From: Nitrogeniibacter mangrovi
GTDB lineage: Bacteria > Pseudomonadota > Gammaproteobacteria > Burkholderiales > Rhodocyclaceae
Assembly (NCBI RefSeq): GCF_010983895.1
Contig: NZ_CP048836.1
Coordinates: 3,844,001 to 3,908,000, forward strand
Direction: 5' to 3'
Length of the DNA: 64,000 nucleotides
Shown: piece after piece, positions 1 to 64,000 of the stretch
How positions within the stretch are numbered: position 1 is the first letter of the stretch
How the letters are laid out: every line of letters begins with the position of its first letter
Position numbers and translations under genes: made by a program
Notes under the pieces: model-generated
What the model saw: only the letters and a program-made list of their open reading frames with translations
Told to the model about the DNA's origin: nothing
The model's database searches: none

Positions 1-3000
1 CCGGCCTGGCGGCGCAGTCGGTGAAGGTCAGCGCCGCCAACGACGTGAGCATCACCGGCGCGGTCGGCATCCTGTCGAAGAAATTCCTCGGCACCAGCGG
101 CGGCAAGGCCGCGCTGGGCGGCTCGGCCGGCCTGCTGTCCATCGACACCCAGGCCTCCGCCACCATCCGTGGCGACGCCGAGGTCAACAGCGCCACCACG
201 GTGGACGTGGATGCCAACAACACCCAGCGCCTGGTCGCCGTGGCCGAAGCCGGCGGCCAGTCGGACGCCGTGGGCGTGGAAGGCGCGGTCTCGGTCAACA
301 CCCTGACCAACACCTCGCTGGCCGCCATCGACGACGACGCGACGGTCGAGGCCGGCGGCGACGTGAGCGTGGACGCCGAGGGCACGCTGAAGAACATCTC
401 CGTGGCCGGCGGCGTGGTCGCCACCAAGGGCCAGGTGGGCATCGGCTTCTCGGTGTCGGTCAATACCATCCACTCCACGGTGGACGCCTACATCGGCAAC
501 TTCGATCCGCTCGGGCTCGATCTGGTCCCCGCGCTGGGTCATGTGAGCACCTCGAGCCATGTGAACCTCACCGCGCTGTCCGACATCTCCCAGGGGGCCT
601 ACTCGGTGGCCGGCGCCCTGGCCACCTCGAGCTCCGCGCAGACCGACATGCCCGCCGGCGCCAGCGACACCCAGGATGGCGGCAGCAAGGCCGGTGCCAA
701 CAAGGCCGGCAAGGGCAAGTTCGGCGTCGCGGTCTCGGCCGACGTGTCGCTCAACGACATCAGCGCCGACACCTCCGCCCACATCAGCGACGGCGTCCAG
801 GTGACCCAGGCCGACGACGTGGCCCTGAACGCCACCAACACCCTGGCCCTGTCGGCCCTGTCCGGCGCGGTCACCATCTCCACCCAGCAAAGCGGCAACG
901 GCCTGGCCGGCTCCTACGCGCAGAACAGCCTCGCCGGCACCACCGACGCCTACGTGGACGACGCCACCCTCAGCGTGAGCGGCGACGTCACCGCCGACGC
1001 CAAAACCACCGGCTTCATCGAGACCCTGTCGGCCTCGGTGGCCGGCACCAAGGGCAAGCTCGGCGTGGCCGGCTCGGTGTCCATCAACGACATCGACAAC
1101 CGCACCCGCGCCTACCTGAGCCGGGTGATGCTCACCGGCGTGGGCTCGGTGACCCTGTCGGCCAGCGACGATTCGGCCATCCGCGCCATCGCCGGCGCCG
1201 TGGCCTTCGGCGGCAAGGCCGGCGTCGGCCTGTCCTTCGGCTGGAACCATCTGCACAACGAAACCGAGAGCTGGATCGCCGACAGCGACGTGGACGCCAG
1301 CGACCTGGTCACCGTCAGCGCGCTGACCGACAACAGCATCGACACCATCTCCGCCGCCATCGGCGCCAGCAAGGGCCAGATGGCCGGCGCCGGCGCGGTG
1401 ACCATCAACACCATCGACAACGCCACCCGCAGCTGGATCGCCGGCCAGCACGCCGGCGACGGCATCGACGCGGTCAACGGCGTCATGCTCACCAGCACCG
1501 ACAGCTCGCGCATCTTCGGCCTCGCCGGTGCGCTGGCCGGGTCCACCAACGGCGCCGGCGTGGGCGTCGCCTTCGCCTGGAACGAGGTGAACAACACGGT
1601 GGACGCCGGCCTGACCGACAACACCGATGTCGACTCGAGCGCCGGTTCGGTGGTCGTGGACGCCGGGTCCACCACCCATATCGAGGCCATCGGCGCCGGC
1701 GGCGGCGTGGCCAACAAGGTCGGCATCGCCGGCTCGGGCTCGGTGGTCGAGACCGGCAACACGGTCAGCGCGCACATCGACGCCGGCAGCACCGCCAGCG
1801 CCGACGGCAACCTGCAGGTCGCAGCGGCGGACGACGTGGTCCTGTTCAGCCTCGCCGGCAACGTGGCCGGCGGCGGCCAGGCGGCCATCGGCGTCTCCAA
1901 CTCCACGCTGATCACCGACAACACGGTCGCGGCGCGCATCGACGGCACCGCCACCGGGCGCGGCAGGCACGGCACCATGGACGTGGCCACCGGCACCCGG
2001 GACGGCAACGGCGATCCCGAATCGGTCGCCGGCACCGGCGTGGCGGCCACCGCCACCTCCTTCGAGGCCATCCAGACCATCGCCGCCGGCGGCTCCGGCG
2101 CCGGCTCGGTGGGCGTGGCCGGCTCGGCGACGGTCACCGTGATGGACGAGACCACCACCGCCAGCGTCGGCGCGAACGCCCGGATCAACCCCAACGACGA
2201 CGGCGCCGCCGGCCAGGACGTGACCGTGCGCGCCAGCGACGAGACCACCCTGCTCGGCGTCGCCGGGGCGGTGGCCTTCGGCGGCCGCGCCGGGGTGGGT
2301 GCCGGCGCCGACGTGGGCGTGATCGACAAGGCCACCACCGCGCGCATCGACACCGGCGCCGGGGTGAACGCCAAGGACACGGTCACCGTGGACGCGCGCG
2401 ACCGCGAGGACATCACCTCGGTGGCCGCCTCGCTGGCCGCCGGCGGTTCGGCCGGCGTGGCCGGCTCGGCCTCGGTCTACACCCTCGGCATCGACACCCT
2501 GGCCGAAATCGCCGACGCGGCGACGGTGCACAGCGACGGCAACGTGGTGGTGAGCGCCGACGACGCCAACGAGATGGACCTGATCGCCGGCAACGGCGCC
2601 TTCGGCGGCAGCGCCGGGGTGGGCGCCTCGGCGGCGGTGGCCATCGTCGACAAGACCACCACCGCCCGCGTGGGCGACGGCGCCACGGTCGATGCCCTCG
2701 GCAACGCGGCCGGGCTCACCGTGGCCGACGGCAGCTTCGACACCACCTACACCGCCAACAGCACCGACGAGGGCGAGATCAGCGCCCCGGCGGCGAGCAA
2801 CCCCGACGGCAGCGACAGCGCCGCCCTCAGCGGCCAGCGCACCGGCACCCGCGGCACCGCCAGCGGCTTCCAGGGCCTGGCGGTGACCGCCACCAACCAG
2901 GACGACATCGAAACCATCTCGGCCACCGGCTCGGTGGCCGGCTCCGCCGCCATCACCCTGGCCGGCGACGTGAACGTGCTCACCACGCACACCACCGCCG

Positions 3001-6000
3001 AGATCGGCGACAACGCCGACATCAACCAGAACAACGGCGGCGCGGGCGCCGGCCAGTCCATCCTCGTCGCGGCCGGCAACGACCACTACCAGATGGGCAT
3101 CGCCGGCTCCGCCTCGGGCGCGGGCGCGGTGGGCATCGGCGCCGGCGCCGACGTGCTCGCCGCCCATCACACCACCGTCGCCCGCGTCGGCGACTCGGCC
3201 CACCTGCGCGCCAACAAGGACGTGTCGGTGCTCGCCCAGGCCAGGGAAGAGGTGCTGTCCATCGCCGCCGGCCTGGGCATCGGCGGCACGGTGGGCGTGG
3301 CCGGCTCCACCTCGGTGCTGTCGATCACCGATGAAACCCGCGCCACCACCGGCACCGGCTCGGTGGTCGACGCCGACGGCAACGTGCGCATCGCCGCCCA
3401 TGACGACACCGAGACCGACGTGATCGACGGCACCCTCGCCGCCGGCTTCGGCGCCGCCGGCGTGGGCGGCGCGGTGGGCGTCACCCGCATCGAGAAGGAC
3501 ACCACCGCCGGCGTCGGCGTCGGCGCCACGGTCAATGCCCGCGGCAACAACACCGGCTTCATGCAGGCGCTGTCCGGCAACGACCTCACCGACCGCGACC
3601 CGATCACCGGGCTGATGGTCGAGGCTACCTCCTCCGAAGACGTGTTCTCGGTCGCCGCCAGCGGTGCCGGTGGCTTCTATGCCGGGGTCTCCGGCGCGGT
3701 GACCGTGTCCAGCATCGCGTCGGACACCACCGCGGTCATCGGCAGTGGCGCGCTCGTCAACCAGGGCGTGAGCAACGCCAGCGCCACCCAGGATGTGAAC
3801 GTCAGCGCGAAAAACCATGTGAAGGTCGATGCTTACACCGGCTCGCTCGCCCTCGGCGCGGTCGGCGCGGCCGGCGGCGTGGATGTGGGCAGCGTGCGCA
3901 ACGACACCACCGCCCTCATCGACGACAACGCCGCCGTCGATGCCCGCCGCGATGTAGACGTCAATGCACTCGCCGGCGCCGACGTCGACTCGGTCACGGT
4001 CAGCGCGGCCGGCGGCCTCGGCGCCATCGCCGGCGGCGTGTCGGTGTATTCGGTCGGCAGCGGGCTCGACAGCGAAGGGCGCGACCGCCTCAAGTCCGAC
4101 GGTGGCGACTTCGCCGACGTGAACAGCTATGCCGACGACCAGGCCAGCGACGGCAGCGTGAACCAGCTGCTGTCCGGCTCCAGCGATGCCCGCATCCGCG
4201 ATGCCGGCACCCGCAGCCAGACCGCGCGCGGCGCGGTGAGCATCTCCACCGACCTGGCCAGCGCCAGCACCGCCGGCACCACCGCCACCATCGGCGACGC
4301 CACGGTCACCGCCGGCGGCGCGATCGACATCGACGCGCGCCAGGACATCGACGCCAAGCTGCTCGCCGGTGGCGCCTCGGTCGGCGCCGTCGGCCTCGGC
4401 GCCGGGGTGGGCGTCCTGTCGATCAACGCCGGCACCGCCGCCGACGTGGCCGCGCAGGCCACCCTCGACAGCACCGGCCCGCTGTCGGTCAGCGCCCACA
4501 CCGTCACCGTGAGCGACCTGACCGGCTTCGCCGGCTCCTACGGCGGCCTCGCGGTGGATGCGGCGGTCGCCGTCGTGCACGACGACAGCACCACCCGCGC
4601 CGCCCTCGGCGACGGGGTCCGGCTCACCGGCGCCGGCGCCGTGTCGGTCGACGCCAGCGACCAACGCAGCGCCCACAGCGAAGCGGTGGGCGTGAGCGTG
4701 GCCGGTGGCGCGGCCGTGGGCGCCTCGGTGGCCACCGCCGAGGTCGGCGGCGCCACCACCGCCGCGGTCGGCAACGACCTGCAGCTCGGCCAGTCGGTTG
4801 CCAGCGCGGACAGCCTGAGCGTCACCGCCGACGCCGACACCAGCGCCGATGCGCACACCATCGCCGGCAAGGCCGGCATCGGTCTGGCCGCCAGCGGCTC
4901 GGTGGCCACCGCCAGCGTCGACCCGAGCGTGAGCGCCACCCTCGGCACCCATGCGCAGATCACCGTCGCCACCGGCGTGGAGGTGAGCGCCACCGCCACG
5001 CCCAAGGCCACCGCCAACGCGCTCGGCGTGAACGTGGCCGGCGGTGTCGGCATCGGCGCCTCGGTGGCCACCGCCGACACGGCACCGCAGATCACCGCGG
5101 CGATCGGCAGCAGCGCCATCATCCGCGCCGACCGCGTCTCGGTCAGCGCCACCCAGGACAGGAACGGCGATTCGACCTACGCCTACGCCCGCGGCGCCGC
5201 CGGCGGCGTGCTCGCCGGCGTCAACGCCACCTATGCCGAAACCAACAACGCCGCCCAGGTGAGCGCCAGCATCGGCGACGACTCGGAGCTCACGGTCGCC
5301 AGCACGGTGGCGGTCAAGGCCGACAACGACAGCGCCCAGCGCACCGACGTGACCGGCCTGTCGGTGGCCGGCCTGCTCGCCGCCGGCGCCACCATCGCCC
5401 ACGCCAACTCGGACACCACCACCACCGCCGTGCTCGGCAACGGCGTCGAAGTGGCGAGCAACGGCGGCCTCACCGGCCTGCTCGACGTGAGCGCCACCAG
5501 CCGCGACAACAACGTCGCCAGCGCCCGCTCGGGCAGCGGCGGCCTGATCGCCGGCTCGGCCGCCAGCGTGGGCACCCGCAGCACCGCCGACACCCGCGCC
5601 AGCGTGGGCAGCGGCGATCCGGCGCACACCCTCAACGCCGCCCAATTCACCCTCCAGGCCGACCACACCAGCACCTTCAACGGCAAGGTGGACAGCGTGT
5701 CCGCCTCGGCGGTGGGCGCCAGCGGCTCGAAGGCCCGGCACACGGTCGACAGCACCGTGATCGCCAGCCTCGGCGACAACGCGCGCGTGAACGCCAACGT
5801 GGTCGACGTGGACGCCAACAACCGCGCCTACAAGCTGTGGTGGGGCCAGAGCACCCCGGCGGGCGACGCGGCGGCCAACCCGGACACCGCCGCCTGGAAC
5901 ATCCAGTCCGGCTCGGGCGGCGCGCTCAACGCCGCCGCGGGCAGCAGCCAGAGCGTGGTCAACCTCGACACTCGGGCGCTGCTCGGCCAGGGCGCCAGGG

Positions 6001-9000
6001 TGCATGTGATGATGCCCTCGGTGGGCGAAGGCCTGTTCACCATGGACGCCTTCAACGACATCATCGGCCACGACAAGGTCAAGCTCGATTCGGGCGGCGC
6101 GGTGGCCATCGCCAAGACCGAGGTGAGCTTCATCGCCACCACCGACGCGCGGGTGGACTTCGGCGCCAATGCCGACGTCACCAGCGACCTGGGCGACATC
6201 GACGCCGGCTCGCGCAGCGCCGTCGATCTGGACACCCGCGCCTCGTCCGACACCTACGGGCTGGCCGGCGCGCCCTCGGGCAGCGCCCGCTCGACCTGGA
6301 TCGGCGACCACACCACCACCGTGGCCAGCGGCGCGCAGCTGCTCGCCGACCAGGGCGAGGTGCATCTGGGCGCCGGCCAGGCCAGCGACGGCACCCGCAG
6401 CGACGTGGAAGCCGATTCGGAAGTGCGCCTGTGGAACAAGACCGCGTTCCCGATCAACTCCGATCCGGACCCGGTCTCCACCCTCATCAGCAACGCCCGC
6501 TTCAACCTCGACGGCGGCGCCCGCATCGACGCGGCCGGCAACATCTCGCTGGCGGCCGACCGCGGCGACCTGCGCGCCTATCACGTGGGCATCGGCAAGG
6601 ACATCTACCGCGAGGCCGGCTCGACCATCGTCAGCGGCATCAGCAACGCCTTCGGCGGCGACGACGTGTCCTTCGACATCACCGGCGGCGACGACGTGAT
6701 CGGCGGCACCTCCACCGCCAGCATCCAGGGCACGGCGCTGGCGGGCATCCACCGTTTCGAGTCGCTCACCCTCGACTACGAGCTGGTGGACCAGAACGGC
6801 AACGTGGTCACCAGCCCGGTGCAGGACCCGAGCTCCGGCCTGGTGCTGTGGCGCCTCAAGGCCACCGCCAGCGACGGGGTGAGCTACACCATCGACCCGG
6901 CGGTGGGCATCGCGGCGGCCATCCAGGCGCGCATCGACAAGCTGCGCAGCCTGATGGAGCAGTACGCCGCCGATCCGGTGGCGGTGGCGGCCTACGAATC
7001 GGAGATCAAGTTCCTGCAGTTCAAGCTGGTGGAACTGGGCCTGGCTTCGGGGGACCCGAACGGCACCAACTTCAACACCGGCAACTGGAACAACCCCAGT
7101 CCGAAGGAGCGCAAGCAGGACGAGATCGACCTGGTCCAGGCGCAGATCGACGACCTCAACACCAGTATCATCGGCTCCACCGGCACCGCCAACGTGACCG
7201 TGGACGGGGTGCTGCTGAGCCAGTCGGGCATCGGCACCGACGCCGGCACCCTGGTGTCGAAGGCGGACAGCCTCAACACCAACAACAGCAGCATCACCAG
7301 CACGCTCGCCTCGATGGGCAACTTCTCCGCGAGCGATGCGGACTACCAGCAGATGAACACCCTGCGGGCCTCGGCGGCCAGCCTGCGCAACGACATCAAC
7401 ACCCTGCAGGGCCAGCTGGCCTCCGACCAGAGCGCGCTGAACACCAGCAACACCAAGGTGAACACCCTGCTGGGCAACATCGCCGGGCGCCAGACCCAGA
7501 TCGACACCCTGCTGGCCAACGGCGGCTCGCAGACCCAGATCGACGCCCTGCGCGCGGCCAACGACACCGACCGCGCCGCGGCCAGTGCCGAGCTGGACGT
7601 GCTCGCCGGCCTGCTCGACGGCATCGCCACCCGGAACGCCCAGCTCGACCAGAAGAGCGGCAGCCTCAACACCACCTACACCACCATCAACAGCCTGCAG
7701 ACCACGCTGCGCAGCCGCTTCGCCGGCAGCGGCGACAGCAGCAAGGTGACCACGGTGGTGAGCCTGCAGAACACCAACACCGGCCTGCGCAGCGACGTGG
7801 GCAGCCTGGCCGGCAGCATCGGCAGCGCCGAGACCTCGATCGCCTCGGCCAACACCTCGGTGGACGGCAACAACACCTCGGTGCAGGGCTTCGAGACCGA
7901 TCTGAGCAGCGCCAACGGCAATCTGGCCACCCTCGAAGCGCAGCTGCCGGGCCTGTCGGACGTGCCCGCCAACGGCCCGATCGCCGACTTCGTCCATGTG
8001 AACGACATCACCGTGAAGCTGGGCAACATCGACGTCACCGCCGACAACCTGATCGGCAGCGGCAGCCTGCTCGCCCCGGGCGACGCCAAGATCAGCATCG
8101 TGAACAACACGCCCGACTTCCTGGTGCTGGGCAAGCTCACGGTGGACAGCGACAGCGGCGGCGAGGTGCGCCTGAACGGCTTCCTCATCAACGACAACCA
8201 CGAGATCGGCCGCATCAACACCAGTGCGCCGGCGCCGACGCTCACCCTCGACACCAAGCACAACAACAACGCCGGCCTGCCGCAGATCGAGGTGATCAGC
8301 AACTACGACCCGAACAGCGCCAAGAACGCCAACCTGCCCGCGCCCTCGCCCGACATCCAGCTCGAGGGCGACGTGGACAACCCACTGGGCAGCGTGCGTG
8401 TCTACAGCCAGGCCGGCAGCATCTACGTGGATGGCGACATCCGCGCCGCCCAGGTGGACGTGAAGGCCGACAACGGCGACTTCGTGCAGAGCTTCGTGGA
8501 CGGCTTCTACCACACCTCCGGCGACCCGGCGGCCAACGTCCAGGGCGGCCAGACCAGCACCCCCGCGGGCAACGGCATCATCGCCAACGGCAGCGTGTTC
8601 ATCAGCGCCCGCTTCCTCAACATCAACGGCCTGGTGCAAAGCGGCATCGAGCAGTGGAACCTGACCCTGCCGAGCACCCCGGTGCTCACCGGCCCGGCCA
8701 GCCTGTTCGGGCTCAACCAGTCCGCCCTCGACGCGCTCACGGTGGCCTACAAGAACCACACCGGGCCGCAGTACACCACGCTGACCACCCCCTCGGGCGG
8801 CACCGTGACCTACAACGCCAAGCTCGAACGCATCGAGGCGAGCACCACCTTCGCCGACGCCGACATGAACTCCGCCGGCTGGGCCCAGCGCACCAGCGCC
8901 TTCGGCGGCCTCTACCCGCTCATCTCCGCCTACGGCAACATCGGCGCCAGCTACGATCCGTCGGTCAGCGGCGGTCAGTTCGTGCTCGACGGCGAGGCGG

Positions 9001-12000
9001 TCAAGGGCGGCTACATCCAGCTCTACGGGCAGATCCTCAACACCGCCGGCAACGCCGCGCGCCTCAAGGTGCTCGACGGCTTCGGCCAGATCAAGGTGAC
9101 CAACCCGACCGACCGCGCGGTGGTGGTCGGCAACCTGAGCACCGGCATCGACGCCGACGGCTCCGGGCGCGGCATCAAGGGCGTCATCGACATCACCGAC
9201 ATCCAGCAGGTGAGCACCAGCGACGGCAGCGTGGACAGCATCCACACCGTGCTCACCCGCGAGAACGGCACCGTGATGGTCGATCGCACCGGGCGCTGGG
9301 TGGGCAACACCTTCGACGCCAACTACCACTACACGGGCGCCGACCTGGCCGCCACCGACGGGCGCAACACCGCCTACAACCCGCAGTCGGGCCTGCGCTA
9401 CGTGTGGACCACCGCCACCGACAAATCCACCAAGACCTACTGGGAGTTCTCCGGCACCCAGTTCCTCGGCATCTCGCAGCTGCGCACCAAGCCGAGCGGC
9501 CATGTGGAATCGAAGAGCGGCCCCTACACCACCGGCACCCGCCGCCTCGACGACGGCACCTACCTGGAGCGCAACACCAGCCTCGCCGGCACGCCCCTGA
9601 AGACCAACAGCTCCACCAAGACCACCTCGGACACCTGGACCAAGACCAAGGAATGGACCGACTGCAACTGGTGGACCATCTGCATCGCGCAGGACTACCA
9701 CTCCAAGTGGACCCAGGCGACCAGCACCACCACGATCACCAAGTACTCGCTCAAGGCCGACTACCCGATCGCGGTCGAATTCTCCGGCTACGACACCGGG
9801 CTGGTGGCCATCAACTCCAAGAGCAATGTCATCCTCGGCGGCACCATCAGCAACCGCAGCGGCACCACCGAGATCACCGCCGGGGTGAATCCGGGCGCCG
9901 CTTCCGCGCAAGGCGCCAACGCCGCGCTGGTGAAGGCCGGGCAGTCGATTCTGCAAGGCAGCGACACCGCGCTGGTCACCGGCGACACCATCGCCATGGC
10001 CGCCTCGCACAGCATCGGCACCACGGGAGCCAATGGCGTACCGGTCAACATCGACCTCAACGGCGGCACGCTCAACGCCGCCGTGGCCGAAGGCAACCTC
10101 GCCCTGCGCCAGGCCAATGGCGACATGATCATCGGCAACGTGTTCGCTGGCGGTAACGCCAACGCCGGACTCGGCCAGGTGTTGCTGGCTGCCGACGGCA
10201 ACCTGGTCATGGCCGGACCGCTGTCGAGCGTCACCGGCAACAAGATCGAGCTGGTGTCCGACAACGGTGCCATCGGCTCGGCGGCCGCGCCGATCCGCCT
10301 CAACGCCGGCTATACCGACACGCTCACCCAGCGCGGCGGCTACGGCGTGAGCGCCAGCGCCCGCGGCGACATCTTCCTCGACAGCCTGGCCTGGAGCGGC
10401 AACCCCGAGGCCGACCTGCTGGTCTCCAGCATCGCCTCGGCCACCGGCGACGTGCAGGTGCGCACCCCGGGCCGGATCATCGACAACAACCCCTTCGAGC
10501 AGGTGGACCAGCGCACCTACAACGAGCTGCTCACCCTGTGGGAGCAACTGGCGCTGCTGGAGAACACCCAGGCCAACGCCGACAAGCAGGCCGCCGCGCT
10601 GGCCGCCTTCGAGACCGGCGCCACGCAGGACTACCGCAACTACTGGAACATCCGCAACCAGCAGGCCGACCCGGGCAGCTACGATCCCAACTTCCAGGTC
10701 ACCCTCTCGACCACGCAGGAGCAGGCGCTGCGCGACGACCTCGCCCGCCAGGGCAAGACGCCGGCCGAGATCGACGCCGTGGTGCTCGGCTACACCGCCG
10801 ACAAAACCGCCGAGTACCACGCCCTGCACCAGAAGCTGTACGTGAGCCCGGCCTACGACAACCTCATCCCCACCGGCTACCAGGACGGCTTCGCCTACGC
10901 GGCCACCCAGGGCGAACAGGACGCCATCCTCAAGGGTTCGTCGTGGACCGAGCATGAGCTGGGCATCGCCCTGTCGCCGGGTCTGCTCAAGGAGACCACC
11001 GACACCAACCCGGTGATCAAGGACCCGAACATCGCCGGCCACACGGTCACCCTGCTGGCCGACAAGGGCGTCGGCGAGACCGGCCAGGTACGCCACATCG
11101 ACCTGACCCAGAACCCCGGCAACATCTCCGACGACGACAAGGTGGCGCTGGCCGCGGCCGAACGCAGCGACCTGTCCATCAGCAGCAGCGGCGTGGCCAC
11201 GGTCGCCCAGCGCAAGCCGGTGGTGGTCGCCGCCGACGGCAGCCTGTGGGCCACCGACGCCAGCGGCCAGGCGGTGAGCGGCGACGTGTTCCTCGCCTCC
11301 GAGAGCTCGGTGAACGTGGGCGCCATCCTCGCCACCGGCGAAGCCCGTCTCAAGGCGGTGGGCGACATCACCCACGGCGCCGGGCCGGGCCTGCCGTCGT
11401 TCTCGGCGGGCAGCCTGATCCTCGAATCGGCCAAGGGCGGCATCGGCACCGCGAGCACGCCGGTGCAGGTGATGCTCGACGACAGCGCGCCGCTCGTCGC
11501 CCGCGCCGATGGCGACATCTTCATCACCCAGCTGGGCAACGACCTGGCGGTGGACACCATCTACTCGCGCAGCGGCGTCACCCTGGCCGCGCCGGGTTCC
11601 ATCCTCGATGCGTTCTCGACCGACGACATCAACATCCGCGCCGCCTCGCTCGACATGCTCGCCGGCGGCAGCATCGGCCTCGGCAGCGACTTCCTCGACA
11701 TCGGCCTCGGCCCGCGCCTGGCCACCGACACCGACGACACCGGCTGGCTCACCGCCCGCGCCGGCACCGGCGTGTATGTGCGCAGTGCGCTGCTGCCGCT
11801 GATCCTGCATCAGGTGGACGCCGGCACCGAAGTGCGCGCGCTCGGCGGCACCGACGTGGAGGTGCAGGGCGGCGTCAATGCCCCGCTGGCCGTGGATATC
11901 GCCGCCGGCAACGATGTGCGCTTCAGCGGCGGCACGATCACCACCGACACCGCCACCATCGCCGCTGGCGGCGACGGCACCGGCAACGTGGTCGGCAGCG

Positions 12001-12704
12001 CCGGCAGCGCGCCGGACATCGTCGCCACGAGTTCCGCCTTCGTCACCGCGCCGCAGGGCATCGGCACCGAGGCGCCGCTGCAGGTACGCACCGCCGAGCT
12101 CGACCTGGAGGCCGACACCATGGACGTGGCGGCCCGGCCGCTCGCCCTGGGCGACCCGCTCCTGGTGAACGCCACCGGCGTGGGCGGCACCCAGGCCAGC
12201 GACGCGGTGCTCGCGCTCACGAGCACCGACTCGGTCACCGTCGGCCAGCTCTATGCCGACACCAGCACCACCACCGCGACCACCCCGCTGTTCACCATCG
12301 GCGACGGCCACCTGGGCGACTGGGCCAAGGTCTACACGCCGAGCTTCGCGATCCGCGTCGATCATCACGACCGCCGCTTCCAGCCCGGCTTCGACGTGCG
12401 CGCCTTCACCCTCAGCGGCAAGTACGACATGGTCGTCACCCCCGACACCGCCCTGATCGGCGCCTACATCCTCACCAAGAATCCGAAGAAGGTGGTGTTC
12501 AGCAACCCGGGCGGCGTCGCCGACCTGCGCAGCCGCGGCCAGCTCAACGCGCTCGAGCACCAGTCCAGAAACGACAAGAGCAACCGCGTCGCCGCCGCCA
12601 ACGTGGAGGCCTACGCCTCCGGCGCCGGGGATCTGGTGTTCGTCGATCCGGCCATCTTCGAATGCCAGCAGGGCGACGACCCCAACGCCTGCGCCGACGA
12701 ATGA
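1..12704 (+). CDS. Giant two-partner-secretion adhesin (LktA/filamentous haemagglutinin-like), 3' part, 5' truncated
   Basis: The reading frame is open from the window edge to a TGA at 12702-12704, so more than 4,230 residues are visible and the N-terminus (signal peptide, TPS secretion domain) lies upstream. Residues about 1-1950 (counted from base 21) are Gly/Ala/Val/Ser/Thr/Asp-rich imperfect repeats, about 54 residues long when uninterrupted, alternating AGGxAGVGA-type and TTARIGDGATV-type stretches, as expected of a beta-helix. Residues about 2296-2650 change to Leu/Gln/Asn/Ser-rich heptad-like sequence (coiled coil), after which beta-rich sequence resumes. I see only four cysteines: C3215/C3221 in CNWWTIC, and C4215/C4224 in the last 15 residues. 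The TpsB partner starts 14 bases downstream. The product is probably exported across the outer membrane and held at the surface for adhesion or biofilm formation; the ligand is unknown. Confidence 0.9.
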   Translation, partial: GLAAQSVKVSAANDVSITGAVGILSKKFLGTSGGKAALGGSAGLLSIDTQASATIRGDAEVNSATTVDVDANNTQRLVAVAEAGGQSDAVGVEGAVSVNTLTNTSLAAIDDDATVEAGGDVSVDAEGTLKNISVAGGVVATKGQVGIGFSVSVNTIHSTVDAYIGNFDPLGLDLVPALGHVSTSSHVNLTALSDISQGAYSVAGALATSSSAQTDMPAGASDTQDGGSKAGANKAGKGKFGVAVSADVSLNDISADTSAHISDGVQVTQADDVALNATNTLALSALSGAVTISTQQSGNGLAGSYAQNSLAGTTDAYVDDATLSVSGDVTADAKTTGFIETLSASVAGTKGKLGVAGSVSINDIDNRTRAYLSRVMLTGVGSVTLSASDDSAIRAIAGAVAFGGKAGVGLSFGWNHLHNETESWIADSDVDASDLVTVSALTDNSIDTISAAIGASKGQMAGAGAVTINTIDNATRSWIAGQHAGDGIDAVNGVMLTSTDSSRIFGLAGALAGSTNGAGVGVAFAWNEVNNTVDAGLTDNTDVDSSAGSVVVDAGSTTHIEAIGAGGGVANKVGIAGSGSVVETGNTVSAHIDAGSTASADGNLQVAAADDVVLFSLAGNVAGGGQAAIGVSNSTLITDNTVAARIDGTATGRGRHGTMDVATGTRDGNGDPESVAGTGVAATATSFEAIQTIAAGGSGAGSVGVAGSATVTVMDETTTASVGANARINPNDDGAAGQDVTVRASDETTLLGVAGAVAFGGRAGVGAGADVGVIDKATTARIDTGAGVNAKDTVTVDARDREDITSVAASLAAGGSAGVAGSASVYTLGIDTLAEIADAATVHSDGNVVVSADDANEMDLIAGNGAFGGSAGVGASAAVAIVDKTTTARVGDGATVDALGNAAGLTVADGSFDTTYTANSTDEGEISAPAASNPDGSDSAALSGQRTGTRGTASGFQGLAVTATNQDDIETISATGSVAGSAAITLAGDVNVLTTHTTAEIGDNADINQNNGGAGAGQSILVAAGNDHYQMGIAGSASGAGAVGIGAGADVLAAHHTTVARVGDSAHLRANKDVSVLAQAREEVLSIAAGLGIGGTVGVAGSTSVLSITDETRATTGTGSVVDADGNVRIAAHDDTETDVIDGTLAAGFGAAGVGGAVGVTRIEKDTTAGVGVGATVNARGNNTGFMQALSGNDLTDRDPITGLMVEATSSEDVFSVAASGAGGFYAGVSGAVTVSSIASDTTAVIGSGALVNQGVSNASATQDVNVSAKNHVKVDAYTGSLALGAVGAAGGVDVGSVRNDTTALIDDNAAVDARRDVDVNALAGADVDSVTVSAAGGLGAIAGGVSVYSVGSGLDSEGRDRLKSDGGDFADVNSYADDQASDGSVNQLLSGSSDARIRDAGTRSQTARGAVSISTDLASASTAGTTATIGDATVTAGGAIDIDARQDIDAKLLAGGASVGAVGLGAGVGVLSINAGTAADVAAQATLDSTGPLSVSAHTVTVSDLTGFAGSYGGLAVDAAVAVVHDDSTTRAALGDGVRLTGAGAVSVDASDQRSAHSEAVGVSVAGGAAVGASVATAEVGGATTAAVGNDLQLGQSVASADSLSVTADADTSADAHTIAGKAGIGLAASGSVATASVDPSVSATLGTHAQITVATGVEVSATATPKATANALGVNVAGGVGIGASVATADTAPQITAAIGSSAIIRADRVSVSATQDRNGDSTYAYARGAAGGVLAGVNATYAETNNAAQVSASIGDDSELTVASTVAVKADNDSAQRTDVTGLSVAGLLAAGATIAHANSDTTTTAVLGNGVEVASNGGLTGLLDVSATSRDNNVASARSGSGGLIAGSAASVGTRSTADTRASVGSGDPAHTLNAAQFTLQADHTSTFNGKVDSVSASAVGASGSKARHTVDSTVIASLGDNARVNANVVDVDANNRAYKLWWGQSTPAGDAAANPDTAAWNIQSGSGGALNAAAGSSQSVVNLDTRALLGQGARVHVMMPSVGEGLFTMDAFNDIIGHDKVKLDSGGAVAIAKTEVSFIATTDARVDFGANADVTSDLGDIDAGSRSAVDLDTRASSDTYGLAGAPSGSARSTWIGDHTTTVASGAQLLADQGEVHLGAGQASDGTRSDVEADSEVRLWNKTAFPINSDPDPVSTLISNARFNLDGGARIDAAGNISLAADRGDLRAYHVGIGKDIYREAGSTIVSGISNAFGGDDVSFDITGGDDVIGGTSTASIQGTALAGIHRFESLTLDYELVDQNGNVVTSPVQDPSSGLVLWRLKATASDGVSYTIDPAVGIAAAIQARIDKLRSLMEQYAADPVAVAAYESEIKFLQFKLVELGLASGDPNGTNFNTGNWNNPSPKERKQDEIDLVQAQIDDLNTSIIGSTGTANVTVDGVLLSQSGIGTDAGTLVSKADSLNTNNSSITSTLASMGNFSASDADYQQMNTLRASAASLRNDINTLQGQLASDQSALNTSNTKVNTLLGNIAGRQTQIDTLLANGGSQTQIDALRAANDTDRAAASAELDVLAGLLDGIATRNAQLDQKSGSLNTTYTTINSLQTTLRSRFAGSGDSSKVTTVVSLQNTNTGLRSDVGSLAGSIGSAETSIASANTSVDGNNTSVQGFETDLSSANGNLATLEAQLPGLSDVPANGPIADFVHVNDITVKLGNIDVTADNLIGSGSLLAPGDAKISIVNNTPDFLVLGKLTVDSDSGGEVRLNGFLINDNHEIGRINTSAPAPTLTLDTKHNNNAGLPQIEVISNYDPNSAKNANLPAPSPDIQLEGDVDNPLGSVRVYSQAGSIYVDGDIRAAQVDVKADNGDFVQSFVDGFYHTSGDPAANVQGGQTSTPAGNGIIANGSVFISARFLNINGLVQSGIEQWNLTLPSTPVLTGPASLFGLNQSALDALTVAYKNHTGPQYTTLTTPSGGTVTYNAKLERIEASTTFADADMNSAGWAQRTSAFGGLYPLISAYGNIGASYDPSVSGGQFVLDGEAVKGGYIQLYGQILNTAGNAARLKVLDGFGQIKVTNPTDRAVVVGNLSTGIDADGSGRGIKGVIDITDIQQVSTSDGSVDSIHTVLTRENGTVMVDRTGRWVGNTFDANYHYTGADLAATDGRNTAYNPQSGLRYVWTTATDKSTKTYWEFSGTQFLGISQLRTKPSGHVESKSGPYTTGTRRLDDGTYLERNTSLAGTPLKTNSSTKTTSDTWTKTKEWTDCNWWTICIAQDYHSKWTQATSTTTITKYSLKADYPIAVEFSGYDTGLVAINSKSNVILGGTISNRSGTTEITAGVNPGAASAQGANAALVKAGQSILQGSDTALVTGDTIAMAASHSIGTTGANGVPVNIDLNGGTLNAAVAEGNLALRQANGDMIIGNVFAGGNANAGLGQVLLAADGNLVMAGPLSSVTGNKIELVSDNGAIGSAAAPIRLNAGYTDTLTQRGGYGVSASARGDIFLDSLAWSGNPEADLLVSSIASATGDVQVRTPGRIIDNNPFEQVDQRTYNELLTLWEQLALLENTQANADKQAAALAAFETGATQDYRNYWNIRNQQADPGSYDPNFQVTLSTTQEQALRDDLARQGKTPAEIDAVVLGYTADKTAEYHALHQKLYVSPAYDNLIPTGYQDGFAYAATQGEQDAILKGSSWTEHELGIALSPGLLKETTDTNPVIKDPNIAGHTVTLLADKGVGETGQVRHIDLTQNPGNISDDDKVALAAAERSDLSISSSGVATVAQRKPVVVAADGSLWATDASGQAVSGDVFLASESSVNVGAILATGEARLKAVGDITHGAGPGLPSFSAGSLILESAKGGIGTASTPVQVMLDDSAPLVARADGDIFITQLGNDLAVDTIYSRSGVTLAAPGSILDAFSTDDINIRAASLDMLAGGSIGLGSDFLDIGLGPRLATDTDDTGWLTARAGTGVYVRSALLPLILHQVDAGTEVRALGGTDVEVQGGVNAPLAVDIAAGNDVRFSGGTITTDTATIAAGGDGTGNVVGSAGSAPDIVATSSAFVTAPQGIGTEAPLQVRTAELDLEADTMDVAARPLALGDPLLVNATGVGGTQASDAVLALTSTDSVTVGQLYADTSTTTATTPLFTIGDGHLGDWAKVYTPSFAIRVDHHDRRFQPGFDVRAFTLSGKYDMVVTPDTALIGAYILTKNPKKVVFSNPGGVADLRSRGQLNALEHQSRNDKSNRVAAANVEAYASGAGDLVFVDPAIFECQQGDDPNACADE

Positions 12705-12718
12705 GACAGGAATCCTCC

Positions 12719-14389
12719 ATGCCTTCCAAGCACCGCATCGCCGCCCTCGCCCTGGCGCTCGCCAGCCCGCTGGCCCTGGCCCAGGGCGCCAACGTGTCGC
12801 CGGGCGCCATCCAGCAACAGCAGCAGCAGGAAGAGCAGCGCAAGTCGCAGGAAAAACGCGTGCTCACGCCCCCGGCCGCACCGCAGATCGAGGTACCCGC
12901 CGGCGGCCCGGCCGAGCCGGCGGCCAAGGCGATGAAGATCGAGGTCCAGCAGATCCTCATCGACAAATCACAGCTGCTCGACCCGGCCGACATCGACGCC
13001 ATCATCACGCCACTGGAAGGGCGCACGGTGACGCTGGCCGAACTGCAGCAGGCGGTCGCGGCCATCAACGCGCTCTACGCCAAGGCGGGGCAGGCCACCG
13101 CGCGCGCCATCCTGCCGCCGCAGACCATCAAGGACGGGCTGGTGCGCATCCGCCTCATCGAGGCCCGGGTGGGCGAGGTGCACATCAAGGGCACCGAGGC
13201 GCTCGACCCGGCCTTCGTGCGCCAGCGCATCGAGCTGGAAGCCGGCGAGCTGCTGTCGGTGCCGGCGCTGGAGGCCTCGCTGGTGCGCTACAACCGCCTG
13301 CACGAGAGCAAGCTGCGCGCCGCGGTGGTGGCCGGCAAGCAGTTCGGCACCACCGACGTGGACGTGACCGCCGCCGAGCCGCAGCGGGCCCGGGTGTCGC
13401 TGTTCTTCGACAATGCCGGCCGCGACACCGTGGGCGAGGCCCGCGCCGGGGTGAACGCCCGTGCCGCCAACCTGGCCGGGCGCAGCGACCTGCTGCAGTT
13501 CGTCGCCACCCGCACCGAGGGCTCGGAGAGCTACGCCCTGTCGTATTCCATCCCTGTCACCCGCAACGACCTGCGCCTCGAGATGTCCGCCAGCAAGGGC
13601 AACATCAAGATCATCGACGGCCCCTTCGATCCGCTCGGCATCACCGGCAGCTCCAGCGACTACACCGTGGGCCTGAGCTACCCGCTGCAGGTGAGCCTCG
13701 AGCGCATGTGGACCGCCTACGGGCGCTTTTCGGCGCGCGAGTCGTCCAGCGAGTTCGGCGGCTTCACCCAGGAGGCGCTCAACCTGCGCGTGCTCACCCT
13801 GGGCCTGTCGGGCGAGCGCCAGACCGATTCGAGCGCCTGGTATGTGGACAACGCCCTGGCCTTCGGCATCAGCGGCGCCTTCGGCGGCGACCAGGGCTTC
13901 TGGTACTACCGCGGCAGCGCCACCCGCTTCGATCGCCTCAGCGAACGCTTCCAGCTGCTCACCCGCGGCGGGCTGCAGTTCTCCGACACCCGCTTCCTGC
14001 CCGCCAGCGAGCTGTTCCAGATCGGCGGCGCCTACACCGTGCGCGGCTTCTCCGAGGGCCTGCTGTCGGGGCGCAACGGCTACTTCATGTCCGCCGAACT
14101 GCGCATCGGCCGCACCCTGGAGGAGTACCAGGCCGCCGAGCCCGGCGCGCCCAACCTCACCGGCATCGTCTTCATCGACCATGGCGGCGCGCTGCCCTAC
14201 CGGCCCGGCGACCTCAAGGAAAGCACTCACGACGACTACCTGACCAGCGTCGGCGCCGGGGTGCTGTTCGACTTCTCCGAGCGCGTCACCGGCCGTCTCG
14301 TCATCGGCCAGCCCCTGCGCGGCAACCCGGCGGAGCTGCACGACCGGCGCCCGCGTCTGCACGCCTCGATCAATATCGCGTTGTACTAG
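12719..14389 (+). CDS. TpsB-family outer-membrane transporter (ShlB/FhaC/HecB type)
   Basis: This 556-residue protein should secrete the adhesin encoded immediately upstream. It starts with a signal peptide (MPSKHRIAALALALASPLA), then a Gln/Glu-rich linker (QQQQQQEEQRKSQEKR) like the periplasmic plug helix of FhaC. Two POTRA-like segments follow at about residues 60-210, then a C-terminal barrel of alternating strands from about 225 to the end. The TVRGF motif near residue 441 matches the conserved VRG(F/Y) of the loop that folds into TpsB barrels. The ATG at 12719 was chosen because an AGG lies 9 bases upstream and the signal peptide begins there; the frame is open far upstream only as an overlap of the adhesin gene. 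The 14-base gap suggests co-transcription. Confidence 0.93.
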   Translation: MPSKHRIAALALALASPLALAQGANVSPGAIQQQQQQEEQRKSQEKRVLTPPAAPQIEVPAGGPAEPAAKAMKIEVQQILIDKSQLLDPADIDAIITPLEGRTVTLAELQQAVAAINALYAKAGQATARAILPPQTIKDGLVRIRLIEARVGEVHIKGTEALDPAFVRQRIELEAGELLSVPALEASLVRYNRLHESKLRAAVVAGKQFGTTDVDVTAAEPQRARVSLFFDNAGRDTVGEARAGVNARAANLAGRSDLLQFVATRTEGSESYALSYSIPVTRNDLRLEMSASKGNIKIIDGPFDPLGITGSSSDYTVGLSYPLQVSLERMWTAYGRFSARESSSEFGGFTQEALNLRVLTLGLSGERQTDSSAWYVDNALAFGISGAFGGDQGFWYYRGSATRFDRLSERFQLLTRGGLQFSDTRFLPASELFQIGGAYTVRGFSEGLLSGRNGYFMSAELRIGRTLEEYQAAEPGAPNLTGIVFIDHGGALPYRPGDLKESTHDDYLTSVGAGVLFDFSERVTGRLVIGQPLRGNPAELHDRRPRLHASINIALY

Positions 14390-14458
14390 CGTCTGTAGAC
14401 GACGCGCCGCCGGGTTCGCCCCGCCGGCGTGGTATGTTTCCGCCACGGCGCACGTCGC

Positions 14459-14483
14459 CCGCCCGGTCGGCATGACCGGGCGG
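14459..14483 (+). other. Perfect 10-bp inverted repeat in the leader of the CNNM/CorC gene
   Basis: CCGCCCGGTC and GACCGGGCGG flank a five-base loop, 33 bases before the next start codon and 70 bases after the TpsB stop. There is no T-run, so a rho-independent terminator is doubtful. It could be a leader hairpin of the downstream ion-transport gene or an mRNA-stabilising structure. Confidence 0.4.
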
Positions 14484-14515
14484 TGCCGGCGCGGCGCGCT
14501 TGCGGAAGCCCCCCC

Positions 14516-15844
14516 ATGGATGCGTTCTGGATCCTCATCTTTCTGATCGCCGTCTCGAGCCTGTTCTCGCTCACCGAGATGGCGCTGGCCTCGGCGCGCA
14601 AGGCGCGCCTGCAGCTGATGCTCGAAGGCGGCGAGGCGCGCGCGGCCACGGCGCTGGCCATCAAGGACCACCCCAGCCGCTTCCTCGCCGCCACCCAGAC
14701 CGGCATCACCGCCGCCGCGCTGATGGCCGGCATCTTCGGCGAATCGGCGATGAAGGCCGCGCTCGAACAGGCGGTGGTGCAAGCCGCGCCCCCGCTCGCC
14801 GCCTATGGCGACGAGATCTCCCTGGCGCTGACCATCGCCATCGTCACCGCCCTGTCCATCGTGTTCGGCGAGATCGTGCCCAAACGCATCGCCATCGCCT
14901 ATCCGGAACAGGTGGCGGTGCGCGCCGCGCCGCTGATGCAATGGTTCATCCGCCTGCTGTCGCCGGCCATCCACTTCCTGTCCTGGCTCTCCGACGTGGT
15001 GCTGCGCCTGCTGCCGCTGCGCTCGGCACCGGCGGTGACCGGGGTGGAGGACATCCTCGCCTACGTGGACGAGTCCGAGCGCGCCGGCGCCATCCGCCCC
15101 GAGGAGAGCCATCTGCTGGGCAACGTGTTCCGCCTCGAGGACCGCCGCGTCGGCGCGGTGATGACGCCGGCGGCCGACGTGGTCTTCATCGACCTGCAGC
15201 AGCCGCGCGAACGCAACCTCACGCTGCTGCGCGAGGCGCCCTACTCGCGTTTCCCGATCTGCAAGGGCGGGGTACAGAACGCGGTGGGCGTGGCCGAGAG
15301 CCGCACCCTGCTCCAGGCCGCCCTGGCCGGCGAGATCGACTTCGCCGAGACCCCCATGATCCCGCCGCTGTATGTGCCCAGCGTGCTCACCCTCATCGAC
15401 CTGCTGGCCAGCTTCCGCACCCATCGCACCACCTTCGCCTTCGTGGTCAACGAGTTCGGCCAGACCGAGGGCATCGTCACCCTCGACGACCTGCTCGAGA
15501 CCGTGGTCGGCGACATGAGCCCCACGGCCGCCGATCCGGACGAGGCGCTGGCGGTGCGCCGCCCCGATGGCTCCTGGTTGCTCGACGGCCTGCTGCCGCT
15601 CGACGAGATGAAGGAGAAGCTCGGCGTCCGCACCGTGCCCGACGAGGCCCTGGGCAACTACCACACGGTGGGCGGCTTCGTGCTCGCCCTGCTCGGCCAC
15701 ATCCCCAAGAAGGCCGAGCGCTTCGCCTGGGACGGGTGGGAATTCGAGGTGGTGGATGTGGACAAGAACCGCGTCGATCAGGTTCTCGCGACCGCCACCC
15801 CCGATCCCGCCGCGCCCCGTCCGGCCGACGCGTCCGCCCCCTGA
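14516..15844 (+). CDS. CNNM/CorC-HlyC family membrane protein ("hemolysin" family)
   Basis: 442 residues. The first ~190 are hydrophobic with the DUF21 pattern (SLTEMALASARKARL at the N-terminus, VFGEIVPKRIAI near 120), a CBS-pair region follows (VMTPAADVVFIDL to about residue 330), and the C-terminus has the CorC_HlyC domain (VNEFGQTEGIVTLDDLLE then a short beta domain). Family members are inner-membrane proteins linked to Mg2+/Co2+ efflux or resistance; the hemolysin name is historical. The start at 14516 gives a first membrane helix directly after the Met; longer in-frame versions add Arg-rich, non-coding-looking sequence. It appears monocistronic; the next gene runs on the other strand. 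Confidence 0.88.
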   Translation: MDAFWILIFLIAVSSLFSLTEMALASARKARLQLMLEGGEARAATALAIKDHPSRFLAATQTGITAAALMAGIFGESAMKAALEQAVVQAAPPLAAYGDEISLALTIAIVTALSIVFGEIVPKRIAIAYPEQVAVRAAPLMQWFIRLLSPAIHFLSWLSDVVLRLLPLRSAPAVTGVEDILAYVDESERAGAIRPEESHLLGNVFRLEDRRVGAVMTPAADVVFIDLQQPRERNLTLLREAPYSRFPICKGGVQNAVGVAESRTLLQAALAGEIDFAETPMIPPLYVPSVLTLIDLLASFRTHRTTFAFVVNEFGQTEGIVTLDDLLETVVGDMSPTAADPDEALAVRRPDGSWLLDGLLPLDEMKEKLGVRTVPDEALGNYHTVGGFVLALLGHIPKKAERFAWDGWEFEVVDVDKNRVDQVLATATPDPAAPRPADASAP

Positions 15845-15979
15845 GCGCCCGCCGGGAACGGCCTTGCCCGGACGTCATCGCCGATGTGGCCTTCGACCGG
15901 GCCTTTCCCGGGGAGCCCCCGGGCTCGCCCAATGTCCCGATTCGGACTTCGCCCGACATGCCCGTCGGCGATGAACGCA

Positions 15980-16306
15980 TCAGCCAGCGACGGACTGCGC
16001 GTGGCGCGGCTCGTCGCCGAGCGCGCGCAGGTAGGCCCACGGGTAGATGCCGCGGGCATGGCCATCGGCGAAGACGAGGTTGAGCCCCTTCTCGGCCACG
16101 GGGTGGATGTCGACGAGGGCGGCGGGTGGAGGCGGCGGGGCGCCGGTGCGGGCGGCGTGGGTGCAGACGGCGCAACGGCAGCGCTGGCGCAGCCAGCCGT
16201 GGGGCAAGGCGCTGGTGTGCCCGTCGCTCCATTCGATGCGCAGCACCGCCGAGGCGCGGTGATCGGTGATGCCGACCGGCATCACCGATGCGGTCGCCAC
16301 GCTCAC
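15980..16306 (-). CDS. DUF971 (GBBH-like N-terminal domain) protein
   Basis: About 108 residues. Recognised by the domain pattern LRIEWSDGHTSALPHGWLR, then RCRCAVCTH, then GIYPWAYLRAL. This fold is the N-terminal domain of gamma-butyrobetaine hydroxylase and also occurs alone or on Mrp/ApbC-like proteins; standalone members have no firm function. The Cys-rich CRCAVC could bind metal. The GTG at 16306-16304 overlaps the TGA of the upstream ABC ATPase as GTGA, implying translational coupling; an ATG at 16282 is the alternative start (100 residues). It is the last gene of the sulfur-related cluster. 15845-15979 holds GC-rich palindromic sequence but no gene that I can support. Confidence 0.8.
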   Translation of the reverse strand: MSVATASVMPVGITDHRASAVLRIEWSDGHTSALPHGWLRQRCRCAVCTHAARTGAPPPPPAALVDIHPVAEKGLNLVFADGHARGIYPWAYLRALGDEPRHAQSVAG

Positions 16307-17172
16307 AGCGCTGCCCTCACGCCTTCCGGGCCCAGGTGCCAGTCGCGGCCCAGGCCCCCTTCCTGGAGTTCGCCGCCCATGGCCGCCAGGCTCTCCTCGC
16401 GGATCAAGGCCTTCAGGCGATGATGGATGGCGAGGAATTCCGCCGAGGAGGTCATCTCCGCGGTACGTGGCCGCGGCAGGGGAATGGGGATCTCCGCCTT
16501 GATGCGGCCCGGCCGCGCGGTCATCACGTAGACCTTGTCGGACAGGAAGATGGACTCCTCGATGTCGTGGGTGATGAACAGCACCGACAGCTGCAGTTGC
16601 TCCCACATGTGGGTGAGGATTTCCTGCATCACCAACCGCGTCTGGGCGTCGAGGGCTCCGAAAGGCTCGTCCATCAACAGCACCTGCGGGCCCGTGGCCA
16701 GGGCCCGCACGATGCCGACGCGCTGGCGCATGCCGCCGGAGAGCTGCTCGGGATAGTGATTCTCGAAGGCCAGCAGGCCGGCGAGCCCCAGCAGCGTGCG
16801 CGCCTTGGACTGGCGCTCGCTGCGGCACATGCCCTGCATCTTGAGACCGAATTCGACGTTCTCGCGCACCCGCAGCCAGGGAAAGAGCGAATACTGCTGG
16901 AAGACGACGCCGCGATCGGCGCCGGGGCCGTGGATGGGCGCCCCGTCGACGCTGACCGTGCCGCCGCTGGGTTTGAGAAATCCCGCCACGATGTTCAGCA
17001 GCGTCGACTTGCCGCACCCGGAGGGCCCGACGATGGACACGAACTGGCCGGGCTGGACGTCGATCGACACCCCGCTCACCGCGTCCAGCCCCACGCCGTT
17101 CTGCGTGAAGCGGACGGATACATCGCGGACGTCGATCTGTCCGCCCTTGGTTGACGCTGTCGTCGCCATCAT
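16303..17172 (-). CDS. Nitrate/sulfonate/taurine-type ABC transporter ATPase (SsuB/TauB family)
   Basis: 289 residues with a complete nucleotide-binding domain: Walker A GPSGCGKS at 49-56, Q-loop QQYSLFPW near 92-99, signature LSGGM at 144-148, Walker B VLLMDEP at 164-170, and H-loop in FITHD. It should energise import through the permease encoded just upstream. Its ATG overlaps the permease TGA as ATGA (17172-17169) and its own stop overlaps the DUF971 start, so the three are translationally coupled. The family imports nitrate, bicarbonate, taurine, alkanesulfonates and thiamin precursors; sequence alone does not give the substrate. The AprA-like and TauE neighbours favour a sulfur compound. 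Confidence 0.92.
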   Translation of the reverse strand: MMATTASTKGGQIDVRDVSVRFTQNGVGLDAVSGVSIDVQPGQFVSIVGPSGCGKSTLLNIVAGFLKPSGGTVSVDGAPIHGPGADRGVVFQQYSLFPWLRVRENVEFGLKMQGMCRSERQSKARTLLGLAGLLAFENHYPEQLSGGMRQRVGIVRALATGPQVLLMDEPFGALDAQTRLVMQEILTHMWEQLQLSVLFITHDIEESIFLSDKVYVMTARPGRIKAEIPIPLPRPRTAEMTSSAEFLAIHHRLKALIREESLAAMGGELQEGGLGRDWHLGPEGVRAAL

Positions 17173-18131
17173 GAACTCTCCTTGCCGCCCACACCCTGCC
17201 AGGGCATGAGGATTCGGGCGACCCCGCGAATGAGGCCGCTGCACAGCAGACCCAGGACGCCGATGACCAGCATGCCGATCACGATGTGCGGGTATTCGAT
17301 CAGGGAATACGCCTCCCAGGTGAAGTAGCCGACGCCGAACTGGCCGGAGATCATCTCGGCCGCGATCAGCGACACCCAGGCCACCCCCATGCCCACCGCC
17401 AGCCCGGTGAAGATGTGGGGCAAGGCCGCCTGCAGCACCACCTGGGTCATCAGTGCGAACTCGCTGGCGCCCAGGCAGCGCGCCGCACGGATCAGCACCT
17501 TGTCCACCGCCATCACCCCATGCAGGGTGTTGAGCAGGATGGGGAAGAAGGCGCCGATGAAGGTGATGAAGACGATGCTGGACTCGGTGGTGGGCCACAG
17601 CATGATCGAGATCGGCACCCAGGCGATCGCGGGAATCGGCCGCAACACTTCCAGCGCCGGGAACGTCAGTCCCTTGAAAAGGCTGTAGCGTCCGCACAGC
17701 AAGCCCATCGCCACGCCCAGCACGGTGGCGATGAGGAAACCCACCGTGATCCGCCACAGGCTGACGCCGATGTTGGTGAGAAACTTGCCATCGGCGAGCA
17801 GACGCAGCGCCTCGCCGAACACCTCGCCCGGCGTGGGCACGTTGGTGAAGCGGACATAAAATTCCCAGCGGTAGGCGGTGGCCAGATACCAGAAACCCAG
17901 CAGCAGGCCGATCGACAGTGCGCTGACCAGCATCGGCCGGATCTGCCCTCGGAGGATGGCGCCCAGCCGTGCGGCCGGTGGCACGGCCCCGGCCGCGGGC
18001 GCCGACGCGCGCGCCGCGACCGGGGCACGGGGCACCGGTTGCACCGTGGCGACCGGCGTGGGGCCAGCGGCCCCGCCGGCACCCAGGGCGTCCGTGTCGC
18101 GCACGGCACGCATGCTGACGGTGCTGGCCAT
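17169..18131 (-). CDS. ABC transporter permease (SsuC/TauC/NrtB family)
   Basis: 320 residues. A long Ala/Pro-rich cytoplasmic N-terminus (about 70 residues) precedes six predicted membrane helices. The EAA loop is visible as ARCLGASEFALMTQVVLQAALP, which docks the ATPase. It is the single permease of the transporter and presumably acts as a homodimer. It starts with an ATG a few bases after the stop expected for the binding-protein gene and overlaps the ATPase start by four bases. The proline-rich N-terminal extension is longer than usual for the family; a start further inside would give a standard-length permease. Confidence 0.92.
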   Translation of the reverse strand: MASTVSMRAVRDTDALGAGGAAGPTPVATVQPVPRAPVAARASAPAAGAVPPAARLGAILRGQIRPMLVSALSIGLLLGFWYLATAYRWEFYVRFTNVPTPGEVFGEALRLLADGKFLTNIGVSLWRITVGFLIATVLGVAMGLLCGRYSLFKGLTFPALEVLRPIPAIAWVPISIMLWPTTESSIVFITFIGAFFPILLNTLHGVMAVDKVLIRAARCLGASEFALMTQVVLQAALPHIFTGLAVGMGVAWVSLIAAEMISGQFGVGYFTWEAYSLIEYPHIVIGMLVIGVLGLLCSGLIRGVARILMPWQGVGGKESS

Positions 18132-18134
18132 GGC

Positions 18135-19588
18135 TCAGTCCCCCACGGCGGCGAGCGCGTCGGCATACCCCCGACCCGCCCGCCCTTGGCCGTCACATAG
18201 GCCTCGGCGTCCTTCTTGAGCAGGAAGGGCACGATGTCGCCGGGATCGCCCTTGCTGTCGAGCGCGTAGAACGCGGTGTTGGCGAACAGCTTGATCTGGC
18301 TGCCGCGGTCGAAGACGAAGGTCACCGACACCTTCTTGCCCTCGGCCTCCGCCTTCTTCACCGCGCGCAACGCGCACGCCGTGGACTTGTAGGCCGTGAT
18401 GCCACCGCCCTCGATCCACACCTCGCCGGCCTGACGCGGCTTGTCGATGGCGCCGCCGCACAGCGGGTCGGTGCCCGAGATCTCGTAGTTGGCGAAGCTG
18501 GCCTTCTCCGCGTCGTAGTCACGGCCCAGTTCCTTGTAGGCTTCGCGCACATAGGTCTCGTCGACCCAGGCGTCCGCGTCCAGGGGTTTGACCCGCCCCA
18601 TGCGGTCGAGCACGCCGTGGTCGTACTTGACGGTGTCGATCCACTTCGGCTTGAGCGTCGGGTCGAGCGTATGCACGCCGCCCGGGCCGAGGAACATGTA
18701 GACCACTTCCTTCTCGACCCGCGTCCATTCCTCGATCTTGGCCGCCGCCGCCACCGGATCCTTGCGCAACCAGTCATTGGCCGCCATCAGCGCCTTGATG
18801 TAGGCAACCACGAATTCCGGGTACTTCTTGGCGAAGTCCTCGCGCACGATCACGCCATGAAAGGTCGGCACCTTGGTTTCGGCACCGTCGAAGATCTTGC
18901 GCGCAAAGCCCCGGTAGGGCAGCAGTTCGCCGAAGGGAACGAAGTCGGCGTGCCCGTCGATCCGCTGCTCCTGCAGGCTGGAGGTGCCCACTTCCGGACT
19001 CTGGCTGGTCAGCACCAGGTCGTCGCTCGTCCACCCCTTGTCTTCGAGTGCCTTGAGGAGCATGCCATGGGCGGCCGATCCAAAGGGTACCGACACTTTC
19101 TTGCCCTTGAGATCGGCCAGTTCGTAGTAGGGCGAATCCTTGTGCACCACCAGGGCGTTGCCCGCACCGTCGGCGTTGTAGGCGATCATGGCGATCAGGC
19201 GGGTGCGCTCCTTGGGCATCGCCTGGAAGATGGCGCCGTTCACCAGCAGCGGATAGTCGCCCATCATGCCGATCTGCAAGGTGTTGGCGACCATGCCGTT
19301 GGTGACCGGCGGCCCCGAGGTGAAGTTCTGCCAGTCGATCTTGAACTCGATGTCCTTGTACTTGCCGGTCTTGGGCAAGAACTTCTCGAGCAGGCCGAGC
19401 TCCTTGATGACGATGCCACCGGTCACCGTGTTGGTGGTGGTGTTCTGGGTACCGATGCCGACGGTGACGACTTCGGCCAGCGCGGGCGTTGCCGCGAAAC
19501 AGCCGGCAAGCAGGGCGGCGGCGGTGAATCGGCGGACGGAATTTTTGTTGTGATTGTCTCGAGCGGTGCTTCTGGATCGTGCGTACAT
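18135..19588 (-). CDS. ABC substrate-binding protein (NrtA/SsuA/TauA-like) with C-terminal NosL-like domain; apparent frameshift near the 3' end
   Basis: Starts MYARSRS with a signal peptide ending ATPALA (about residue 38) and AAGGAAGC upstream. Residues about 40-365 form a periplasmic binding protein of the nitrate/sulfonate/taurine class (GMMGDYPLLVNGA, VHKDSPYYELADLKGKKVSVPFG). Residues about 374-484 are an extension resembling NosL: LCGG, then EVWIEGGGITAYKSTACALR, then a PFLLKKDAEAYVTAKGG-type ending. The frame breaks at a run of five C (plus strand, about 18169-18173); one extra base gives a natural end YADALAAVGD at 18135 and a 484-residue protein, whereas the uncorrected frame runs 776 codons into the permease gene. 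The ligand is unknown; neighbours suggest sulfur. Confidence 0.82.
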
Positions 19589-19681
19589 GATTTGCTTCCT
19601 TGTCCAGTGGGGTGTCGTTTCGTTCGAGTACTGCGGGGTTGGGGGCTTACGGTTGAGGTTGAGGGAAAGGGGGTTGGCGGA

Positions 19682-19706
19682 CCGCCGCGGCCTCAGGCCG
19701 TGGCGG
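19682..19706 (-). other. Hairpin spanning the ferredoxin stop codon
   Basis: An 11-bp stem with one G-T mismatch (CCGCCGCGGCC / GGCCGTGGCGG on the plus strand) has the TGA of the 7Fe ferredoxin gene as its loop. No U-run follows in the transcript, so it is more likely an RNA-processing or stability element, or a partial terminator setting the ratio of ferredoxin to ABC binding-protein mRNA, than a full terminator. Confidence 0.4.
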
Positions 19707-20028
19707 GGTTGTCGATGAGGGCGCGCTTGTCGGTGACCGCGGCCCAGTGATCGGCCTCGGGCAAGGGCTCGCCCGCCGCGTCGATCACCGGCCACTGCGC
19801 CGCCAGGCGCGCGTTGATCTCGATGAACGCGTGCTGCTCCGGCGGCAGGTCGGCCTCGGCGAAGATCGCGCCGATGGGGCACTCGGGCACGCACACGCCG
19901 CAGTCGATGCAGGTGTCCGGATCGATCACGAGGAAATTCGGCCCTTCGTGGAAACAATCCACCGGGCACACCGAGACACAGTCGGTGTATTTGCAATGCA
20001 CACAGGCTTCGGTAACGACGTAGGTCAT
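19693..20028 (-). CDS. fdxA: 7Fe ([3Fe-4S][4Fe-4S]) ferredoxin, AvFdI type
   Basis: 111 residues, collinear with Azotobacter vinelandii ferredoxin [19 protein letters not shown] at residues 9-26, [11 protein letters not shown], then [12 protein letters not shown], and a long acidic tail. The first motif has the C-x7-C-x3-CP spacing of the 3Fe cluster with an extra Cys (C12), the second the C-x2-C-x2-C-x3-CP of the 4Fe cluster. It is a soluble low-potential electron carrier. In this cluster it probably donates electrons to, or accepts them from, the AprBA-like enzyme encoded upstream (inference). It lies 72 bases after the HEAT gene and 104 bases before the binding-protein gene on the same strand. 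Confidence 0.93.
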
Positions 20029-20100
20029 GGCTGATCTCCTGTCAGGCCGGCCGCATCGCAGCGGGCCGGCATGGTGGTGATGGGGGGCTGGACGGGCGGC

Positions 20101-21048
20101 TCACTTCTGCGCCAGGCCGATGGCGGTGAGCGCCAGGCGCGAGAGCTTGCGCACGTCGGGGTCGGCATCGTCGAGCGCCTTTTCCAGCGCCGGGATGGCG
20201 CGCGGATCGGCCAGCTCGCCGAGGGCGATGGCGGCCTCCTTACGCAGGTTGCCGATGGGATGGGCCAGGGCCTCCACCAGCGCGGGCAGGCCGGCCGCCG
20301 CCTTGAGCCACCCCAGGCTGCGCGCCGCCTTCACCCGCACCTGCCAGTATTCGTCCTGCATGGCATGCACGAGCTCGTCGATCGCCAGACCGAAGCGCAG
20401 CTTGCCGAGGGTCTGGGCGGCTTCCTCGCGCACCTGCCAGGCGGTGTCGCCCAGCGCACGGGTCAGCGCCGGCAGCACGCTGATCTCGGTGGCGTAGCCG
20501 AGCGCACCGACGGCGATGCGCCGCACCTCGGCTTCCGGGTCGTGGGCGGCCACTTCGGCCAGGTCGCCGACGGCCTCGGGTTTGCGCAGATAGCCGAGCA
20601 CGCCGACAGCCTCGCGGCGCACGCCCGGATCAGCATCGCGCAGCGCGGCCATGGCCGGTGCGAAGGCGGCGTCGACCCGCAGGGCGCGCACGGCGCGGAA
20701 GGCCAGCATGCGCACCTCGGCGCCCTCGCCCTGCAGCAGGGGCAGCAAGGGACCGGCGGAGGCGCTGAGCTTGAGCTCGGCCAGCACCTCGCCGGCGGCG
20801 GCGCGCACCTGGGCGTCGGCATCAAGCAGCATGGGCGCCAGCGCGGCGACCACCTCGGGGTCTTCGAAGCCTTCGAGGGCGCGGACCGCTTCGGTGCGCA
20901 CGCTGGGGTCGGCGTCGGCCAGACACGGCAGCAGCAGCGGCACGATGTCGTCCTCGTCGCTGTAGGGCAGGTCGATCACCGCCAGGCGGCGGACTTCGGC
21001 GTCCTCGCTGGCGAGGCGATCGGCGATGGAGAAGCTGGTGATGTCCAT
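20101..21048 (-). CDS. HEAT-repeat protein
   Basis: 315 residues made almost entirely of about 31-residue helical repeats with the PBS-lyase/HEAT signature (DADPSVRTEAVRALEGF, DADAQVRAAAGEVLAEL, DPEAEVRRIAVGALGYA, DADPDVRKLSRLALTAI). No signal peptide or membrane helix, so cytoplasmic. HEAT-repeat proteins are usually scaffolds or maturation factors; nothing identifies a catalytic site. It starts 10 bases after the AprB-like stop and precedes the ferredoxin gene, so it probably helps assemble, load or dock the iron-sulfur flavoenzyme (inference from position). Confidence 0.88.
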   Translation of the reverse strand: MDITSFSIADRLASEDAEVRRLAVIDLPYSDEDDIVPLLLPCLADADPSVRTEAVRALEGFEDPEVVAALAPMLLDADAQVRAAAGEVLAELKLSASAGPLLPLLQGEGAEVRMLAFRAVRALRVDAAFAPAMAALRDADPGVRREAVGVLGYLRKPEAVGDLAEVAAHDPEAEVRRIAVGALGYATEISVLPALTRALGDTAWQVREEAAQTLGKLRFGLAIDELVHAMQDEYWQVRVKAARSLGWLKAAAGLPALVEALAHPIGNLRKEAAIALGELADPRAIPALEKALDDADPDVRKLSRLALTAIGLAQK

Positions 21049-21058
21049 GGCCGTGTCC

Positions 21059-21292
21059 TCAGCGCAACAGGTAGGGAATGCTGACCGTGACCGCGTCGGT
21101 CGGGCAGTCGGTCTCGCAGGGCAGGCAGTACCAGCACTCGTCGTATTTCATGAAGGCCTTCTTCTTGACCATGTCGATGGCCAGCACATCGAGCGGGCAG
21201 ACGTCGACACAGACGGTGCAGCCCTTCTCGGCGATGCACTTGCTCTCGTCGACGACGACGGGGGCTTGGGTGAGGGTGGTGGCGATACTCAT
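21059..21292 (-). CDS. Minimal AprB-like 2x[4Fe-4S] ferredoxin subunit
   Basis: 77 residues with two cluster motifs: C19-x5-C25-x2-C28-x3-C32-P and C53-x2-C56-x2-C59-x3-C63-P. The segment KKAFMKYDECWYCLPCETDCP resembles the second cluster region of adenylylsulfate reductase beta subunits, but the protein ends about 14 residues later and lacks the long C-terminal tail with which AprB wraps around AprA. It starts 25 bases after the AprA-like stop. Likely role: the electron-transfer subunit of that flavoprotein. It could also be called a generic dicluster ferredoxin; the AprB reading rests on the motif plus the partner gene. Confidence 0.85.
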   Translation of the reverse strand: MSIATTLTQAPVVVDESKCIAEKGCTVCVDVCPLDVLAIDMVKKKAFMKYDECWYCLPCETDCPTDAVTVSIPYLLR

Positions 21293-21317
21293 GTCGGGTT
21301 CCTCCGGGCGGTCGGGA

Positions 21318-23048
21318 TCAGGCGGCGGCGGCGCTGCGGGCGACGCGCAGGCGCTGGTAGGCGGTGCGCTCTTCCTCGTCGATGGGCACGATGTAGGGCT
21401 CGACCGCCTTCTTGCGCACGCCCATCCGGCCTTGCGCGTCACGACTGAGCAGGGTGTGGCAGAACCAGTTGTCGTCGTCCCGCTCGGGGTGATCGACGCT
21501 GTAGTGGTACAGGCCCCAGCGGCTCTCGGTGCGGAACATCGAGGCGCGCGCGGCCATCTCGGCGCAATCGAGGATGGACAGCGCCTCCATGGCGCGCATG
21601 AGCTCGTGCGGGTTGGTGGCCATCATCGCGGTGGCGTCCTCGCGCACCTCGTCGAAGCGGCGCAGGCCGATCTCGTACTTGCGGGTGATCTTGGGCGGCT
21701 GCAGGTAGTCGTTCACCAGCCGGCGCGTCTTGTACTCGATCTGGAAGGGCGTGAGCCCTTCGCTGCGCGCCAGCGGCGCGCAAATGCGGGCCTGCTCGGC
21801 CGCGATGGCGCCGTCATCGATGCGCCCCGTGCCCACCCCGGCGCAGTAGTCGGCGGCGTTCTGCCCGCACAGGCGGCCATAGACGAAGGCGCCGAGCATG
21901 TAGTTGTGCGGCACGCTGGCGCAGTCGCCGGCGGCGTAAAGCCCCTTTACCGAGGTCTCGCCGCGGGCGTTGGTCCAGATGCCCGAGGCACTGTGGCCGC
22001 TGCAGAAGCCGATCTCGGAGATGTGCATCTCGACCATCTCCTTGCGGTAGTCGTTGCCGCGCTTCTCGTGGAAGCGGCCGCGGCTGGGGCGCTCGTTGGT
22101 GTGCAGGATGTGCTCGATCTCGCCGATGGTCTCCTCGGCGAGGTGGTCGAGCTTGAGGAACACCGGGCCGTTGCCGCCCTGCAGCTCGTTGTAGAACTCC
22201 ATCATCATCTGCCCGCTCCAGTAGTCGCACTCGATGAAGCGCTCGCCCTTCGAATTGGCGGTGAAGCCGCCGAAGGGACCGGTCACGTAAGCGCAGGCCG
22301 GGCCGTTGTAGTCCTTGATGAGCGGGTTGATCTGGAAGCATTCGAGGTTGGCCAGATCGGCCCCCGCGTGATAAGCCATGGCATGGCCGTCGCCGCAGTT
22401 GGTGGGGTTCTCGTAGGTGCCCATCAGGTAGCCGGAGGCGGGCAGGCCGATGCGCCCGGCGGCGCCGGTGCTGAGCACCGCCGCCTTGCAGCGGATCACG
22501 TAGAAGTCCGCCGTGCGGCAGTCGAAGCCCATGACGCCGGTGATCTCACCGTCGGCGCCGGTGAGCAGGCGGGTGACCACCACCCGGTTGGTGATCTCGA
22601 CCCGCGCGCGCTTGAGCTGGCGGTAGAGGATCTTCTTCATGTGGTGGCCTTCGGGCATCGGCAGCACGTAGCTGCCCAGGTGATGCACCTTGCGCACCGC
22701 GTAGTCGCCGGTTTCGTCCTTCTCGAACTTCACCCCCCAGCGGTCGAGCTCCTGGATCATGTCGAAGCTGTTGGCCGCATAGGCCATGACCGCCTCCTGA
22801 TCGACGATGCCGTCGTTGGCGATGGTGATTTCCTTGACGTACTGCTCGGGGGTGGCGTGCCCCGGAATGACGGCGTTGTTGAGCCCGTCCATGCCCATCG
22901 AGATCGCGCCCGAGCGCTTCACGTGGGCCTTGTCGATGAGCAGCACCCTGAGGTCGGGGTTTTGTGCCTTGGCTTTCACCGCGGCCATCGGCCCGCCGGT
23001 GCCACCGCCGATGACGACGATGTCGAACTCCATGTCGATGCGTTTCAT
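21318..23048 (-). CDS. AprA-like FAD-dependent oxidoreductase (fumarate reductase/APS reductase flavoprotein superfamily)
   Basis: 576 residues. The N-terminal FAD Rossmann motif is VVIGGGTGG (12-19), followed by a ribityl-binding stretch (LLIDKAHVKRSG), the superfamily segment AAVLSTGAAG near 190, an FAD-contact region GLYAAGDCASVPHNYMLGAFVYG in the second half, and a helical C-terminal domain with RTESRWGLYHYSVD. It is shorter than bona fide AprA (above 600 residues), but pairing with an AprB-like ferredoxin supports this branch over succinate dehydrogenase or aspartate oxidase. Predicted cytoplasmic redox enzyme; the substrate is unknown, with a sulfur oxyanion or adduct favoured by the TauE and ABC context. 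AGGAG lies 5 bases before the chosen ATG. Confidence 0.87.
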   Translation of the reverse strand: MKRIDMEFDIVVIGGGTGGPMAAVKAKAQNPDLRVLLIDKAHVKRSGAISMGMDGLNNAVIPGHATPEQYVKEITIANDGIVDQEAVMAYAANSFDMIQELDRWGVKFEKDETGDYAVRKVHHLGSYVLPMPEGHHMKKILYRQLKRARVEITNRVVVTRLLTGADGEITGVMGFDCRTADFYVIRCKAAVLSTGAAGRIGLPASGYLMGTYENPTNCGDGHAMAYHAGADLANLECFQINPLIKDYNGPACAYVTGPFGGFTANSKGERFIECDYWSGQMMMEFYNELQGGNGPVFLKLDHLAEETIGEIEHILHTNERPSRGRFHEKRGNDYRKEMVEMHISEIGFCSGHSASGIWTNARGETSVKGLYAAGDCASVPHNYMLGAFVYGRLCGQNAADYCAGVGTGRIDDGAIAAEQARICAPLARSEGLTPFQIEYKTRRLVNDYLQPPKITRKYEIGLRRFDEVREDATAMMATNPHELMRAMEALSILDCAEMAARASMFRTESRWGLYHYSVDHPERDDDNWFCHTLLSRDAQGRMGVRKKAVEPYIVPIDEEERTAYQRLRVARSAAAA

Positions 23049-23118
23049 GCTTGCTCCTGGGGGTTGGGAGTGTCCTGCTTCGTTCAGGCAGTTGCCGGGG
23101 CCGGTTCTGTGCCGGTCC

Positions 23119-23898
23119 TCAGCTGCGGTCGATCCGCAGGCGGTACTGGAAGGCATCGCCGCGGTAGTACAGAAACTCGAAATCGATGGGCCGCTCACCG
23201 GCGTAGGTCAGCCGCTCGATGCGCAGCAGGGGCGAGCCCTCGGCCACGTCGAGATGGCGGCCGAGCGACGTTTCGGCGCTGATCGCCTCGATCTGCACGT
23301 CCGCATGCGTGAGGTTGTGGCCGTAGTCGTTTTCGAGAATGACGAAGATGTCGCGGGTGGCGAGGTCTTCCTGCGTCAGGCGCTGGCCGATGTCGATCGG
23401 GAAGTAGCTCACATCCACGGAAATGGGCTCGCGGTTCAGATAGCGCAGCCGCTGGATCTCGAACACCGGGCTGCCCGCCTCCAGCGCCAGGCGCTGCGCG
23501 ACCACGGCACTGGCCGGCACCTCGCGGGCGCTCAGCAACAGGGCATAGGTCTCGTACCCGGACGGCGCCATCGCCTCGCCGAAACCCTGCAGGCGCGACA
23601 GGCTCTGGAAGGCCTTGGGCTTGGCCACGAAACTGCCCTTGCCCATCACCTTGAAGATCAGGCCCTCCTTCTGCAGATCGCCCAGCGCCTGGCGGATGGT
23701 GATCCGGCTCACCCCGAAGCGCGCCATCATCTGGCTCTCCGAGGGCATCTGCGAATGCGGCGGATAGGTGCCATCGAGAATGCCGCGCCGCAGGGCCTCG
23801 CGGATCTGGGTATGCAGCGGCACCGGAGACACGGCGTCGATCGCGTGCGGCTTGGCCAGGGGCGGCGTTTCGATGGCTTTCTTGTTGGAGCGGGCCAT
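23119..23898 (-). CDS. GntR/HutC-family transcriptional regulator (UTRA domain)
   Basis: 259 residues. The winged helix-turn-helix is at about 28-92 (LRRGILDGTYPPHSQMPSE, then FGVSRITIRQALGDLQKEG) and a UTRA ligand-binding domain at about 110-255. HutC-type regulators are usually repressors released by the pathway substrate or an intermediate. It sits between the TauE exporter gene and the AprA-like gene on the same strand, so it is probably the local regulator of the cluster. TTATG(T/A)C heptamers lie just upstream of its own start and upstream of the exporter gene and may be its operators. Confidence 0.92.
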   Translation of the reverse strand: MARSNKKAIETPPLAKPHAIDAVSPVPLHTQIREALRRGILDGTYPPHSQMPSESQMMARFGVSRITIRQALGDLQKEGLIFKVMGKGSFVAKPKAFQSLSRLQGFGEAMAPSGYETYALLLSAREVPASAVVAQRLALEAGSPVFEIQRLRYLNREPISVDVSYFPIDIGQRLTQEDLATRDIFVILENDYGHNLTHADVQIEAISAETSLGRHLDVAEGSPLLRIERLTYAGERPIDFEFLYYRGDAFQYRLRIDRS

Positions 23899-23910
23899 GT
23901 TTCTTCTTCC

Positions 23911-23934
23911 TTATGTCACTACCTGTTATGACGA
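23911..23934. promoter_or_regulatory. Putative GntR operator upstream of the regulator gene
   Basis: TTATGTC at 23911-23917 and TTATGAC at 23926-23932 lie 13-22 bases before the GntR start (23898). The same two heptamers recur upstream of the exporter gene at 24966-24982, in the other order. Shared rare AT-rich words at the two promoters of a cluster containing one GntR regulator suggest autoregulated operators; the spacing differs between the two sites. Confidence 0.4.
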
Positions 23935-23980
23935 GTACTGATTAGCAATTCAGATGCCAGGTTTGCGGCGTCGCACAATT

Positions 23981-24877
23981 TCAATTCACATCGTTGGTTT
24001 TATTGAAGTTTTTGAAACTCGGCGCGAGTTCGCCAGCAAAAAAATGCTGCGGATGCGCACCAGCCGCGTGCGCGTGCGCACCAAGAGCGGGGCCGGCACG
24101 CACCGGCGCGGCCTGGACGCCCCGGGGCCAGGCCGCCAGCAGGCCGGCCGCCATCAGCAGCACCAGCACCACCGGGCGGAAATGCCGTTTGCCGATGCGC
24201 CGGTACAGGCGCGCCCCACCGAGGCCCCCGAGATGGAACAGCGGCGCGAGCGCCAGGCCGAAGACCACGTCGGCCCAGGACAACACCCCCAGCGCGGCCA
24301 CCGCGATCACCGCCGCCGGATAGAGCACCGCAAAGAACACGATGAAGTTCGCCCGGGCCCGGTGGCCATCGGGCTCGACGCCCAGGAGATAGAGAATGGC
24401 CGGCGGCCCACCGACGCCGCCGAAGCCGGTCAGCACACCGCTGAGCATGCCGACCCCGAGCGAGCGCCGCAGCGAACGCCCCCCCATCCGCAGCACGCCG
24501 GACATCAGCCCGATCGCGCTCAGGATCACGGCCACGCCCAACACCAGACCGAAAGCCTGCGCAGGCAAGGCCCCCACCAGCGCGATGCCGCAGGGCACCC
24601 CGACGAAGGCGGCCACGCTCATCGGCAGCATGACCTGGCGGTCGATCACACGCGTGGCGGCGGCCAGGGTGGTGCGTCCCATCGGCAGGGCGTTGAGCAG
24701 GGTCACCAGACACATGGTTTCGCGGGCGCTGAGCACCAGCGACATCAAGGGCGCCATCAACAGCGCGGCACCGAAACCGGTCAGTCCGCGCAGCGCACCG
24801 CCGACGAGCGCGGCCACCAGCACCACACCCCAGGTCGGCGCATCCCAGGCACCAAGACATTGGAAGATTTCGTTCAA
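23981..24877 (-). CDS. TauE/SafE-family anion exporter (probable sulfite/organosulfur exporter)
   Basis: 298 residues from a TTG at 24877, with seven to eight hydrophobic helices and the two related Gly-rich halves of the family (ALVGGALRGLTGFGAALLMAP at the start, SGVLTGFGGVGGPPAILYL in the middle). TauE members export sulfite, sulfoacetate or related anions made by sulfonate degradation, fitting the rest of the cluster. The TTG is preceded by AAAGG 6 bases upstream and puts the first helix at the N-terminus. An in-frame ATG at 24958 would add 27 unstructured residues, but it lies next to a -35-like TTGACA and so probably upstream of the transcript start. A polar His/Ala tail follows the last helix. 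Confidence 0.83.
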   Translation of the reverse strand: MNEIFQCLGAWDAPTWGVVLVAALVGGALRGLTGFGAALLMAPLMSLVLSARETMCLVTLLNALPMGRTTLAAATRVIDRQVMLPMSVAAFVGVPCGIALVGALPAQAFGLVLGVAVILSAIGLMSGVLRMGGRSLRRSLGVGMLSGVLTGFGGVGGPPAILYLLGVEPDGHRARANFIVFFAVLYPAAVIAVAALGVLSWADVVFGLALAPLFHLGGLGGARLYRRIGKRHFRPVVLVLLMAAGLLAAWPRGVQAAPVRAGPALGAHAHAAGAHPQHFFAGELAPSFKNFNKTNDVN

Positions 24878-24961
24878 GATCGGCCTTTCGATGAGGAGCG
24901 TTGCCCGCCATGGGCGCCGATTTGGATGAGCGGCGGTCCGGGGCCAGGGGGTACGCATCAA

Positions 24962-24985
24962 CTTGTTATGACAGGTTATGTCAAG
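24962..24985. promoter_or_regulatory. Imperfect palindromic operator/promoter element upstream of the exporter gene
   Basis: The 24-base element has symmetric ends CTTG...CAAG and contains GTTATGAC and GTTATGTC 10 bases apart. Read on the minus strand it begins with TTGACA (24984-24979), a perfect -35 hexamer; I see no convincing -10. It shares its heptamers with the region upstream of the GntR gene, so it is the best candidate for the cluster's main operator. Confidence 0.5.
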
Positions 24986-25130
24986 CAAAACGCGCGCCAC
25001 CCGGAGCGACTCCGGAATCACGACGCAACCTGTTGAAACAATGGAAAACATCGCCACACCCCTGGAGCAGACGGACGCCCCGAGGCGGTGCAAAGGCCAC
25101 CCCACCGCCTCATTGCCGTGCATGTCGTGC

Positions 25131-26138
25131 TCACCCGAACCGCGCCAGCAGGGTCACGATGCCCAGCCCGGCGATCAGCAGATACGCCCACAGCGAGGCC
25201 GCCAGCCACCAGACCCGGGCGCCCGCGGCGCGGATGTCGACCAACCGGGTTGCCGCGCCGAGGGCCGCCAGACCCACCGCCAGCAGCAGTTGCGCCAGGC
25301 CGGCGCCGGCCGCCTGGAGCGTCGGCGGCAGCAGGCCACTGCCATTCAAGGCGATGGCCGCGAAGAAGGCCCAAAGAAAGAACGGCACCCGCACCCGCCC
25401 GCCACCGCTCGCGCGCCCGTCGGACCACGCCATCCAGACCATCGCCGGCGCCAGCAACATCACCCGCATCATCTTGGCGATCAACGCCGCGCCCGACACC
25501 TCGGGGCCCAGGGGGCTTGCCGCCGCCACCACGTGACCGAGCTCATGCACGGTCAGGCCGATCCACAAACCGAACTGAGCCGCCGGGAGGCCTACCCGAT
25601 CGAAGAGCCACGGCAACACATACATGCCCAGGGTGCCGAACAGCACCACCGAGGCGACGGCGGCCGACACATGGCGCGCGCGAGCGCCGAGCACGCCGTC
25701 GGCCGCGGCCACCGCGGCCGCGCCGCAGATGGCGCTGCCCGCACCGATCAGCAGGGCGCTGTGGCGATCGAGGCCGAACGCCCGCCCGAGCCGCTGCGCC
25801 AGCCACAGCGTGGAGGCGACGACCACGACCGCCGCGAGGGCGCCCCCCCAGCCCACGGCCGCGAATTCGTCGATGCCGATCCTCAGCCCGTACAGCGCGA
25901 TCCCCGCACGCATCAGCGGGCCGCGCGCCAGCGCCAGCCCGTCGCGTCCCCGCGTCGGTAGATCGGGCCACAGGTTGCCCACCACCATGCCCAGCGCCAC
26001 CGCCACGGGCAGCCATCCGAGCCCATGACGGCCCATGGCAGGAATCGCCGCCAGCATCGCCGCGAGGAACGTGATCCCGACGCAGGCGAAGAGACCGAGG
26101 CGGACACCAGGCGGGGGCAGGGTGGCACTTATGCTCAT
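25131..26138 (-). CDS. yeiH: YeiH-family putative sulfate/sulfite exporter (UPF0324)
   Basis: 335 residues with about ten hydrophobic helices and family-typical stretches: RAGIALYGLRIGIDEF near 77, LIGAGSAICGAAAVAAADGV near 130, GLTVHELGHVVAAA near 205, and FFAAIALNGSGLLP near 270. YeiH proteins are annotated as putative sulfate exporters. The gene diverges from a LysR regulator, the same arrangement as enterobacterial yeiH/yeiE, where YeiE is reported to respond to sulfite. It runs in the same direction as the AprBA-like cluster and ends 253 bases before it. That gap (24878-25130) contains the operator at 24962 and no gene. Confidence 0.88.
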   Translation of the reverse strand: MSISATLPPPGVRLGLFACVGITFLAAMLAAIPAMGRHGLGWLPVAVALGMVVGNLWPDLPTRGRDGLALARGPLMRAGIALYGLRIGIDEFAAVGWGGALAAVVVVASTLWLAQRLGRAFGLDRHSALLIGAGSAICGAAAVAAADGVLGARARHVSAAVASVVLFGTLGMYVLPWLFDRVGLPAAQFGLWIGLTVHELGHVVAAASPLGPEVSGAALIAKMMRVMLLAPAMVWMAWSDGRASGGGRVRVPFFLWAFFAAIALNGSGLLPPTLQAAGAGLAQLLLAVGLAALGAATRLVDIRAAGARVWWLAASLWAYLLIAGLGIVTLLARFG

Positions 26139-26184
26139 TTGCGTATATCCAAAGACATGAATGGCATAAGACTAAAAAGCCCAT

Positions 26185-26202
26185 TACTATTCGTAAATAG
26201 TA
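26185..26202. promoter_or_regulatory. Perfect inverted repeat in the yeiH/lysR divergent promoter
   Basis: TACTATT-CGTA-AATAGTA forms a perfect 7-bp inverted repeat centred in the AT-rich 97-base intergenic region, 34 bases before the LysR start and 47 bases from the yeiH start. Position and symmetry suit a LysR-type binding site controlling both genes. Confidence 0.6.
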
Positions 26203-26235
26203 TTAAATTCACCCATTCATTACCTGGGCTCATAC

Positions 26236-27111
26236 ATGAATCTGCACCTGCTCCGCGTGTTCGTCACCGTGGTGGACGCCAGCAGCTTTTCGCGCGCCGC
26301 CGACCAGCTCGGCATCAGCCAGCCGGCCACCTCGAAGGCGGTCAAGGAACTCGAAAACCAGCTGGACACGGTGCTGCTCGACCGCCAGGGCAAGCGCTTC
26401 GCCCCCAGCGCGCCCGGCCAGGCGCTGTACGACTACGGCCGCGCGATCTTCGCGCTCGAACGCGAAGCGGACGAGGCAGTGAAATCGTTCTACGCACTCG
26501 AACAGGGGCGCCTGGTGATCGGCGCGAGCACGACCATCGCCAGCTACTGGCTCCCCCCGAGCCTGCTCGCGTTTCATCAGCGTCACCCCGGTATCGAGCT
26601 GAGCGTGATCAGCGCCAACACCGAGCAGATCGCCGAGCTGTTGCTCGACTGCCAGGTGGATGTGGCGCTGGTGGAGGGCGAGGTCAGCGATCCGCGGATC
26701 GAGATCCTCTCCTGGCGCAGCGAGGAGATGATCGTGGCGGCACCGCGCGACTTTGCCGACGAGGAGGCCGGCGCCCACGCCCTGGCTCAGCACACCTGGG
26801 TGATGCGCGAACGCGGTTCGGGCAGCCGGGCCGCCGCGCAGCGCATCCTCGACGAATACCGGATCCGGCCGGCCCAGGTGATCGAAGTGGGCAGCAACGA
26901 GGCCATCGTGCAGTCGGTGGCGGCGGGCATCGGTCTGGGCCTCGTGCCGCGCATCTGCGCCCGCGACCAGCTGGCGCTGGGGCGCATCCGCAAGCACGCC
27001 ATCGGCGCTGGCCCCTGTATGCGCCAGCTCTATCGCATGCGCCTGCCCCGGCGCCCGGTGAGCCAGCCGGCGCTGGCCTTCGAGGCGCTCCTGGCAAGCC
27101 GGACGGCCTGA
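26236..27111 (+). CDS. LysR-family transcriptional regulator (YeiE/CysB-like context)
   Basis: 291 residues. The N-terminal winged HTH is textbook LysR (MNLHLLRVFVTVVDASSFSRAA, then LGISQPATSKAVKELE) and the C-terminal periplasmic-binding-like effector domain runs from about 92 to 290 (LVIGASTTIASYWLPP, AAGIGLGLVPR). It is transcribed away from yeiH across a shared AT-rich promoter, so it most likely activates yeiH. By analogy with enterobacterial YeiE its effector may be sulfite (inference from synteny). The 222 bases after it (27112-27333) contain no gene that I can support. Confidence 0.92.
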   Translation: MNLHLLRVFVTVVDASSFSRAADQLGISQPATSKAVKELENQLDTVLLDRQGKRFAPSAPGQALYDYGRAIFALEREADEAVKSFYALEQGRLVIGASTTIASYWLPPSLLAFHQRHPGIELSVISANTEQIAELLLDCQVDVALVEGEVSDPRIEILSWRSEEMIVAAPRDFADEEAGAHALAQHTWVMRERGSGSRAAAQRILDEYRIRPAQVIEVGSNEAIVQSVAAGIGLGLVPRICARDQLALGRIRKHAIGAGPCMRQLYRMRLPRRPVSQPALAFEALLASRTA

Positions 27112-27333
27112 TCCGCCCTCGCCTGCCCGCGTCGCAGCGGCCCGAGGGATGGGCGAATCGGCGGGCATGGGGGCGGCTTTTTCGGGCGGGGGATGCCGGC
27201 GATCATAGCATTCGGATATTCGCATCGCCGGCGGCGCCGAGCGGACACATCGACCACCCTGCCTGCCGGCGCGTGCACGGAACGTTTCGTCGGCGACAGG
27301 TTCGAATCCACCGGAACCACTTCGGACCCCCCC

Positions 27334-27903
27334 ATGCCCCTCCTGATCCTCGGCCTGCTGCTCTTTTTCGGCGCCCATTCGGTATCTATCGTGAACGAGC
27401 CCTGGCGCGATCGCATGCATGCGCGTCTGGGCGCACTGGGCTGGCGAGCCATCGTCACCCTGGTGTCCATCGCCGGCATCGTGCTCATCGTGCATGGCTA
27501 TGCCCAGGCGCGGCTCGACCCCGTGGTGCTGTACACGCCGCCCACCGCCCTGCGCCACCTCACCCTGCTGCTCATGGTGCCGGTCTTCCCGCTGCTGCTC
27601 GCCACCTACCTGCCCGGCCGCATCCGCGCCACCCTCAAGCATCCGACCCTGGTCGCCACCAAGCTGTGGGCCTTCGCCCACCTGCTCGCCAACGGCACCC
27701 TCGCCGACGTGCTGCTGTTCGGTGCCTTCCTGGCCTGGGCGGTGGCCGACCGCATCTCGATGAAGCACAGGACCCAACGCCCCCTGCCAGGCCCCCCCGC
27801 CCGCAAGGCCAACGACGCGATTGCCGTGATCGGTGGCCTGGTGCTGTATGCCGCCTTCGTGATGGGCGTCCATGCATGGTTGATCGGGGTTTCGCCGATC
27901 TGA
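27334..27903 (+). CDS. NnrU-family integral membrane protein
   Basis: 189 residues with five or six hydrophobic helices. Family features include GLLLFFGAHSVSIV at the N-terminus, WRDRMHARLGALGWRAIVTL, HPTLVATKLWAFAHLLANG, and WAVADRISMKHR near the third quarter. NnrU genes often accompany denitrification genes (hence nitrite/nitric-oxide reductase U), and the related isoprenoid methyltransferase-like fold is membrane-embedded; the biochemical role is unknown. No nir/nor genes are nearby. Earlier in-frame starts add Arg/Ser-rich sequence; the ATG at 27334 begins the first helix. It converges on the MFS gene with 8 bases between stops. Confidence 0.87.
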   Translation: MPLLILGLLLFFGAHSVSIVNEPWRDRMHARLGALGWRAIVTLVSIAGIVLIVHGYAQARLDPVVLYTPPTALRHLTLLLMVPVFPLLLATYLPGRIRATLKHPTLVATKLWAFAHLLANGTLADVLLFGAFLAWAVADRISMKHRTQRPLPGPPARKANDAIAVIGGLVLYAAFVMGVHAWLIGVSPI

Positions 27904-27911
27904 CGCGTGCG

Positions 27912-29339
27912 TCAGCCCGTGCGCCGCTCGACGGCCAGTCGCGCGGCGCGGCGGCGCAGACCGAACAGGGCCGCCAACACGGCCAGCCCCAGCATGCCCG
28001 CGATCTCCAGCTCCAGCGCCCGGCCCAGCGCCCGGGGGTAGTCCTGCCCCTGCGCCAGTGACCAGGCGAACAAGCCACCGAACAGCGCCGGCCCCAGCCC
28101 GAGCGCGGCCTGCTGCACGGTCGAGAGCATCGCGCTGGCCGCGCCGGCGTCGGCCGCCGGCACTTCGCCCAGGCTGATGCGGTAGAAGGCGCTCACGATC
28201 AGGGCCTGGCCGGCGCCGATGAAGACACTCGCCGGCGCGATGGTCCACGGATCGAGCTGCGACCACTGGGCGCCGATGCTGTGGATCAGGCCGAACAGGC
28301 CCGGCACCTGGAGGGCGAAGCCGAGCAGCAGCATCGCCACCGTGCCCAGCCAGCGCGTCACCCGCGCGCTCATCAGCGCCATCAGGAAGTAGGCCGCCCC
28401 GAGCATCACGAAGGCCTGCCCCGACTGGGCGGAACTCAGGCCGGCCCCGGCCTGCAGGGTCAGGGCCACCACGAACATGAAACCGCTCCAGCTGGCGAAG
28501 AACACCAGCGCCAGGAGCAGACCGAAGCGCATCGACGCGAGCGCCATCACCGGCGGCGGCAGCAGCGGCCAGCGCTGGCGCTGCTCGGTACGCCACAGCC
28601 CCCCCGCCAGCGGCACGACGGCCACCAGCATGCCCAGGCTCCAGGCGGGCCAGTGCAGCAACGGCCCCAGCGACATCGCCACCAGCAGGCACAGGATCAG
28701 CAACGCCAGCAGGCCGGTGCCGCGCAGGTCGAAGCCGGGTGCGTGGGCGCTGCGGGTCTCGGGCACGAAGCGCCGGGTCGACAGCAGGATCGAGAGGCAC
28801 ACCGGCAGGTTGATGAGGAAGATGCTGCGCCAGCCCAGCCCGGCCACGTCCCAGGACACCAGCTGACCGCCCAGCACCTGGCCGATGATGAAGGCGATAC
28901 CGCCCACCGCCCCATAGGCGCCGATGGCCTTGGAATGGGCCGGCCCCCGCAGGCACACATGCAGGCTGGCGAGGATCTGCGGCACCGCCAGGGCCGCGCC
29001 CACGCCCTGCAGGGCGCGCGCGGCCAGCAGCATCGGCACGCTCCCCGCCAGGCCGCACAGCAGGGACGCCAGGCCGAACAGGCCGACGCCCCACAGGTAC
29101 ACCCGCCGGCGCCCGAGCCGGTCACCGAGCCGCCCCCCCAACGCGAGGCAGACGGCGAAGGCGACGCCATAGACCGCCACCACCAGCTCCAGCTCGGTAT
29201 GGCTGGCGCCCAGGGTGCGGCTGAGGGACTCGAGGGCCACATTGATGATCGAGAAATCCACCAGGGGCAGCAGCTGCCCCGCCAGCAGGATGAGGATGCC
29301 GGGGAGCCCGAGGGTCTGCCGGGCGGGATCGGAGTGCAT
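27912..29339 (-). CDS. MFS transporter, DHA2 (EmrB/QacA-like) multidrug family
   Basis: 475 residues with about fourteen hydrophobic helices, typical of the DHA2 drug:H+ antiporter branch. The motif-A loop is GGRLGDRLGRRRVYLWG between helices 2 and 3; the first helix carries the family pattern LLPLVDFSIINVALESL with the conserved Asp. Predicted inner-membrane exporter of an unknown hydrophobic compound. It diverges from an XRE-type regulator over a short promoter with a direct repeat, so that regulator probably represses it. The ATG at 29339 begins shortly before the first helix. Confidence 0.9.
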   Translation of the reverse strand: MHSDPARQTLGLPGILILLAGQLLPLVDFSIINVALESLSRTLGASHTELELVVAVYGVAFAVCLALGGRLGDRLGRRRVYLWGVGLFGLASLLCGLAGSVPMLLAARALQGVGAALAVPQILASLHVCLRGPAHSKAIGAYGAVGGIAFIIGQVLGGQLVSWDVAGLGWRSIFLINLPVCLSILLSTRRFVPETRSAHAPGFDLRGTGLLALLILCLLVAMSLGPLLHWPAWSLGMLVAVVPLAGGLWRTEQRQRWPLLPPPVMALASMRFGLLLALVFFASWSGFMFVVALTLQAGAGLSSAQSGQAFVMLGAAYFLMALMSARVTRWLGTVAMLLLGFALQVPGLFGLIHSIGAQWSQLDPWTIAPASVFIGAGQALIVSAFYRISLGEVPAADAGAASAMLSTVQQAALGLGPALFGGLFAWSLAQGQDYPRALGRALELEIAGMLGLAVLAALFGLRRRAARLAVERRTG

Positions 29340-29392
29340 GGTCGGGTCCTTGCCAAAACCGGATGATGATGGCAGTCTGGGCCTTGATTTAC

Positions 29393-29424
29393 CCTGGTAC
29401 AAGTTGCCGTTTATCCTGGTATAA
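29393..29424. promoter_or_regulatory. Direct repeat operator between the MFS gene and its regulator
   Basis: CCTGGTACAA (29393-29402) and CCTGGTATAA (29415-29424) are near-identical decamers 22 bases apart, two helical turns, in the 107-base divergent region. This geometry suits cooperative binding of a repressor dimer and probably marks the site of the XRE-type regulator encoded alongside. Confidence 0.6.
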
Positions 29425-29446
29425 AAACCACCTGCCGGAACCCGCC

Positions 29447-30291
29447 ATGGACCTCGATACCGCCAACGGACAACGCAACAAGGCGCTGGGCGCCTTCCTG
29501 CGCACCCGCCGCGAGCATCTGGACCCCGCGCGCCTGGGCCTGCCCCAGATCGGCCGGCGCCGCACCCCGGGGCTGCGTCGTGAGGAAGTGGCCCAGCTGG
29601 CCGACGTCAGCACCACCTGGTACACCTGGCTGGAACAGGGCCGCGACGTCAAACCCTCCCCCCGGGCCCTCGAGGCCATCGCCCAGGCCCTGCAATGCAC
29701 GGCGGCCGAGCGCCACCACCTGTTCCAGCTGGCCGGCCAGCCCGAACCGCGCCAGCCCAAACCGGTGTGCCAGCGCCTGTCGGCCGCCCACCAGCAGCTG
29801 CTCGATCAGCTCGCCCCCTGCCGGCGCTGGTGCAGAACGCCCGCTTCGACATCGTCGGCTTCAACCGCGCCTTCTGCGATCTGGTCCAGGTCGACCTGGA
29901 CGCCGTCCCGCCCGACGACCGCAACTGCATCTATCTGGCGCTCGCCAACGCCCGCTGGCGCGACAGCCTCGCCGACTGGGACGAAGTGCTGCCGCGCATG
30001 GTCGGGCTGTTCCGCGCGAGCATGACGCCGTACATGGACGATCCGCAGTGGCAGGCGCATCTGGACAAGTTCACGGCCGCATCGGCGGATTTCGCCCGCC
30101 TGTGGGAACGGCACGACGTGGAATGCGCCAGCAACCAGATCAAGCACTTCCGCCATCCGGCCGCCGGGGTGTTCGCGCTCCAGCAGGTCAACTGGTGGTC
30201 GGCGCCGCGCGATGGCGACAGACTGGTCGTGTACCTGCCGGTGGACGCGGCCGGCCACGAGGCGCTGACCACCATCGCCGCGACGCGCTGA
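29447..30291 (+). CDS. XRE-type HTH regulator with MmyB-like ligand-binding domain; apparent single-base frameshift
   Basis: The N-terminal half has the MmyB-like pattern LGAFLRTRREHL, RRTPGLRREEVAQLADVSTTWYTWLEQGR, and PSPRALEAIAQAL (HTH, residues about 10-85). The C-terminal ligand-binding domain continues in another frame (FDIVGFNRAFCDL, then WERHDVECASNQIKHFRHPAAG). The switch is at a run of five C at about 29814-29818; one extra C gives an uninterrupted 281-residue protein of normal family length and a continuous LAP-L-PALVQNARF junction. It is therefore probably intact in the organism. Divergent from the MFS exporter, which it likely represses; family members often sense small aromatic or drug-like ligands. 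Confidence 0.8.
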
Positions 30292-30334
30292 CGGCCTTCC
30301 ATCCACAGGACTCAAAAATCGCCGGCGCTTGCCG

Positions 30335-30340
30335 TATACT
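30335..30340 (+). promoter_or_regulatory. -10 box of the ahcY riboswitch transcript
   Basis: TATACT lies 11 bases before the first base of the SAH riboswitch, placing transcription initiation close to the aptamer's 5' end. I do not see a strong -35 at the expected distance, only AT-rich sequence around 30311-30319. Confidence 0.5.
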
Positions 30341-30350
30341 GATCGACTTT

Positions 30351-30438
30351 CCGAGGAGCGCTGCGAGGTCGCCGGTCCCACCCGACCGCCCCCCAGGCTC
30401 GGAAACCGCGCGACGCGGTGAGAATCAACGGCGCTCAC
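30351..30438 (+). ncRNA. S-adenosylhomocysteine (SAH) riboswitch
   Basis: The conserved 5' element CCGAGGAGCGCTGC pairs with CAGGCTCGG (P1: CCGAG at 30351 with CTCGG at 30397). The downstream GGCGCTCAC can form the characteristic pseudoknot with GGAGCGC. This is the known aptamer class placed upstream of ahcY in many beta- and gammaproteobacteria, where SAH binding switches the gene on. It lies 81 bases before the ahcY start in the same orientation. Confidence 0.92.
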
Positions 30439-30460
30439 GACATCAACCCGTGCCGGGCAC

Positions 30461-30494
30461 GGGAGGTGCGTGAGACGAAGTGACTCCACCTCCC
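30461..30494 (+). promoter_or_regulatory. Leader hairpin between the SAH aptamer and ahcY (possible expression platform)
   Basis: GGGAGGTG (30461-30468) and CACCTCCC (30487-30494) form a perfect 8-bp stem, 13 bases before the AAGGAG ribosome-binding site (30507-30512). The C-rich right arm could instead pair with the ribosome-binding site, so formation of this hairpin may free it when SAH is bound. The mechanism is inferred from sequence complementarity only. Confidence 0.5.
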
Positions 30495-30518
30495 CCCGGT
30501 CATAGCAAGGAGTTCTTC

Positions 30519-31928
30519 ATGAACGCTGTGACTGACTTTTCCGACTACGTCGTCGCCGACATCAAGCTGGCCGCCTTCGGCCGCCGCGAAATCGCCATCG
30601 CCGAAACCGAGATGCCGGGCCTGATGGCGATCCGCGAGGAATTCGCCAGGACCCAACCGCTCAAGGGCGCGCGCATCACCGGCTCGCTGCACATGACCAT
30701 CCAGACCGCCGTGCTCATCGAGACGCTGGTGGCGCTGGGCGCCGAAGTGCGCTGGGCCTCGTGCAACATCTTCTCCACCCAGGACCATGCCGCCGCCGCC
30801 ATCGCCGCCGAGGGCATCCCGGTGTTCGCCGTCAAGGGCGAGTCGCTGGCCGACTACTGGGACTACACCCATCGCATCTTCGAATGGGCCGATGGCGGTT
30901 ATTCCAACATGATCCTCGACGACGGCGGCGACGCGACCCTGCTGCTGCACCTGGGCGCCCGCGCCGAGCAGGACATCAGCGTCATCGCCAAGCCGACCAG
31001 CGAGGAAGAGACCTGCCTGTTCGCCGCCATCCGTGCCAAGCTGGCCACCGATCCGAGCTGGTACTCCACCCGCCTGGCACAGATCAAGGGCGTGACCGAG
31101 GAGACCACCACCGGCGTGCACCGCCTCTACCAGATGCACCAGCGCGGCGAGCTCAAGTTCCCGGCCATCAACGTGAACGACTCGGTCACCAAGTCCAAGT
31201 TCGACAACCTGTACGGCTGCCGCGAGTCGCTGGTGGACGGCATCAAGCGCGCCACCGACGTGATGATCGCCGGCAAGGTGGCCGTGGTGTGCGGCTACGG
31301 TGACGTGGGCAAGGGCTCGGCCCAGGCCCTGCGCGCCCTGTCGGCCCAGGTGTGGATCACCGAGATCGACCCGATCTGTGCGCTGCAGGCGGCCATGGAA
31401 GGCTACCGCGTGGTGACCATGGAAGAGGCCGCCCCGCTGGCGGACATCTTCGTCACCACCACCGGCAACTTCCACGTCATCACCCATGACCACATGGCCG
31501 CCATGAAGGATCAGGCCATCGTGTGCAACATCGGTCACTTCGACAACGAGATCGACGTCGCCTCCCTGGAGCAGTACCAGTGGGAGGAGATCAAGCCGCA
31601 GGTCGATCACGTGATCTTCCCGGACGGCAAACGGATCATCCTGCTGGCCAAGGGCCGGCTGGTGAACCTGGGCTGCGCCACCGGCCACCCGAGCTACGTC
31701 ATGAGCTCCTCCTTCGCCAACCAGACCATCGCCCAGATCGAGCTGTACACGCGCACGGCAGAGTATCCTGTAGGGGTGTACACCCTGCCCAAGCATCTGG
31801 ACGAGAAGGTCGCCCGGCTGCAGCTCAGGAAGCTCAACGTGACCCTCACGGAATTGACCGACGAGCAGGCAGCCTATATTGGTGTACCGAAACAAGGGCC
31901 GTACAAGCCGGATCACTACCGTTACTGA
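30519..31928 (+). CDS. ahcY: Adenosylhomocysteinase (SAH hydrolase)
   Basis: 469 residues. It hydrolyses S-adenosylhomocysteine to adenosine and homocysteine, removing the product inhibitor of methyltransferases and feeding methionine regeneration. Visible hallmarks are [13 protein letters not shown], the NAD-binding [14 protein letters not shown] near 250, the segment with catalytic Lys and Asp ([17 protein letters not shown]), HFDNEIDV, and the invariant C-terminal YKPDHYRY. The start at 30519 has AAGGAG 6 bases upstream; an earlier in-frame ATG lies inside the riboswitch hairpin and is unlikely. Controlled by the SAH riboswitch. metF, for the next methyl-cycle step, is encoded downstream. 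Confidence 0.98.
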
Positions 31929-31996
31929 CCGGCACCGGCCTGTCCCGCCGACGTATCCCGACGGGGTGCGTCGGCCCCAACTGATCGGGAGCGCCC

Positions 31997-32650
31997 ATGC
32001 CAAACGTCCGGGTGCGCCACACGCGGCCGGAAGACATTCCGGCGTTGATCGCGTTGCAGGCGCGCGTGTATCCGAACATTCCGCCCTGGAGCCGGCGCAA
32101 GCTGGCCGAACAGCTCGATGTGTTTCCGCAGGGGCAGATCGTCGCCGAGACCGGTGACGGTCTGATCGGCTGCGCCAGCGCACTGATCGTGAGCTGGGAC
32201 GAGTGGGCCGAGTCGCACACCTGGAAGGAGATCACCGGCGCCGGTACCTTCGAGAACCACACCCCCGAGGGCAAGACCCTCTACGGTGCCGAGGTGTTCG
32301 TCGCGCCCGAGGCGCGCGGCCTGGGCATCGGCCACCAGCTCTACGAGGGGCGCCGCACCCTGTGCCGGGCCATGAACCTCAAGCGCATCATCGCCTGCGG
32401 CCGTCTGCCGGGTTACCACGAGCAAGCCGCGGAGATGACGCCGGAGTTCTACGTCCAGCAGGTGGTGTGCGGTGATCTGCACGACCCGGTGCTGAGCTTC
32501 CAGCTGCACGAAGGCTTCCATTACAGCGGTCTGGTCGAGGACTACCTGCCCGAGGACACCGAGTCCTGCGGCTACGCCTCGATCATCGTCTGGCTCAACC
32601 CGGACTACGATCCCGATCGGCCCACCGTCATTCCGGAGACCATCCTATGA
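31997..32650 (+). CDS. GNAT-family N-acetyltransferase (YhcX N-domain-like)
   Basis: 217 residues. The GNAT fold is shown by VRHTRPEDIPALIALQARVY, the beta-bulge region LYGAEVFVAPEARGLGIGHQLYE (acetyl-CoA pyrophosphate loop, residues about 94-115), and a conserved C-terminal CGYASIIVWLNPDYD. It overlaps the following nitrilase-superfamily gene as ATGA at 32647-32650. In Bacillus subtilis YhcX the same two domains are fused in one chain, so the two products here likely act together. The acceptor substrate is unknown. Confidence 0.87.
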   Translation: MPNVRVRHTRPEDIPALIALQARVYPNIPPWSRRKLAEQLDVFPQGQIVAETGDGLIGCASALIVSWDEWAESHTWKEITGAGTFENHTPEGKTLYGAEVFVAPEARGLGIGHQLYEGRRTLCRAMNLKRIIACGRLPGYHEQAAEMTPEFYVQQVVCGDLHDPVLSFQLHEGFHYSGLVEDYLPEDTESCGYASIIVWLNPDYDPDRPTVIPETIL

Positions 32651-33522
32651 TTGTCCGAATCGCCGCCGTCCAGTACCTGTTGCGCCAGATTCACGACTGG
32701 TCGGGCTTCGAGAACCAGGTGCGCTTCATCATGAAGGCCGCCGGCGACTACCACCCGCAGTTCGTGGTCTTGCCCGAGATCTTCACCAGCCAGCTGCTGT
32801 CCTTCATGGACACCTCGGACGTGCGCCAGGCGGTGCGCAACCTGCACGACTACACCCGTCGCTACCAGGAGCTGATGCAGGAGCTGGCGGCGCAGTGGAA
32901 CGTGCACCTGATCGGCGGCAGCCACCCTTATGTGCACGAGGACGGCCGCCTGCTCAACACCGCCTTCTACTTCACCCCCACGGGGGAGATCCACGAGCAG
33001 GACAAGATCCACCGCACCCGCTGGGAGCGCGAGAAGTGGGACACCGACGCGGGCGACCAGCTGCGCCTGTTCGAGACCCCCTTCGGCAAGATCGCCATCC
33101 TCATCTGCTACGACATCGAGTTTCCCGAACTGGCGCGCATGGTGTGCGAAGCGGGCGCCGACATCCTCTTCGTGCCCTCGTGCACCGACGACCGCCAGGG
33201 TTTCCTGCGGGTGCGCTACTGCTGCCACGCCCGCGCCATCGAGAACCAGGTGTTCGTGGTGCACACCAGCACCGTGGGCAACCTGCCGGTCGAGGGGCTC
33301 GGACTGCACTACGGCCAGGCGGCCATCATCACACCGTCGGACTTTCCCTTCGCGCGCGACGGCATCGCCGCCGAGGGCACCCCCAACATCGAGCAGATCG
33401 TCGTCGCCGAGGTGGACCTGGCCGACCTCGAAGGCAACCGCCTCAACGGCACCACCATTCCGCTCTACGACAAGCGCAAGGATGTGTACGAGCATCCCGT
33501 CGAAGTGATCAAGGTCGGGTGA
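32647..33522 (+). CDS. Carbon-nitrogen hydrolase (nitrilase superfamily, YhcX C-domain-like)
   Basis: 291 residues with the complete catalytic set of the superfamily: Glu in VVLPEIF near residue 42, Lys in HEQDKIHRTRWE near 120, and Cys in ILICYDIEFPE near 155. Predicted cytoplasmic amidase; nitrile hydrolysis is unlikely in this branch. Translationally coupled to the upstream acetyltransferase by a 4-base overlap, so the pair may acylate and deacylate, or otherwise repair, one amine or amide metabolite. The substrate cannot be deduced from the sequence. Confidence 0.9.
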   Translation: MIVRIAAVQYLLRQIHDWSGFENQVRFIMKAAGDYHPQFVVLPEIFTSQLLSFMDTSDVRQAVRNLHDYTRRYQELMQELAAQWNVHLIGGSHPYVHEDGRLLNTAFYFTPTGEIHEQDKIHRTRWEREKWDTDAGDQLRLFETPFGKIAILICYDIEFPELARMVCEAGADILFVPSCTDDRQGFLRVRYCCHARAIENQVFVVHTSTVGNLPVEGLGLHYGQAAIITPSDFPFARDGIAAEGTPNIEQIVVAEVDLADLEGNRLNGTTIPLYDKRKDVYEHPVEVIKVG

Positions 33523-33535
33523 GCGCGCGGTGTCG

Positions 33536-34393
33536 ATGAAATCCTTCCATCGCCGCTCGGCGAAGCCGCCGCCGGTGCATCAGGCGCACGTGTCCGAAAG
33601 CGTCGACCGCGGTGGCCTGTTCCGCATCGACAGCCTGCTGGTCGAGCGCGGCTACGCCCCTTCGCGCACCGCCGCCCAGCGCATGATCGCCGACGGCCGG
33701 GTGCGCGCCGACGGCGAGCCGGTGCGCAAGGCCTCGCTGGAAGTGGCGAACAATGTCGCGCTCGAGGTCGAGGCCTCGGACGACGACCGCTACGTCTCCC
33801 GCGGTGGCCTCAAGCTCGCCGGCGCGCTCAAGCACACCGGGCTCGACGTCACCGACATGAGCTGCCTCGACGTGGGCCAGTCCACCGGCGGCTTCACCGA
33901 CTGCCTGCTGCAGGCCGGCGCCACCCATGTGACCGGCATCGAGGTGGGCCACGACCAGTTGCATGCGCGCCTGCGCAACGACCCGCGGGTGCGCTGCCGC
34001 GAGGGCATCAACGCGCGCACGCTCGACGCGCAGGACGTGGGCGAGACCCGCCCCGAGGCCGGCTTCGACCTCATCGTGTGCGACGCCAGCTTCATCTCGC
34101 TCACCCTGCTCATGCCCCGCTGGCCGGCCCTGCTGGCACCGCTCGGGCACGTCATCGCCCTGGTCAAGCCGCAGTTCGAGGTCGGCCCCGGGGGCTTGAG
34201 CAAGGGCGGCATCGTCACCGATCCGGCCCGCTACGCCGAGGTGGAACGTAAAATCAGGGCCTGCGCCGGGACGGCCGGGCTCGAGGTGCGCGACTACTTC
34301 GACAGCCCCATCACCGGGGGTGACGGCAACCGCGAATTCTTCATCCATGCCGTCCGGGCGGATCGCCCGGGGCACGACCACAAGACCCCATGA
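33536..34393 (+). CDS. tlyA: TlyA-family rRNA 2'-O-methyltransferase (S4 + FtsJ-like domains)
   Basis: 285 residues from the ATG at 33536 (a GTG at 33530 is an alternative). An S4 RNA-binding domain occupies about 28-90 (RIDSLLVERGYAPSRTAAQRMIADGRV) and an FtsJ-like SAM methyltransferase domain about 92-270 (YVSRGGLKLAGAL, then LDVGQSTGGFTDCLLQAGA with the SAM-binding loop, FDLIVCDASFISL, VKPQFEVG). Homologues 2'-O-methylate cytidine in 16S/23S rRNA; the haemolysin label is historical. It consumes SAM and makes SAH, matching its place between ahcY and metF, and overlaps metF by four bases. Confidence 0.93.
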   Translation: MKSFHRRSAKPPPVHQAHVSESVDRGGLFRIDSLLVERGYAPSRTAAQRMIADGRVRADGEPVRKASLEVANNVALEVEASDDDRYVSRGGLKLAGALKHTGLDVTDMSCLDVGQSTGGFTDCLLQAGATHVTGIEVGHDQLHARLRNDPRVRCREGINARTLDAQDVGETRPEAGFDLIVCDASFISLTLLMPRWPALLAPLGHVIALVKPQFEVGPGGLSKGGIVTDPARYAEVERKIRACAGTAGLEVRDYFDSPITGGDGNREFFIHAVRADRPGHDHKTP

Positions 34394-35226
34394 CCCAAAC
34401 GACCCATTTCTCGATCGAATTCTTCCCGCCGCAGACCGACGCCGGCGTCGAAAAGCTGCGCGCCACCCGGGCCCAGCTCGCCCAGCTGCGCCCGGACTTC
34501 TTCTCCGTCACCTACGGCGCCGGCGGTTCCACCCAGGAGCGCACCTTCGACACCGTGTTCGAGATCCAGCACGAAGGGCTGGAAGCGGCGCCGCACCTGT
34601 CCTGCATCGGCTCGACCCGCGAGAGCATCCGCGCCATCCTCAAGCGCTATCAGGACAAGGGCATCCGCCGCATCGTCGCCCTGCGCGGCGACCTGCCCTC
34701 CGGGGTGGTGGACCCGGGCGAGCTGCGCTACGCCAACGAGCTGGTGGAGTTCATCCGCGCCGAGACCGGCAACTGGTTCACCATCGAGGTGGCGGCCTAC
34801 CCGGAATACCATCCCCAGGCGCGCTCGCCCCAGTCCGACCTGGCAGCGTTCAAGCGCAAGGTGGACGCCGGCGCCGACTCGGCCATCACCCAGTACTTCT
34901 ACAACGTGGATGCCTACCTGCACTTTCGCGACGAATGCGAGGCCCTGGGCATCGCCGTCCCCATCGTGCCCGGCATCATGCCCATCGTCAGCTTCTCCAA
35001 GCTGGCGCGCTTTTCGGATGCCTGCGGCGCCGAGATCCCGCGCTGGATGCGGCGCAAGTTCGAGTCCTTCGGCGACGACACCGATTCGGTGAAGGCCTTC
35101 GGCCTCGACGTGGTCACCGATCTGGCCGCGCGCCTCATCGAGGAAGGCGCGCCCGGCCTGCATTTCTACTGCATGAACCAGGCCGGGCCGACCTCGACCA
35201 TCGTGGAGCGCCTGGGGCTGTCCTGA
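34390..35226 (+). CDS. metF: 5,10-Methylenetetrahydrofolate reductase
   Basis: 278 residues, an FAD-dependent TIM barrel that makes 5-methyltetrahydrofolate for methionine synthesis. Family motifs: FSIEFFPPQTDAG at the N-terminus, FFSVTYGAGGSTQ (about 34-46), IVALRGDLP (about 95-103), ITQYFYNVDAYLHF, VPIVPGIMPI, and a C-terminal GAPGLHFYCMNQA. The start overlaps the tlyA stop as ATGA. With ahcY upstream, it completes the methyl-cycle set; a strong terminator-like hairpin overlaps its stop. Confidence 0.97.
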   Translation: MTQTTHFSIEFFPPQTDAGVEKLRATRAQLAQLRPDFFSVTYGAGGSTQERTFDTVFEIQHEGLEAAPHLSCIGSTRESIRAILKRYQDKGIRRIVALRGDLPSGVVDPGELRYANELVEFIRAETGNWFTIEVAAYPEYHPQARSPQSDLAAFKRKVDAGADSAITQYFYNVDAYLHFRDECEALGIAVPIVPGIMPIVSFSKLARFSDACGAEIPRWMRRKFESFGDDTDSVKAFGLDVVTDLAARLIEEGAPGLHFYCMNQAGPTSTIVERLGLS

Positions 35227-35250
35227 GTCCGCCGCTGCCTGGCGGACTCA
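35224..35250. terminator. Bidirectional terminator-like hairpin between metF and the sensor kinase gene
   Basis: TGAGTCCGCC / GGCGGACTCA is a perfect 10-bp stem with a seven-base loop that includes the metF stop codon; the two flanking genes converge here. Only a short T-run follows on the plus strand (about 35260), so termination efficiency is uncertain. Confidence 0.6.
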
Positions 35251-38067
35251 GACGGTGCCTTTTCGCAACCAGCCCAGGAGCTTCTCGAACAGGGCCTCGG
35301 GCTCGAACGGCTTGGCGAGGAAGTCGTCCATCCCGGCTGCCCGGCAGCGCGCCCGATCGTCGGCGAAGGCATTGGCCGTCATCGCGATGATCGGCACCCG
35401 GGACCCATCGGCGCGCAGCCGGCGGGTCGCCTCGAGGCCGTCCATCCGCGGCATCTGGATGTCCATCAGGATCACGTCATAAGCCGTCTGCGCGGCCAAT
35501 TCGAGCGCCTGGACACCGTCCTCGACCGTATCCACCACCAGCCCGGCCTCCTCGACGATGGCCTGCGCGATTTCCCGGTTGAAGGGCTCGTCGTCGACCA
35601 CAAGGACGTGCCGGCCGGCAAAATCGTGCCGCAACCGGGCCTCGGCCGGGTCGGCGCATGGCGCGGCCTCGACGGGCGCCGCCGCGTCGCGGCGCAGGCG
35701 CGCGGTGAACCAGAAGGTGCTGCCCACCCCGACAGCACTGTCCGCGCCCGCATCGCCCCCCATCAGTTGCGCGATCTTGCGGGTGATCGCCAGCCCGAGG
35801 CCGGTGCCGCCGTGGGTCCGGGTCGAGGTGGCGTCGGCCTGCTCGAAGGGATTGAACAGGCGCGGCAACACCTCCGCGGACACGCCGATGCCGGTGTCCT
35901 CGACCTCGAACCGGATCAGGGCCTCGGTGTCGTCGGACGCGAGACACCGCACCCGCAGGGTGACGGTGCCGGTCTCGGTGAACTTGACCGCGTTGGCCGC
36001 ATAATTGAGCAGCGCCTGCTGCAGCCGGGTGGTATCGCCCACCAGGCCCGACGGCATCGGCCCGATGTCGGTGCACACGCGCAGGCGCTTGGCCTCCAGG
36101 CGATCGTGCAGCAGCGAGCGCACATTGGCGACGAGTGCGCCGAGATCCACCGGCTGTTCGTCGAGGACGAGCTTGTCGGCCTCGATCTTCGACAACTCGA
36201 GCACCGCGTTGATGAGGCCGAGCAGGTGATCGCTGGCAATCTTGAGCTTGCCCATCTGCGCTTCCTGCCGGGCGTTGAGACCACCGCGCCGGATCAGGTG
36301 GGCCATGCCGAGAATCCCGTTCAGGGGGGTGCGGATCTCGTGGCTCATGTTCGCCAGAAACGCGCTCTTGGCCCGGTTCGCCGCCTCCGCCGCCTCCTTG
36401 GCGGCCGCCAGTTGCCGGGTCCGCTCGGTCACCTGGTGCTCGAGATGCTCCTGATACTCGACGAGCGCCTGCTCGGCGCGCTTGCGCCGGATCAGGCCGG
36501 CGAGGATGTCGGCCACGGCGTGGACGAATTCCTCCAGCACCGGATCGCGGGCGAAGCCGGGCGGCAGGTAGAGTACGAGCACGCCGAGCACCGCATCGTT
36601 GGACTTGAGCGGCATGCTGTAGTGGCCATGATCGGCCATGCCGGGGAAGCGGATGTCATGGTGCGCGTCGACGCAGTCGGCGTACTGCAAGGTGCCGCTG
36701 GCGAAGGCCCGCCCGCACAGGCAGACACCCCGCGCCACCTGGGCGCAGGCCTCGCGGATGGGGGCATCCAGATTGTGCGCCGCGACCAGACGGAGCCCAT
36801 CGTCGTCCGGGTCCACCACGAAGATGCCCCCCTTGGGCAGCATCGACAGCCAGGACAACTGGAACAAACGCTCCAGGAAGGTGGCGAGCAGGGTGTCGAG
36901 CGGTCGCTGCGTCGTGCTCAACTCGAGCAACGCGCGCAGGGTCTTCTGCAGTTCGGCGTCGCGCCGGATACGCAGTTCCGTGGCCTGACGTTCGGTGATA
37001 TCCCGGGTCAGGCAGTAGGCGCGCGGCTCGCCGTCCACGACGGTGGGCAGGGTGCTCACCTCCACCGGACAGACGCTGCCATCCTTGCGCCGGTGCCGGG
37101 TCTCGAACTGCACCCGCTCACCGCGCGCGAATACCCGGTCCACGAACGGTTTCACCTCCTCGGGCGAATACTGGGCGTTCCACCGGGACACATGCATCCC
37201 CATCATTTCGTCGTGGGTGTAGCCGAGCATGTCGCAGAACAGATCGCTCACCTCGACGACGAAGCCCTGGCGATCGAGGATGCACATGCCGTCGCTGGTG
37301 TTGCGCAGCCAGGCGATGTTCTGTTCCGCCTCACGACGCATGGCGCGGGCGGAGGCGACGCGCTGCGCCGCCAGGCGCCGGGACATGATCACGCCCAGAC
37401 ACATCAGCGCCAGAGTCAGGCCGGTCAGCGTGGCGGTCACGAAATGCGTCGCACGGCGGGAGGCTTCACCCAGCGCACGTGAAAACGCATCCTCGAGGGG
37501 CGTGAACGTGGCATTGAGCGCCAACAGCTGGTGCACGAAGGTCCGTGCCTCCGCCTCGTCGAGTTCGCCCCCCGCGATACGGGCGTGCAGGCGCTCTCCG
37601 AGACGCACCAGGGCCTCGATTTTTGCATCGCCCTCGGTCCACGCGGCCAGCGGCTGCGCCATCAGGGGCGTACGCCCGAACAACCGGAACATCCGGATCA
37701 TGCCGGGCACGTCCGCCGGATCGCCGCCGGCGGCGAGGAAGCCGGCGCGCGCTTCCGCCAGGTCCGGCGGATCCGCGAGCAGGGCCCGGCGTGCCCGGGC
37801 GTCGCCCAGCGGCACCGCGATCGCCTCGAGGAAGCCCCGGTAGTCGGCTTCGTCCCCGGTCTCGACATAGCCCGTCAGATGGATGAGCGCCTGCTTCTGC
37901 CCCTTGGACCACTGGCTCTCCGCATTGACGAAGGCCCGCACCGCCGACATCAGATCCAGACTGAGCAGCATCGTGCCCAGCAGGATGGCCACGATCAGGA
38001 CGAACGGCCAGATCGTCTCCAGCAGGAGTCGATTGACCGAAGCGCGCTGTTCTGGCGTTGATTTCAT
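35248..38067 (-). CDS. Hybrid sensor histidine kinase (TM-PAS-GAF-HisKA-HATPase-REC)
   Basis: 939 residues. Two membrane helices (about 18-40 and 208-230) bracket a periplasmic sensor domain. They are followed by a PAS domain (about 250-375, with [23 protein letters not shown]), a GAF domain (about 400-545) containing Cys-rich GVCLCGRAF, a coiled segment, HisKA with the phospho-acceptor in [13 protein letters not shown], HATPase_c ([20 protein letters not shown]), and a C-terminal receiver with the acceptor Asp in [13 protein letters not shown]. No HPt domain or response-regulator gene is adjacent, so the phosphorelay partner is elsewhere. The start used is the Met directly before the first helix. 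Confidence 0.93.
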
Positions 38068-38170
38068 GGCACAAACTGAAAGGACGACCCCGACACGATG
38101 CCGCATTCGCGCGATATGTCCTTTGACATAGGTCACGGGTCAGCCGAAGCCGGGCGCGCCCGGCTCGGGC

Positions 38171-39367
38171 TCACGCCGCCGCCAAGGCCTGGTCGACGTC
38201 GTCGAGCAGATCGTCCAGGTCTTCCAGCCCCGCGGAGAGGCGCACCAGGCCCTCGCTGATCATGTGTGCGCGGCGCTCCTCGGGTGTGTAGAAGGAGTGG
38301 GTCATGCTGGCCGGATGCTGGGCCAGGGTTTCCGCGTCGCCCAGGCTCACCGCCCGGGTGACGAGCCCGAGCGCGTTCATGAAGCGGCGCCCGGCCTCGA
38401 TGCCGCCGCGCAGCTCGAAGGCCAGCATGCCGCCGGGCAGCTTCATCTGCCGCCGCGCCAGATCACGCTGGGGGCAATCCGCCAGCCCCGGGTAATGCAC
38501 CACCGCCACCTTGTCATGCGCGGCGAGCCGCTCGGCGATGCCCTGGGCGTTCTCCGAGTGCCGGTGCATGCGCAGGGCCAGGGTCTTGAGGCCTCGCAGG
38601 ACGAGGAAGGCGTCCTGCGCCGACATCACGGCGCCGGTCATGTCCTTGAGGCCGGCGAAGCGCACCTCGTCGAGCGCCGCCTTGGGGCCGACCACGGCCC
38701 CGGCGACCAGATCGCCATGGCCGCCCAGGTACTTGGTGGCCGAATGCACCACGAAGTCCGCGCCCAGCTCGAGCGGGCGCTGCAGATAGGGGGTGCAGTA
38801 GGTGTTGTCCGCCACCACCCGGGCATCGTGCCGGCGCGCCACCGCGGCAATGGCGGCGATGTCCACCAGGCGCATGTTGGGGTTGGCCGGGGTCTCGAAA
38901 TACACCACCCGGGTGCGTGGGCCGATGGCCTGCGCCAGCTGCGCCGGGTCGGTCATGTCCACATGGGTCACGCGCACGCCGAAGCGGGCCAGGCCGTGAT
39001 TGAGGAAGCCGAAGGTGCAGCCGTAGAGCGTCTTGTCGGCGATGATCTCGTCGCCCGGCTGCAGCAGGGTCCACAGCAGCGAAGTGATCGCCCCCATGCC
39101 GGACGCGGTGACCAGCGCCGCCTCACCGCCTTCGAGGCTGGCGATGCGCTGTTCGAGCAGGTCGGTGGTCGGGTTGCCGACCCGCGAATACACGTAGCCG
39201 GCCTGCTCGCCGGCGAAGCGCGCCGCGCCGTCCTCCACCGTCGGGAAGGTGTAGGTGGCGCTCAGATACACCGGCGGGTTCAGGGCACCGGGGCCGGCGT
39301 AGGGGTCGTAGGCATGATGGATGGCCCGGGTGGAAAACCCCCGCGGGCGAGACACTGGGTCGGACAC
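38171..39367 (-). CDS. mdeA: Methionine gamma-lyase (trans-sulfuration PLP enzyme)
   Basis: 398 residues from a GTG at 39367 preceded by GGAGG; this equals the usual length of methionine gamma-lyase. Cys/Met metabolism PLP family motifs are present: SATYTFPTVEDG, YSRVGNPTTDLLEQ, ASGMGAITSLLWTLLQPGD, VADNTYCTPYLQ, and the PLP-lysine motif HSATKYLGGHGD. The Cys in ADNTYCTPYLQ sits where methionine gamma-lyases carry their characteristic active-site Cys. Predicted reaction: methionine to methanethiol, ammonia and 2-oxobutyrate. Cystathionine gamma-lyase is the alternative. Divergent from an Lrp/AsnC regulator, as with mdeR/mdeA in pseudomonads. Confidence 0.88.
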   Translation of the reverse strand: MSDPVSRPRGFSTRAIHHAYDPYAGPGALNPPVYLSATYTFPTVEDGAARFAGEQAGYVYSRVGNPTTDLLEQRIASLEGGEAALVTASGMGAITSLLWTLLQPGDEIIADKTLYGCTFGFLNHGLARFGVRVTHVDMTDPAQLAQAIGPRTRVVYFETPANPNMRLVDIAAIAAVARRHDARVVADNTYCTPYLQRPLELGADFVVHSATKYLGGHGDLVAGAVVGPKAALDEVRFAGLKDMTGAVMSAQDAFLVLRGLKTLALRMHRHSENAQGIAERLAAHDKVAVVHYPGLADCPQRDLARRQMKLPGGMLAFELRGGIEAGRRFMNALGLVTRAVSLGDAETLAQHPASMTHSFYTPEERRAHMISEGLVRLSAGLEDLDDLLDDVDQALAAA

Positions 39368-39505
39368 GACAGAAAACCTCCTCGATCTCCGTTCGGCGAA
39401 ATGTGAAAACAACCATCCACCATTCGGATAAACTTGCAAAGACCCAGTCTCACACGCCAACAATCGACGGGTAAACAAAACAATTTACGGATTGGATCTG
39501 AACAA

Positions 39506-39988
39506 ATGGCCCTCGACCGAATCGACGTCGCGCTTCTGGCCCTCCTGCAGAACGATGCGCGGCGTGCCAACAAGCAGCTGGCGGCCGACGTCGGCCTCGC
39601 CCCCTCGAGCGTGCACGAGCGGCTCAAGCGGCTGTGGGCCATGGGGGTGCTCACCGGCATCCACGCCGAGGTCGATCCGGCGGCCATGGGTATCGGCCTC
39701 GAAGCCCTGCTGATGATCGAGCTGGCCAAGCACGAACGCGCGCTGGTGGACCGCTTCCTCGACGAGATCGTGGAGATTCCCGAGGTGCGCACCGCCCAGC
39801 TGATCACCGGGCGCTACGACCTGATCGTGCACGTGGTGGCGCGCGACACCCGGCACCTGAAGGATCTGGCGCTCGACCGCTTCACCAGTCACCCGGGGGT
39901 CACCCGGATCGAGACCTCGATCATCTACGAGACCCGCGCCCGGCACGAGCTGCCGATGCTGGCCCGCGACGCCGACGCCACCGCCTGA
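39506..39988 (+). CDS. Lrp/AsnC-family transcriptional regulator (MdeR-like)
   Basis: 160 residues. An N-terminal HTH (DRIDVALLALLQNDARRANKQLAADVGLAPSSVHERLKRL, split here by the family's two helices) is followed by an AsnC/RAM effector domain (about 65-145, VRTAQLITGRYDLIVHVVARD). Divergent from the methionine gamma-lyase gene across a 138-base region with AT-rich stretches around 39425-39500; probably activates it in response to methionine or a related amino acid (inference from known mdeR/mdeA pairs). Confidence 0.92.
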   Translation: MALDRIDVALLALLQNDARRANKQLAADVGLAPSSVHERLKRLWAMGVLTGIHAEVDPAAMGIGLEALLMIELAKHERALVDRFLDEIVEIPEVRTAQLITGRYDLIVHVVARDTRHLKDLALDRFTSHPGVTRIETSIIYETRARHELPMLARDADATA

Positions 39989-40103
39989 CACGGCGGCCTT
40001 CGCATCCGGCCGGAAGCTGCACTACCCTCCAAGGAGGTGACCGCCATTCTGCGCTCACCGAACCACGCGGCCGCCGGCGGCGTGACCCGGACGGAGATCG
40101 CCC

Positions 40104-40478
40104 ATGGACCTCGACACCCTCAGGGCGCAGGCCACCGCGCACCTGATCCTGCACACCCCCGCGCTCGAGCGCGGTGCGGCACAACTGGTGGACGAATGCC
40201 TGGCCAGCGCCCGCAAGGCCTTCCACACCGATTTCATCCGCCAGCTCGGCCCCCAGGCCTGGGCCGAGATCACCCTCATCTACTTCAAGCACTTCGTCGA
40301 CACCGGCGTGGACGTCCCGGTGGGCGACATGTTCGCCGCCGTCATCCGCGACTCGATCCACATCCGCCGCATGGACATGCTCACGCTCGCACTGGCCCAG
40401 CACAAGCAGGCGGCCGCGGCGCAGGCGCACAAGCCCACGCTGAGCGTCGTCAAGGATGACCAGGTCGCTGGACCTTGA
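40104..40478 (+). CDS. Uncharacterised small protein
   Basis: 124 residues, no signal peptide or membrane helix, predicted mostly helical. Not recognised. Visible features: Leu/Ala-rich helices, FHTDFIRQLGPQAWAEITLIYFKHFVDTGVDVPVGDMF in the middle (given only to mark the most structured, likely conserved part), and a basic C-terminus. GGAG lies 9 bases before the ATG. Coding status is supported by the codon pattern and ribosome-binding site; function unknown. 39989-40103 upstream contains no other gene. Confidence 0.7.
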   Translation: MDLDTLRAQATAHLILHTPALERGAAQLVDECLASARKAFHTDFIRQLGPQAWAEITLIYFKHFVDTGVDVPVGDMFAAVIRDSIHIRRMDMLTLALAQHKQAAAAQAHKPTLSVVKDDQVAGP

Positions 40479-40519
40479 GGTCGGCGGTACGGCCGATGTA
40501 AACATTCGCGCCCCGGGAC

Positions 40520-40537
40520 GGTCTGAGTGAACAGACC
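40520..40537 (+). promoter_or_regulatory. Hairpin over the alternative GTG start of msrP
   Basis: GGTCTG-AGTGAA-CAGACC is a perfect 6-bp hairpin; the GTG at 40527, in frame with msrP, lies in its loop. It argues for initiation at the ATG at 40554 and could act as a leader structure. Confidence 0.35.
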
Positions 40538-40553
40538 CTCCCGAGACCCGCGC

Positions 40554-41501
40554 ATGCTGATTCGCCACCGACCCGACATTCTTCCCTCCGAGATCACCCC
40601 GCGCGCGCGGTTCGAGTCCAGGCGCCGCTTCCTCGCCCAGGGCGCCACCCTGGCCGCCGGGGCGAGCCTCGGCCTGCGCGCCCGCGCCGCCAACGCACCC
40701 GACACCACGCCCCTGGCACCGCTCGAACCGAGCCCCTGGTCCACGCAGGAGGCCCTGACACCGCTGTCCAAGGTGCTCAGCTACAACAACTTCTACGAGT
40801 TCGGCTCCTCCAAGGGCGACCCGTCGCTGTACGCGTTCCGGCTGCCCATCCGGCCGTGGACGATCACCCTCGACGGGCTGGTGCACAAGCCGAAGACGCT
40901 GGACATCGACCAGCTCCTCAAGCTCGCCCCGCTCGAAGAGCGCATCTACCGGCTGCGCTGCGTGGAGGCCTGGTCCATGGTCGTCCCCTGGGTGGGTTAC
41001 TCGCTGTCCGCCCTGCTCAAACAGGTGGAGCCGCTCGGCTCGGCCCGCTATGTGCGCTTCGAGAGCTACTACGATCCGGAGGTCATCCACCCGCACTTCT
41101 TCGGGTTTCTCAAGTTTCCCTACATCGAGGGGCTGCGCCTGGACGAGGCCATGCATCCGCTCGCGCTGCTCGGCCTTGGCCTCTACGGCGAAACCCTGCC
41201 GCGCCAGAACGGGGCGCCGGTGCGGGTGGTGGTGCCGTGGAAGTACGGCTTCAAGAGCGCCAAGTCCATCGTCCGCATCAGCTTCGTCGAGGATCAGCCG
41301 CTCACCAGCTGGCCCCGGGCCGAGCACAACGACTACGGCTTCTACGCCAACGTCAATCCCCACGTGGACCATCCGCACTGGAGTCAGGCGAAGGAGCGGC
41401 GCATCGGCGAGTTCTTCAAGCGCGACACGCTGATGTTCAACGGCTACGGGGACGCGGTCGCGTCGCTGTACGCAGGCATGGATCTGCGGCGCGCTTTCTG
41501 A
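40554..41501 (+). CDS. msrP: Protein-methionine-sulfoxide reductase catalytic subunit MsrP (YedY-like molybdoenzyme)
   Basis: 315 residues. The Tat signal carries SRRRFLAQG with a hydrophobic stretch ending near AANA. The mature protein aligns with E. coli YedY: SYNNFYEFGSSKGDP, LEERIYRLRCVEAWSMVVPWVG (the Cys ligates molybdopterin-Mo), GAPVRVVVPWKYGFKSAKSIV, YGFYANVNPHVDHP, LFNGY-like MFNGYGD near the end. It repairs oxidised methionines in periplasmic proteins using electrons from the membrane haem protein MsrQ. No msrQ follows; the next gene, 168 bases on, is unrelated. Confidence 0.95.
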   Translation: MLIRHRPDILPSEITPRARFESRRRFLAQGATLAAGASLGLRARAANAPDTTPLAPLEPSPWSTQEALTPLSKVLSYNNFYEFGSSKGDPSLYAFRLPIRPWTITLDGLVHKPKTLDIDQLLKLAPLEERIYRLRCVEAWSMVVPWVGYSLSALLKQVEPLGSARYVRFESYYDPEVIHPHFFGFLKFPYIEGLRLDEAMHPLALLGLGLYGETLPRQNGAPVRVVVPWKYGFKSAKSIVRISFVEDQPLTSWPRAEHNDYGFYANVNPHVDHPHWSQAKERRIGEFFKRDTLMFNGYGDAVASLYAGMDLRRAF

Positions 41502-41669
41502 ACGACCGTTCGTCAGGCGCCCGCCCCCGATTTTTGACAATGGACACGACTGACCTATAGTGAAATCGTGGCGATGTTGCACCGCAGCATCGCTCCACGG
41601 GAGGCGGCACACAGAAAGGCCGTCAAGGGACCGGAGTCGCACTCGTGTCACCTCAACCGGGAGAACGCC

Positions 41670-42134
41670 ATGGATACCCAACTGGTCGCCTATCTCATGC
41701 ATGCCGCCGTGAAGATCACGGGGCTGCCGGACATTCCCGACGACGCGCTGCCGCAGTTCGTCGCCCTGCCGGCCCAGCAGCTGCAGGCCGAGGCCTGCGA
41801 GGAACGCATGCCCAGCTGTCGCGGCATCGTCGCCCTGTTCGACATGGAGCGCAATCGCGTCCTCTATCGCGACGATCTCGACCTGGACAACCCCTCCGAC
41901 AACTCCTTCATCGTCCACGAGCTGGTGCATGTGCTGCAGTATCACCAGGCCGGCAACGCCATCTACGCCGACTGCCCGGCGCTGATCCGCACCGAGCGCG
42001 CGGCCTACGCGGCGCAGAACACCTATCTGAGCCACCAGGGCCAGCTGCTGCGCGTCGGACGCATCATGCGGTTCGCCCGCTGTGCGCCGGAGCCCACCGC
42101 GGCGGCGGCGGCGCATGCGCCCGAGCCGCATTGA
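41670..42134 (+). CDS. Uncharacterised protein with HExxH motif (possible zinc metallopeptidase-like, DUF6647-type)
   Basis: 154 residues. The central FIVHELVHVLQYHQAG holds a zincin-like HExxH (HELVH), and the preceding RVLYRDDLDLDNPSDNSFI resembles the strand before the active helix of small metallopeptidase-like proteins. No signal peptide is visible with this start (GGGAGA 6 bases upstream); an earlier in-frame start adds unlikely sequence. The substrate is unknown, and the third metal ligand cannot be assigned by eye. It is followed within 8 bases by a TfoX-like gene, so the two may be co-transcribed. Confidence 0.75.
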   Translation: MDTQLVAYLMHAAVKITGLPDIPDDALPQFVALPAQQLQAEACEERMPSCRGIVALFDMERNRVLYRDDLDLDNPSDNSFIVHELVHVLQYHQAGNAIYADCPALIRTERAAYAAQNTYLSHQGQLLRVGRIMRFARCAPEPTAAAAAHAPEPH

Positions 42135-42142
42135 CGGCGCCG

Positions 42143-42505
42143 ATGAGCACCCGGCCGCCGCAGATCGTCGATCACGCGCTGGAACTGTTCGCACCGCTCG
42201 GCGCGCTGCGGGTGAAGCGCATGTTCGGCGGCTGGGGGTTTTACGCGGACGGCCTGTTCTTCGCCCTCGTCGCCCGCGACACCCTCTACCTGAAAGCGGA
42301 CGCGCAAAGCAAAGCCGGCTTCATCGAAGCCGGCTGTACCGCATTCATCTACGAGCGGGAGGGCAAACCCGTTGCGCTGGGCTACTGGAGTGCGCCCGAG
42401 GCCGCACTCGACAGCCCCACCGCGATGGCGCCCTGGGCACGCATGGCGATCGACTGCGCCTTGCGCCATCGCACACCGCGGCGGCCACCGGCGCGCCGCG
42501 GGTGA
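42143..42505 (+). CDS. TfoX/Sxy N-terminal-domain protein
   Basis: 120 residues matching only the N-terminal TfoX domain: LFAPLGALRVKRMFGGWGFYADGLFFALVARDTLYLKAD (the RMFGG-GFY motif is diagnostic) and a C-terminal YWSAPEAALDSP. Full-length Sxy/TfoX also has a helix-hairpin-helix C-domain, absent here, so this is the short form of unknown function and not a proven competence regulator. It starts 8 bases after the preceding stop and converges on the cytochrome gene. Confidence 0.88.
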   Translation: MSTRPPQIVDHALELFAPLGALRVKRMFGGWGFYADGLFFALVARDTLYLKADAQSKAGFIEAGCTAFIYEREGKPVALGYWSAPEAALDSPTAMAPWARMAIDCALRHRTPRRPPARRG

Positions 42506-42512
42506 ATCGGGC

Positions 42513-43001
42513 TTATTGCTCTTCGAGCGTGCGCGCGTCGATGTAGGCCTTGATCGCCCACACCGCTTCCTGGGTGAACACGCTTTCGTAGCCCGGCATG
42601 GTCACCCGGCCTTCGCTGTTCTTCTTGCCGTTGAGGACGACGTCCTTGAAGTACTCGTCGGTGTCCTTCAGACAGGAGGCCTTGCTGTCGCCGGCCATGC
42701 CCAGGCAGTCGGTATCCAGCGCCAGCAGGTCCGGCGCCATGCCGCCGGAGACGGCGTTGAGGCCGTGACAGGCGGCGCAGTTGTGCTTGTAGCCCTCGGC
42801 GCCGATCTCGACCGCCTTGGCATTGCCGCGATACGGGTCGGCGTCGAGCCAGGTGTCGCCGAGCGCCTTGAGACCGGTGGTGTCCACCGGATGGGGCGTG
42901 ACGTCGCCGTGCGCCATGGCGCCGGCGGCAAACAGGCCCAGCGCGAGGCTGACGGCGAAGGTGCGCAGACGAAGGCCATGTCCGATCATTGGAAGATGCA
43001 T
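42513..43001 (-). CDS. pedF: Cytochrome c-550 PedF-like (alcohol dehydrogenase electron carrier)
   Basis: 162 residues with a signal peptide ending AAGAMA. The mature N-terminus HGDVTPHPVDTTGLKALG is characteristic of PedF, followed by one haem site CAACH, and MPGYESVFT supplies the likely axial Met. Family members accept electrons from PQQ-dependent alcohol dehydrogenases in the periplasm. No dehydrogenase is encoded in the window. AGGAG lies 9 bases before the chosen ATG. The upstream in-frame extension is non-coding in character. Confidence 0.9.
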   Translation of the reverse strand: MHLPMIGHGLRLRTFAVSLALGLFAAGAMAHGDVTPHPVDTTGLKALGDTWLDADPYRGNAKAVEIGAEGYKHNCAACHGLNAVSGGMAPDLLALDTDCLGMAGDSKASCLKDTDEYFKDVVLNGKKNSEGRVTMPGYESVFTQEAVWAIKAYIDARTLEEQ

Positions 43002-43137
43002 GGGGAGGGTCTCCTGAAACTGGGGTATCGCGGACGATCGGCGGCGCGGCTCGCGGATCGTCGCTGTCGGGAAGAAATCGCCACGCAAGGCGGGCCAGTG
43101 TAGCAGGCCCGCCCGAATGCTGCTCTGCAGCGCCGGC

Positions 43138-43434
43138 TCAGGACATGCCGTGGCGCTTGAGCCATGCGGTGAAATCGGCGCCGGCGGCACCGCCCTGCAA
43201 TCGTTCCACGTTGAGCAGCAGGTTCTCGACCATGGTGTGCGCCGCGATGGCCGTCATGATCTCGAGCCGGGCCTCGACGTCGAGCCCATGCGCCGAGAGC
43301 GCGGCGTTCACTTCGCAGAAATGGTTGGCCATCAGCTGCCGTGCGTCCTGTTCGTCGATCGACAGCAGGCCGAAATCGAGCGGATCTTCGCGCTCGATGT
43401 CTTCCATGAGGGTTTCAACGCTCTGTGGGGTCAT
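43138..43434 (-). CDS. Uncharacterised small protein
   Basis: 98 residues, acidic and helical, no membrane segment. Not recognised. The most distinctive part is REDPLDFGLLSIDEQDARQLMANHF, ending with FTAWLKRHGMS. AAGGAG lies 7 bases before the ATG at 43434, supporting this start over an upstream Arg/Ser-rich extension. It lies between the PedF-like gene and the DMT exporter on the same strand with its own upstream gap, so it may be independent. No function can be proposed. Confidence 0.78.
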   Translation of the reverse strand: MTPQSVETLMEDIEREDPLDFGLLSIDEQDARQLMANHFCEVNAALSAHGLDVEARLEIMTAIAAHTMVENLLLNVERLQGGAAGADFTAWLKRHGMS

Positions 43435-43564
43435 GAGGCGGCTCCTTGGTCGGTGGCTCCGAACCCCCGGTCTTGACGCAACATCCGCCGTCGCCGACCG
43501 GTGGCTTGAACCATTGGACCACGCCAAACCGGAAAGATCCCGCCCGCGCGCCGGGCGGCCACGC

Positions 43565-44506
43565 TCAGCGCTTGGCGCGCGCCATCACCGTGACCCCGCC
43601 GATCACCAGCGCCGCGCCGGCCAGCTGCGCCAGCCCGAGCGGCTCGTTCAGCAGCACCGCCCCCGCCGCGAGCGTGATGATGGGCCCGAAGCTGCCGACC
43701 AGGGCCACCGGGCCGGCGCCGATGCGGCGGATCGCCTCGGCCAGGCACCACACCGGCAGCACCAGACACAGGATGCCCATGGCCAGCGCATACAGGTGCA
43801 CCACCAGCGGCTGGTCCAGATGCCCGATCGGACGCAACACGAAGAACTGGCCGATGGCGAGCACGCCGGCGACGATGGAGCCGCCCGCCGACACCCGCGA
43901 GGTCCCGAGCCGCCCCACCACCTGCCCGTTGCCCATCAGGTACAGCGCGTAGGACACCGCCGAACCGAACACCAGCAGGCTGCCGAGCATCACCGCGCCG
44001 CTGTCGCTCACCGCCTTGAAGTCGTGCACCACCGCCACGCTCACGCCGGTGTAGCACAGCACCAGCGCCACGCCGGTGCGCCGGGTGATCGGCTTGCCGA
44101 GGAAGAGCGCGGAGAGCACCACCACGATGGTCGGGTAGATGAACAGGATCACCCGCTCGAGCCCGGCGCTGATGTGATCCAGGCCGAGGAAATCGAGATA
44201 GCTGGCCAGGTAGTAGCCGAACACCCCCAGCGCCGCCAGTTGCAGGTAATCGCGCCGGCTCAGCGGCGCCTTGCCGTTAGCCGCGGTCGCCCGGGCGCGC
44301 CAGCCCATGACCGCGAACACCGGCAGGCTGTAGGCCATGCGCAGGGCCAGCAGGGTCTCGGCATCGACGCCGTAGCGATACGACAGCTTGACGAAGATGG
44401 CCTTGAAGGAAAAGCCCACCGCGGCGAGCAGGGCGAACACCAGCCCCGCCACCGAGGGGGCGGCGGGATGGTCGAGGGCGGGGGCGGCGATACCGGACTG
44501 GGACAT
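43565..44506 (-). CDS. EamA/DMT-family transporter
   Basis: 313 residues with ten hydrophobic helices in two EamA repeats; the family segments SYRYGVDAETLLALRMAYSLPVF and LVGSFGPIITLAAGAVLLNEPLGLAQLAGAALVIGG end each half. Predicted inner-membrane exporter of small metabolites (amino acids, purines or sugars); the substrate is unknown. Divergent from a LysR regulator starting 78 bases away, which probably controls it. The Met at 44506 precedes the first helix; a longer start is possible. Confidence 0.9.
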   Translation of the reverse strand: MSQSGIAAPALDHPAAPSVAGLVFALLAAVGFSFKAIFVKLSYRYGVDAETLLALRMAYSLPVFAVMGWRARATAANGKAPLSRRDYLQLAALGVFGYYLASYLDFLGLDHISAGLERVILFIYPTIVVVLSALFLGKPITRRTGVALVLCYTGVSVAVVHDFKAVSDSGAVMLGSLLVFGSAVSYALYLMGNGQVVGRLGTSRVSAGGSIVAGVLAIGQFFVLRPIGHLDQPLVVHLYALAMGILCLVLPVWCLAEAIRRIGAGPVALVGSFGPIITLAAGAVLLNEPLGLAQLAGAALVIGGVTVMARAKR

Positions 44507-44583
44507 GGGCGCATTAAGCCATCGGGGACGCGCCCGCACAATTGCTATGATGCGAGCACAGTGTTCGTTAATTTCGAAAGCTC

Positions 44584-45492
44584 ATGCGATACGACCTGAC
44601 CGACCTGAAGCTGTTCGTCGCCGTGGCGGATGCCGGCAACCTGTCGCGCGGTGCGGCCGGCTGCCATCTGGCACCGTCCTCCGCCAGCCATCGCATCGCC
44701 CGCCTGGAAGAGGCGTTCGGCACGCCCATGCTGATTCGCGAGGCGCGCGGGGTGCGCCTCACGGCGGCCGGCGAAGTGCTGCGCGACGGCGCCCGCCACA
44801 CCCTCGCCCGGCTCGAGCAGCTGCATGCCGATCTGGCTCCCTTCGCCAGCGGCGTGCGCGGCCAGGTTTCGGTGTGGGCGAACACCAACGCCACCAACAT
44901 CTTCCTGCCCGAGGATCTGGCCGACTATCTGCACGACCACCCCCATGTGCGCGTCACCCTCAAGGAGGCCGCCAGCCCCGACATCGTCCACGCGGTGGCG
45001 CAGGGCGAAGCGCAGATCGGCGTGGTGGCCAGCGACGTGAGCACCGGCGCGCTGCAGGTGGCGCCCTACCGCCACGACCGGCTGGTGCTGGTGGTACCGC
45101 CGGGCGATGCGCTCGGCTCGCGCGCCCGGGTGCGCTTCGCCGAGGTGGTGAACGCGCCCTTCGTCGCCCTGCATGCCGGTACCGGCATCCACACCTTTCT
45201 GATGAACAAGGCCACCGAGCTGGGCCATCACCTGGACGTGCGCATCCAGGTGCACGGTTTCGACGCGGTGATCGGCATGGTCGCGGCCGGCGTCGGCTAC
45301 GCCCTGGTGCCGCACTCGAGCGTGCAGCGCTCGCGCCGCCCGCACCAGGTGGTCACCCTGGCGCTGGAGGACGACTGGGCCCGGCGCGACCTGCGCCTGC
45401 TGGTGCGCGACGCGGCCACCCTGAACGCCCATGCCCGCGCCCTGTTCGAACGCCTGAGCCGGGGCGTGGCGCATCACTCCGCGTCGCGGTAG
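44584..45492 (+). CDS. LysR-family transcriptional regulator
   Basis: 302 residues: HTH at about 1-60 (LTDLKLFVAVADAGNLSRGA, HLAPSSASHRIARLE), then an effector domain (about 90-295, VSVWANTNATNIFLPEDLADYL, GVGYALVPHSSVQRSRRP). Divergent from the DMT exporter; the 77-base gap has LysR-like T-N11-A possibilities (around 44560-44580) that I cannot resolve further. The 3' end overlaps the convergent cupin gene by 19 bases. Confidence 0.9.
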   Translation: MRYDLTDLKLFVAVADAGNLSRGAAGCHLAPSSASHRIARLEEAFGTPMLIREARGVRLTAAGEVLRDGARHTLARLEQLHADLAPFASGVRGQVSVWANTNATNIFLPEDLADYLHDHPHVRVTLKEAASPDIVHAVAQGEAQIGVVASDVSTGALQVAPYRHDRLVLVVPPGDALGSRARVRFAEVVNAPFVALHAGTGIHTFLMNKATELGHHLDVRIQVHGFDAVIGMVAAGVGYALVPHSSVQRSRRPHQVVTLALEDDWARRDLRLLVRDAATLNAHARALFERLSRGVAHHSASR

Positions 45493-45812
45493 GCCGCCGG
45501 CACGAAGCGCGGCGTGCACACCGCGAGAAAGACGAGATCGGTCGCGCCGGCATTACGGATGCGCTGACGCAGGCCGGGGGCGATGTGCACCGTGTCGCCG
45601 GCACCCACCGGCTGCGGCGGCTGCGTGCCCACTTCGACCACGCCCTCGCCCTGCTCGATCAGGTAGCGCTCGACGATGCCGTCGAGCACATGCCAGCGGG
45701 TGGTCACCCCGACCGGCACCCGCGCCCTCGCCACCGACACCAGCGGATCGGCCTCGGTGTTGAGCAGCTCGGTGATGAAGCAGCCTTCCTCGAAGAAGTA
45801 TTCGTCGCCCAT
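45474..45812 (-). CDS. Cupin-domain protein
   Basis: 112 residues forming one small beta-barrel cupin: WHVLDGIVERYLIEQGEGVVEVG carries the first metal-site motif (H...E pattern) and GAGDTVHIAPGLRQRIRNAGATDLVFLAVC the second (PG-x-H-like, with Gln/Arg in place of His). Cytoplasmic, probably a small-molecule binding or dioxygenase-like protein; the substrate is unknown. Four bases after the GST-like gene's stop on the same strand, hence likely co-transcribed with it. Confidence 0.87.
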   Translation of the reverse strand: MGDEYFFEEGCFITELLNTEADPLVSVARARVPVGVTTRWHVLDGIVERYLIEQGEGVVEVGTQPPQPVGAGDTVHIAPGLRQRIRNAGATDLVFLAVCTPRFVPAAYRDAE

Positions 45813-45816
45813 GGCC

Positions 45817-46488
45817 TCAGCGTACTCCGCCCCAGCGCCCGGCGAGGGCGTCGCACTCGGCCAGGCTCACCGTCTCGGCGAGCGCGCCGGCCTCCCACGC
45901 GCGCATGGCCGGCAGGGCGAGCATGGCGTCCCGATAGGCCGCCGCCGCGGGCGGCAGCGGCACGTTGTAGGTGTGAAAGCGCCACACCACCGGCGCGAAC
46001 ATGGCATCGGCGATGGAAAATCCGCCGAACAGGCCGTCGTCGCCGGCACCGAACTGCGCGCGGCACTCACACCAGATCTGCACCACCCGATCCACATCGG
46101 CCTGCACCTCGGGCGCCAGCGGCGCACCCTGCAGGCGCAGCTTGATGTTCATGGGCATGGCCCCGCGCAGGGCACCGAAGCCGGCATGCATCTCGGCGGA
46201 CACGCTGCGCGCCCGCGCCCGGGCCAACGCATCGGCCGGCCACAGCCCCGGGTGGCGCTCGGCCAGGGTCTCGGCGATGGCCAGCGTCTCCCACACGGGA
46301 AAACCGTCCACATGCAGGCACGGCACCAGCCCATTGGGCGAGTAGGCCCGATGGCTGTCGTTCGGCCCGATCCCGCTCACCTGGACCTGCCGGGCCTCGA
46401 AGGGAATGCCGAAATGGGTCATCAGCAACCACGCCCGCAAGGACCAGGACGAGTAGTTCATGTTGCCGAAGTAAAGGGTGTAGGCCAT
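45817..46488 (-). CDS. Glutathione S-transferase family protein
   Basis: 223 residues. The thioredoxin-like N-domain begins YTLYFGNMNYSSWSLRAWLL, with Ser in the catalytic region (SSWS), as in zeta-like or YfcF-like GSTs. The glutathione-site ending SPNGLVPCLHVDG...VWETLAIAETLAE is clear, followed by an all-helical C-domain. Predicted cytoplasmic detoxification or isomerase enzyme. The ATG at 46488 begins the first beta strand; an 8-residue longer version is possible. The cupin gene follows immediately. Confidence 0.9.
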   Translation of the reverse strand: MAYTLYFGNMNYSSWSLRAWLLMTHFGIPFEARQVQVSGIGPNDSHRAYSPNGLVPCLHVDGFPVWETLAIAETLAERHPGLWPADALARARARSVSAEMHAGFGALRGAMPMNIKLRLQGAPLAPEVQADVDRVVQIWCECRAQFGAGDDGLFGGFSIADAMFAPVVWRFHTYNVPLPPAAAAYRDAMLALPAMRAWEAGALAETVSLAECDALAGRWGGVR

Positions 46489-46581
46489 GACATCGCCGCT
46501 CCGTCGGAACACACGCTGTCATCATAGTCGGCGCAACGGCGGACGGCATCGCGGCGCCGTTGCGCGGCCGGTCCGGCGCGG

Positions 46582-47166
46582 TCAGGGCAGGGGGCGGATC
46601 ACCGTGAGCGCGCCGCGGATCTCGCCCAGCTGGTAGCCGGTGGCCCGGTCCTGCGGGTAATTGCGCGCCAGCGCCGCCTTCAGGTCCGCCGGCAGGCTGG
46701 CCGCCTCGCCATGGCAGTTGAGGCACACCTGGGCCACCGGCAGCGCCTTCATGTAGCGGTAGGCCTGGCGGCCATCGGGGCGGGTGACGATCTCGCCCGC
46801 CTCGATCGCGCCGGGTTGCTCGCCGGCGGCGGCGCGCAGGTTGAACTCGGCCAGCTGGCGGGCTTCCCACACGTCGGGGGTGCCACGCTCGGGGTTGCGG
46901 GTCTTGAGGCTCACGCGGCGGATCTGCCAGCCAAGGGCGGCGGCGCGCTCCTTCATGAGGGCGGGCGCCTTCTCCCTGCATACGGGAATCGCGCCGGCCG
47001 CGCCTTCGGCCTTGACCGTGCTGCGCATCATCGCCACCACCTTGGGCAGCACCGGCACGACCTGCTGGCGGGTCTGGCTCATGAGGGGATCGCCGTTCTG
47101 GGCGAGCGCGCCGCCGGCCACGATCAGGCCGGCACAGAGGGCTGCAGTGCGCATGCGTCTCTCCAT
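46582..47166 (-). CDS. DUF3365 (Tll0287-like) c-type haem sensor-domain protein
   Basis: 194 residues with an N-terminal signal/anchor (MRTAALCAGLIVAGGALAQ from an internal Met at 47154). The Tll0287-like domain is marked by VSLKTRNPERGTPDVWEARQLAEF and a C-terminal CLNCHG haem-binding motif (CxxCH). The domain resembles periplasmic PAS-like haem sensors; standalone members are thought to be redox or gas-responsive but are not defined. No kinase is adjacent. The first start codon lies within a perfect ATTAGT/ACTAAT palindrome. Confidence 0.85.
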   Translation of the reverse strand: MERRMRTAALCAGLIVAGGALAQNGDPLMSQTRQQVVPVLPKVVAMMRSTVKAEGAAGAIPVCREKAPALMKERAAALGWQIRRVSLKTRNPERGTPDVWEARQLAEFNLRAAAGEQPGAIEAGEIVTRPDGRQAYRYMKALPVAQVCLNCHGEAASLPADLKAALARNYPQDRATGYQLGEIRGALTVIRPLP

Positions 47167-47180
47167 TAGTAAAAACTAAT
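47165..47180. promoter_or_regulatory. Perfect palindrome over the DUF3365 start codon
   Basis: ATTAGT-AAAA-ACTAAT (6-bp arms, 4-base spacer) overlaps the first possible ATG of the haem protein gene and stands out in the GC-rich sequence. It could be an operator for a regulator blocking transcription or translation of that gene, or a -10 region. Confidence 0.4.
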
Positions 47181-47212
47181 ATTTTAGACGCCGCCCATGC
47201 CCGACACATGAA

Positions 47213-47237
47213 AAAGGCAGGCCGGAGGCCTGCCTTT
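47213..47237 (-). terminator. Rho-independent terminator of the HerA-like gene
   Basis: AAAGGCAGGCC-GGA-GGCCTGCCTTT is a perfect 11-bp stem with a triloop, about 50 bases downstream of the HerA-like stop codon in its transcription direction. The minus strand continues with a T-run (the AAAAA at 47211). It could work in both directions. Confidence 0.8.
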
Positions 47238-47287
47238 CGGGTGCGACACGATGTCGCACGGGTGACCGTGGCGCCGACAGGTCGCGC

Positions 47288-48799
47288 TCAGCGCTTGCTG
47301 CCGCCAAGGATGGAGCCGAGCACCCCACGGATGATGGCGCGCCCGACCTGGGTCCCGATGCTGCGTGCGGCGCTCTTGGCGGCCGACTCGATGATGCTGT
47401 CGGAGCGGCGCGAGCGCGTGCCACCCCCGAGCATGCCGCCGAGGATGCCCCCCAGGCCGCCGAGCAGGCCGCCGCCATCGTCCGCCGGTGGCGCGTCGGC
47501 CGGCGGGGCCTCGGCCGCCTGGCCGAAACCGGCCTGGATCTTCTCGAAGGCCGATTCGCGGTCGAGCGTCTTCTCGTAGTGTCCGTAGAGCAGCGAGCCC
47601 TTGATGCACCGGTCGCGTTCCGCATCGGTCATCGGCCCCATGCGCGAGCCCGGCGCCACCACCATGCAGCGCTCGACGATATTGGGCCGCCCCTTCTCGT
47701 CGAGGAAGGAGATCAGCGCCTCGCCCACGCCCAGCTCGGTGATCGCCTCGACCGCGTCGAACCGGGGATTGGCGCGCATGGTCTCGGCCGCCGTTTTGAC
47801 CGCCTTCTGGTCGCGCGGCGTGAACGCGCGCAGGGCGTGCTGCACCCGGTTGCCGAGCTGGCCAAGCACGGTGTCGGGCACGTCGAGCGGGTTCTGGGTG
47901 ACGAAGTACACCCCCACGCCCTTGGAGCGGATCAGGCGCACCACCTGCTCCACCTTCTCCAGCAGCGCCTCGGGCGCGTCCTTGAACAGCAGATGGGCCT
48001 CGTCGAAGAAGAACACCATCTTGGGTTTGTCCGGATCGCCCACCTCGGGCAGCTGTTCGAACAGCTCGGCGAGCAGCCACAGCAGGAAGGTCGAGTACAG
48101 CTTGGGGTTGTTGTAGAGCTTGTCGGCGGCGAGGATGTTCACCACCCCCCGGCCCGAGGCATCGGTCTGCATCAGGTCCGAGATGTCGAGCATGGGCTCG
48201 CCGAAGAACCGGTCACCGCCCTGTTCCTCCAGCGTGAGCAGGCCGCGCTGGATGGCGCCGATGGAGGCCGCGGAGACATTGCCGTAGCGGGTCTTGATCT
48301 CCTTGGCGTGATCGCCCACGAACTGGACCATGGCGCGCAGGTCCTTGAGGTCGAGCAGCAGCAGGCCGTCGTCGTCGGCCACGCGGAACACGATCTGCAG
48401 CACCCCGCTCTGGGTGTCGTTCAGATTGAGCAGCCGCGACAGCAGCACCGGCCCCATGTCGGAGATGGTGGCGCGCACCGGATGGCCGGCCTCGCCGAAC
48501 ACGTCCCAGAACACGGTCGGGCTCCGGCGCGGCGCGAAGGCGTCGATGCCGATGGCGTTGAGCCGCTTCATGAGTTTTTCCGACGCGGCGCCCTCGACCC
48601 CCACGCCCGACAGATCGCCTTTGACGTCGGCCAGGAACACCGGCACGCCGATGCCCGAGAACGACTCGGCGAGCTTCTGCAGGGTGACGGTCTTGCCGGT
48701 GCCGGTGGCACCGGTGATGAGCCCGTGGCGATTGGCCAGACGCGGCAGCAGGGCGATGTCGCGGCCTTCGGAACGGGCGATGACGAGCGGTTCGGTCAT
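47288..48799 (-). CDS. HerA-like P-loop ATPase (DUF853/YjgR family)
   Basis: 503 residues. Walker A GATGTGKT lies at about 30-37 and Walker [13 protein letters not shown] near 265, with the DUF853 features [36 protein letters not shown], and [13 protein letters not shown]. The C-terminal ~70 residues are a Gly-rich linker ([16 protein letters not shown]) and a basic amphipathic helix. The family is close to HerA/FtsK-type DNA-pumping ATPases but has no proven role. No nuclease gene (NurA) is adjacent. Confidence 0.92.
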
Positions 48800-48855
48800 G
48801 ATCGGATTCCTGCGATCGGAGTCGGCGAAGGGCTTAATGTATCAGGCGCGAGGCG

Positions 48856-49458
48856 TCACTTCCGGCACCCCGCCTCGCAACGGTCGTAGGCCGACACGCA
48901 GGCGTCGGAGCGGCCGCAGCGGAACAGCGTGTCGCCACAGGCATGCACACACTGGTCCCAGCCCGGATTGCTCGGCGCCATGTGCATGGGCCGGGCGGGG
49001 CACTGGCTCAGTTCGAAGCCGCGCCGGGGCCCGGGCAGCTGCTGCCACTGCGCGGGCGAGAACACCAGTTCCGACTGCAGTTTCGCGACATCGTCCGGCG
49101 CCCCGAGCAGCCCGGAACGCTGCAGGGTGGTCAGGCCCCAGCAGTCGGCCTCGCGGGCGGTGTCCTCCGTGCGCGCCTGCCCGGCCAGGCCCAGGTTGTG
49201 GCGGGCGCACTCGTGGGCATACATGAAGGCCCGCGCCGCGTCGGAGATCGCCGGCAAGGCGCGCGGGTTGTAGAGGATGACCGACCGACCGTGCTCCATC
49301 ACCGTGGTCACCACCTCGGGCAGATTCTCGTCCACCCGGCTCGGCACCGGGCGCCCGGCGGCGTCGGTACAGCCGCGGAAGGTGAGGTCCTGCGCAGCGG
49401 CCAGCGAGGGCATGAGCGCGACAAGACAGACGGTCAGGGCAAGACGCAGGACGGACAT
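48856..49458 (-). CDS. Secreted Cys-rich protein with an HExxxH-like motif, unknown function
   Basis: 200 residues with a signal peptide (SVLRLALTVCLVALMPSLAAA) and a Cys-rich C-terminus containing about eight cysteines (CVHACGDTLFRC, CVSAYDRCEAGC), probably disulfide-bonded in the periplasm. The middle has MYAHECARHNLGLAG followed by DTAREADCWGLTTLQ, reminiscent of peptidases whose third ligand is the Asp/Glu in a later EADxWG segment. Function unknown; a metallopeptidase-like fold is a guess from these two motifs. Its divergent neighbour is yebC. Confidence 0.78.
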   Translation of the reverse strand: MSVLRLALTVCLVALMPSLAAAQDLTFRGCTDAAGRPVPSRVDENLPEVVTTVMEHGRSVILYNPRALPAISDAARAFMYAHECARHNLGLAGQARTEDTAREADCWGLTTLQRSGLLGAPDDVAKLQSELVFSPAQWQQLPGPRRGFELSQCPARPMHMAPSNPGWDQCVHACGDTLFRCGRSDACVSAYDRCEAGCRK

Positions 49459-49639
49459 GAAACACCTCGCAATTCGGCTGGCATGCAAACAGGGGCAATC
49501 TAGCAGACTCGCGCCCCCCGTGGGGAAGGGAAGCGGGCATCGCCGGGCAGGGGGCGTATAATGGCGCGCTTCACCTCCGCGCAGGCATTGCGCAAAACAT
49601 GCCGGCACACCGCCGGCCAAGCAGGCATCGGGAGCATTT

Positions 49640-50368
49640 ATGGCGGGTCATTCCAAATGGGCCAACATCCAGCACCGCAAGGGTCGTCAGGACGCCAAGC
49701 GGGGCAAGGTCTTCAGCAAGCTGATCAAGGAAGTCACCGTGGCGGCGAAGATGGGCGGCCCCGACCCCACATCCAACCCGCGCCTGCGCCTGGCCATCGA
49801 CAAGTGCAAGGGCGAATCGATGCCCAAGGACAACATCGAGAACGCCATCAAGCGCGGCGCCGGCCTGCTCGAAGGCGCCAACTATGAGGAGTCGCGCTAC
49901 GAAGGCTACGGCATCGCCGGCGCCGCGGTGATCGTCGACTGCCTCACCGACAACAAGACCCGCACCGTCGCCGATGTGCGCCATGCCTTTTCCAAGTATG
50001 GCGGCAACCTGGGCACCGACGGCTGCGTGGCCTTCCAGTTCGATCACGTGGGCCAGCTCATGTTTGCCCCCGGCACCGACGAGGACGCGCTCATGGAAGC
50101 CGCGCTCGAAGCCGGCGCCGACGACGTGGTCACCAACGACGACGGTTCCATCGAGGTCATCACCGATCCGGGCGAATTCTCCGACGTGAAGGAGGCGCTC
50201 GAAGCGGCCGGCTTCACCGCCGAGATCGGCGAAGTCATCATGAAACCGCAGAACGAGACCGAACTGACCGGCGACGACGCGGCCAAGATGCAGAAGCTGC
50301 TCGACGCGCTCGAATCCCTGGACGACGTGCAGGAGGTCTACACCAGCGCGGTGTTCGACGAGGAATAA
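49640..50368 (+). CDS. yebC: YebC/PmpR/TACO1-family protein
   Basis: 242 residues, full family length. Signature N-terminus [21 protein letters not shown], then [24 protein letters not shown] and [20 protein letters not shown]. Historically annotated as a DNA-binding regulator; recent work links the family to translation of difficult, proline-rich sequences. Its own leader has GGGAGC before the ATG, and a terminator-like hairpin follows. Confidence 0.97.
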
Positions 50369-50383
50369 TCCACCGGGCCGCCC

Positions 50384-50421
50384 ACGGCGACACCGGCCAA
50401 TCCGGCCGCTGTCGCCGTTTT
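50384..50421 (+). terminator. Rho-independent terminator of yebC
   Basis: ACGGCGACA pairs with TGTCGCCGT (9 bp) around an inner CCGGCC/GGCC stem, and the right arm runs into TTTT. It lies 16 bases after the yebC stop and separates yebC from the liv operon. Confidence 0.8.
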
Positions 50422-50488
50422 CACGTCCGTACTTTCCGTTTATGGTTGGGCACTGGACACACAGCCGGACCGAGGAGCCCCCGCCCCC

Positions 50489-51421
50489 ATGGACACCCTG
50501 CTGCAACAGATCGTCAACGGCCTCGTGGTCGGCAGCGTCTATGCCCTCGTGGCGCTGGGCTACACCATGGTCTACGGCATCCTCGGCCTCATCAACTTCG
50601 CCCATGGCGAGGTGGTGATGATCGGCGCCATGACGGCGCTGCAGGTCATCGGCCTGCTCATGGGCGTGGCGCCGGACATGGCGCCACTGTGGATGCTCGC
50701 CATCGCGGTGGCGGTGGCGGTGGTCGTGTGCATGGCGCTGGGCTACCTCATGGAGCGCCTGGCCTACCGGCGCCTGCGCAACGCCCCGCGCCTGGCGCCG
50801 CTGATCACCGCCATCGGCCTGTCCTTCCTGCTCCAGACCCTGGCCATGATCTTCTGGGGGCGCGGCAACCACAGCTTTCCGCAACTGATCGCCACCGCCC
50901 CGATCACGCTCGTCGGCGACGTCGTCATCACCCCGGTGCAGATTGCCATCATCGTGATCTCGGCGCTCATGATGGGCGGCCTGCTCATGCTGGTGAACCG
51001 CACCCGATTCGGCCGCGCCATGCGCGCCACCGCCGAGAACCATCGCGTGGCCCAGCTCATGGGCGTGAACACCCACGCCATCATCGCGCTCAGCTTCGTC
51101 ATCGGCGCCGGCCTGGCCGCCGTGGCGGGGGTGATGATCGCCTCCAACTACGGCATCGCCAACTATTCGATGGGCTTCATGCCCGGCCTCAAGGCCTTCA
51201 CCGCAGCGGTGCTCGGCGGCATCGGCAACCTCGCCGGGGCAGTGGTGGGGGGGCTGGTGCTGGGGCTGGTGGAGGCCGTCGGCGCCGGCTACATCGAGCA
51301 CCTCAGCTTCGGCTTCCTCAACTCCAGCTACCAGGACATCTTCGCCTTCACCATCCTCGGCCTGGTGCTGATCTTCCGCCCCACCGGGCTGCTGGGCGAG
51401 CGGGTGTCGGACCGGGCCTGA
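50489..51421 (+). CDS. livH: Branched-chain amino acid ABC permease LivH
   Basis: 310 residues, about eight hydrophobic helices. Family features: QIVNGLVVGSVYALVALGYTMVYGILGLINFAHGEV at the N-terminus (here marked by its ends) and VLGGIGNLAGAVVGG near the C-terminus; the EAA-type loop lies near residue 170-200. With LivM it forms the channel. The substrate class in this family includes branched amino acids, urea and other amides. First gene of a livHMGF unit; the stop shares one base with the livM start (TGATG). Confidence 0.95.
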   Translation: MDTLLQQIVNGLVVGSVYALVALGYTMVYGILGLINFAHGEVVMIGAMTALQVIGLLMGVAPDMAPLWMLAIAVAVAVVVCMALGYLMERLAYRRLRNAPRLAPLITAIGLSFLLQTLAMIFWGRGNHSFPQLIATAPITLVGDVVITPVQIAIIVISALMMGGLLMLVNRTRFGRAMRATAENHRVAQLMGVNTHAIIALSFVIGAGLAAVAGVMIASNYGIANYSMGFMPGLKAFTAAVLGGIGNLAGAVVGGLVLGLVEAVGAGYIEHLSFGFLNSSYQDIFAFTILGLVLIFRPTGLLGERVSDRA

Positions 51422-52562
51422 TGGAAGAGATCGCCCGCCTCATCCCGGTGCTCGGCCGACGCAACCCGAAAGCCGCGACCTGGCTGGTGGCGCTCATTGC
51501 CCTCGCCGCGCCCATCGTCGCCAACCTCGCCTTCGGCCGCAGCTGGCTGCGCATCCTCGATTTCGCCCTGCTCTACATGCTGCTGGCCATCGGCCTCAAC
51601 CTCGTGGTCGGCTACGCCGGCCTGCTCGACCTGGGCTACATCGCGTTCTACGCGGTGGGCGCCTACACCTGGGCCTTTCTCGCCTCGCCCCATTTCGGCC
51701 TGCACCTGCCCTTCTGGCTGGTGCTGCCGCTGGGTGCGGCCTTCGCGGCGCTGGCCGGCGTCACCCTCGGCTTTCCGGTGCTGCGATTGCGGGGCGACTA
51801 CCTGGCCATCGTCACCCTCGGTTTCGGCGAGATCGTGCGCATCTTCCTCAACAACCTGAACCAACCGATCAACATCACCAACGGCCCGCAGGGCATCGGC
51901 AGCCTGGATTCCATCCACCTGTGCCTGGGCGACCCGATGGCCGTGGCCGGCGAAAGCGTGCTCGACGCCCTCTGCCACTGGCAGTTCGGCACCGGCATTC
52001 GCCTCGGCGGCTTCCGCATCCATTACCTGTTCCTGTTCTACTACCTGTTCCTGCTGGTGGTGATCGGCGCCATCGTGTTCATGCACCGGTTCCAGGTCTC
52101 GCGCATCGGCCGCGCCTGGGCCGCCATGCGCGACGACGAGTTCGCCGCCAAGGCCATCGGCATCAACACCCGCAATCTCAAGCTGCTGGCGTTCTCCCTG
52201 GGCGCCACCTTCGGCGGCGTCTCGGGCGGGCTGTTCGGGTCCTTCCAGGGCTTCGTGTCCCCCGAATCGTTCTCGCTCATGGAATCCATCGTGGTGCTGG
52301 TGATGGTGGTGTTCGGCGGCATGGGCAACATCGCCGGGGCCCTGGTGGGGGCGCTGGTGCTCAGCCTGCTGCCCGAACTGCTGCGCGAGGTGGCCGTGCC
52401 CCTGCAGCAGGCCCTGTTCGGCACCGTGCTGCTCGACCCCGAAGTGCTGCGCATGCTGCTCTATTCGCTGGCCATGATCCTCATGATGTTGCTGCGCCCG
52501 CGCGGCCTCATCCCGGCCCGGGCACGCTATGCGCGAGCCGAGCACACCCGCGAGGCGAACGC

Positions 52563-52566
<4 letters not shown>
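51421..52566 (+). CDS. livM: Branched-chain amino acid ABC permease LivM
   Basis: 381 residues with about ten helices. Recognised by NLVVGYAGLLDLGYIAFYAVGAY near 60, LRGDYLAIVTLGFGEIVR near 125, RIGRAWAAMRDDEFAAKAIGINT (EAA-like ATPase docking loop), and VFGGMGNIAGALVGA. It overlaps livH by one base and livG by four (ATGA), so translation is coupled across all three genes. The start at 51421 gives a cytoplasmic N-terminus; no alternative fits the spacing. Confidence 0.95.
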
Positions 52567-53345
<779 letters not shown>

Positions 53346-53378
53346 CCGGCACGCTCCCGCTCTTGCGCCCGGCTCACT

Positions 53379-53476
53379 CCTCCCCCTTCAAGGGGGAGGC
53401 TGGGAGGGGGATGGGGTTATCGACGCGAATTGAACAACCCATCCCCACCCCAACCCTCCCCTTGAAGGGGAGGGAG
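53379..53476. repeat. Palindromic intergenic repeat (REP/MITE-like) between livG and livF
   Basis: Two arms of about 40 bases face each other: CCTCCCCCTTCAAGGGGGAGG + GGGAGGGGGATGGGGTT on the left and AACCCATCCCC + CCCTCCCCTTGAAGGGGAGGG on the right, each itself containing a small palindrome around TTCAAG or TTGAAG. The form matches the short dispersed C/G-rich palindromes common in proteobacterial genomes. No second copy lies in this window. Confidence 0.7.
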
Positions 53477-53523
53477 CCCGCTGGCGCAGATCAGCGCCAT
53501 CAGCCACGAACTCGGGGGCACCA

Positions 53524-54237
<714 letters not shown>

Positions 54238-54380
54238 GACCCGGGCGCCGCTCTACCGGTCCATGGCCCGCAGCGGATCGAGCGCCTTTCGGGCGAGATG
54301 CGGTGGAGGGGCGAGGAGCGGAAGGGCGTCGTGCGAAGACGACCGCCTTCCGGAACGACAGTGATGCCGTGATTCACGCG

Positions 54381-55100
54381 CTATCCGACCAACCCGGCCA
54401 TTTCCGAATACGGATCCCAGGACGGATCCCGATGAGGTTCATATTCCGTCCACAGCTCGATCCATTTCCCCACGTCTTCGCCATATAGACGAGAGATGAG
54501 CGCATGGGTCATGTCGATCCCCGCGGCAATGCCCGACGCGGTGATGATGTTGCCCAGATCGACCCAGCGCGCTTTTTTAATCCAGTTGACGCGCGGCCCG
54601 GGCGCCGTCGCTTCATTCCACAGCAGTTTGTTTGTCGTGGCCTCGCGCCCATCGAGTATGCCGGCTGCGGCGAGCAAGGAAGCGCCGTTGCATACCGACA
54701 TGACGATCTCGGCACGATCTGCCCGAGCCCGCAGCCAATCCAGCGTTGGCTGATCCTCGACCAGCGGCACGGCGCCCCAGCCTCCGGGCACGATCAGGTA
54801 ATCCAGGTGCGGCGCGTCCGCATAACCATAGTCGGCGACGGTCCGGACGCCCCCATGGGATGGAATGTCGCCTTTCTCCGAGGCAACGGTGACCAGTTTC
54901 ACGCCCACCATGTTGCTCTTGTCGCCCCACAGCTTCGATGGTACGAGATTGATGTTGGACCACAGATCCATCGGGCCGTAGACATCGAGCAATTCAAATC
55001 CCGGAAATATCAGAATGCCCACGGTTTTGTGAATCGCAGGCTCCACTTGTTCTCTATCCAGCATATCCGGTCTCAGACCGGCAATTTCCGACAACTCCAT
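54381..55100 (-). CDS. DJ-1/PfpI-family protein
   Basis: 239 residues. It has a flavodoxin-like DJ-1 fold with VGILIFPGFELLDVYGPMDLW and the nucleophile-elbow Cys in IVMSVCNGASLLAAAGILDG near 135, then ATTNKLLWNEA. Members include isonitrile hydratases and amidase-like enzymes, but the substrate cannot be assigned. AAGGAG sits 6 bases before the ATG at 55100. It runs in the same direction as a downstream-reading GlxA-type regulator whose start lies about 1 kb upstream, and the pair shares visibly lower GC than the surroundings. Confidence 0.87.
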   Translation of the reverse strand: MELSEIAGLRPDMLDREQVEPAIHKTVGILIFPGFELLDVYGPMDLWSNINLVPSKLWGDKSNMVGVKLVTVASEKGDIPSHGGVRTVADYGYADAPHLDYLIVPGGWGAVPLVEDQPTLDWLRARADRAEIVMSVCNGASLLAAAGILDGREATTNKLLWNEATAPGPRVNWIKKARWVDLGNIITASGIAAGIDMTHALISRLYGEDVGKWIELWTEYEPHRDPSWDPYSEMAGLVG

Positions 55101-55204
55101 TGCTCTCTCCTTTGGGAAGTTGCGACCAGGGGGCCACATACGGTGAATCAGGTCATGGCCATGAAAAGTTAAGCGCGACTTCTTTTTTTAACTTGGCCGC
55201 ACAG

Positions 55205-56176
55205 TCAAAAACGTGTCCTGTACTCGTTCGGCGTTACCGACAGTTCTCTCTGAAAAGCACGTCGCATCTGCTCTTCGGTATTGAATCCACATTTCCGTGC
55301 GACGGTCTTCAGGACGACGTCGCTATTCTCCATCAGCATGCGCGCCTGACAGATGCGAAGACGTTCGACAAATTTCCCCGGCGTCTCGCCACGCACTTCC
55401 TTGAACTTTCGCGCGAAGTTCCTCTGGCTCATATTGACCCGCTGCGCCAGCATTTCTATGGAAAGATCTTCAGACAGGTTCTCGATCATCCAATCCACAA
55501 GCGCGCCAAAGGGGCTGTCCGACTGCGACATCAGAAAATCGCTGAATTGTTTCTGGCCACCCGGACGCCGGTAGAACACCACCAGTTTCCTGGCCACGCT
55601 CATGGCGATCTTCTTGCCCACGTCCTCTTCAATCAACGCCAGCGACAGGTCGATCCCTGCCGTCACGCCAGCGGAGGTGTAGACATTTCCTTCCTGGATG
55701 AATATCGCATCCGAATCGATCTTCAGCTGTGGAAACAGCCTCCGCATATCCTCACAGTACGCCCAGTGGGTGGTAATACGCTTCCCATCCAGCAAGCCCA
55801 GGTCTGCAAGCAGAAAGGCCCCGGTACATATGGACACCAACCTGCGGACGTTTCCGGACTGCGCGCCTATCCAGTTCAGAAGTTCCGAATCCTCCAATAC
55901 CTGCCTGATGTTCTCAGCGCCCGGCACAATCAAGGTATCCAGCGATGAAGGACAGCTTTGAAAATCGTAGTCCGGAACAATCTCGATTCCGGAGGAGACT
56001 TTCAGCGGCTTTCGGGTCTTGGAAACCAAAAATACGTCGTAGCCAATCGACGCCCGGGCTTTCTCCAGTAAATGTCGAGCCGATGAAAAGACCTCATGCG
56101 GACCGGTCACATCAAGCACCTGCGCTTCCGGAAAGATGAGCACTCCAATGCTTCGCGTTTCTGTGGCGATATCCAT
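55205..56176 (-). CDS. GlxA-type AraC-family regulator (DJ-1-like sensor + AraC HTH)
   Basis: 323 residues from the ATG at 56176 (AAGGAA upstream; an 18-residue longer start exists). N-terminal DJ-1-like domain (about 8-195) with IGVLIFPEAQVLDVTGPHEVF and RLVSICTGAFLLADLGLLDG, retaining the elbow Cys. A C-terminal AraC domain (about 225-323) follows with two HTHs: LSIEMLAQRVNMSQRNFARKFKE and VARKCGFNTEEQMRRAFQRE. Probably controls the adjacent PfpI-type gene. The composition is noticeably A/T-richer than flanking genes, suggesting recent acquisition. 56177-56582 contains no further gene that I can support. Confidence 0.92.
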   Translation of the reverse strand: MDIATETRSIGVLIFPEAQVLDVTGPHEVFSSARHLLEKARASIGYDVFLVSKTRKPLKVSSGIEIVPDYDFQSCPSSLDTLIVPGAENIRQVLEDSELLNWIGAQSGNVRRLVSICTGAFLLADLGLLDGKRITTHWAYCEDMRRLFPQLKIDSDAIFIQEGNVYTSAGVTAGIDLSLALIEEDVGKKIAMSVARKLVVFYRRPGGQKQFSDFLMSQSDSPFGALVDWMIENLSEDLSIEMLAQRVNMSQRNFARKFKEVRGETPGKFVERLRICQARMLMENSDVVLKTVARKCGFNTEEQMRRAFQRELSVTPNEYRTRF

Positions 56177-56582
56177 CAATGCATTCCTTGAGTCGAGACT
56201 AGCAAAGCGATTTGCTGGCAGCAAAGCCATTGTTGCAGCAAAAACAGCCAGAGTTATGCGCTTTGATGGTTCGAACCAACGAAGCCGGCCCAGATCATCA
56301 GGCCCACCGTTTTCATTGCATGGCGGTCGGCATTGGCGCCCGGGTTCAGTGGAACTTGGTCAGGAGGTCCCACGGACACCGATTGGTTTCATGGCAAGAC
56401 GCGCCAATTGCCGCTAGGCTGAAGGCATTGATCGCTCTACCGTATCTGCCGGCCGCACCAGCCAACGATGTCAGCCAATCGGAACCGCCCATGCACGAGA
56501 GCACCCCGATCGACGAGGGCCTTCGGAAGGCCGAGGGCACTGGCGGAGCGCGATTTGGCGCCCTAAGCGCAAGGGCAATCCC

Positions 56583-56930
56583 ATGGCGTTGAGCGAACTG
56601 GAACTGAAGCGGGTCGAACGGGCGGTGGGCCGCTACCTGAAGAAGCATCGCCCACCGCCGCACATCCGCCCCGAGCTGGACGTGGAGGCCCGCATCCAGG
56701 GCCAGTCGGTGGAACTTGTCGAATTGCGCCCGGCATGGCGCGGCGATCCGGGCGAGATCACGGAGCTCCCCTTCGCCAAGACAACCTTCGTGCGTACCCA
56801 GCATGTCTGGAAGGTATTCTGGCGGCGGGCGGACCTACGCTGGCATGCCTACGATCCACCGACGGCGCGGACCATCGACGATGCCCTGGCCCTGGTGGAC
56901 GAAGACGCCTTCGGTTGCTTCCGTGGTTAG
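56583..56930 (+). CDS. DUF3024 protein
   Basis: 115 residues, cytoplasmic. Characteristic DUF3024 layout: KRVERAVGRYLKKHRPPPHIRPELDV, then FVRTQHVWKVFWRRADLRWHAYDP and TIDDALALVDED. Function of the domain is unknown. It is followed, after 49 bases, by the GFA gene on the same strand. Confidence 0.87.
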   Translation: MALSELELKRVERAVGRYLKKHRPPPHIRPELDVEARIQGQSVELVELRPAWRGDPGEITELPFAKTTFVRTQHVWKVFWRRADLRWHAYDPPTARTIDDALALVDEDAFGCFRG

Positions 56931-56979
56931 CCCGGGCTTCCGGGGCGACGAGCGTCTCGACATGCTGGAGGAGAAGGTG

Positions 56980-57464
56980 ATGAAGCTCGAAGGTTCCTGC
57001 CACTGCGGCGCGGTCCGGTTCCGCCTGGAATCGGCTCACCCCTACCCGTTCAACCTCTGCTATTGCTCGATCTGCCGCAAGACGTCGGGGGCGGCGGTTA
57101 TGCCATCAACCTCGGCGGCGCCCACGACACGCTCGAGGTCGACGGCAAGGCGCACCTGCGGGTCTATCAGGCGATGGTCCAGGCCCCGGGGGAATCGCAA
57201 CCCCGCCAGAGCCCGGCGCAGCGGCATTTCTGCGGATTGTGCGGCAGCCATCTGTGGCTGTGGGATCCGCGCTGGCCGGAGCTGGTGCATCCGCTCGCCT
57301 CGGCCATCGACACGCCGCTGCCCGTCCCGCCCGAGCGCACGCACCTCATGCTCGACTCGAAGGCGTCGTGGGTGCAGGTGCACGCCGACCCTCAGGACCG
57401 GCGCTATCCGGCCTATCCCGAGGAATCGATCGCCGAGTGGCACCGGCGCCTCGGTCTGGCGTAG
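56980..57464 (+). CDS. GFA-family (glutathione-dependent formaldehyde-activating-like) zinc protein; apparent single-base frameshift
   Basis: Zinc motifs are SCHCGAVRF (about residues 6-14), CYCSICRKTSG (about 31-41) and FCGLCGSHLW near 95, typical of the GFA/CENP-V fold. The frame switches at a run of five G (57086-57090): TSG... continues as GGGYAINLGG only if one G is added, giving 161 residues in a single frame. The gene is thus probably intact in the organism. Family members bind zinc; few have a proven glutathione-formaldehyde activity. Start at 56980 has GGAGAAGG just upstream. Confidence 0.8.
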
Positions 57465-57519
57465 GCCGGTCCGCCTCCGGGAACGACCTCGACCGGGGCG
57501 GGGCCGCCCGCCACGAACG

Positions 57520-57978
57520 TCAGGGTGCGACTTTGGAACTCGCCGACGCGGCTGCCCGCGCGGCCGCGTCGAGCCGCTTGGATTCGCTTTCGATCAGGGT
57601 ACGCAAGGACTCGATCTGCTTCACGTTGCGCGTCGAGCAGGTGATCGCATCCACCACGCCGTTGCCATAGTCACGCATCGAGCGCATCGCCTCGTCGGGC
57701 GACTCGACACCGCAGGCAACCGCTTCATGCCGGGACCGGGCATAACCCCGCACGCGCAGCGCCATGTCCTGGCGATTGCGTCGCCGCTCCTGCTCGCGTG
57801 CCGCCCGGGAACGCCGTGACCGTTCCCGGCTGGACACCCCGTCGACACGCACGAACAGCCACGCCGCCACCAACACGACCAGGAACAGGCCCGCGAACAA
57901 GAGCAGCACGACCCCGCCGCTGGACACCAGGCTGTCCAGCACATCAAAAACCGGCACTGCGGCGGTGTCGTTCTCCAT
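57520..57978 (-). CDS. Uncharacterised single-pass membrane protein
   Basis: 152 residues. One strong N-terminal membrane helix at about 14-42 (SLVSSGGVVLLLFAGLFLVVL), then an Arg/Glu-rich basic coiled stretch (SSRERSRRSRAAREQERRRN) and a helical, Ser/Ala-rich C-terminus with two cysteines. Not recognised. No neighbour suggests a role. The next 335 bases upstream (57979-58313) hold no gene; they include an AT-rich tract around 58140-58190 that could be a promoter. Confidence 0.65.
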   Translation of the reverse strand: MENDTAAVPVFDVLDSLVSSGGVVLLLFAGLFLVVLVAAWLFVRVDGVSSRERSRRSRAAREQERRRNRQDMALRVRGYARSRHEAVACGVESPDEAMRSMRDYGNGVVDAITCSTRNVKQIESLRTLIESESKRLDAAARAAASASSKVAP

Positions 57979-58313
57979 GGGTGACTCCCTGCCGGACGCT
58001 CCTCTATCCACCGGAGGCGCCCAAATCATCGATAAGCCCCTGACCGGGGCGTTGCGCACGGACGTGTTGGCACGCCGGGCAGCCGGCCATGCACATCGCG
58101 CAAACCTGAAATGCGAAACGCGTCATGACTTCGACACGCTGTCGCATTTTTGGCGATATTTTAATTTACGCTAGAAACGGGCGCGCGTGACATAGTTGTG
58201 CGCGACCGCGACATCGCGCCCCCAAGGAATCACCCCACGACGCAACGGATGGGGCTCGCGGCCAGCCCGATGGCGTTCGGCCGGACGGATCATGTCCGGT
58301 GGTCAGCCCACCC

Positions 58314-59153
58314 TCACCCCAGAAGCGGCACCATGATCCGCGTGCGCAGCGCCAATGGCGGCGTCGATGCCGGGTCGTTCAGGTATTCCTCGAAGCAGGG
58401 CGCCTCGGCCAGCTCGTGGCCCTCTCGGGCGATCCAGGCAAAGACCCGCTGGTAAGCCGCTTCGAGTTCGGCATAGGGGCCGACATGGATGAGGCAGGCA
58501 TACGGCCCGGCCGCCATCCGCAGGGGCATCACCTCGCCCTCGGCCGCGTCGGTCGGGGCACCGAGGCAGGCGGCCGAACGCAAATCGCTGCGCGCGACCA
58601 CGGCCGGATCGTCCCAGTAGGCGCCGAGCAGGCGAACGTGCGGACCGAGCATGCCCTTGGGGCCGGCCCACAGGCACAGCCGGTCGAAGGCCTGGCCGAT
58701 GCCCATGTAGTCGCCGCGATGGCGAATGCCCACGAGGTCGAGGGCGGGGAGGGTGTCGATGCGGATGTCGTCCATGTCGAAGGGCTCCGGATTCAGATGG
58801 AGAGTCGGCGCGGCCCAGGATTGGCGGAGGGCACGATAGGCGCCCGGGGGGATGCCGAAGTGACGCTTGAAAGCCCGGCTGAAGGCTTCCGGCGAGCCAT
58901 AGCCCGCGCGCCGGGCCACCTGTCCCAGCGGCCGATCGGCATCGAGCAGCTCACGCGCCGAACGATGAAAACGCAAGCGCCGCACCGTCTCGGCCAGGGT
59001 CTCGCCGGTCAGGGCGCGATAGAGCCGATGGAAATGGCACGTCGACACGTGCGCCACCTCGGCAACACGATCGAGGCTGAGATCGTCGTCGAGGTGGGCA
59101 TAGAGAAACTCGATGACGCGGGTCATGCGCCGGATGAGCTGCGGAGGTGCCAT
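58314..59153 (-). CDS. AraC-family regulator with GyrI-like effector domain
   Basis: 279 residues. The N-terminal AraC DNA-binding domain (about 1-105) has two HTHs: LSLDRVAEVAHVSTCHFHRLYRALTGE and LGQVARRAGYGSPEAFSRAFKRHFG. A C-terminal GyrI-like small-molecule domain (about 125-279) follows, with DIRIDTLPALDLVGIRHRGDY and APCFEEYLNDPASTP. This is the Rob/BltR-like architecture; the ligand is unknown. The ATG at 59153 starts directly before the helices of the DNA-binding domain. Convergent with nothing; it reads away from the Tlde1-like gene that begins 137 bases upstream. Confidence 0.9.
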   Translation of the reverse strand: MAPPQLIRRMTRVIEFLYAHLDDDLSLDRVAEVAHVSTCHFHRLYRALTGETLAETVRRLRFHRSARELLDADRPLGQVARRAGYGSPEAFSRAFKRHFGIPPGAYRALRQSWAAPTLHLNPEPFDMDDIRIDTLPALDLVGIRHRGDYMGIGQAFDRLCLWAGPKGMLGPHVRLLGAYWDDPAVVARSDLRSAACLGAPTDAAEGEVMPLRMAAGPYACLIHVGPYAELEAAYQRVFAWIAREGHELAEAPCFEEYLNDPASTPPLALRTRIMVPLLG

Positions 59154-59289
59154 GGATGCGTCCGTTCGTGCGCGATGCATGCATCCTAGCGGGACTCGCC
59201 TGATCGTTCTTGCGCGATTGACGGCCGAGGCATTGTGTCCCTCACGCGCCCGTGCTAAAACCCAATTTTCATAGCACAAGAACATCGTC

Positions 59290-59655
59290 ATGACCTGGAC
59301 ATACGATCAATCCTCCGGGCATCTCTATCACAATGGCGCCCCTGTCCCCGGCGGGATCGGCTATGCGGGCCGCGGCGCGCACAAGAATCGCCCTGCGTCG
59401 CAGAATCTGCGCAACCGGGGGCCCATCCCCCGCGGTGCATGGCGGATCGGCGGATACACCAGCAGCAAGGGGCCACTGACCATCACCCTGAGCCCCAAAC
59501 CGGGTACCAACACCTTCGGACGCAGCGCATTTCGCATCCACGGTGACAGCGCCCGTCATCCCGGCGCGGCGTCGGAGGGCTGCATCATCATGCCCTACGC
59601 CGTTCGCAGCCTGATCATCACCTCCGGGGACCACGATCTTGAAGTGGTCCAATAG
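59290..59655 (+). CDS. Tlde1-domain (DUF2778) peptidoglycan-targeting effector candidate
   Basis: 121 residues, essentially one DUF2778/tlde1 domain. N-terminal MTWTYDQSSGHLYHNG is typical, and the catalytic set is a HxD at 84-86 and SEGC at 95-98 (Cys98), i.e. the L,D-transpeptidase-like site of Tlde1. Tlde1 proteins are type VI secretion effectors that cut peptidoglycan peptides or swap D-amino acids. There is no signal peptide, as expected for a secreted T6SS cargo. The next gene starts one base after its stop and encodes a secreted protein, as expected of an immunity partner. No T6SS structural gene is in the window. Confidence 0.82.
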   Translation: MTWTYDQSSGHLYHNGAPVPGGIGYAGRGAHKNRPASQNLRNRGPIPRGAWRIGGYTSSKGPLTITLSPKPGTNTFGRSAFRIHGDSARHPGAASEGCIIMPYAVRSLIITSGDHDLEVVQ

Positions 59656-59656
59656 C

Positions 59657-60136
59657 ATGGCCTCGCTACGCACCACCTGGCGCTGGTTGCCCGTCGGGCT
59701 GCTTGCCGCCTTTCAGGTCGCCTGGGCCGGCGAGACCATCCCGCCGTGTTTCGGTCCGGACAACTACGCAACCCAGGCCGCCCTGGCTGCGCTGGTCAAT
59801 ACCGGCCGCGTCACCGATGCCTCGGCGTTTTATCGTGACGACGAGACGCCCTATGGGCTCAAGACCGAACTGCTCGATGCCGAACGCATCGGCCGTCATG
59901 CCGGTCCCGGGCTTGCGGAAACCGATGTTTATCGCCAGATTCAGAAAATCGTCGTACACACCCGGTCGGGCACCGCCTTTTCGATGATCACGATCAGTGA
60001 GACGAGCCGCGCCGAATGCGCAATGGCAGCCCCCACGGTGGTGCTGCTGTCACCGCAATACGCGGCTCTCCAGGTCGGAACCTCGGTACTCGAATCCGGG
60101 CGGTCGCAGGCCTCATCGAAGGGCCACCGCCCCTAG
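59657..60136 (+). CDS. Putative periplasmic immunity protein for the Tlde1-like effector
   Basis: 159 residues with a signal peptide (LRTTWRWLPVGLLAAFQVAWA), so the mature protein should be periplasmic, where a Tlde1 effector would act. The mature part holds IPPCFGPDNYATQAALAALVN and a second Cys near residue 120 (AECAMAA). No motif of a known family was recognised; the immunity role rests on gene order (one-base spacing), size and predicted location. The start is the ATG at 59657, which gives the clean signal peptide. It overlaps the convergent CorA-like gene by four bases. Confidence 0.7.
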   Translation: MASLRTTWRWLPVGLLAAFQVAWAGETIPPCFGPDNYATQAALAALVNTGRVTDASAFYRDDETPYGLKTELLDAERIGRHAGPGLAETDVYRQIQKIVVHTRSGTAFSMITISETSRAECAMAAPTVVLLSPQYAALQVGTSVLESGRSQASSKGHRP

Positions 60137-61776
60137 CCCCGCGGCCGCCGCCACACCCCCAGCAACGCCCCCAGCTTGCGGCCGATCGACACCCGTTCGT
60201 CCGACAATGCGTCGAGGAAGTCCGACAGGCCCTTGGACTTCATCACCGTGTAGAAGGTGAGCCAGGTCATGCCGGCGAAGATGACGAGGAAGTAGAGCGT
60301 GCGCGCGACCGGCGAGAGGCCGTCGAGTTCGAGGATGTTCATGCCGAAATAGCCGGTCACGGTGGTGCCGATGAGGCCGAAGGCGGTGACCACGGTGAGG
60401 CGCAGCACGGTGTTGGCCTGGCGCCGCCCGGTGTCCTCCTCCAGGTATTCGGCCATGTCCTGCACCCGCTGGCGTACTTCCTCGTAGAGCTCTTCGGTGG
60501 CGAGGAACTCGGCGGTCTTGCGATACAGGTCGCGCGCCTGGATCTGGTCGGAGACGCGATGGAACCAGTAGCGGTGGGTGAAGCGCAGGAAGATCTCGCG
60601 CAGCTGGCGGATCTCGCGCTTGAAGCGCTTGATGGTCTCCGGGTCCTGGATGTCGAGGCGCTTGAGCGCGTACACCAGGCGGTCGGACATCATCAGCAGC
60701 GCCGCCTTGTGCATGTGCGGGATCAGGAACAGCAGGAAGTACTGGTGGCGGAACTCCTCGAGCAGGCTGCCGCCGGGGGTGTAGAAGTAGGGCACGCGCG
60801 CGCTGCCGACGAGCACGAAGGATTCGCCGCAGCCCATGTAGCGCGAGCCCGGCGTACCGCCGGCCTGGGGCACCCAGAAGCGGTCGTAGCAGAAGCGCTG
60901 TTCGAAGTCCGGCACCCGCACCGGCATGCGCCCGGGCGGGCCGGAGGCGGTGATGAGGCCGAGGCGGACGAAGTCCGACGCGTCCAGGTCGCGCGGATCG
61001 CCGTCCACGGCCGCATAGGCCATCACCGGCATGCGGTGGTATTCGAGCTGGCGATAGCGCAGCGGACCGCTGCGGTCCGAATGGTGAGGCACCAGGGGCT
61101 GGAGGAGAAAATCCCAGTGGGCGGCGACCCGGGGCGCGCGGTAGCGACTCACGTGCTGCAAGAAGGCGTGGCGCTGCTCGTCGTCCGAGGTGGCGAGCAC
61201 GCGGCCGTCCGCATCGAGCCATTCGGTGCGCTTCAGGCAATGGCCGGGGTCGCCGTTGGACTCCCAGTAGGTGGGGTAGGCGCGACCGAGGCGGAACAGG
61301 GTCTCCTGGGCGCAGTCGAGGCTGATGTCGTCGCCGTGGAGCTCGACGTTGAGCACCGCGATGTCGAGGTCGAAGAAGAAATACAGGTCGATGTGGGCGA
61401 TGTCGAATTCGGCCGGCGCCAGCGCGTCGCCCGGATAGGTGCAGCGCACCCGAGCCACGTCGCGACGGCGGAACACCCGGATCGGCGATTCGCCCGGCGC
61501 CCCGCCGCGGGTGCGGCCCTCGCCGTAGAGAAAGCGCTGCACATGGGGCAGGAAGGTGACGAACTCGCTGTAGTGACGTTGCTGGAAACCGGCCGGGTCG
61601 TCGGTAAACTCGTCGTCCACCTCGCGCCACGGGTTATCGGGCCGCGCCTCTTCCAGCCACGCCCAGTGGCGGTGGATCTGGCTGCCCTCGCGCAGCGGCA
61701 TCAGCTGCAGGGGCCACAGCAGGATCTGCCGGAAATGGCCGAGCCGGCGCGCGTCGCTCGCCTGGGTGTCCTCCAA
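60133..61776 (-). CDS. CorA-like divalent-cation transporter family protein
   Basis: 547 residues from a TTG at 61776, which has GGAGG 6 bases upstream; an in-frame ATG at 61866 would add 30 low-complexity residues. The long N-terminal domain is soluble and acidic; near the C-terminus a GYFGMNI (the GMN selectivity motif of CorA, here with Phe before Gly) follows the first of two membrane helices, and the second helix leads to a short cytoplasmic tail. The layout suits Mg2+/Co2+ channels of the CorA superfamily, though the N-domain is larger than in E. coli CorA. Substrate not certain. Confidence 0.8.
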   Translation of the reverse strand: MEDTQASDARRLGHFRQILLWPLQLMPLREGSQIHRHWAWLEEARPDNPWREVDDEFTDDPAGFQQRHYSEFVTFLPHVQRFLYGEGRTRGGAPGESPIRVFRRRDVARVRCTYPGDALAPAEFDIAHIDLYFFFDLDIAVLNVELHGDDISLDCAQETLFRLGRAYPTYWESNGDPGHCLKRTEWLDADGRVLATSDDEQRHAFLQHVSRYRAPRVAAHWDFLLQPLVPHHSDRSGPLRYRQLEYHRMPVMAYAAVDGDPRDLDASDFVRLGLITASGPPGRMPVRVPDFEQRFCYDRFWVPQAGGTPGSRYMGCGESFVLVGSARVPYFYTPGGSLLEEFRHQYFLLFLIPHMHKAALLMMSDRLVYALKRLDIQDPETIKRFKREIRQLREIFLRFTHRYWFHRVSDQIQARDLYRKTAEFLATEELYEEVRQRVQDMAEYLEEDTGRRQANTVLRLTVVTAFGLIGTTVTGYFGMNILELDGLSPVARTLYFLVIFAGMTWLTFYTVMKSKGLSDFLDALSDERVSIGRKLGALLGVWRRPRG

Positions 61777-61999
61777 AATCCCTCCTCCCGTCCGTGATGC
61801 CGTCGTGTTCGCAGTATAGGTCCAGGCGGCCGACGACATCGGCGTCCCGACGGTCCCTGCCGCCATCGACTTTGACGTTCACAACCCGTTCTTCTATGGG
61901 TTCACTGAGGGGTGTTCCCTCGCGTGAGGCGCGGCACCGGGCAATGAGGATGCGGCGCATGGACCACCGAGCCGCGTTGTCGTCGAGAGGAGAGACATC

Positions 62000-62410
62000 A
62001 TGCACACCAAGGCCATCCTGACCCGGGACGACGTCGCCCGTATCCTGGCCGCCGCGCGGGCGGAAGCAGGCGCGCACCCATGGGCGGTTTCCATCGCCGT
62101 GGTGGACGACGGCGGCCATCCGCTGGCGCTGGAGCGCCTCGACGGCTGCGCGCCCATCGGCGCCTACATCTGCATGGAGAAGGCACGCACGGCGGCCCTG
62201 GGGCGGCGCGAGTCGCAGGGCTACGAGGACATGATCAACGGTGGCCGCACCGCCTTTCTCTCAGTGCCCCGACTCAGCGGCCTGCTCACGGGCGGGATCC
62301 CCATCCTCGTCGACGGTCAGGTGGTGGGCGCGATCGGGGTGTCCGGTGTCCAGCCCGATCAGGATGCTCAGGTGGCCCGGGCGGGCGCAGCCGCGCTCGG
62401 CCGGTCCTGA
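62000..62410 (+). CDS. GlcG/HbpS (DUF336) haem-binding-like protein
   Basis: 136 residues matching the GlcG/HbpS fold: ILAAARAEAGAHPWAVSIAVVDDGGHPLALERLDG, KARTAALGRRESQG, and the C-terminal GAIGVSGVQPDQDAQVARAGAAAL. Streptomyces HbpS binds haem and senses redox stress; GlcG accompanies glycolate oxidation genes. No glc genes are nearby. The 3' end overlaps the convergent small gene by 43 bases. Confidence 0.9.
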   Translation: MHTKAILTRDDVARILAAARAEAGAHPWAVSIAVVDDGGHPLALERLDGCAPIGAYICMEKARTAALGRRESQGYEDMINGGRTAFLSVPRLSGLLTGGIPILVDGQVVGAIGVSGVQPDQDAQVARAGAAALGRS

Positions 62411-62610
62411 TCGAGCACATAGCGCTGGGTCCGCCACACGCGGATGCTATCGACGGCCAGGGTGAAATCGGCAAAGGAGAGCCGATCGAGCAGCGACAGA
62501 TCGAAGGGGCCACCCAATTTCATGGCATTCAACAGGGCGCCGAACACGCGGATCACGACGGGGTCGTCGGTCTCCTGCAGGCGCGTCTGGAGTTGATAAA
62601 GACTGGACAT
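62368..62610 (-). CDS. Uncharacterised small protein
   Basis: 80 residues, helical, acidic, no membrane segment: SSLYQLQTRLQETDDPVVIRVFGALLNAM then FADFTLAVDSIRVWRTQRYVLDQ (ends given only). GGAG lies 8 bases before the ATG. The sequence looks like a genuine protein (regular hydrophobic pattern) but I do not recognise it. It overlaps the 3' end of the GlcG/HbpS-like gene on the opposite strand. 62611-62888 contains no other supported gene. Confidence 0.6.
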   Translation of the reverse strand: MSSLYQLQTRLQETDDPVVIRVFGALLNAMKLGGPFDLSLLDRLSFADFTLAVDSIRVWRTQRYVLDQDRPSAAAPARAT

Positions 62611-62888
62611 GGCATGCTCCGGTGGGGGTTCTTGAACGGTCTCCGGTCCCATCCCTGATGTCCGCTCCTCTGCCGGGCGTTCGGACCGCTCGCCCAGAAA
62701 CGAACGAACGGACGGAATTGTACGCCCATCCGGCACGCGACCTCCCGCGACACTCGGCCGCACCCCGACACGGGACGCAGCCTCATCGGTGCCACGGCAC
62801 CGGTCGGACAGTCATGATGATTCGACGGGCGGCACCCCGGTGCATGGAGCGTTCGTCCGCAGCGCCCTGGCGCGCCACGTGCCGGCCC

Positions 62889-63212
62889 TCATTTGTCGTG
62901 CTTGTGCGCGGCCTTGAATCCCGCGCCGCCGGACTCGTCGAGCACGTTGGCGAACGCGCTCAGCGCCAGGCGATCGAAGGCGGGGTGACCGTCGACGGTT
63001 ACCAGCGCGCGGGCGCTGGCCGCCTGGAGGCGCAGCCGTGCGGCCGCCGCCTCGGCGGCGCGCGCGCTGACCGCGGCGGCCTCCATTTCGGCGGCGCGCA
63101 TCTCGAGCAGATCGGCGATCAGATCGCCGATCCGCTTGACCGTGATGCGCGCTGCGCCCGTGCCGCGACAGACCGCGTCGTCATCGGTCCGGTGCTTTCG
63201 ATCGGGTGACAT
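62889..63212 (-). CDS. Uncharacterised Ala-rich helical protein
   Basis: 107 residues dominated by an Ala/Arg/Glu-rich helix (AEMEAAAVSARAAEAAAARLRLQAASA), likely coiled. GGGAGG lies 7 bases before the ATG, supporting translation. No family recognised; similar composition occurs in many unrelated small proteins. Confidence 0.55.
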   Translation of the reverse strand: MSPDRKHRTDDDAVCRGTGAARITVKRIGDLIADLLEMRAAEMEAAAVSARAAEAAAARLRLQAASARALVTVDGHPAFDRLALSAFANVLDESGGAGFKAAHKHDK

Positions 63213-63329
63213 CGGCGTCCCTCCCTGGGCCGGTCGCCGTCCTCCCGCGGGTGCGAGCCCGCCACAGGACGCTTACTTTGGTTCTAGGCCACGCGGTGCC
63301 CCGGTGCAAACGCCAGGGGCTCGCACGGC

Positions 63330-63686
63330 TCAAGGGGCGACGATGCCGATGCGGAAGCCGTTCAGCAGCTGGTCCGCCCCCGGCGAATGCGGGCGCCCCC
63401 GGGTCTTGGTGTTGTAGGCCTCGGTGGCCTCCTTGCCGCACCAGGGCACGATCACCGACGGGCGGGTGGGATGGTCGGGCAGGTAGGCGGACAGGTCGTA
63501 GACCTGGCCGCGGATCGCCATCCAGCAGTCGCCCTCGGTGCCGTGGCGAGCCACCTCGGCAAGCGTGTAGGTCGGGACCGGAGGCGTGGCGGGCGCGCCG
63601 CCCGGTCCGACATCGGCGGCCGCCCGGACACCGATCACGAAGCACCAGAACAGGGCGGTGCCGACCCAGAAGAGCGTGCGCATCAT
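63330..63686 (-). CDS. Cytochrome b5-like haem/steroid-binding domain protein, membrane-anchored
   Basis: 118 residues. An N-terminal membrane helix (MMRTLFWVGTALFWCFVIG) is followed by a b5 domain: YTLAEVARHGTEGDCWMAIRGQVYDLSAYLPDHP (first haem His in DHP), then KEATEAYNTK and a His at the RPHSPG position as probable second ligand. Predicted periplasmic or membrane-associated electron carrier. The ATG at 63686 overlaps the stop of the flavin-reductase gene as ATGA, so the two are probably one redox module: reductase to b5 carrier. Confidence 0.87.
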   Translation of the reverse strand: MMRTLFWVGTALFWCFVIGVRAAADVGPGGAPATPPVPTYTLAEVARHGTEGDCWMAIRGQVYDLSAYLPDHPTRPSVIVPWCGKEATEAYNTKTRGRPHSPGADQLLNGFRIGIVAP

Positions 63687-64000
63687 CGGAACTCGAACCT
63701 CTCGAAATGAATGTGTTCGTCCGCGGCGCCGCGCGCACGCAGCAGCGCCACCGCCGCGTCCACCAGGCCCGGCGGGCCGCACAGGAAGCACTCGACGCCG
63801 GCCAGCGCGTCCGCCTCGGGCAGGATCGCAGCCAGGTCGGGCGCGCCGTCGCCGCTGGCGTGGGCCACCAGGGTCACGTCCGGATCGGCATCGGCCAGGG
63901 TGACCAGCTCGTCGTGGTAGGCCCCGTCGGCGGCCTCCCGGTACAGATAGATCAGACGCACCGGCGCGGCCACCGTGCCGGCACGCAGCAGCGCCATGAA
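63683..64000 (-). CDS. Flavodoxin/ferredoxin-NAD(P) reductase-like oxidoreductase, 3' part
   Basis: Only the C-terminal ~105 residues are in the window. The visible part has the NAD-binding half of the ferredoxin reductase fold: RLIYLYREAADGAYHDEL, then FLCGPPGLVDAAVALLRARGA and terminal HFERFEFR, typical of FNR-type or NADH-dependent reductases of oxygenases. Its product overlaps the cytochrome b5-like gene by ATGA, suggesting it reduces that protein. Upstream domains (FAD, possibly an N-terminal iron-sulfur or membrane region) lie beyond the window. Confidence 0.82.
   Translation of the reverse strand, partial: FMALLRAGTVAAPVRLIYLYREAADGAYHDELVTLADADPDVTLVAHASGDGAPDLAAILPEADALAGVECFLCGPPGLVDAAVALLRARGAADEHIHFERFEFR

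Follow-up and report, generated by a model that had tools for sequence, protein, structure and literature searches.

The minus strand carries ten collinear genes at positions 15980-24877 of the window, by which we mean the whole 64,000-nucleotide stretch of Nitrogeniibacter mangrovi DNA that was analysed (table 1). The one-strand cluster with tight or overlapping junctions described in the original prediction is real: from the DUF971 gene to tauE, the intergenic gaps measure -4, -4, 3, 104, 72, 10, 25, 70 and 82 bp. The module is larger than ten genes, as a YeiH-family gene and a divergent YeiE-like LysR gene adjoin it. The start of TauE is ambiguous (ATG 24958 or TTG 24877), and a predicted operator abuts ATG 24958. 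Near 18160 the frame of the binding-protein gene is one base shorter than in its nearest relative, with about the last 11 codons differing, and the literal ORF passes the expected stop and runs to 17666; a genuine indel would explain this one-base difference, and so would an error of the assembly.

Table 1. Genes and predicted operators of the cluster and its flank, with the evidence for each assignment.
Feature	Position	Strand	Evidence
DUF971 / GBBH-like_N protein, 108 aa	15980..16306	-	PF06155 2.6e-22; 4-bp overlap with ATPase gene
ABC ATPase, taurine/nitrate/sulfonate type	16303..17172	-	PF00005; SaoA 268 bits, TauB 254 bits
ABC permease, NtrB/TauC/SsuC type	17169..18131	-	PF00528; NtrB 145 bits, TauC 125 bits
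NMT1-type substrate-binding protein: SsuA/TauA-like lobe and C-terminal NosL-like domain	18135..19588	-	TIGR01728 118 bits; PF05573 weak, 9.7e-5
FdxA-type ferredoxin, 111 aa	19693..20028	-	NF045490 162.8 bits (cut-off 135)
HEAT-repeat (PBS-lyase type) protein	20101..21048	-	HEAT_2 7e-49
Mini-ferredoxin, AprB-core-like, 2x[4Fe-4S], 77 aa	21059..21292	-	8 Cys and DECWYC motif
AprA-like FAD flavoprotein, PRK08275 family, 576 aa	21318..23048	-	NF006131 1071 bits; tree; residue mapping
GntR/UTRA (HutC-type) regulator	23119..23898	-	PF00392 and PF07702
Predicted operator ACTCGTCATAACAGGT, upstream of gntR	23921..23936	.	motif scan
TauE/SafE exporter family	23981..24958	-	PF01925 83.4 bits (cut-off 32.6)
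Predicted operator ACCTGTCATAACAAGT, upstream of tauE	24961..24976	.	motif scan
YeiH-family exporter	25131..26138	-	TIGR00698 207 bits; PF03601 240 bits
YeiE-like LysR regulator, divergent from yeiH	26236..27111	+	NF040889 180 bits; NF040786 210 bits

The combination of flavoprotein, mini-ferredoxin, HEAT protein and FdxA recurs in a neighbourhood search. Among 89 related loci, matches were obtained to the flavoprotein at 89, the mini-ferredoxin at 88, the HEAT protein at 87, GntR at 82, the binding protein at 81, the ATPase and the permease at 79 each, FdxA at 70 and DUF971 at 61, counts in which some loci end at contig edges and the ABC matches may include a second transporter. Conservation across these loci excludes a chance assembly of the cluster. 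The core conserved in Betaproteobacteria consists of GntR, flavoprotein, mini-ferredoxin, HEAT protein, FdxA, ABC importer and DUF971, and much of it is also present in Alpha- and Gammaproteobacteria, one cyanobacterium and one actinobacterium. Hosts include rhizobia and methylotrophs besides Rhodocyclales, Burkholderiales and the cyanobacterium, and plasmids carry the system too (55 records). The cyanobacterial cluster contains an Mrp/NBP35-type protein. Electron-transfer genes occur at 41 of the 60 loci with enough flank (FNR at 29, a GltD/DHOD-type reductase at 11, never together). ETF genes, found at 9 of the 60, would also be compatible with an oxidative reaction. YeiH or TauE matches are present at 32 of these loci, and at the remaining 28 neither was detected by the probes used.

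The flavoprotein, presumed to be the catalytic subunit, belongs to the PRK08275 family (NF006131 1070.9 bits, curated cut-off 587). Its clade stands beside AprA/MtPAPSR in the tree, and its best PDB matches are MtPAPSR (4e-57) and AfAprA (7e-41), with FrdA at 1e-26. The original prediction had named grouping with fumarate reductases or L-aspartate oxidases as the outcome that would speak against it; the flavoprotein clade stands apart from SDH and NadB, and its AprA-like nature is upheld. Both PRK08275 and PRK13800 (NF010374), whose fused protein equals the flavoprotein plus HEAT protein encoded by two separate genes in the window, are labelled 'fumarate reductase/succinate dehydrogenase flavoprotein subunit'. 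Judged from sequence, this name is misleading for PRK08275. An assignment to SDH/fumarate reductase was rejected on the residues H232 and R287, which we take to be catalytic in Frd: 26 rows have Asn241 in place of H232, the R287 region is not kept in the rows printed, and the score against TIGR01812 is 176 bits (cut-off 567).

The identification of the pair with AprBA proper is not supported either. The flavoprotein misses the AprA cut-offs of TIGR02061 (167.8 bits, cut-off 641.75) and PRK06854 (284.6 bits, cut-off 557), the latter a poor discriminator because the Pseudomonadota AprA rows retrieved also fall under it, and the mini-ferredoxin scores 36 bits against the AprB model TIGR02060 (cut-off 135.65) and lacks the C-terminal tail of AprB. 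R265 and R317 (A. fulgidus numbers), presumably the anion-binding arginines of AprA that contact sulfo/phosphate groups, are not kept. The R265 position is Leu243 in the window and Leu in all 25 other family rows (26/26). The R317 region is a gap with no counterpart in the 5 of 26 family rows printed, where the position was placed via the CLRNH motif of the AprA rows, which we take to mark R317, in an alignment without that stretch of A. fulgidus AprA. The W234 position is Tyr. N74 (N57) and the histidine that we number H398 in AprA (H352, matched through the GxH motif) are invariant in 26 rows, and a C-terminal ESRW/ETRW region is shared with AprBA/MtPAPSR. Since both arginines are missing, AprA chemistry is not simply transferable, and a true APS reductase was rejected on the same residues. 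The active site was read from the alignment only, because the predicted structure of the flavoprotein is poor (pLDDT 65; residues 237-353 below 50).

What the window shares with AprBA/MtPAPSR, besides these residues, is an FAD protein together with a ferredoxin that has two [4Fe-4S] motifs and an AprB-like Trp beside cluster II; it differs in the spacing of the first [4Fe-4S] motif, which is not that of AprB, in the additional HEAT protein and in the ABC importer and exporters around the core. The eight Cys and the DECWYC motif of the mini-ferredoxin are conserved in >95% of 89 rows. The HEAT protein matches positions 607-896 of the fused model PRK13800, and in Tsukamurella (L109) flavoprotein and HEAT are fused in one protein, from which fusion the HEAT protein is a probable subunit of the flavoenzyme.

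The importer resembles those for sulfonates. With the AlphaFold model of the binding protein (pLDDT 82.7), Foldseek ranks 1-8 are TauA/SsuA entries (TauA 6ssy, then SsuA 3uif, 3ksx and 2x26), and ranks 11-13 are the sulfinate desulfinase DszB. The binding protein shares only about 20% identity with TauA/SsuA and falls short of the sulfonate-binder cut-offs of TIGR01728 (117.7 bits, cut-off 163.5) and TIGR01729 (82.4 bits, cut-off 304); the best curated matches of the ATPase and the permease in table 1 are likewise all under cut-off. The sulfur-anion import suggested originally is supported by the fold, and we infer the ligand.

Export of sulfite, also part of that suggestion, is made likelier by the adjoining yeiH and by the predicted operator common to tauE, and would be the putative role of both genes. 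TauE alone is weak evidence, because the genome has nine copies. YeiH under YeiE confers sulfite resistance in Salmonella (PMC12880088), and the divergent LysR and YeiH-family genes beside the cluster resemble that system, although both fall under curated NCBIfam cut-offs (YeiH: TIGR00698 207.3 bits, cut-off 232.6; LysR: NF040889 180 bits, cut-off 480, and NF040786 210 bits, cut-off 250); against PF03601, YeiH scores 239.9 bits (cut-off 24.5). Identity among the YeiH sequences at the window, L044 and L108 is only 29-31%, which points to more than one recruitment of YeiH to such clusters.

A 16-bp palindrome precedes gntR and tauE in the window, with 0.02 matches expected in 64 kb. It occurs in 60 of the 89 loci and in shuffled sequence 0 times, and its 72 sites lie before gntR (45), tauE-type genes (9), the GltD/DHOD-type reductase (6) and the flavoprotein (4), with 8 unassigned. 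At 29 of the 89 loci it was not found, including L106-L112 (A. caldus, Acinetobacter, three Alphaproteobacterial, cyanobacterial and actinobacterial plasmid loci). The palindrome is probably the GntR operator.

The reading we favour, at slightly less than an even chance, is a GntR-controlled operon for the use of an imported organosulfonate, in which we infer substrate, electron direction and desulfonation; its direct support is gene content, conservation, phylogeny, motif loss, the sulfonate-binder fold and the shared candidate operator. The binding protein, permease and ATPase would import the sulfonate, and a flavoprotein-HEAT-mini-ferredoxin complex of AprBA ancestry would act on it. At the FAD, electrons would pass between this complex and FdxA; in relatives, FNR, a GltD/DHOD-type (Nfn-like) reductase or ETF would be partners too. 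The sulfur would be released as sulfite, for which the simplest route is reductive cleavage of the C-S bond via a flavin-N5-sulfite adduct analogous to that proposed for MtPAPSR and APS reductases, and TauE and YeiH would push the surplus out. GntR would repress gntR-flavoprotein and tauE from the palindrome until a ligand arrives, and the DUF971 protein is a possible helper of Fe-S assembly. A bolder claim, which we consider doubtful, is that Proteobacteria, Cyanobacteria and Actinobacteria share a desulfonase of a new class that works without oxygen: NAD(P)H would feed the flavoprotein-HEAT-ferredoxin complex via FNR, the GltD/DHOD-type reductase or ETF together with FdxA, and attack of flavin N5 on sulfur would cleave the C-S bond of the imported organosulfonate and send sulfite to TauE/YeiH. 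Aerobes are well known to cleave sulfonates with SsuD and TauD, which use oxygen; at E 0.001 this genome has a match to neither. SsuD is absent from nine of 11 carriers examined, and its distribution (2/11 carriers versus 1/34 non-carriers) argues statistically neither way because p is 0.14.

The same sulfur role with other chemistry is an unlikely alternative, of the same order as that bolder claim: the complex would oxidise or reduce a different organosulfur anion brought in by the importer (sulfinate, S-sulfonate, thiosulfonate or unsaturated sulfonate), and sulfite would arise directly or later. The low identity and scores of the binding protein, its fold match to DszB and the nine ETF loci fit such a substrate, but sulfonate binders top both the fold and the sequence searches.

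Less likely still, the cluster may be, like AsfAB, an accessory unit that does no more than pass electrons on to an oxygenase from another locus. In Pseudomonas putida S-313, AsfRABC (aryl-desulfonation) likewise pairs a flavoprotein with a ferredoxin and has a binding protein or ABC transporter of the sulfonate type, and asf is described as complementing ssu (PMC4267179); the kinds of host overlap (Variovorax, Polaromonas, Cupriavidus), and in one relative, Cupriavidus pinatubonensis, the cluster adjoins an NtaA/DmoA-type FMN-dependent monooxygenase, which could do the cleavage there, and SsuA-type ABC genes. Against this stand the results for SsuD and TauD, the oxygenase families searched for, the lack of an oxygenase among those frequent neighbour clusters that were named, and the probable position of AsfA outside the PRK08275 family. 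The whole CH34 CHR2 replicon, said to carry asfRAB, has no PRK08275 member (best 83.8 bits, cut-off 587). The positional AsfA candidate there scores 56 bits and falls on the SDH/NadB side of the tree on a branch of 8.1, its place unsure, and its identification is uncertain because no LysR gene lies beside it. AsfRABC has a LysR regulator, whereas the window core has GntR. Compared via CH34 CHR2 rather than the S-313 sequence itself, AsfAB is similar in layout and appears to be a different protein family.

It is very improbable that the cluster encodes an oxidoreductase for a sulfur-free substrate (of nitrate, bicarbonate or pyrimidine type) that came to lie next to sulfite exporters by chance. 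Bicarbonate and thiamine precursors are among the ligands of the NMT1 superfamily, and nitrate models too give scores with the permease and the ATPase, but 9 sites of the predicted operator precede tauE-type genes, and the clusters carry YeiH of three distant lineages. Least probable of all is a true APS or PAPS reductase, or the reverse (sulfite oxidation to APS), which the closest solved structures and the retained N74 and H398-equivalent favour, but which the loss of R265, R317 and W234, the three PAPS_reduct-family matches already in the genome, the lack of ATP sulfurylase and Apr/Qmo genes among the neighbour clusters that were named and the unexplained importer and exporters oppose.

In line with the original prediction, open-access literature yielded no pathway of this gene composition that has been characterised by experiment, but the families PRK08275/PRK13800 are already named, and a 2025 report (PMC12375680) predicts organosulfonate uptake/assimilation for operons on A. 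caldus plasmids, which it describes as 'ferredoxin/APS reductase/GntR' and 'NirT/TauT sulfonate transporter'. A. caldus pTcM1 resembles the window in GntR, PRK08275-like flavoprotein, mini-ferredoxin, HEAT protein, FdxA, GltD/DHOD-type reductase and ABC genes, and the section of that report on these modules gives them as prediction only, without phylogeny, operator or exporter analysis of the cluster.

About 95% of soil sulfur is organically bound, largely as sulfate esters and sulfonates (PMC4267179). If the organosulfonate reading is true, soil sulfur compounds would be usable without the usual oxygen-dependent enzymes, the sulfur cycle would gain a further route, and proteins that now carry the name fumarate reductase would need renaming. 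The gene set is conserved, the operator motif makes its regulon testable, and the proposed product, if so, would be toxic sulfite that is pushed out of the cell.

The original prediction had read ten collinear genes, from tauE to the DUF971 gene, on one strand of the window; the arrangement was found as described, with -4 to 104 bp between neighbouring genes, and curated models together with Pfam bore out the kind of each gene. Two adjoining genes, for a YeiH-family exporter and a YeiE-like LysR regulator, were absent from that list. Elsewhere in the window, an adhesin-like ORF, repetitive and very long (4227 aa), is followed by a ShlB/FhaC-like outer-membrane transporter, and from sequence the two resemble a two-partner secretion pair. 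ARAGORN also calls a tRNA-Tyr (anticodon ata), probably a false positive, within a presumably CorC/CNNM-like gene.

Features of the cluster and its surroundings (window coordinates)
Feature	Position	Strand	Remark
Ten collinear genes, tauE to DUF971 gene	24958 or 24877 to 15980	minus	alternative tauE starts
Binding-protein gene	18135-19588	minus	
C-terminal, probably NosL-like domain	18140-18480		within binding-protein gene
YeiH-family exporter gene	26138-25131		adjoins the ten genes
YeiE-like LysR gene	26236-27111	divergent	adjoins the cluster
Predicted operator	23921-23936		before gntR
Predicted operator	24961-24976		before tauE
Adhesin-like ORF and ShlB/FhaC-like transporter gene	21-14389	plus	
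tRNA-Tyr call	14746-14842	minus	probable false positive

Among the named genomes of the collection, Denitromonas iodatirespirans has the flavoprotein most like that of the window (97% identity). The 89 related loci compared with the window comprise the best 80 of 150 from the flavoprotein search, so that distant relatives are under-sampled, and nine stretches from the 55 plasmid records with a flavoprotein match at 1e-30. Counting also those truncated at contig ends, the 89 loci hold matches to the flavoprotein (89), mini-ferredoxin (88), HEAT protein (87), GntR (82), binding protein (81), permease and ATPase (79 each), FdxA (70) and DUF971 protein (61); because they share descent and transfer, binomial and Fisher figures overstate significance. 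Among the neighbour clusters listed (at most 76), only the larger plausible ones were named. In Betaproteobacteria the order GntR-flavoprotein-ferredoxin-HEAT-FdxA-binding protein-permease-ATPase-DUF971 recurs. On the actinobacterial plasmid the flavoprotein and the HEAT part form one fused protein (PRK13800, 1568 bits), and on the cyanobacterial plasmid the genes for flavoprotein, ferredoxin, HEAT, an Mrp-type Fe-S carrier, YeiH and TauE stand side by side. The distribution is patchy: the family cut-off is exceeded in 7 of 41 relatives and in 5 of 369 class-sampled genomes, N. mangrovi being counted in both.

The binding-protein profile matches TauA (1.6e-22) and SsuA (3.8e-18) in the PDB, and Foldseek ranks 1-8 for its model (pLDDT 82.7) are all TauA and SsuA entries. 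We propose, at a little short of an even chance, that an organosulfonate would be imported, that a flavoprotein-HEAT-ferredoxin complex would release sulfite in a ferredoxin-linked reaction, and that the sulfite would be exported. The C-terminal domain of the binding protein is probably NosL-like, given a weak Pfam match (9.7e-5 in the window, under the gathering score; 4.9e-5 in plasmid locus L108, 24.1 against 24). Two of its Cys are conserved in 90% or more of 42 rows; NosL is absent among the 50 fold matches listed for the model. NosL domains are of a copper-site type, and we know of no role for one fused to a sulfonate-type binding protein. Near 18160 the gene has one base fewer than in its closest relative, locus L024, so that the last ~11 codons differ and the literal frame continues to 17666, crossing the permease gene in another frame; this is either a real indel or an assembly error.

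Neither TauD nor SsuD has a match at E 0.001 in the N. mangrovi genome. In a survey of 45 genomes, whose carriers and non-carriers are unmatched groups because four carriers from the class sample were added to the 41 relatives, SsuD is absent from 9 of 11 carriers and 33 of 34 non-carriers, and the module can therefore occur without ssu. SsuD as a partner, present in 2 of 11 carriers versus 1 of 34 non-carriers, was set aside. PMC4267179 reports asf as complementing ssu. Counting against such independence, in one relative, C. pinatubonensis, an NtaA/DmoA-type FMN-dependent monooxygenase and an SsuA-type ABC transporter adjoin the cluster, and in M. radiotolerans an aliphatic-sulfonate binding protein lies ~9 kb beyond it; these neighbours fit sulfonates but leave room for an oxygenase. 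Another organosulfur substrate, or an oxidative direction, seems rather unlikely to us.

The mini-ferredoxin shares eight Cys and an AprB-like Trp with AprB, whereas the AprB tail is missing from it. Flanks of at least 4 kb before the flavoprotein and 9 kb after it are available for 60 loci; among these, FNR occurs in 29, a GltD/DHOD-type reductase in 11 and ETF in 9, with at least one of them in 41; FNR and the reductase never occur together (Fisher p 0.0003, ignoring shared descent). In our reading the three probably offer different routes to NAD(P)H or to other carriers; beside the flavoprotein of the window, FdxA is the sole electron-transfer partner identified. The reductase, of ~1185 residues, is PRK06567-like (821 bits, under the cut-off of 1072), and occurs in 17 of the 89 loci, including L076, L080, L096 and L106; its first 300 residues have no Pfam match.

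An electron supply like that of Asf would be a distinctly improbable explanation. AsfAB, the aryl-desulfonation pair, is to our knowledge the nearest characterised analogue. According to PMC2864759, asfRAB of CH34 is located on CHR2. No member of PRK08275, the family of the window flavoprotein, was found on the whole CHR2 record; since the best match, at 84 bits, stays below the cut-off of 587, AsfA is, judged by sequence, not a family member. Gene numbers calibrated on TauD positions (six tauD tags paired by order with six TauD matches, the 10-kb match being taken as the last tag) place Rmet_4334 near 923 kb by our own arithmetic, and a flavoprotein-ferredoxin pair near ABC transporter genes at 927.9-929.9 kb is the AsfA candidate; the LysR gene implied by the name asfRAB was not seen beside it. 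Identity with AsfAB was rejected, as no PRK08275 member was found on CHR2 and the positional candidate scores only 56 bits. Among the A. caldus plasmids drawn in PMC12375680 is pTcM1, one of the relatives compared here; for such plasmids the paper lists modules named 'ferredoxin/APS reductase/GntR' and 'NirT/TauT sulfonate transporter', and predicts organosulfonate use. No experimental characterisation of the gene set was found in the open literature, which omits most subscription journals; what is known already is that its parts stand in databases, misleadingly named.

The nearest solved proteins to the flavoprotein by sequence are MtPAPSR, an archaeal PAPS reductase (4e-57), and A. fulgidus AprA (7e-41), with FrdA behind (1e-26). 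In a tree of 48 rows, the 26 family rows form one clade (support 97/98). Its neighbours, at 93/95 and so short of the star level of the tool, are AprA, MtPAPSR and a further lineage, L016; on the opposite side come SDH, NadB and the AsfA candidate. Long branches (AsfA, TcuA, L016, NadB and MtPAPSR among them) and unusual composition (MtPAPSR, AsfA, NadB) were flagged in this tree. Foldseek also ranks MtPAPSR first, with FrdA and AprA mixed behind, a ranking that is only supportive because the structure model is weak. A function outside sulfur metabolism appears quite improbable. The flavoprotein of L016 lies between PRK08275 and AprA (300 and 253 bits, under both cut-offs), has Val at the N74 position and is perhaps a third AprA-side family.

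By alignment mapping, N57 (N74), H381 (H446) and H352 (H398-equivalent) are kept relative to AprA, whereas W234 and F448 are replaced by Tyr; the roles and some numbers of the AprA and Frd residues are as we presume them. At the position of AprA R265 the window has Leu, as has each of the 25 family rows. The R317 position was located with the help of the CLRNH motif in other AprA rows, and there the 5 rows printed, out of 26, show a gap. Because the tree and matches are AprA-like while the mapping differs at R265, R317 and W234, the flavoprotein is assigned to the AprA side and yet, by sequence, is not an APS reductase. APS or PAPS chemistry, for all the closeness to MtPAPSR, is therefore very improbable. 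A substitute for assimilatory PAPS reductase was rejected, the arginines being missing and three PAPS_reduct matches being already in the genome. The 26 rows, which span Proteobacteria, a cyanobacterium and an actinobacterium, share 182 invariant positions. These include an Arg-rich stretch (R320, R323, H327, R330, R335) that has no equivalent in the AprA, MtPAPSR or SdhA rows and could hold an anion. For the proposed sulfite release, the flavin-N5-sulfite route put forward for PAPS by the authors of MtPAPSR (PMC10322725) might carry over to a C-S bond, an analogy weakened by the loss of the AprA arginines.

Of the 60 loci with sufficient flanks, 32 show a match to YeiH or TauE and the other 28 to neither. 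YeiH is the stronger sign, because the N. mangrovi genome holds two YeiH-family genes versus nine of the TauE family. The YeiH copies of the window, L044 and L108 share 29-31% identity and differ in location, which suggests repeated recruitment.

Classic GntR-type operator patterns were set aside, as only 3 of 83 upstream regions match. Word and palindrome counts (8-mers) in the 83 regions before gntR instead yielded the palindrome ACTTGTCATAACAAGT. In the window it occurs, with up to two mismatches, only before gntR and tauE (three matches listed, one site being counted on both strands; 0.02 expected). Up to one mismatch, 60 of the 89 loci hold 72 sites, against 0 in shuffles (one mononucleotide shuffle per locus), and it is missing from 29, including plasmid loci L106-L112. 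Downstream of these sites lie gntR (45), tauE-type genes (9), the GltD/DHOD-type reductase (6), the flavoprotein (4) or no assigned gene (8, two of them where a longer gntR frame begins). Because the stretches preceding gntR served to define the motif, the sites there are not independent evidence, whereas those before the tauE, reductase and flavoprotein genes are; these predicted sites are evidence that the exporter and the reductase would share a regulon with the flavoprotein.
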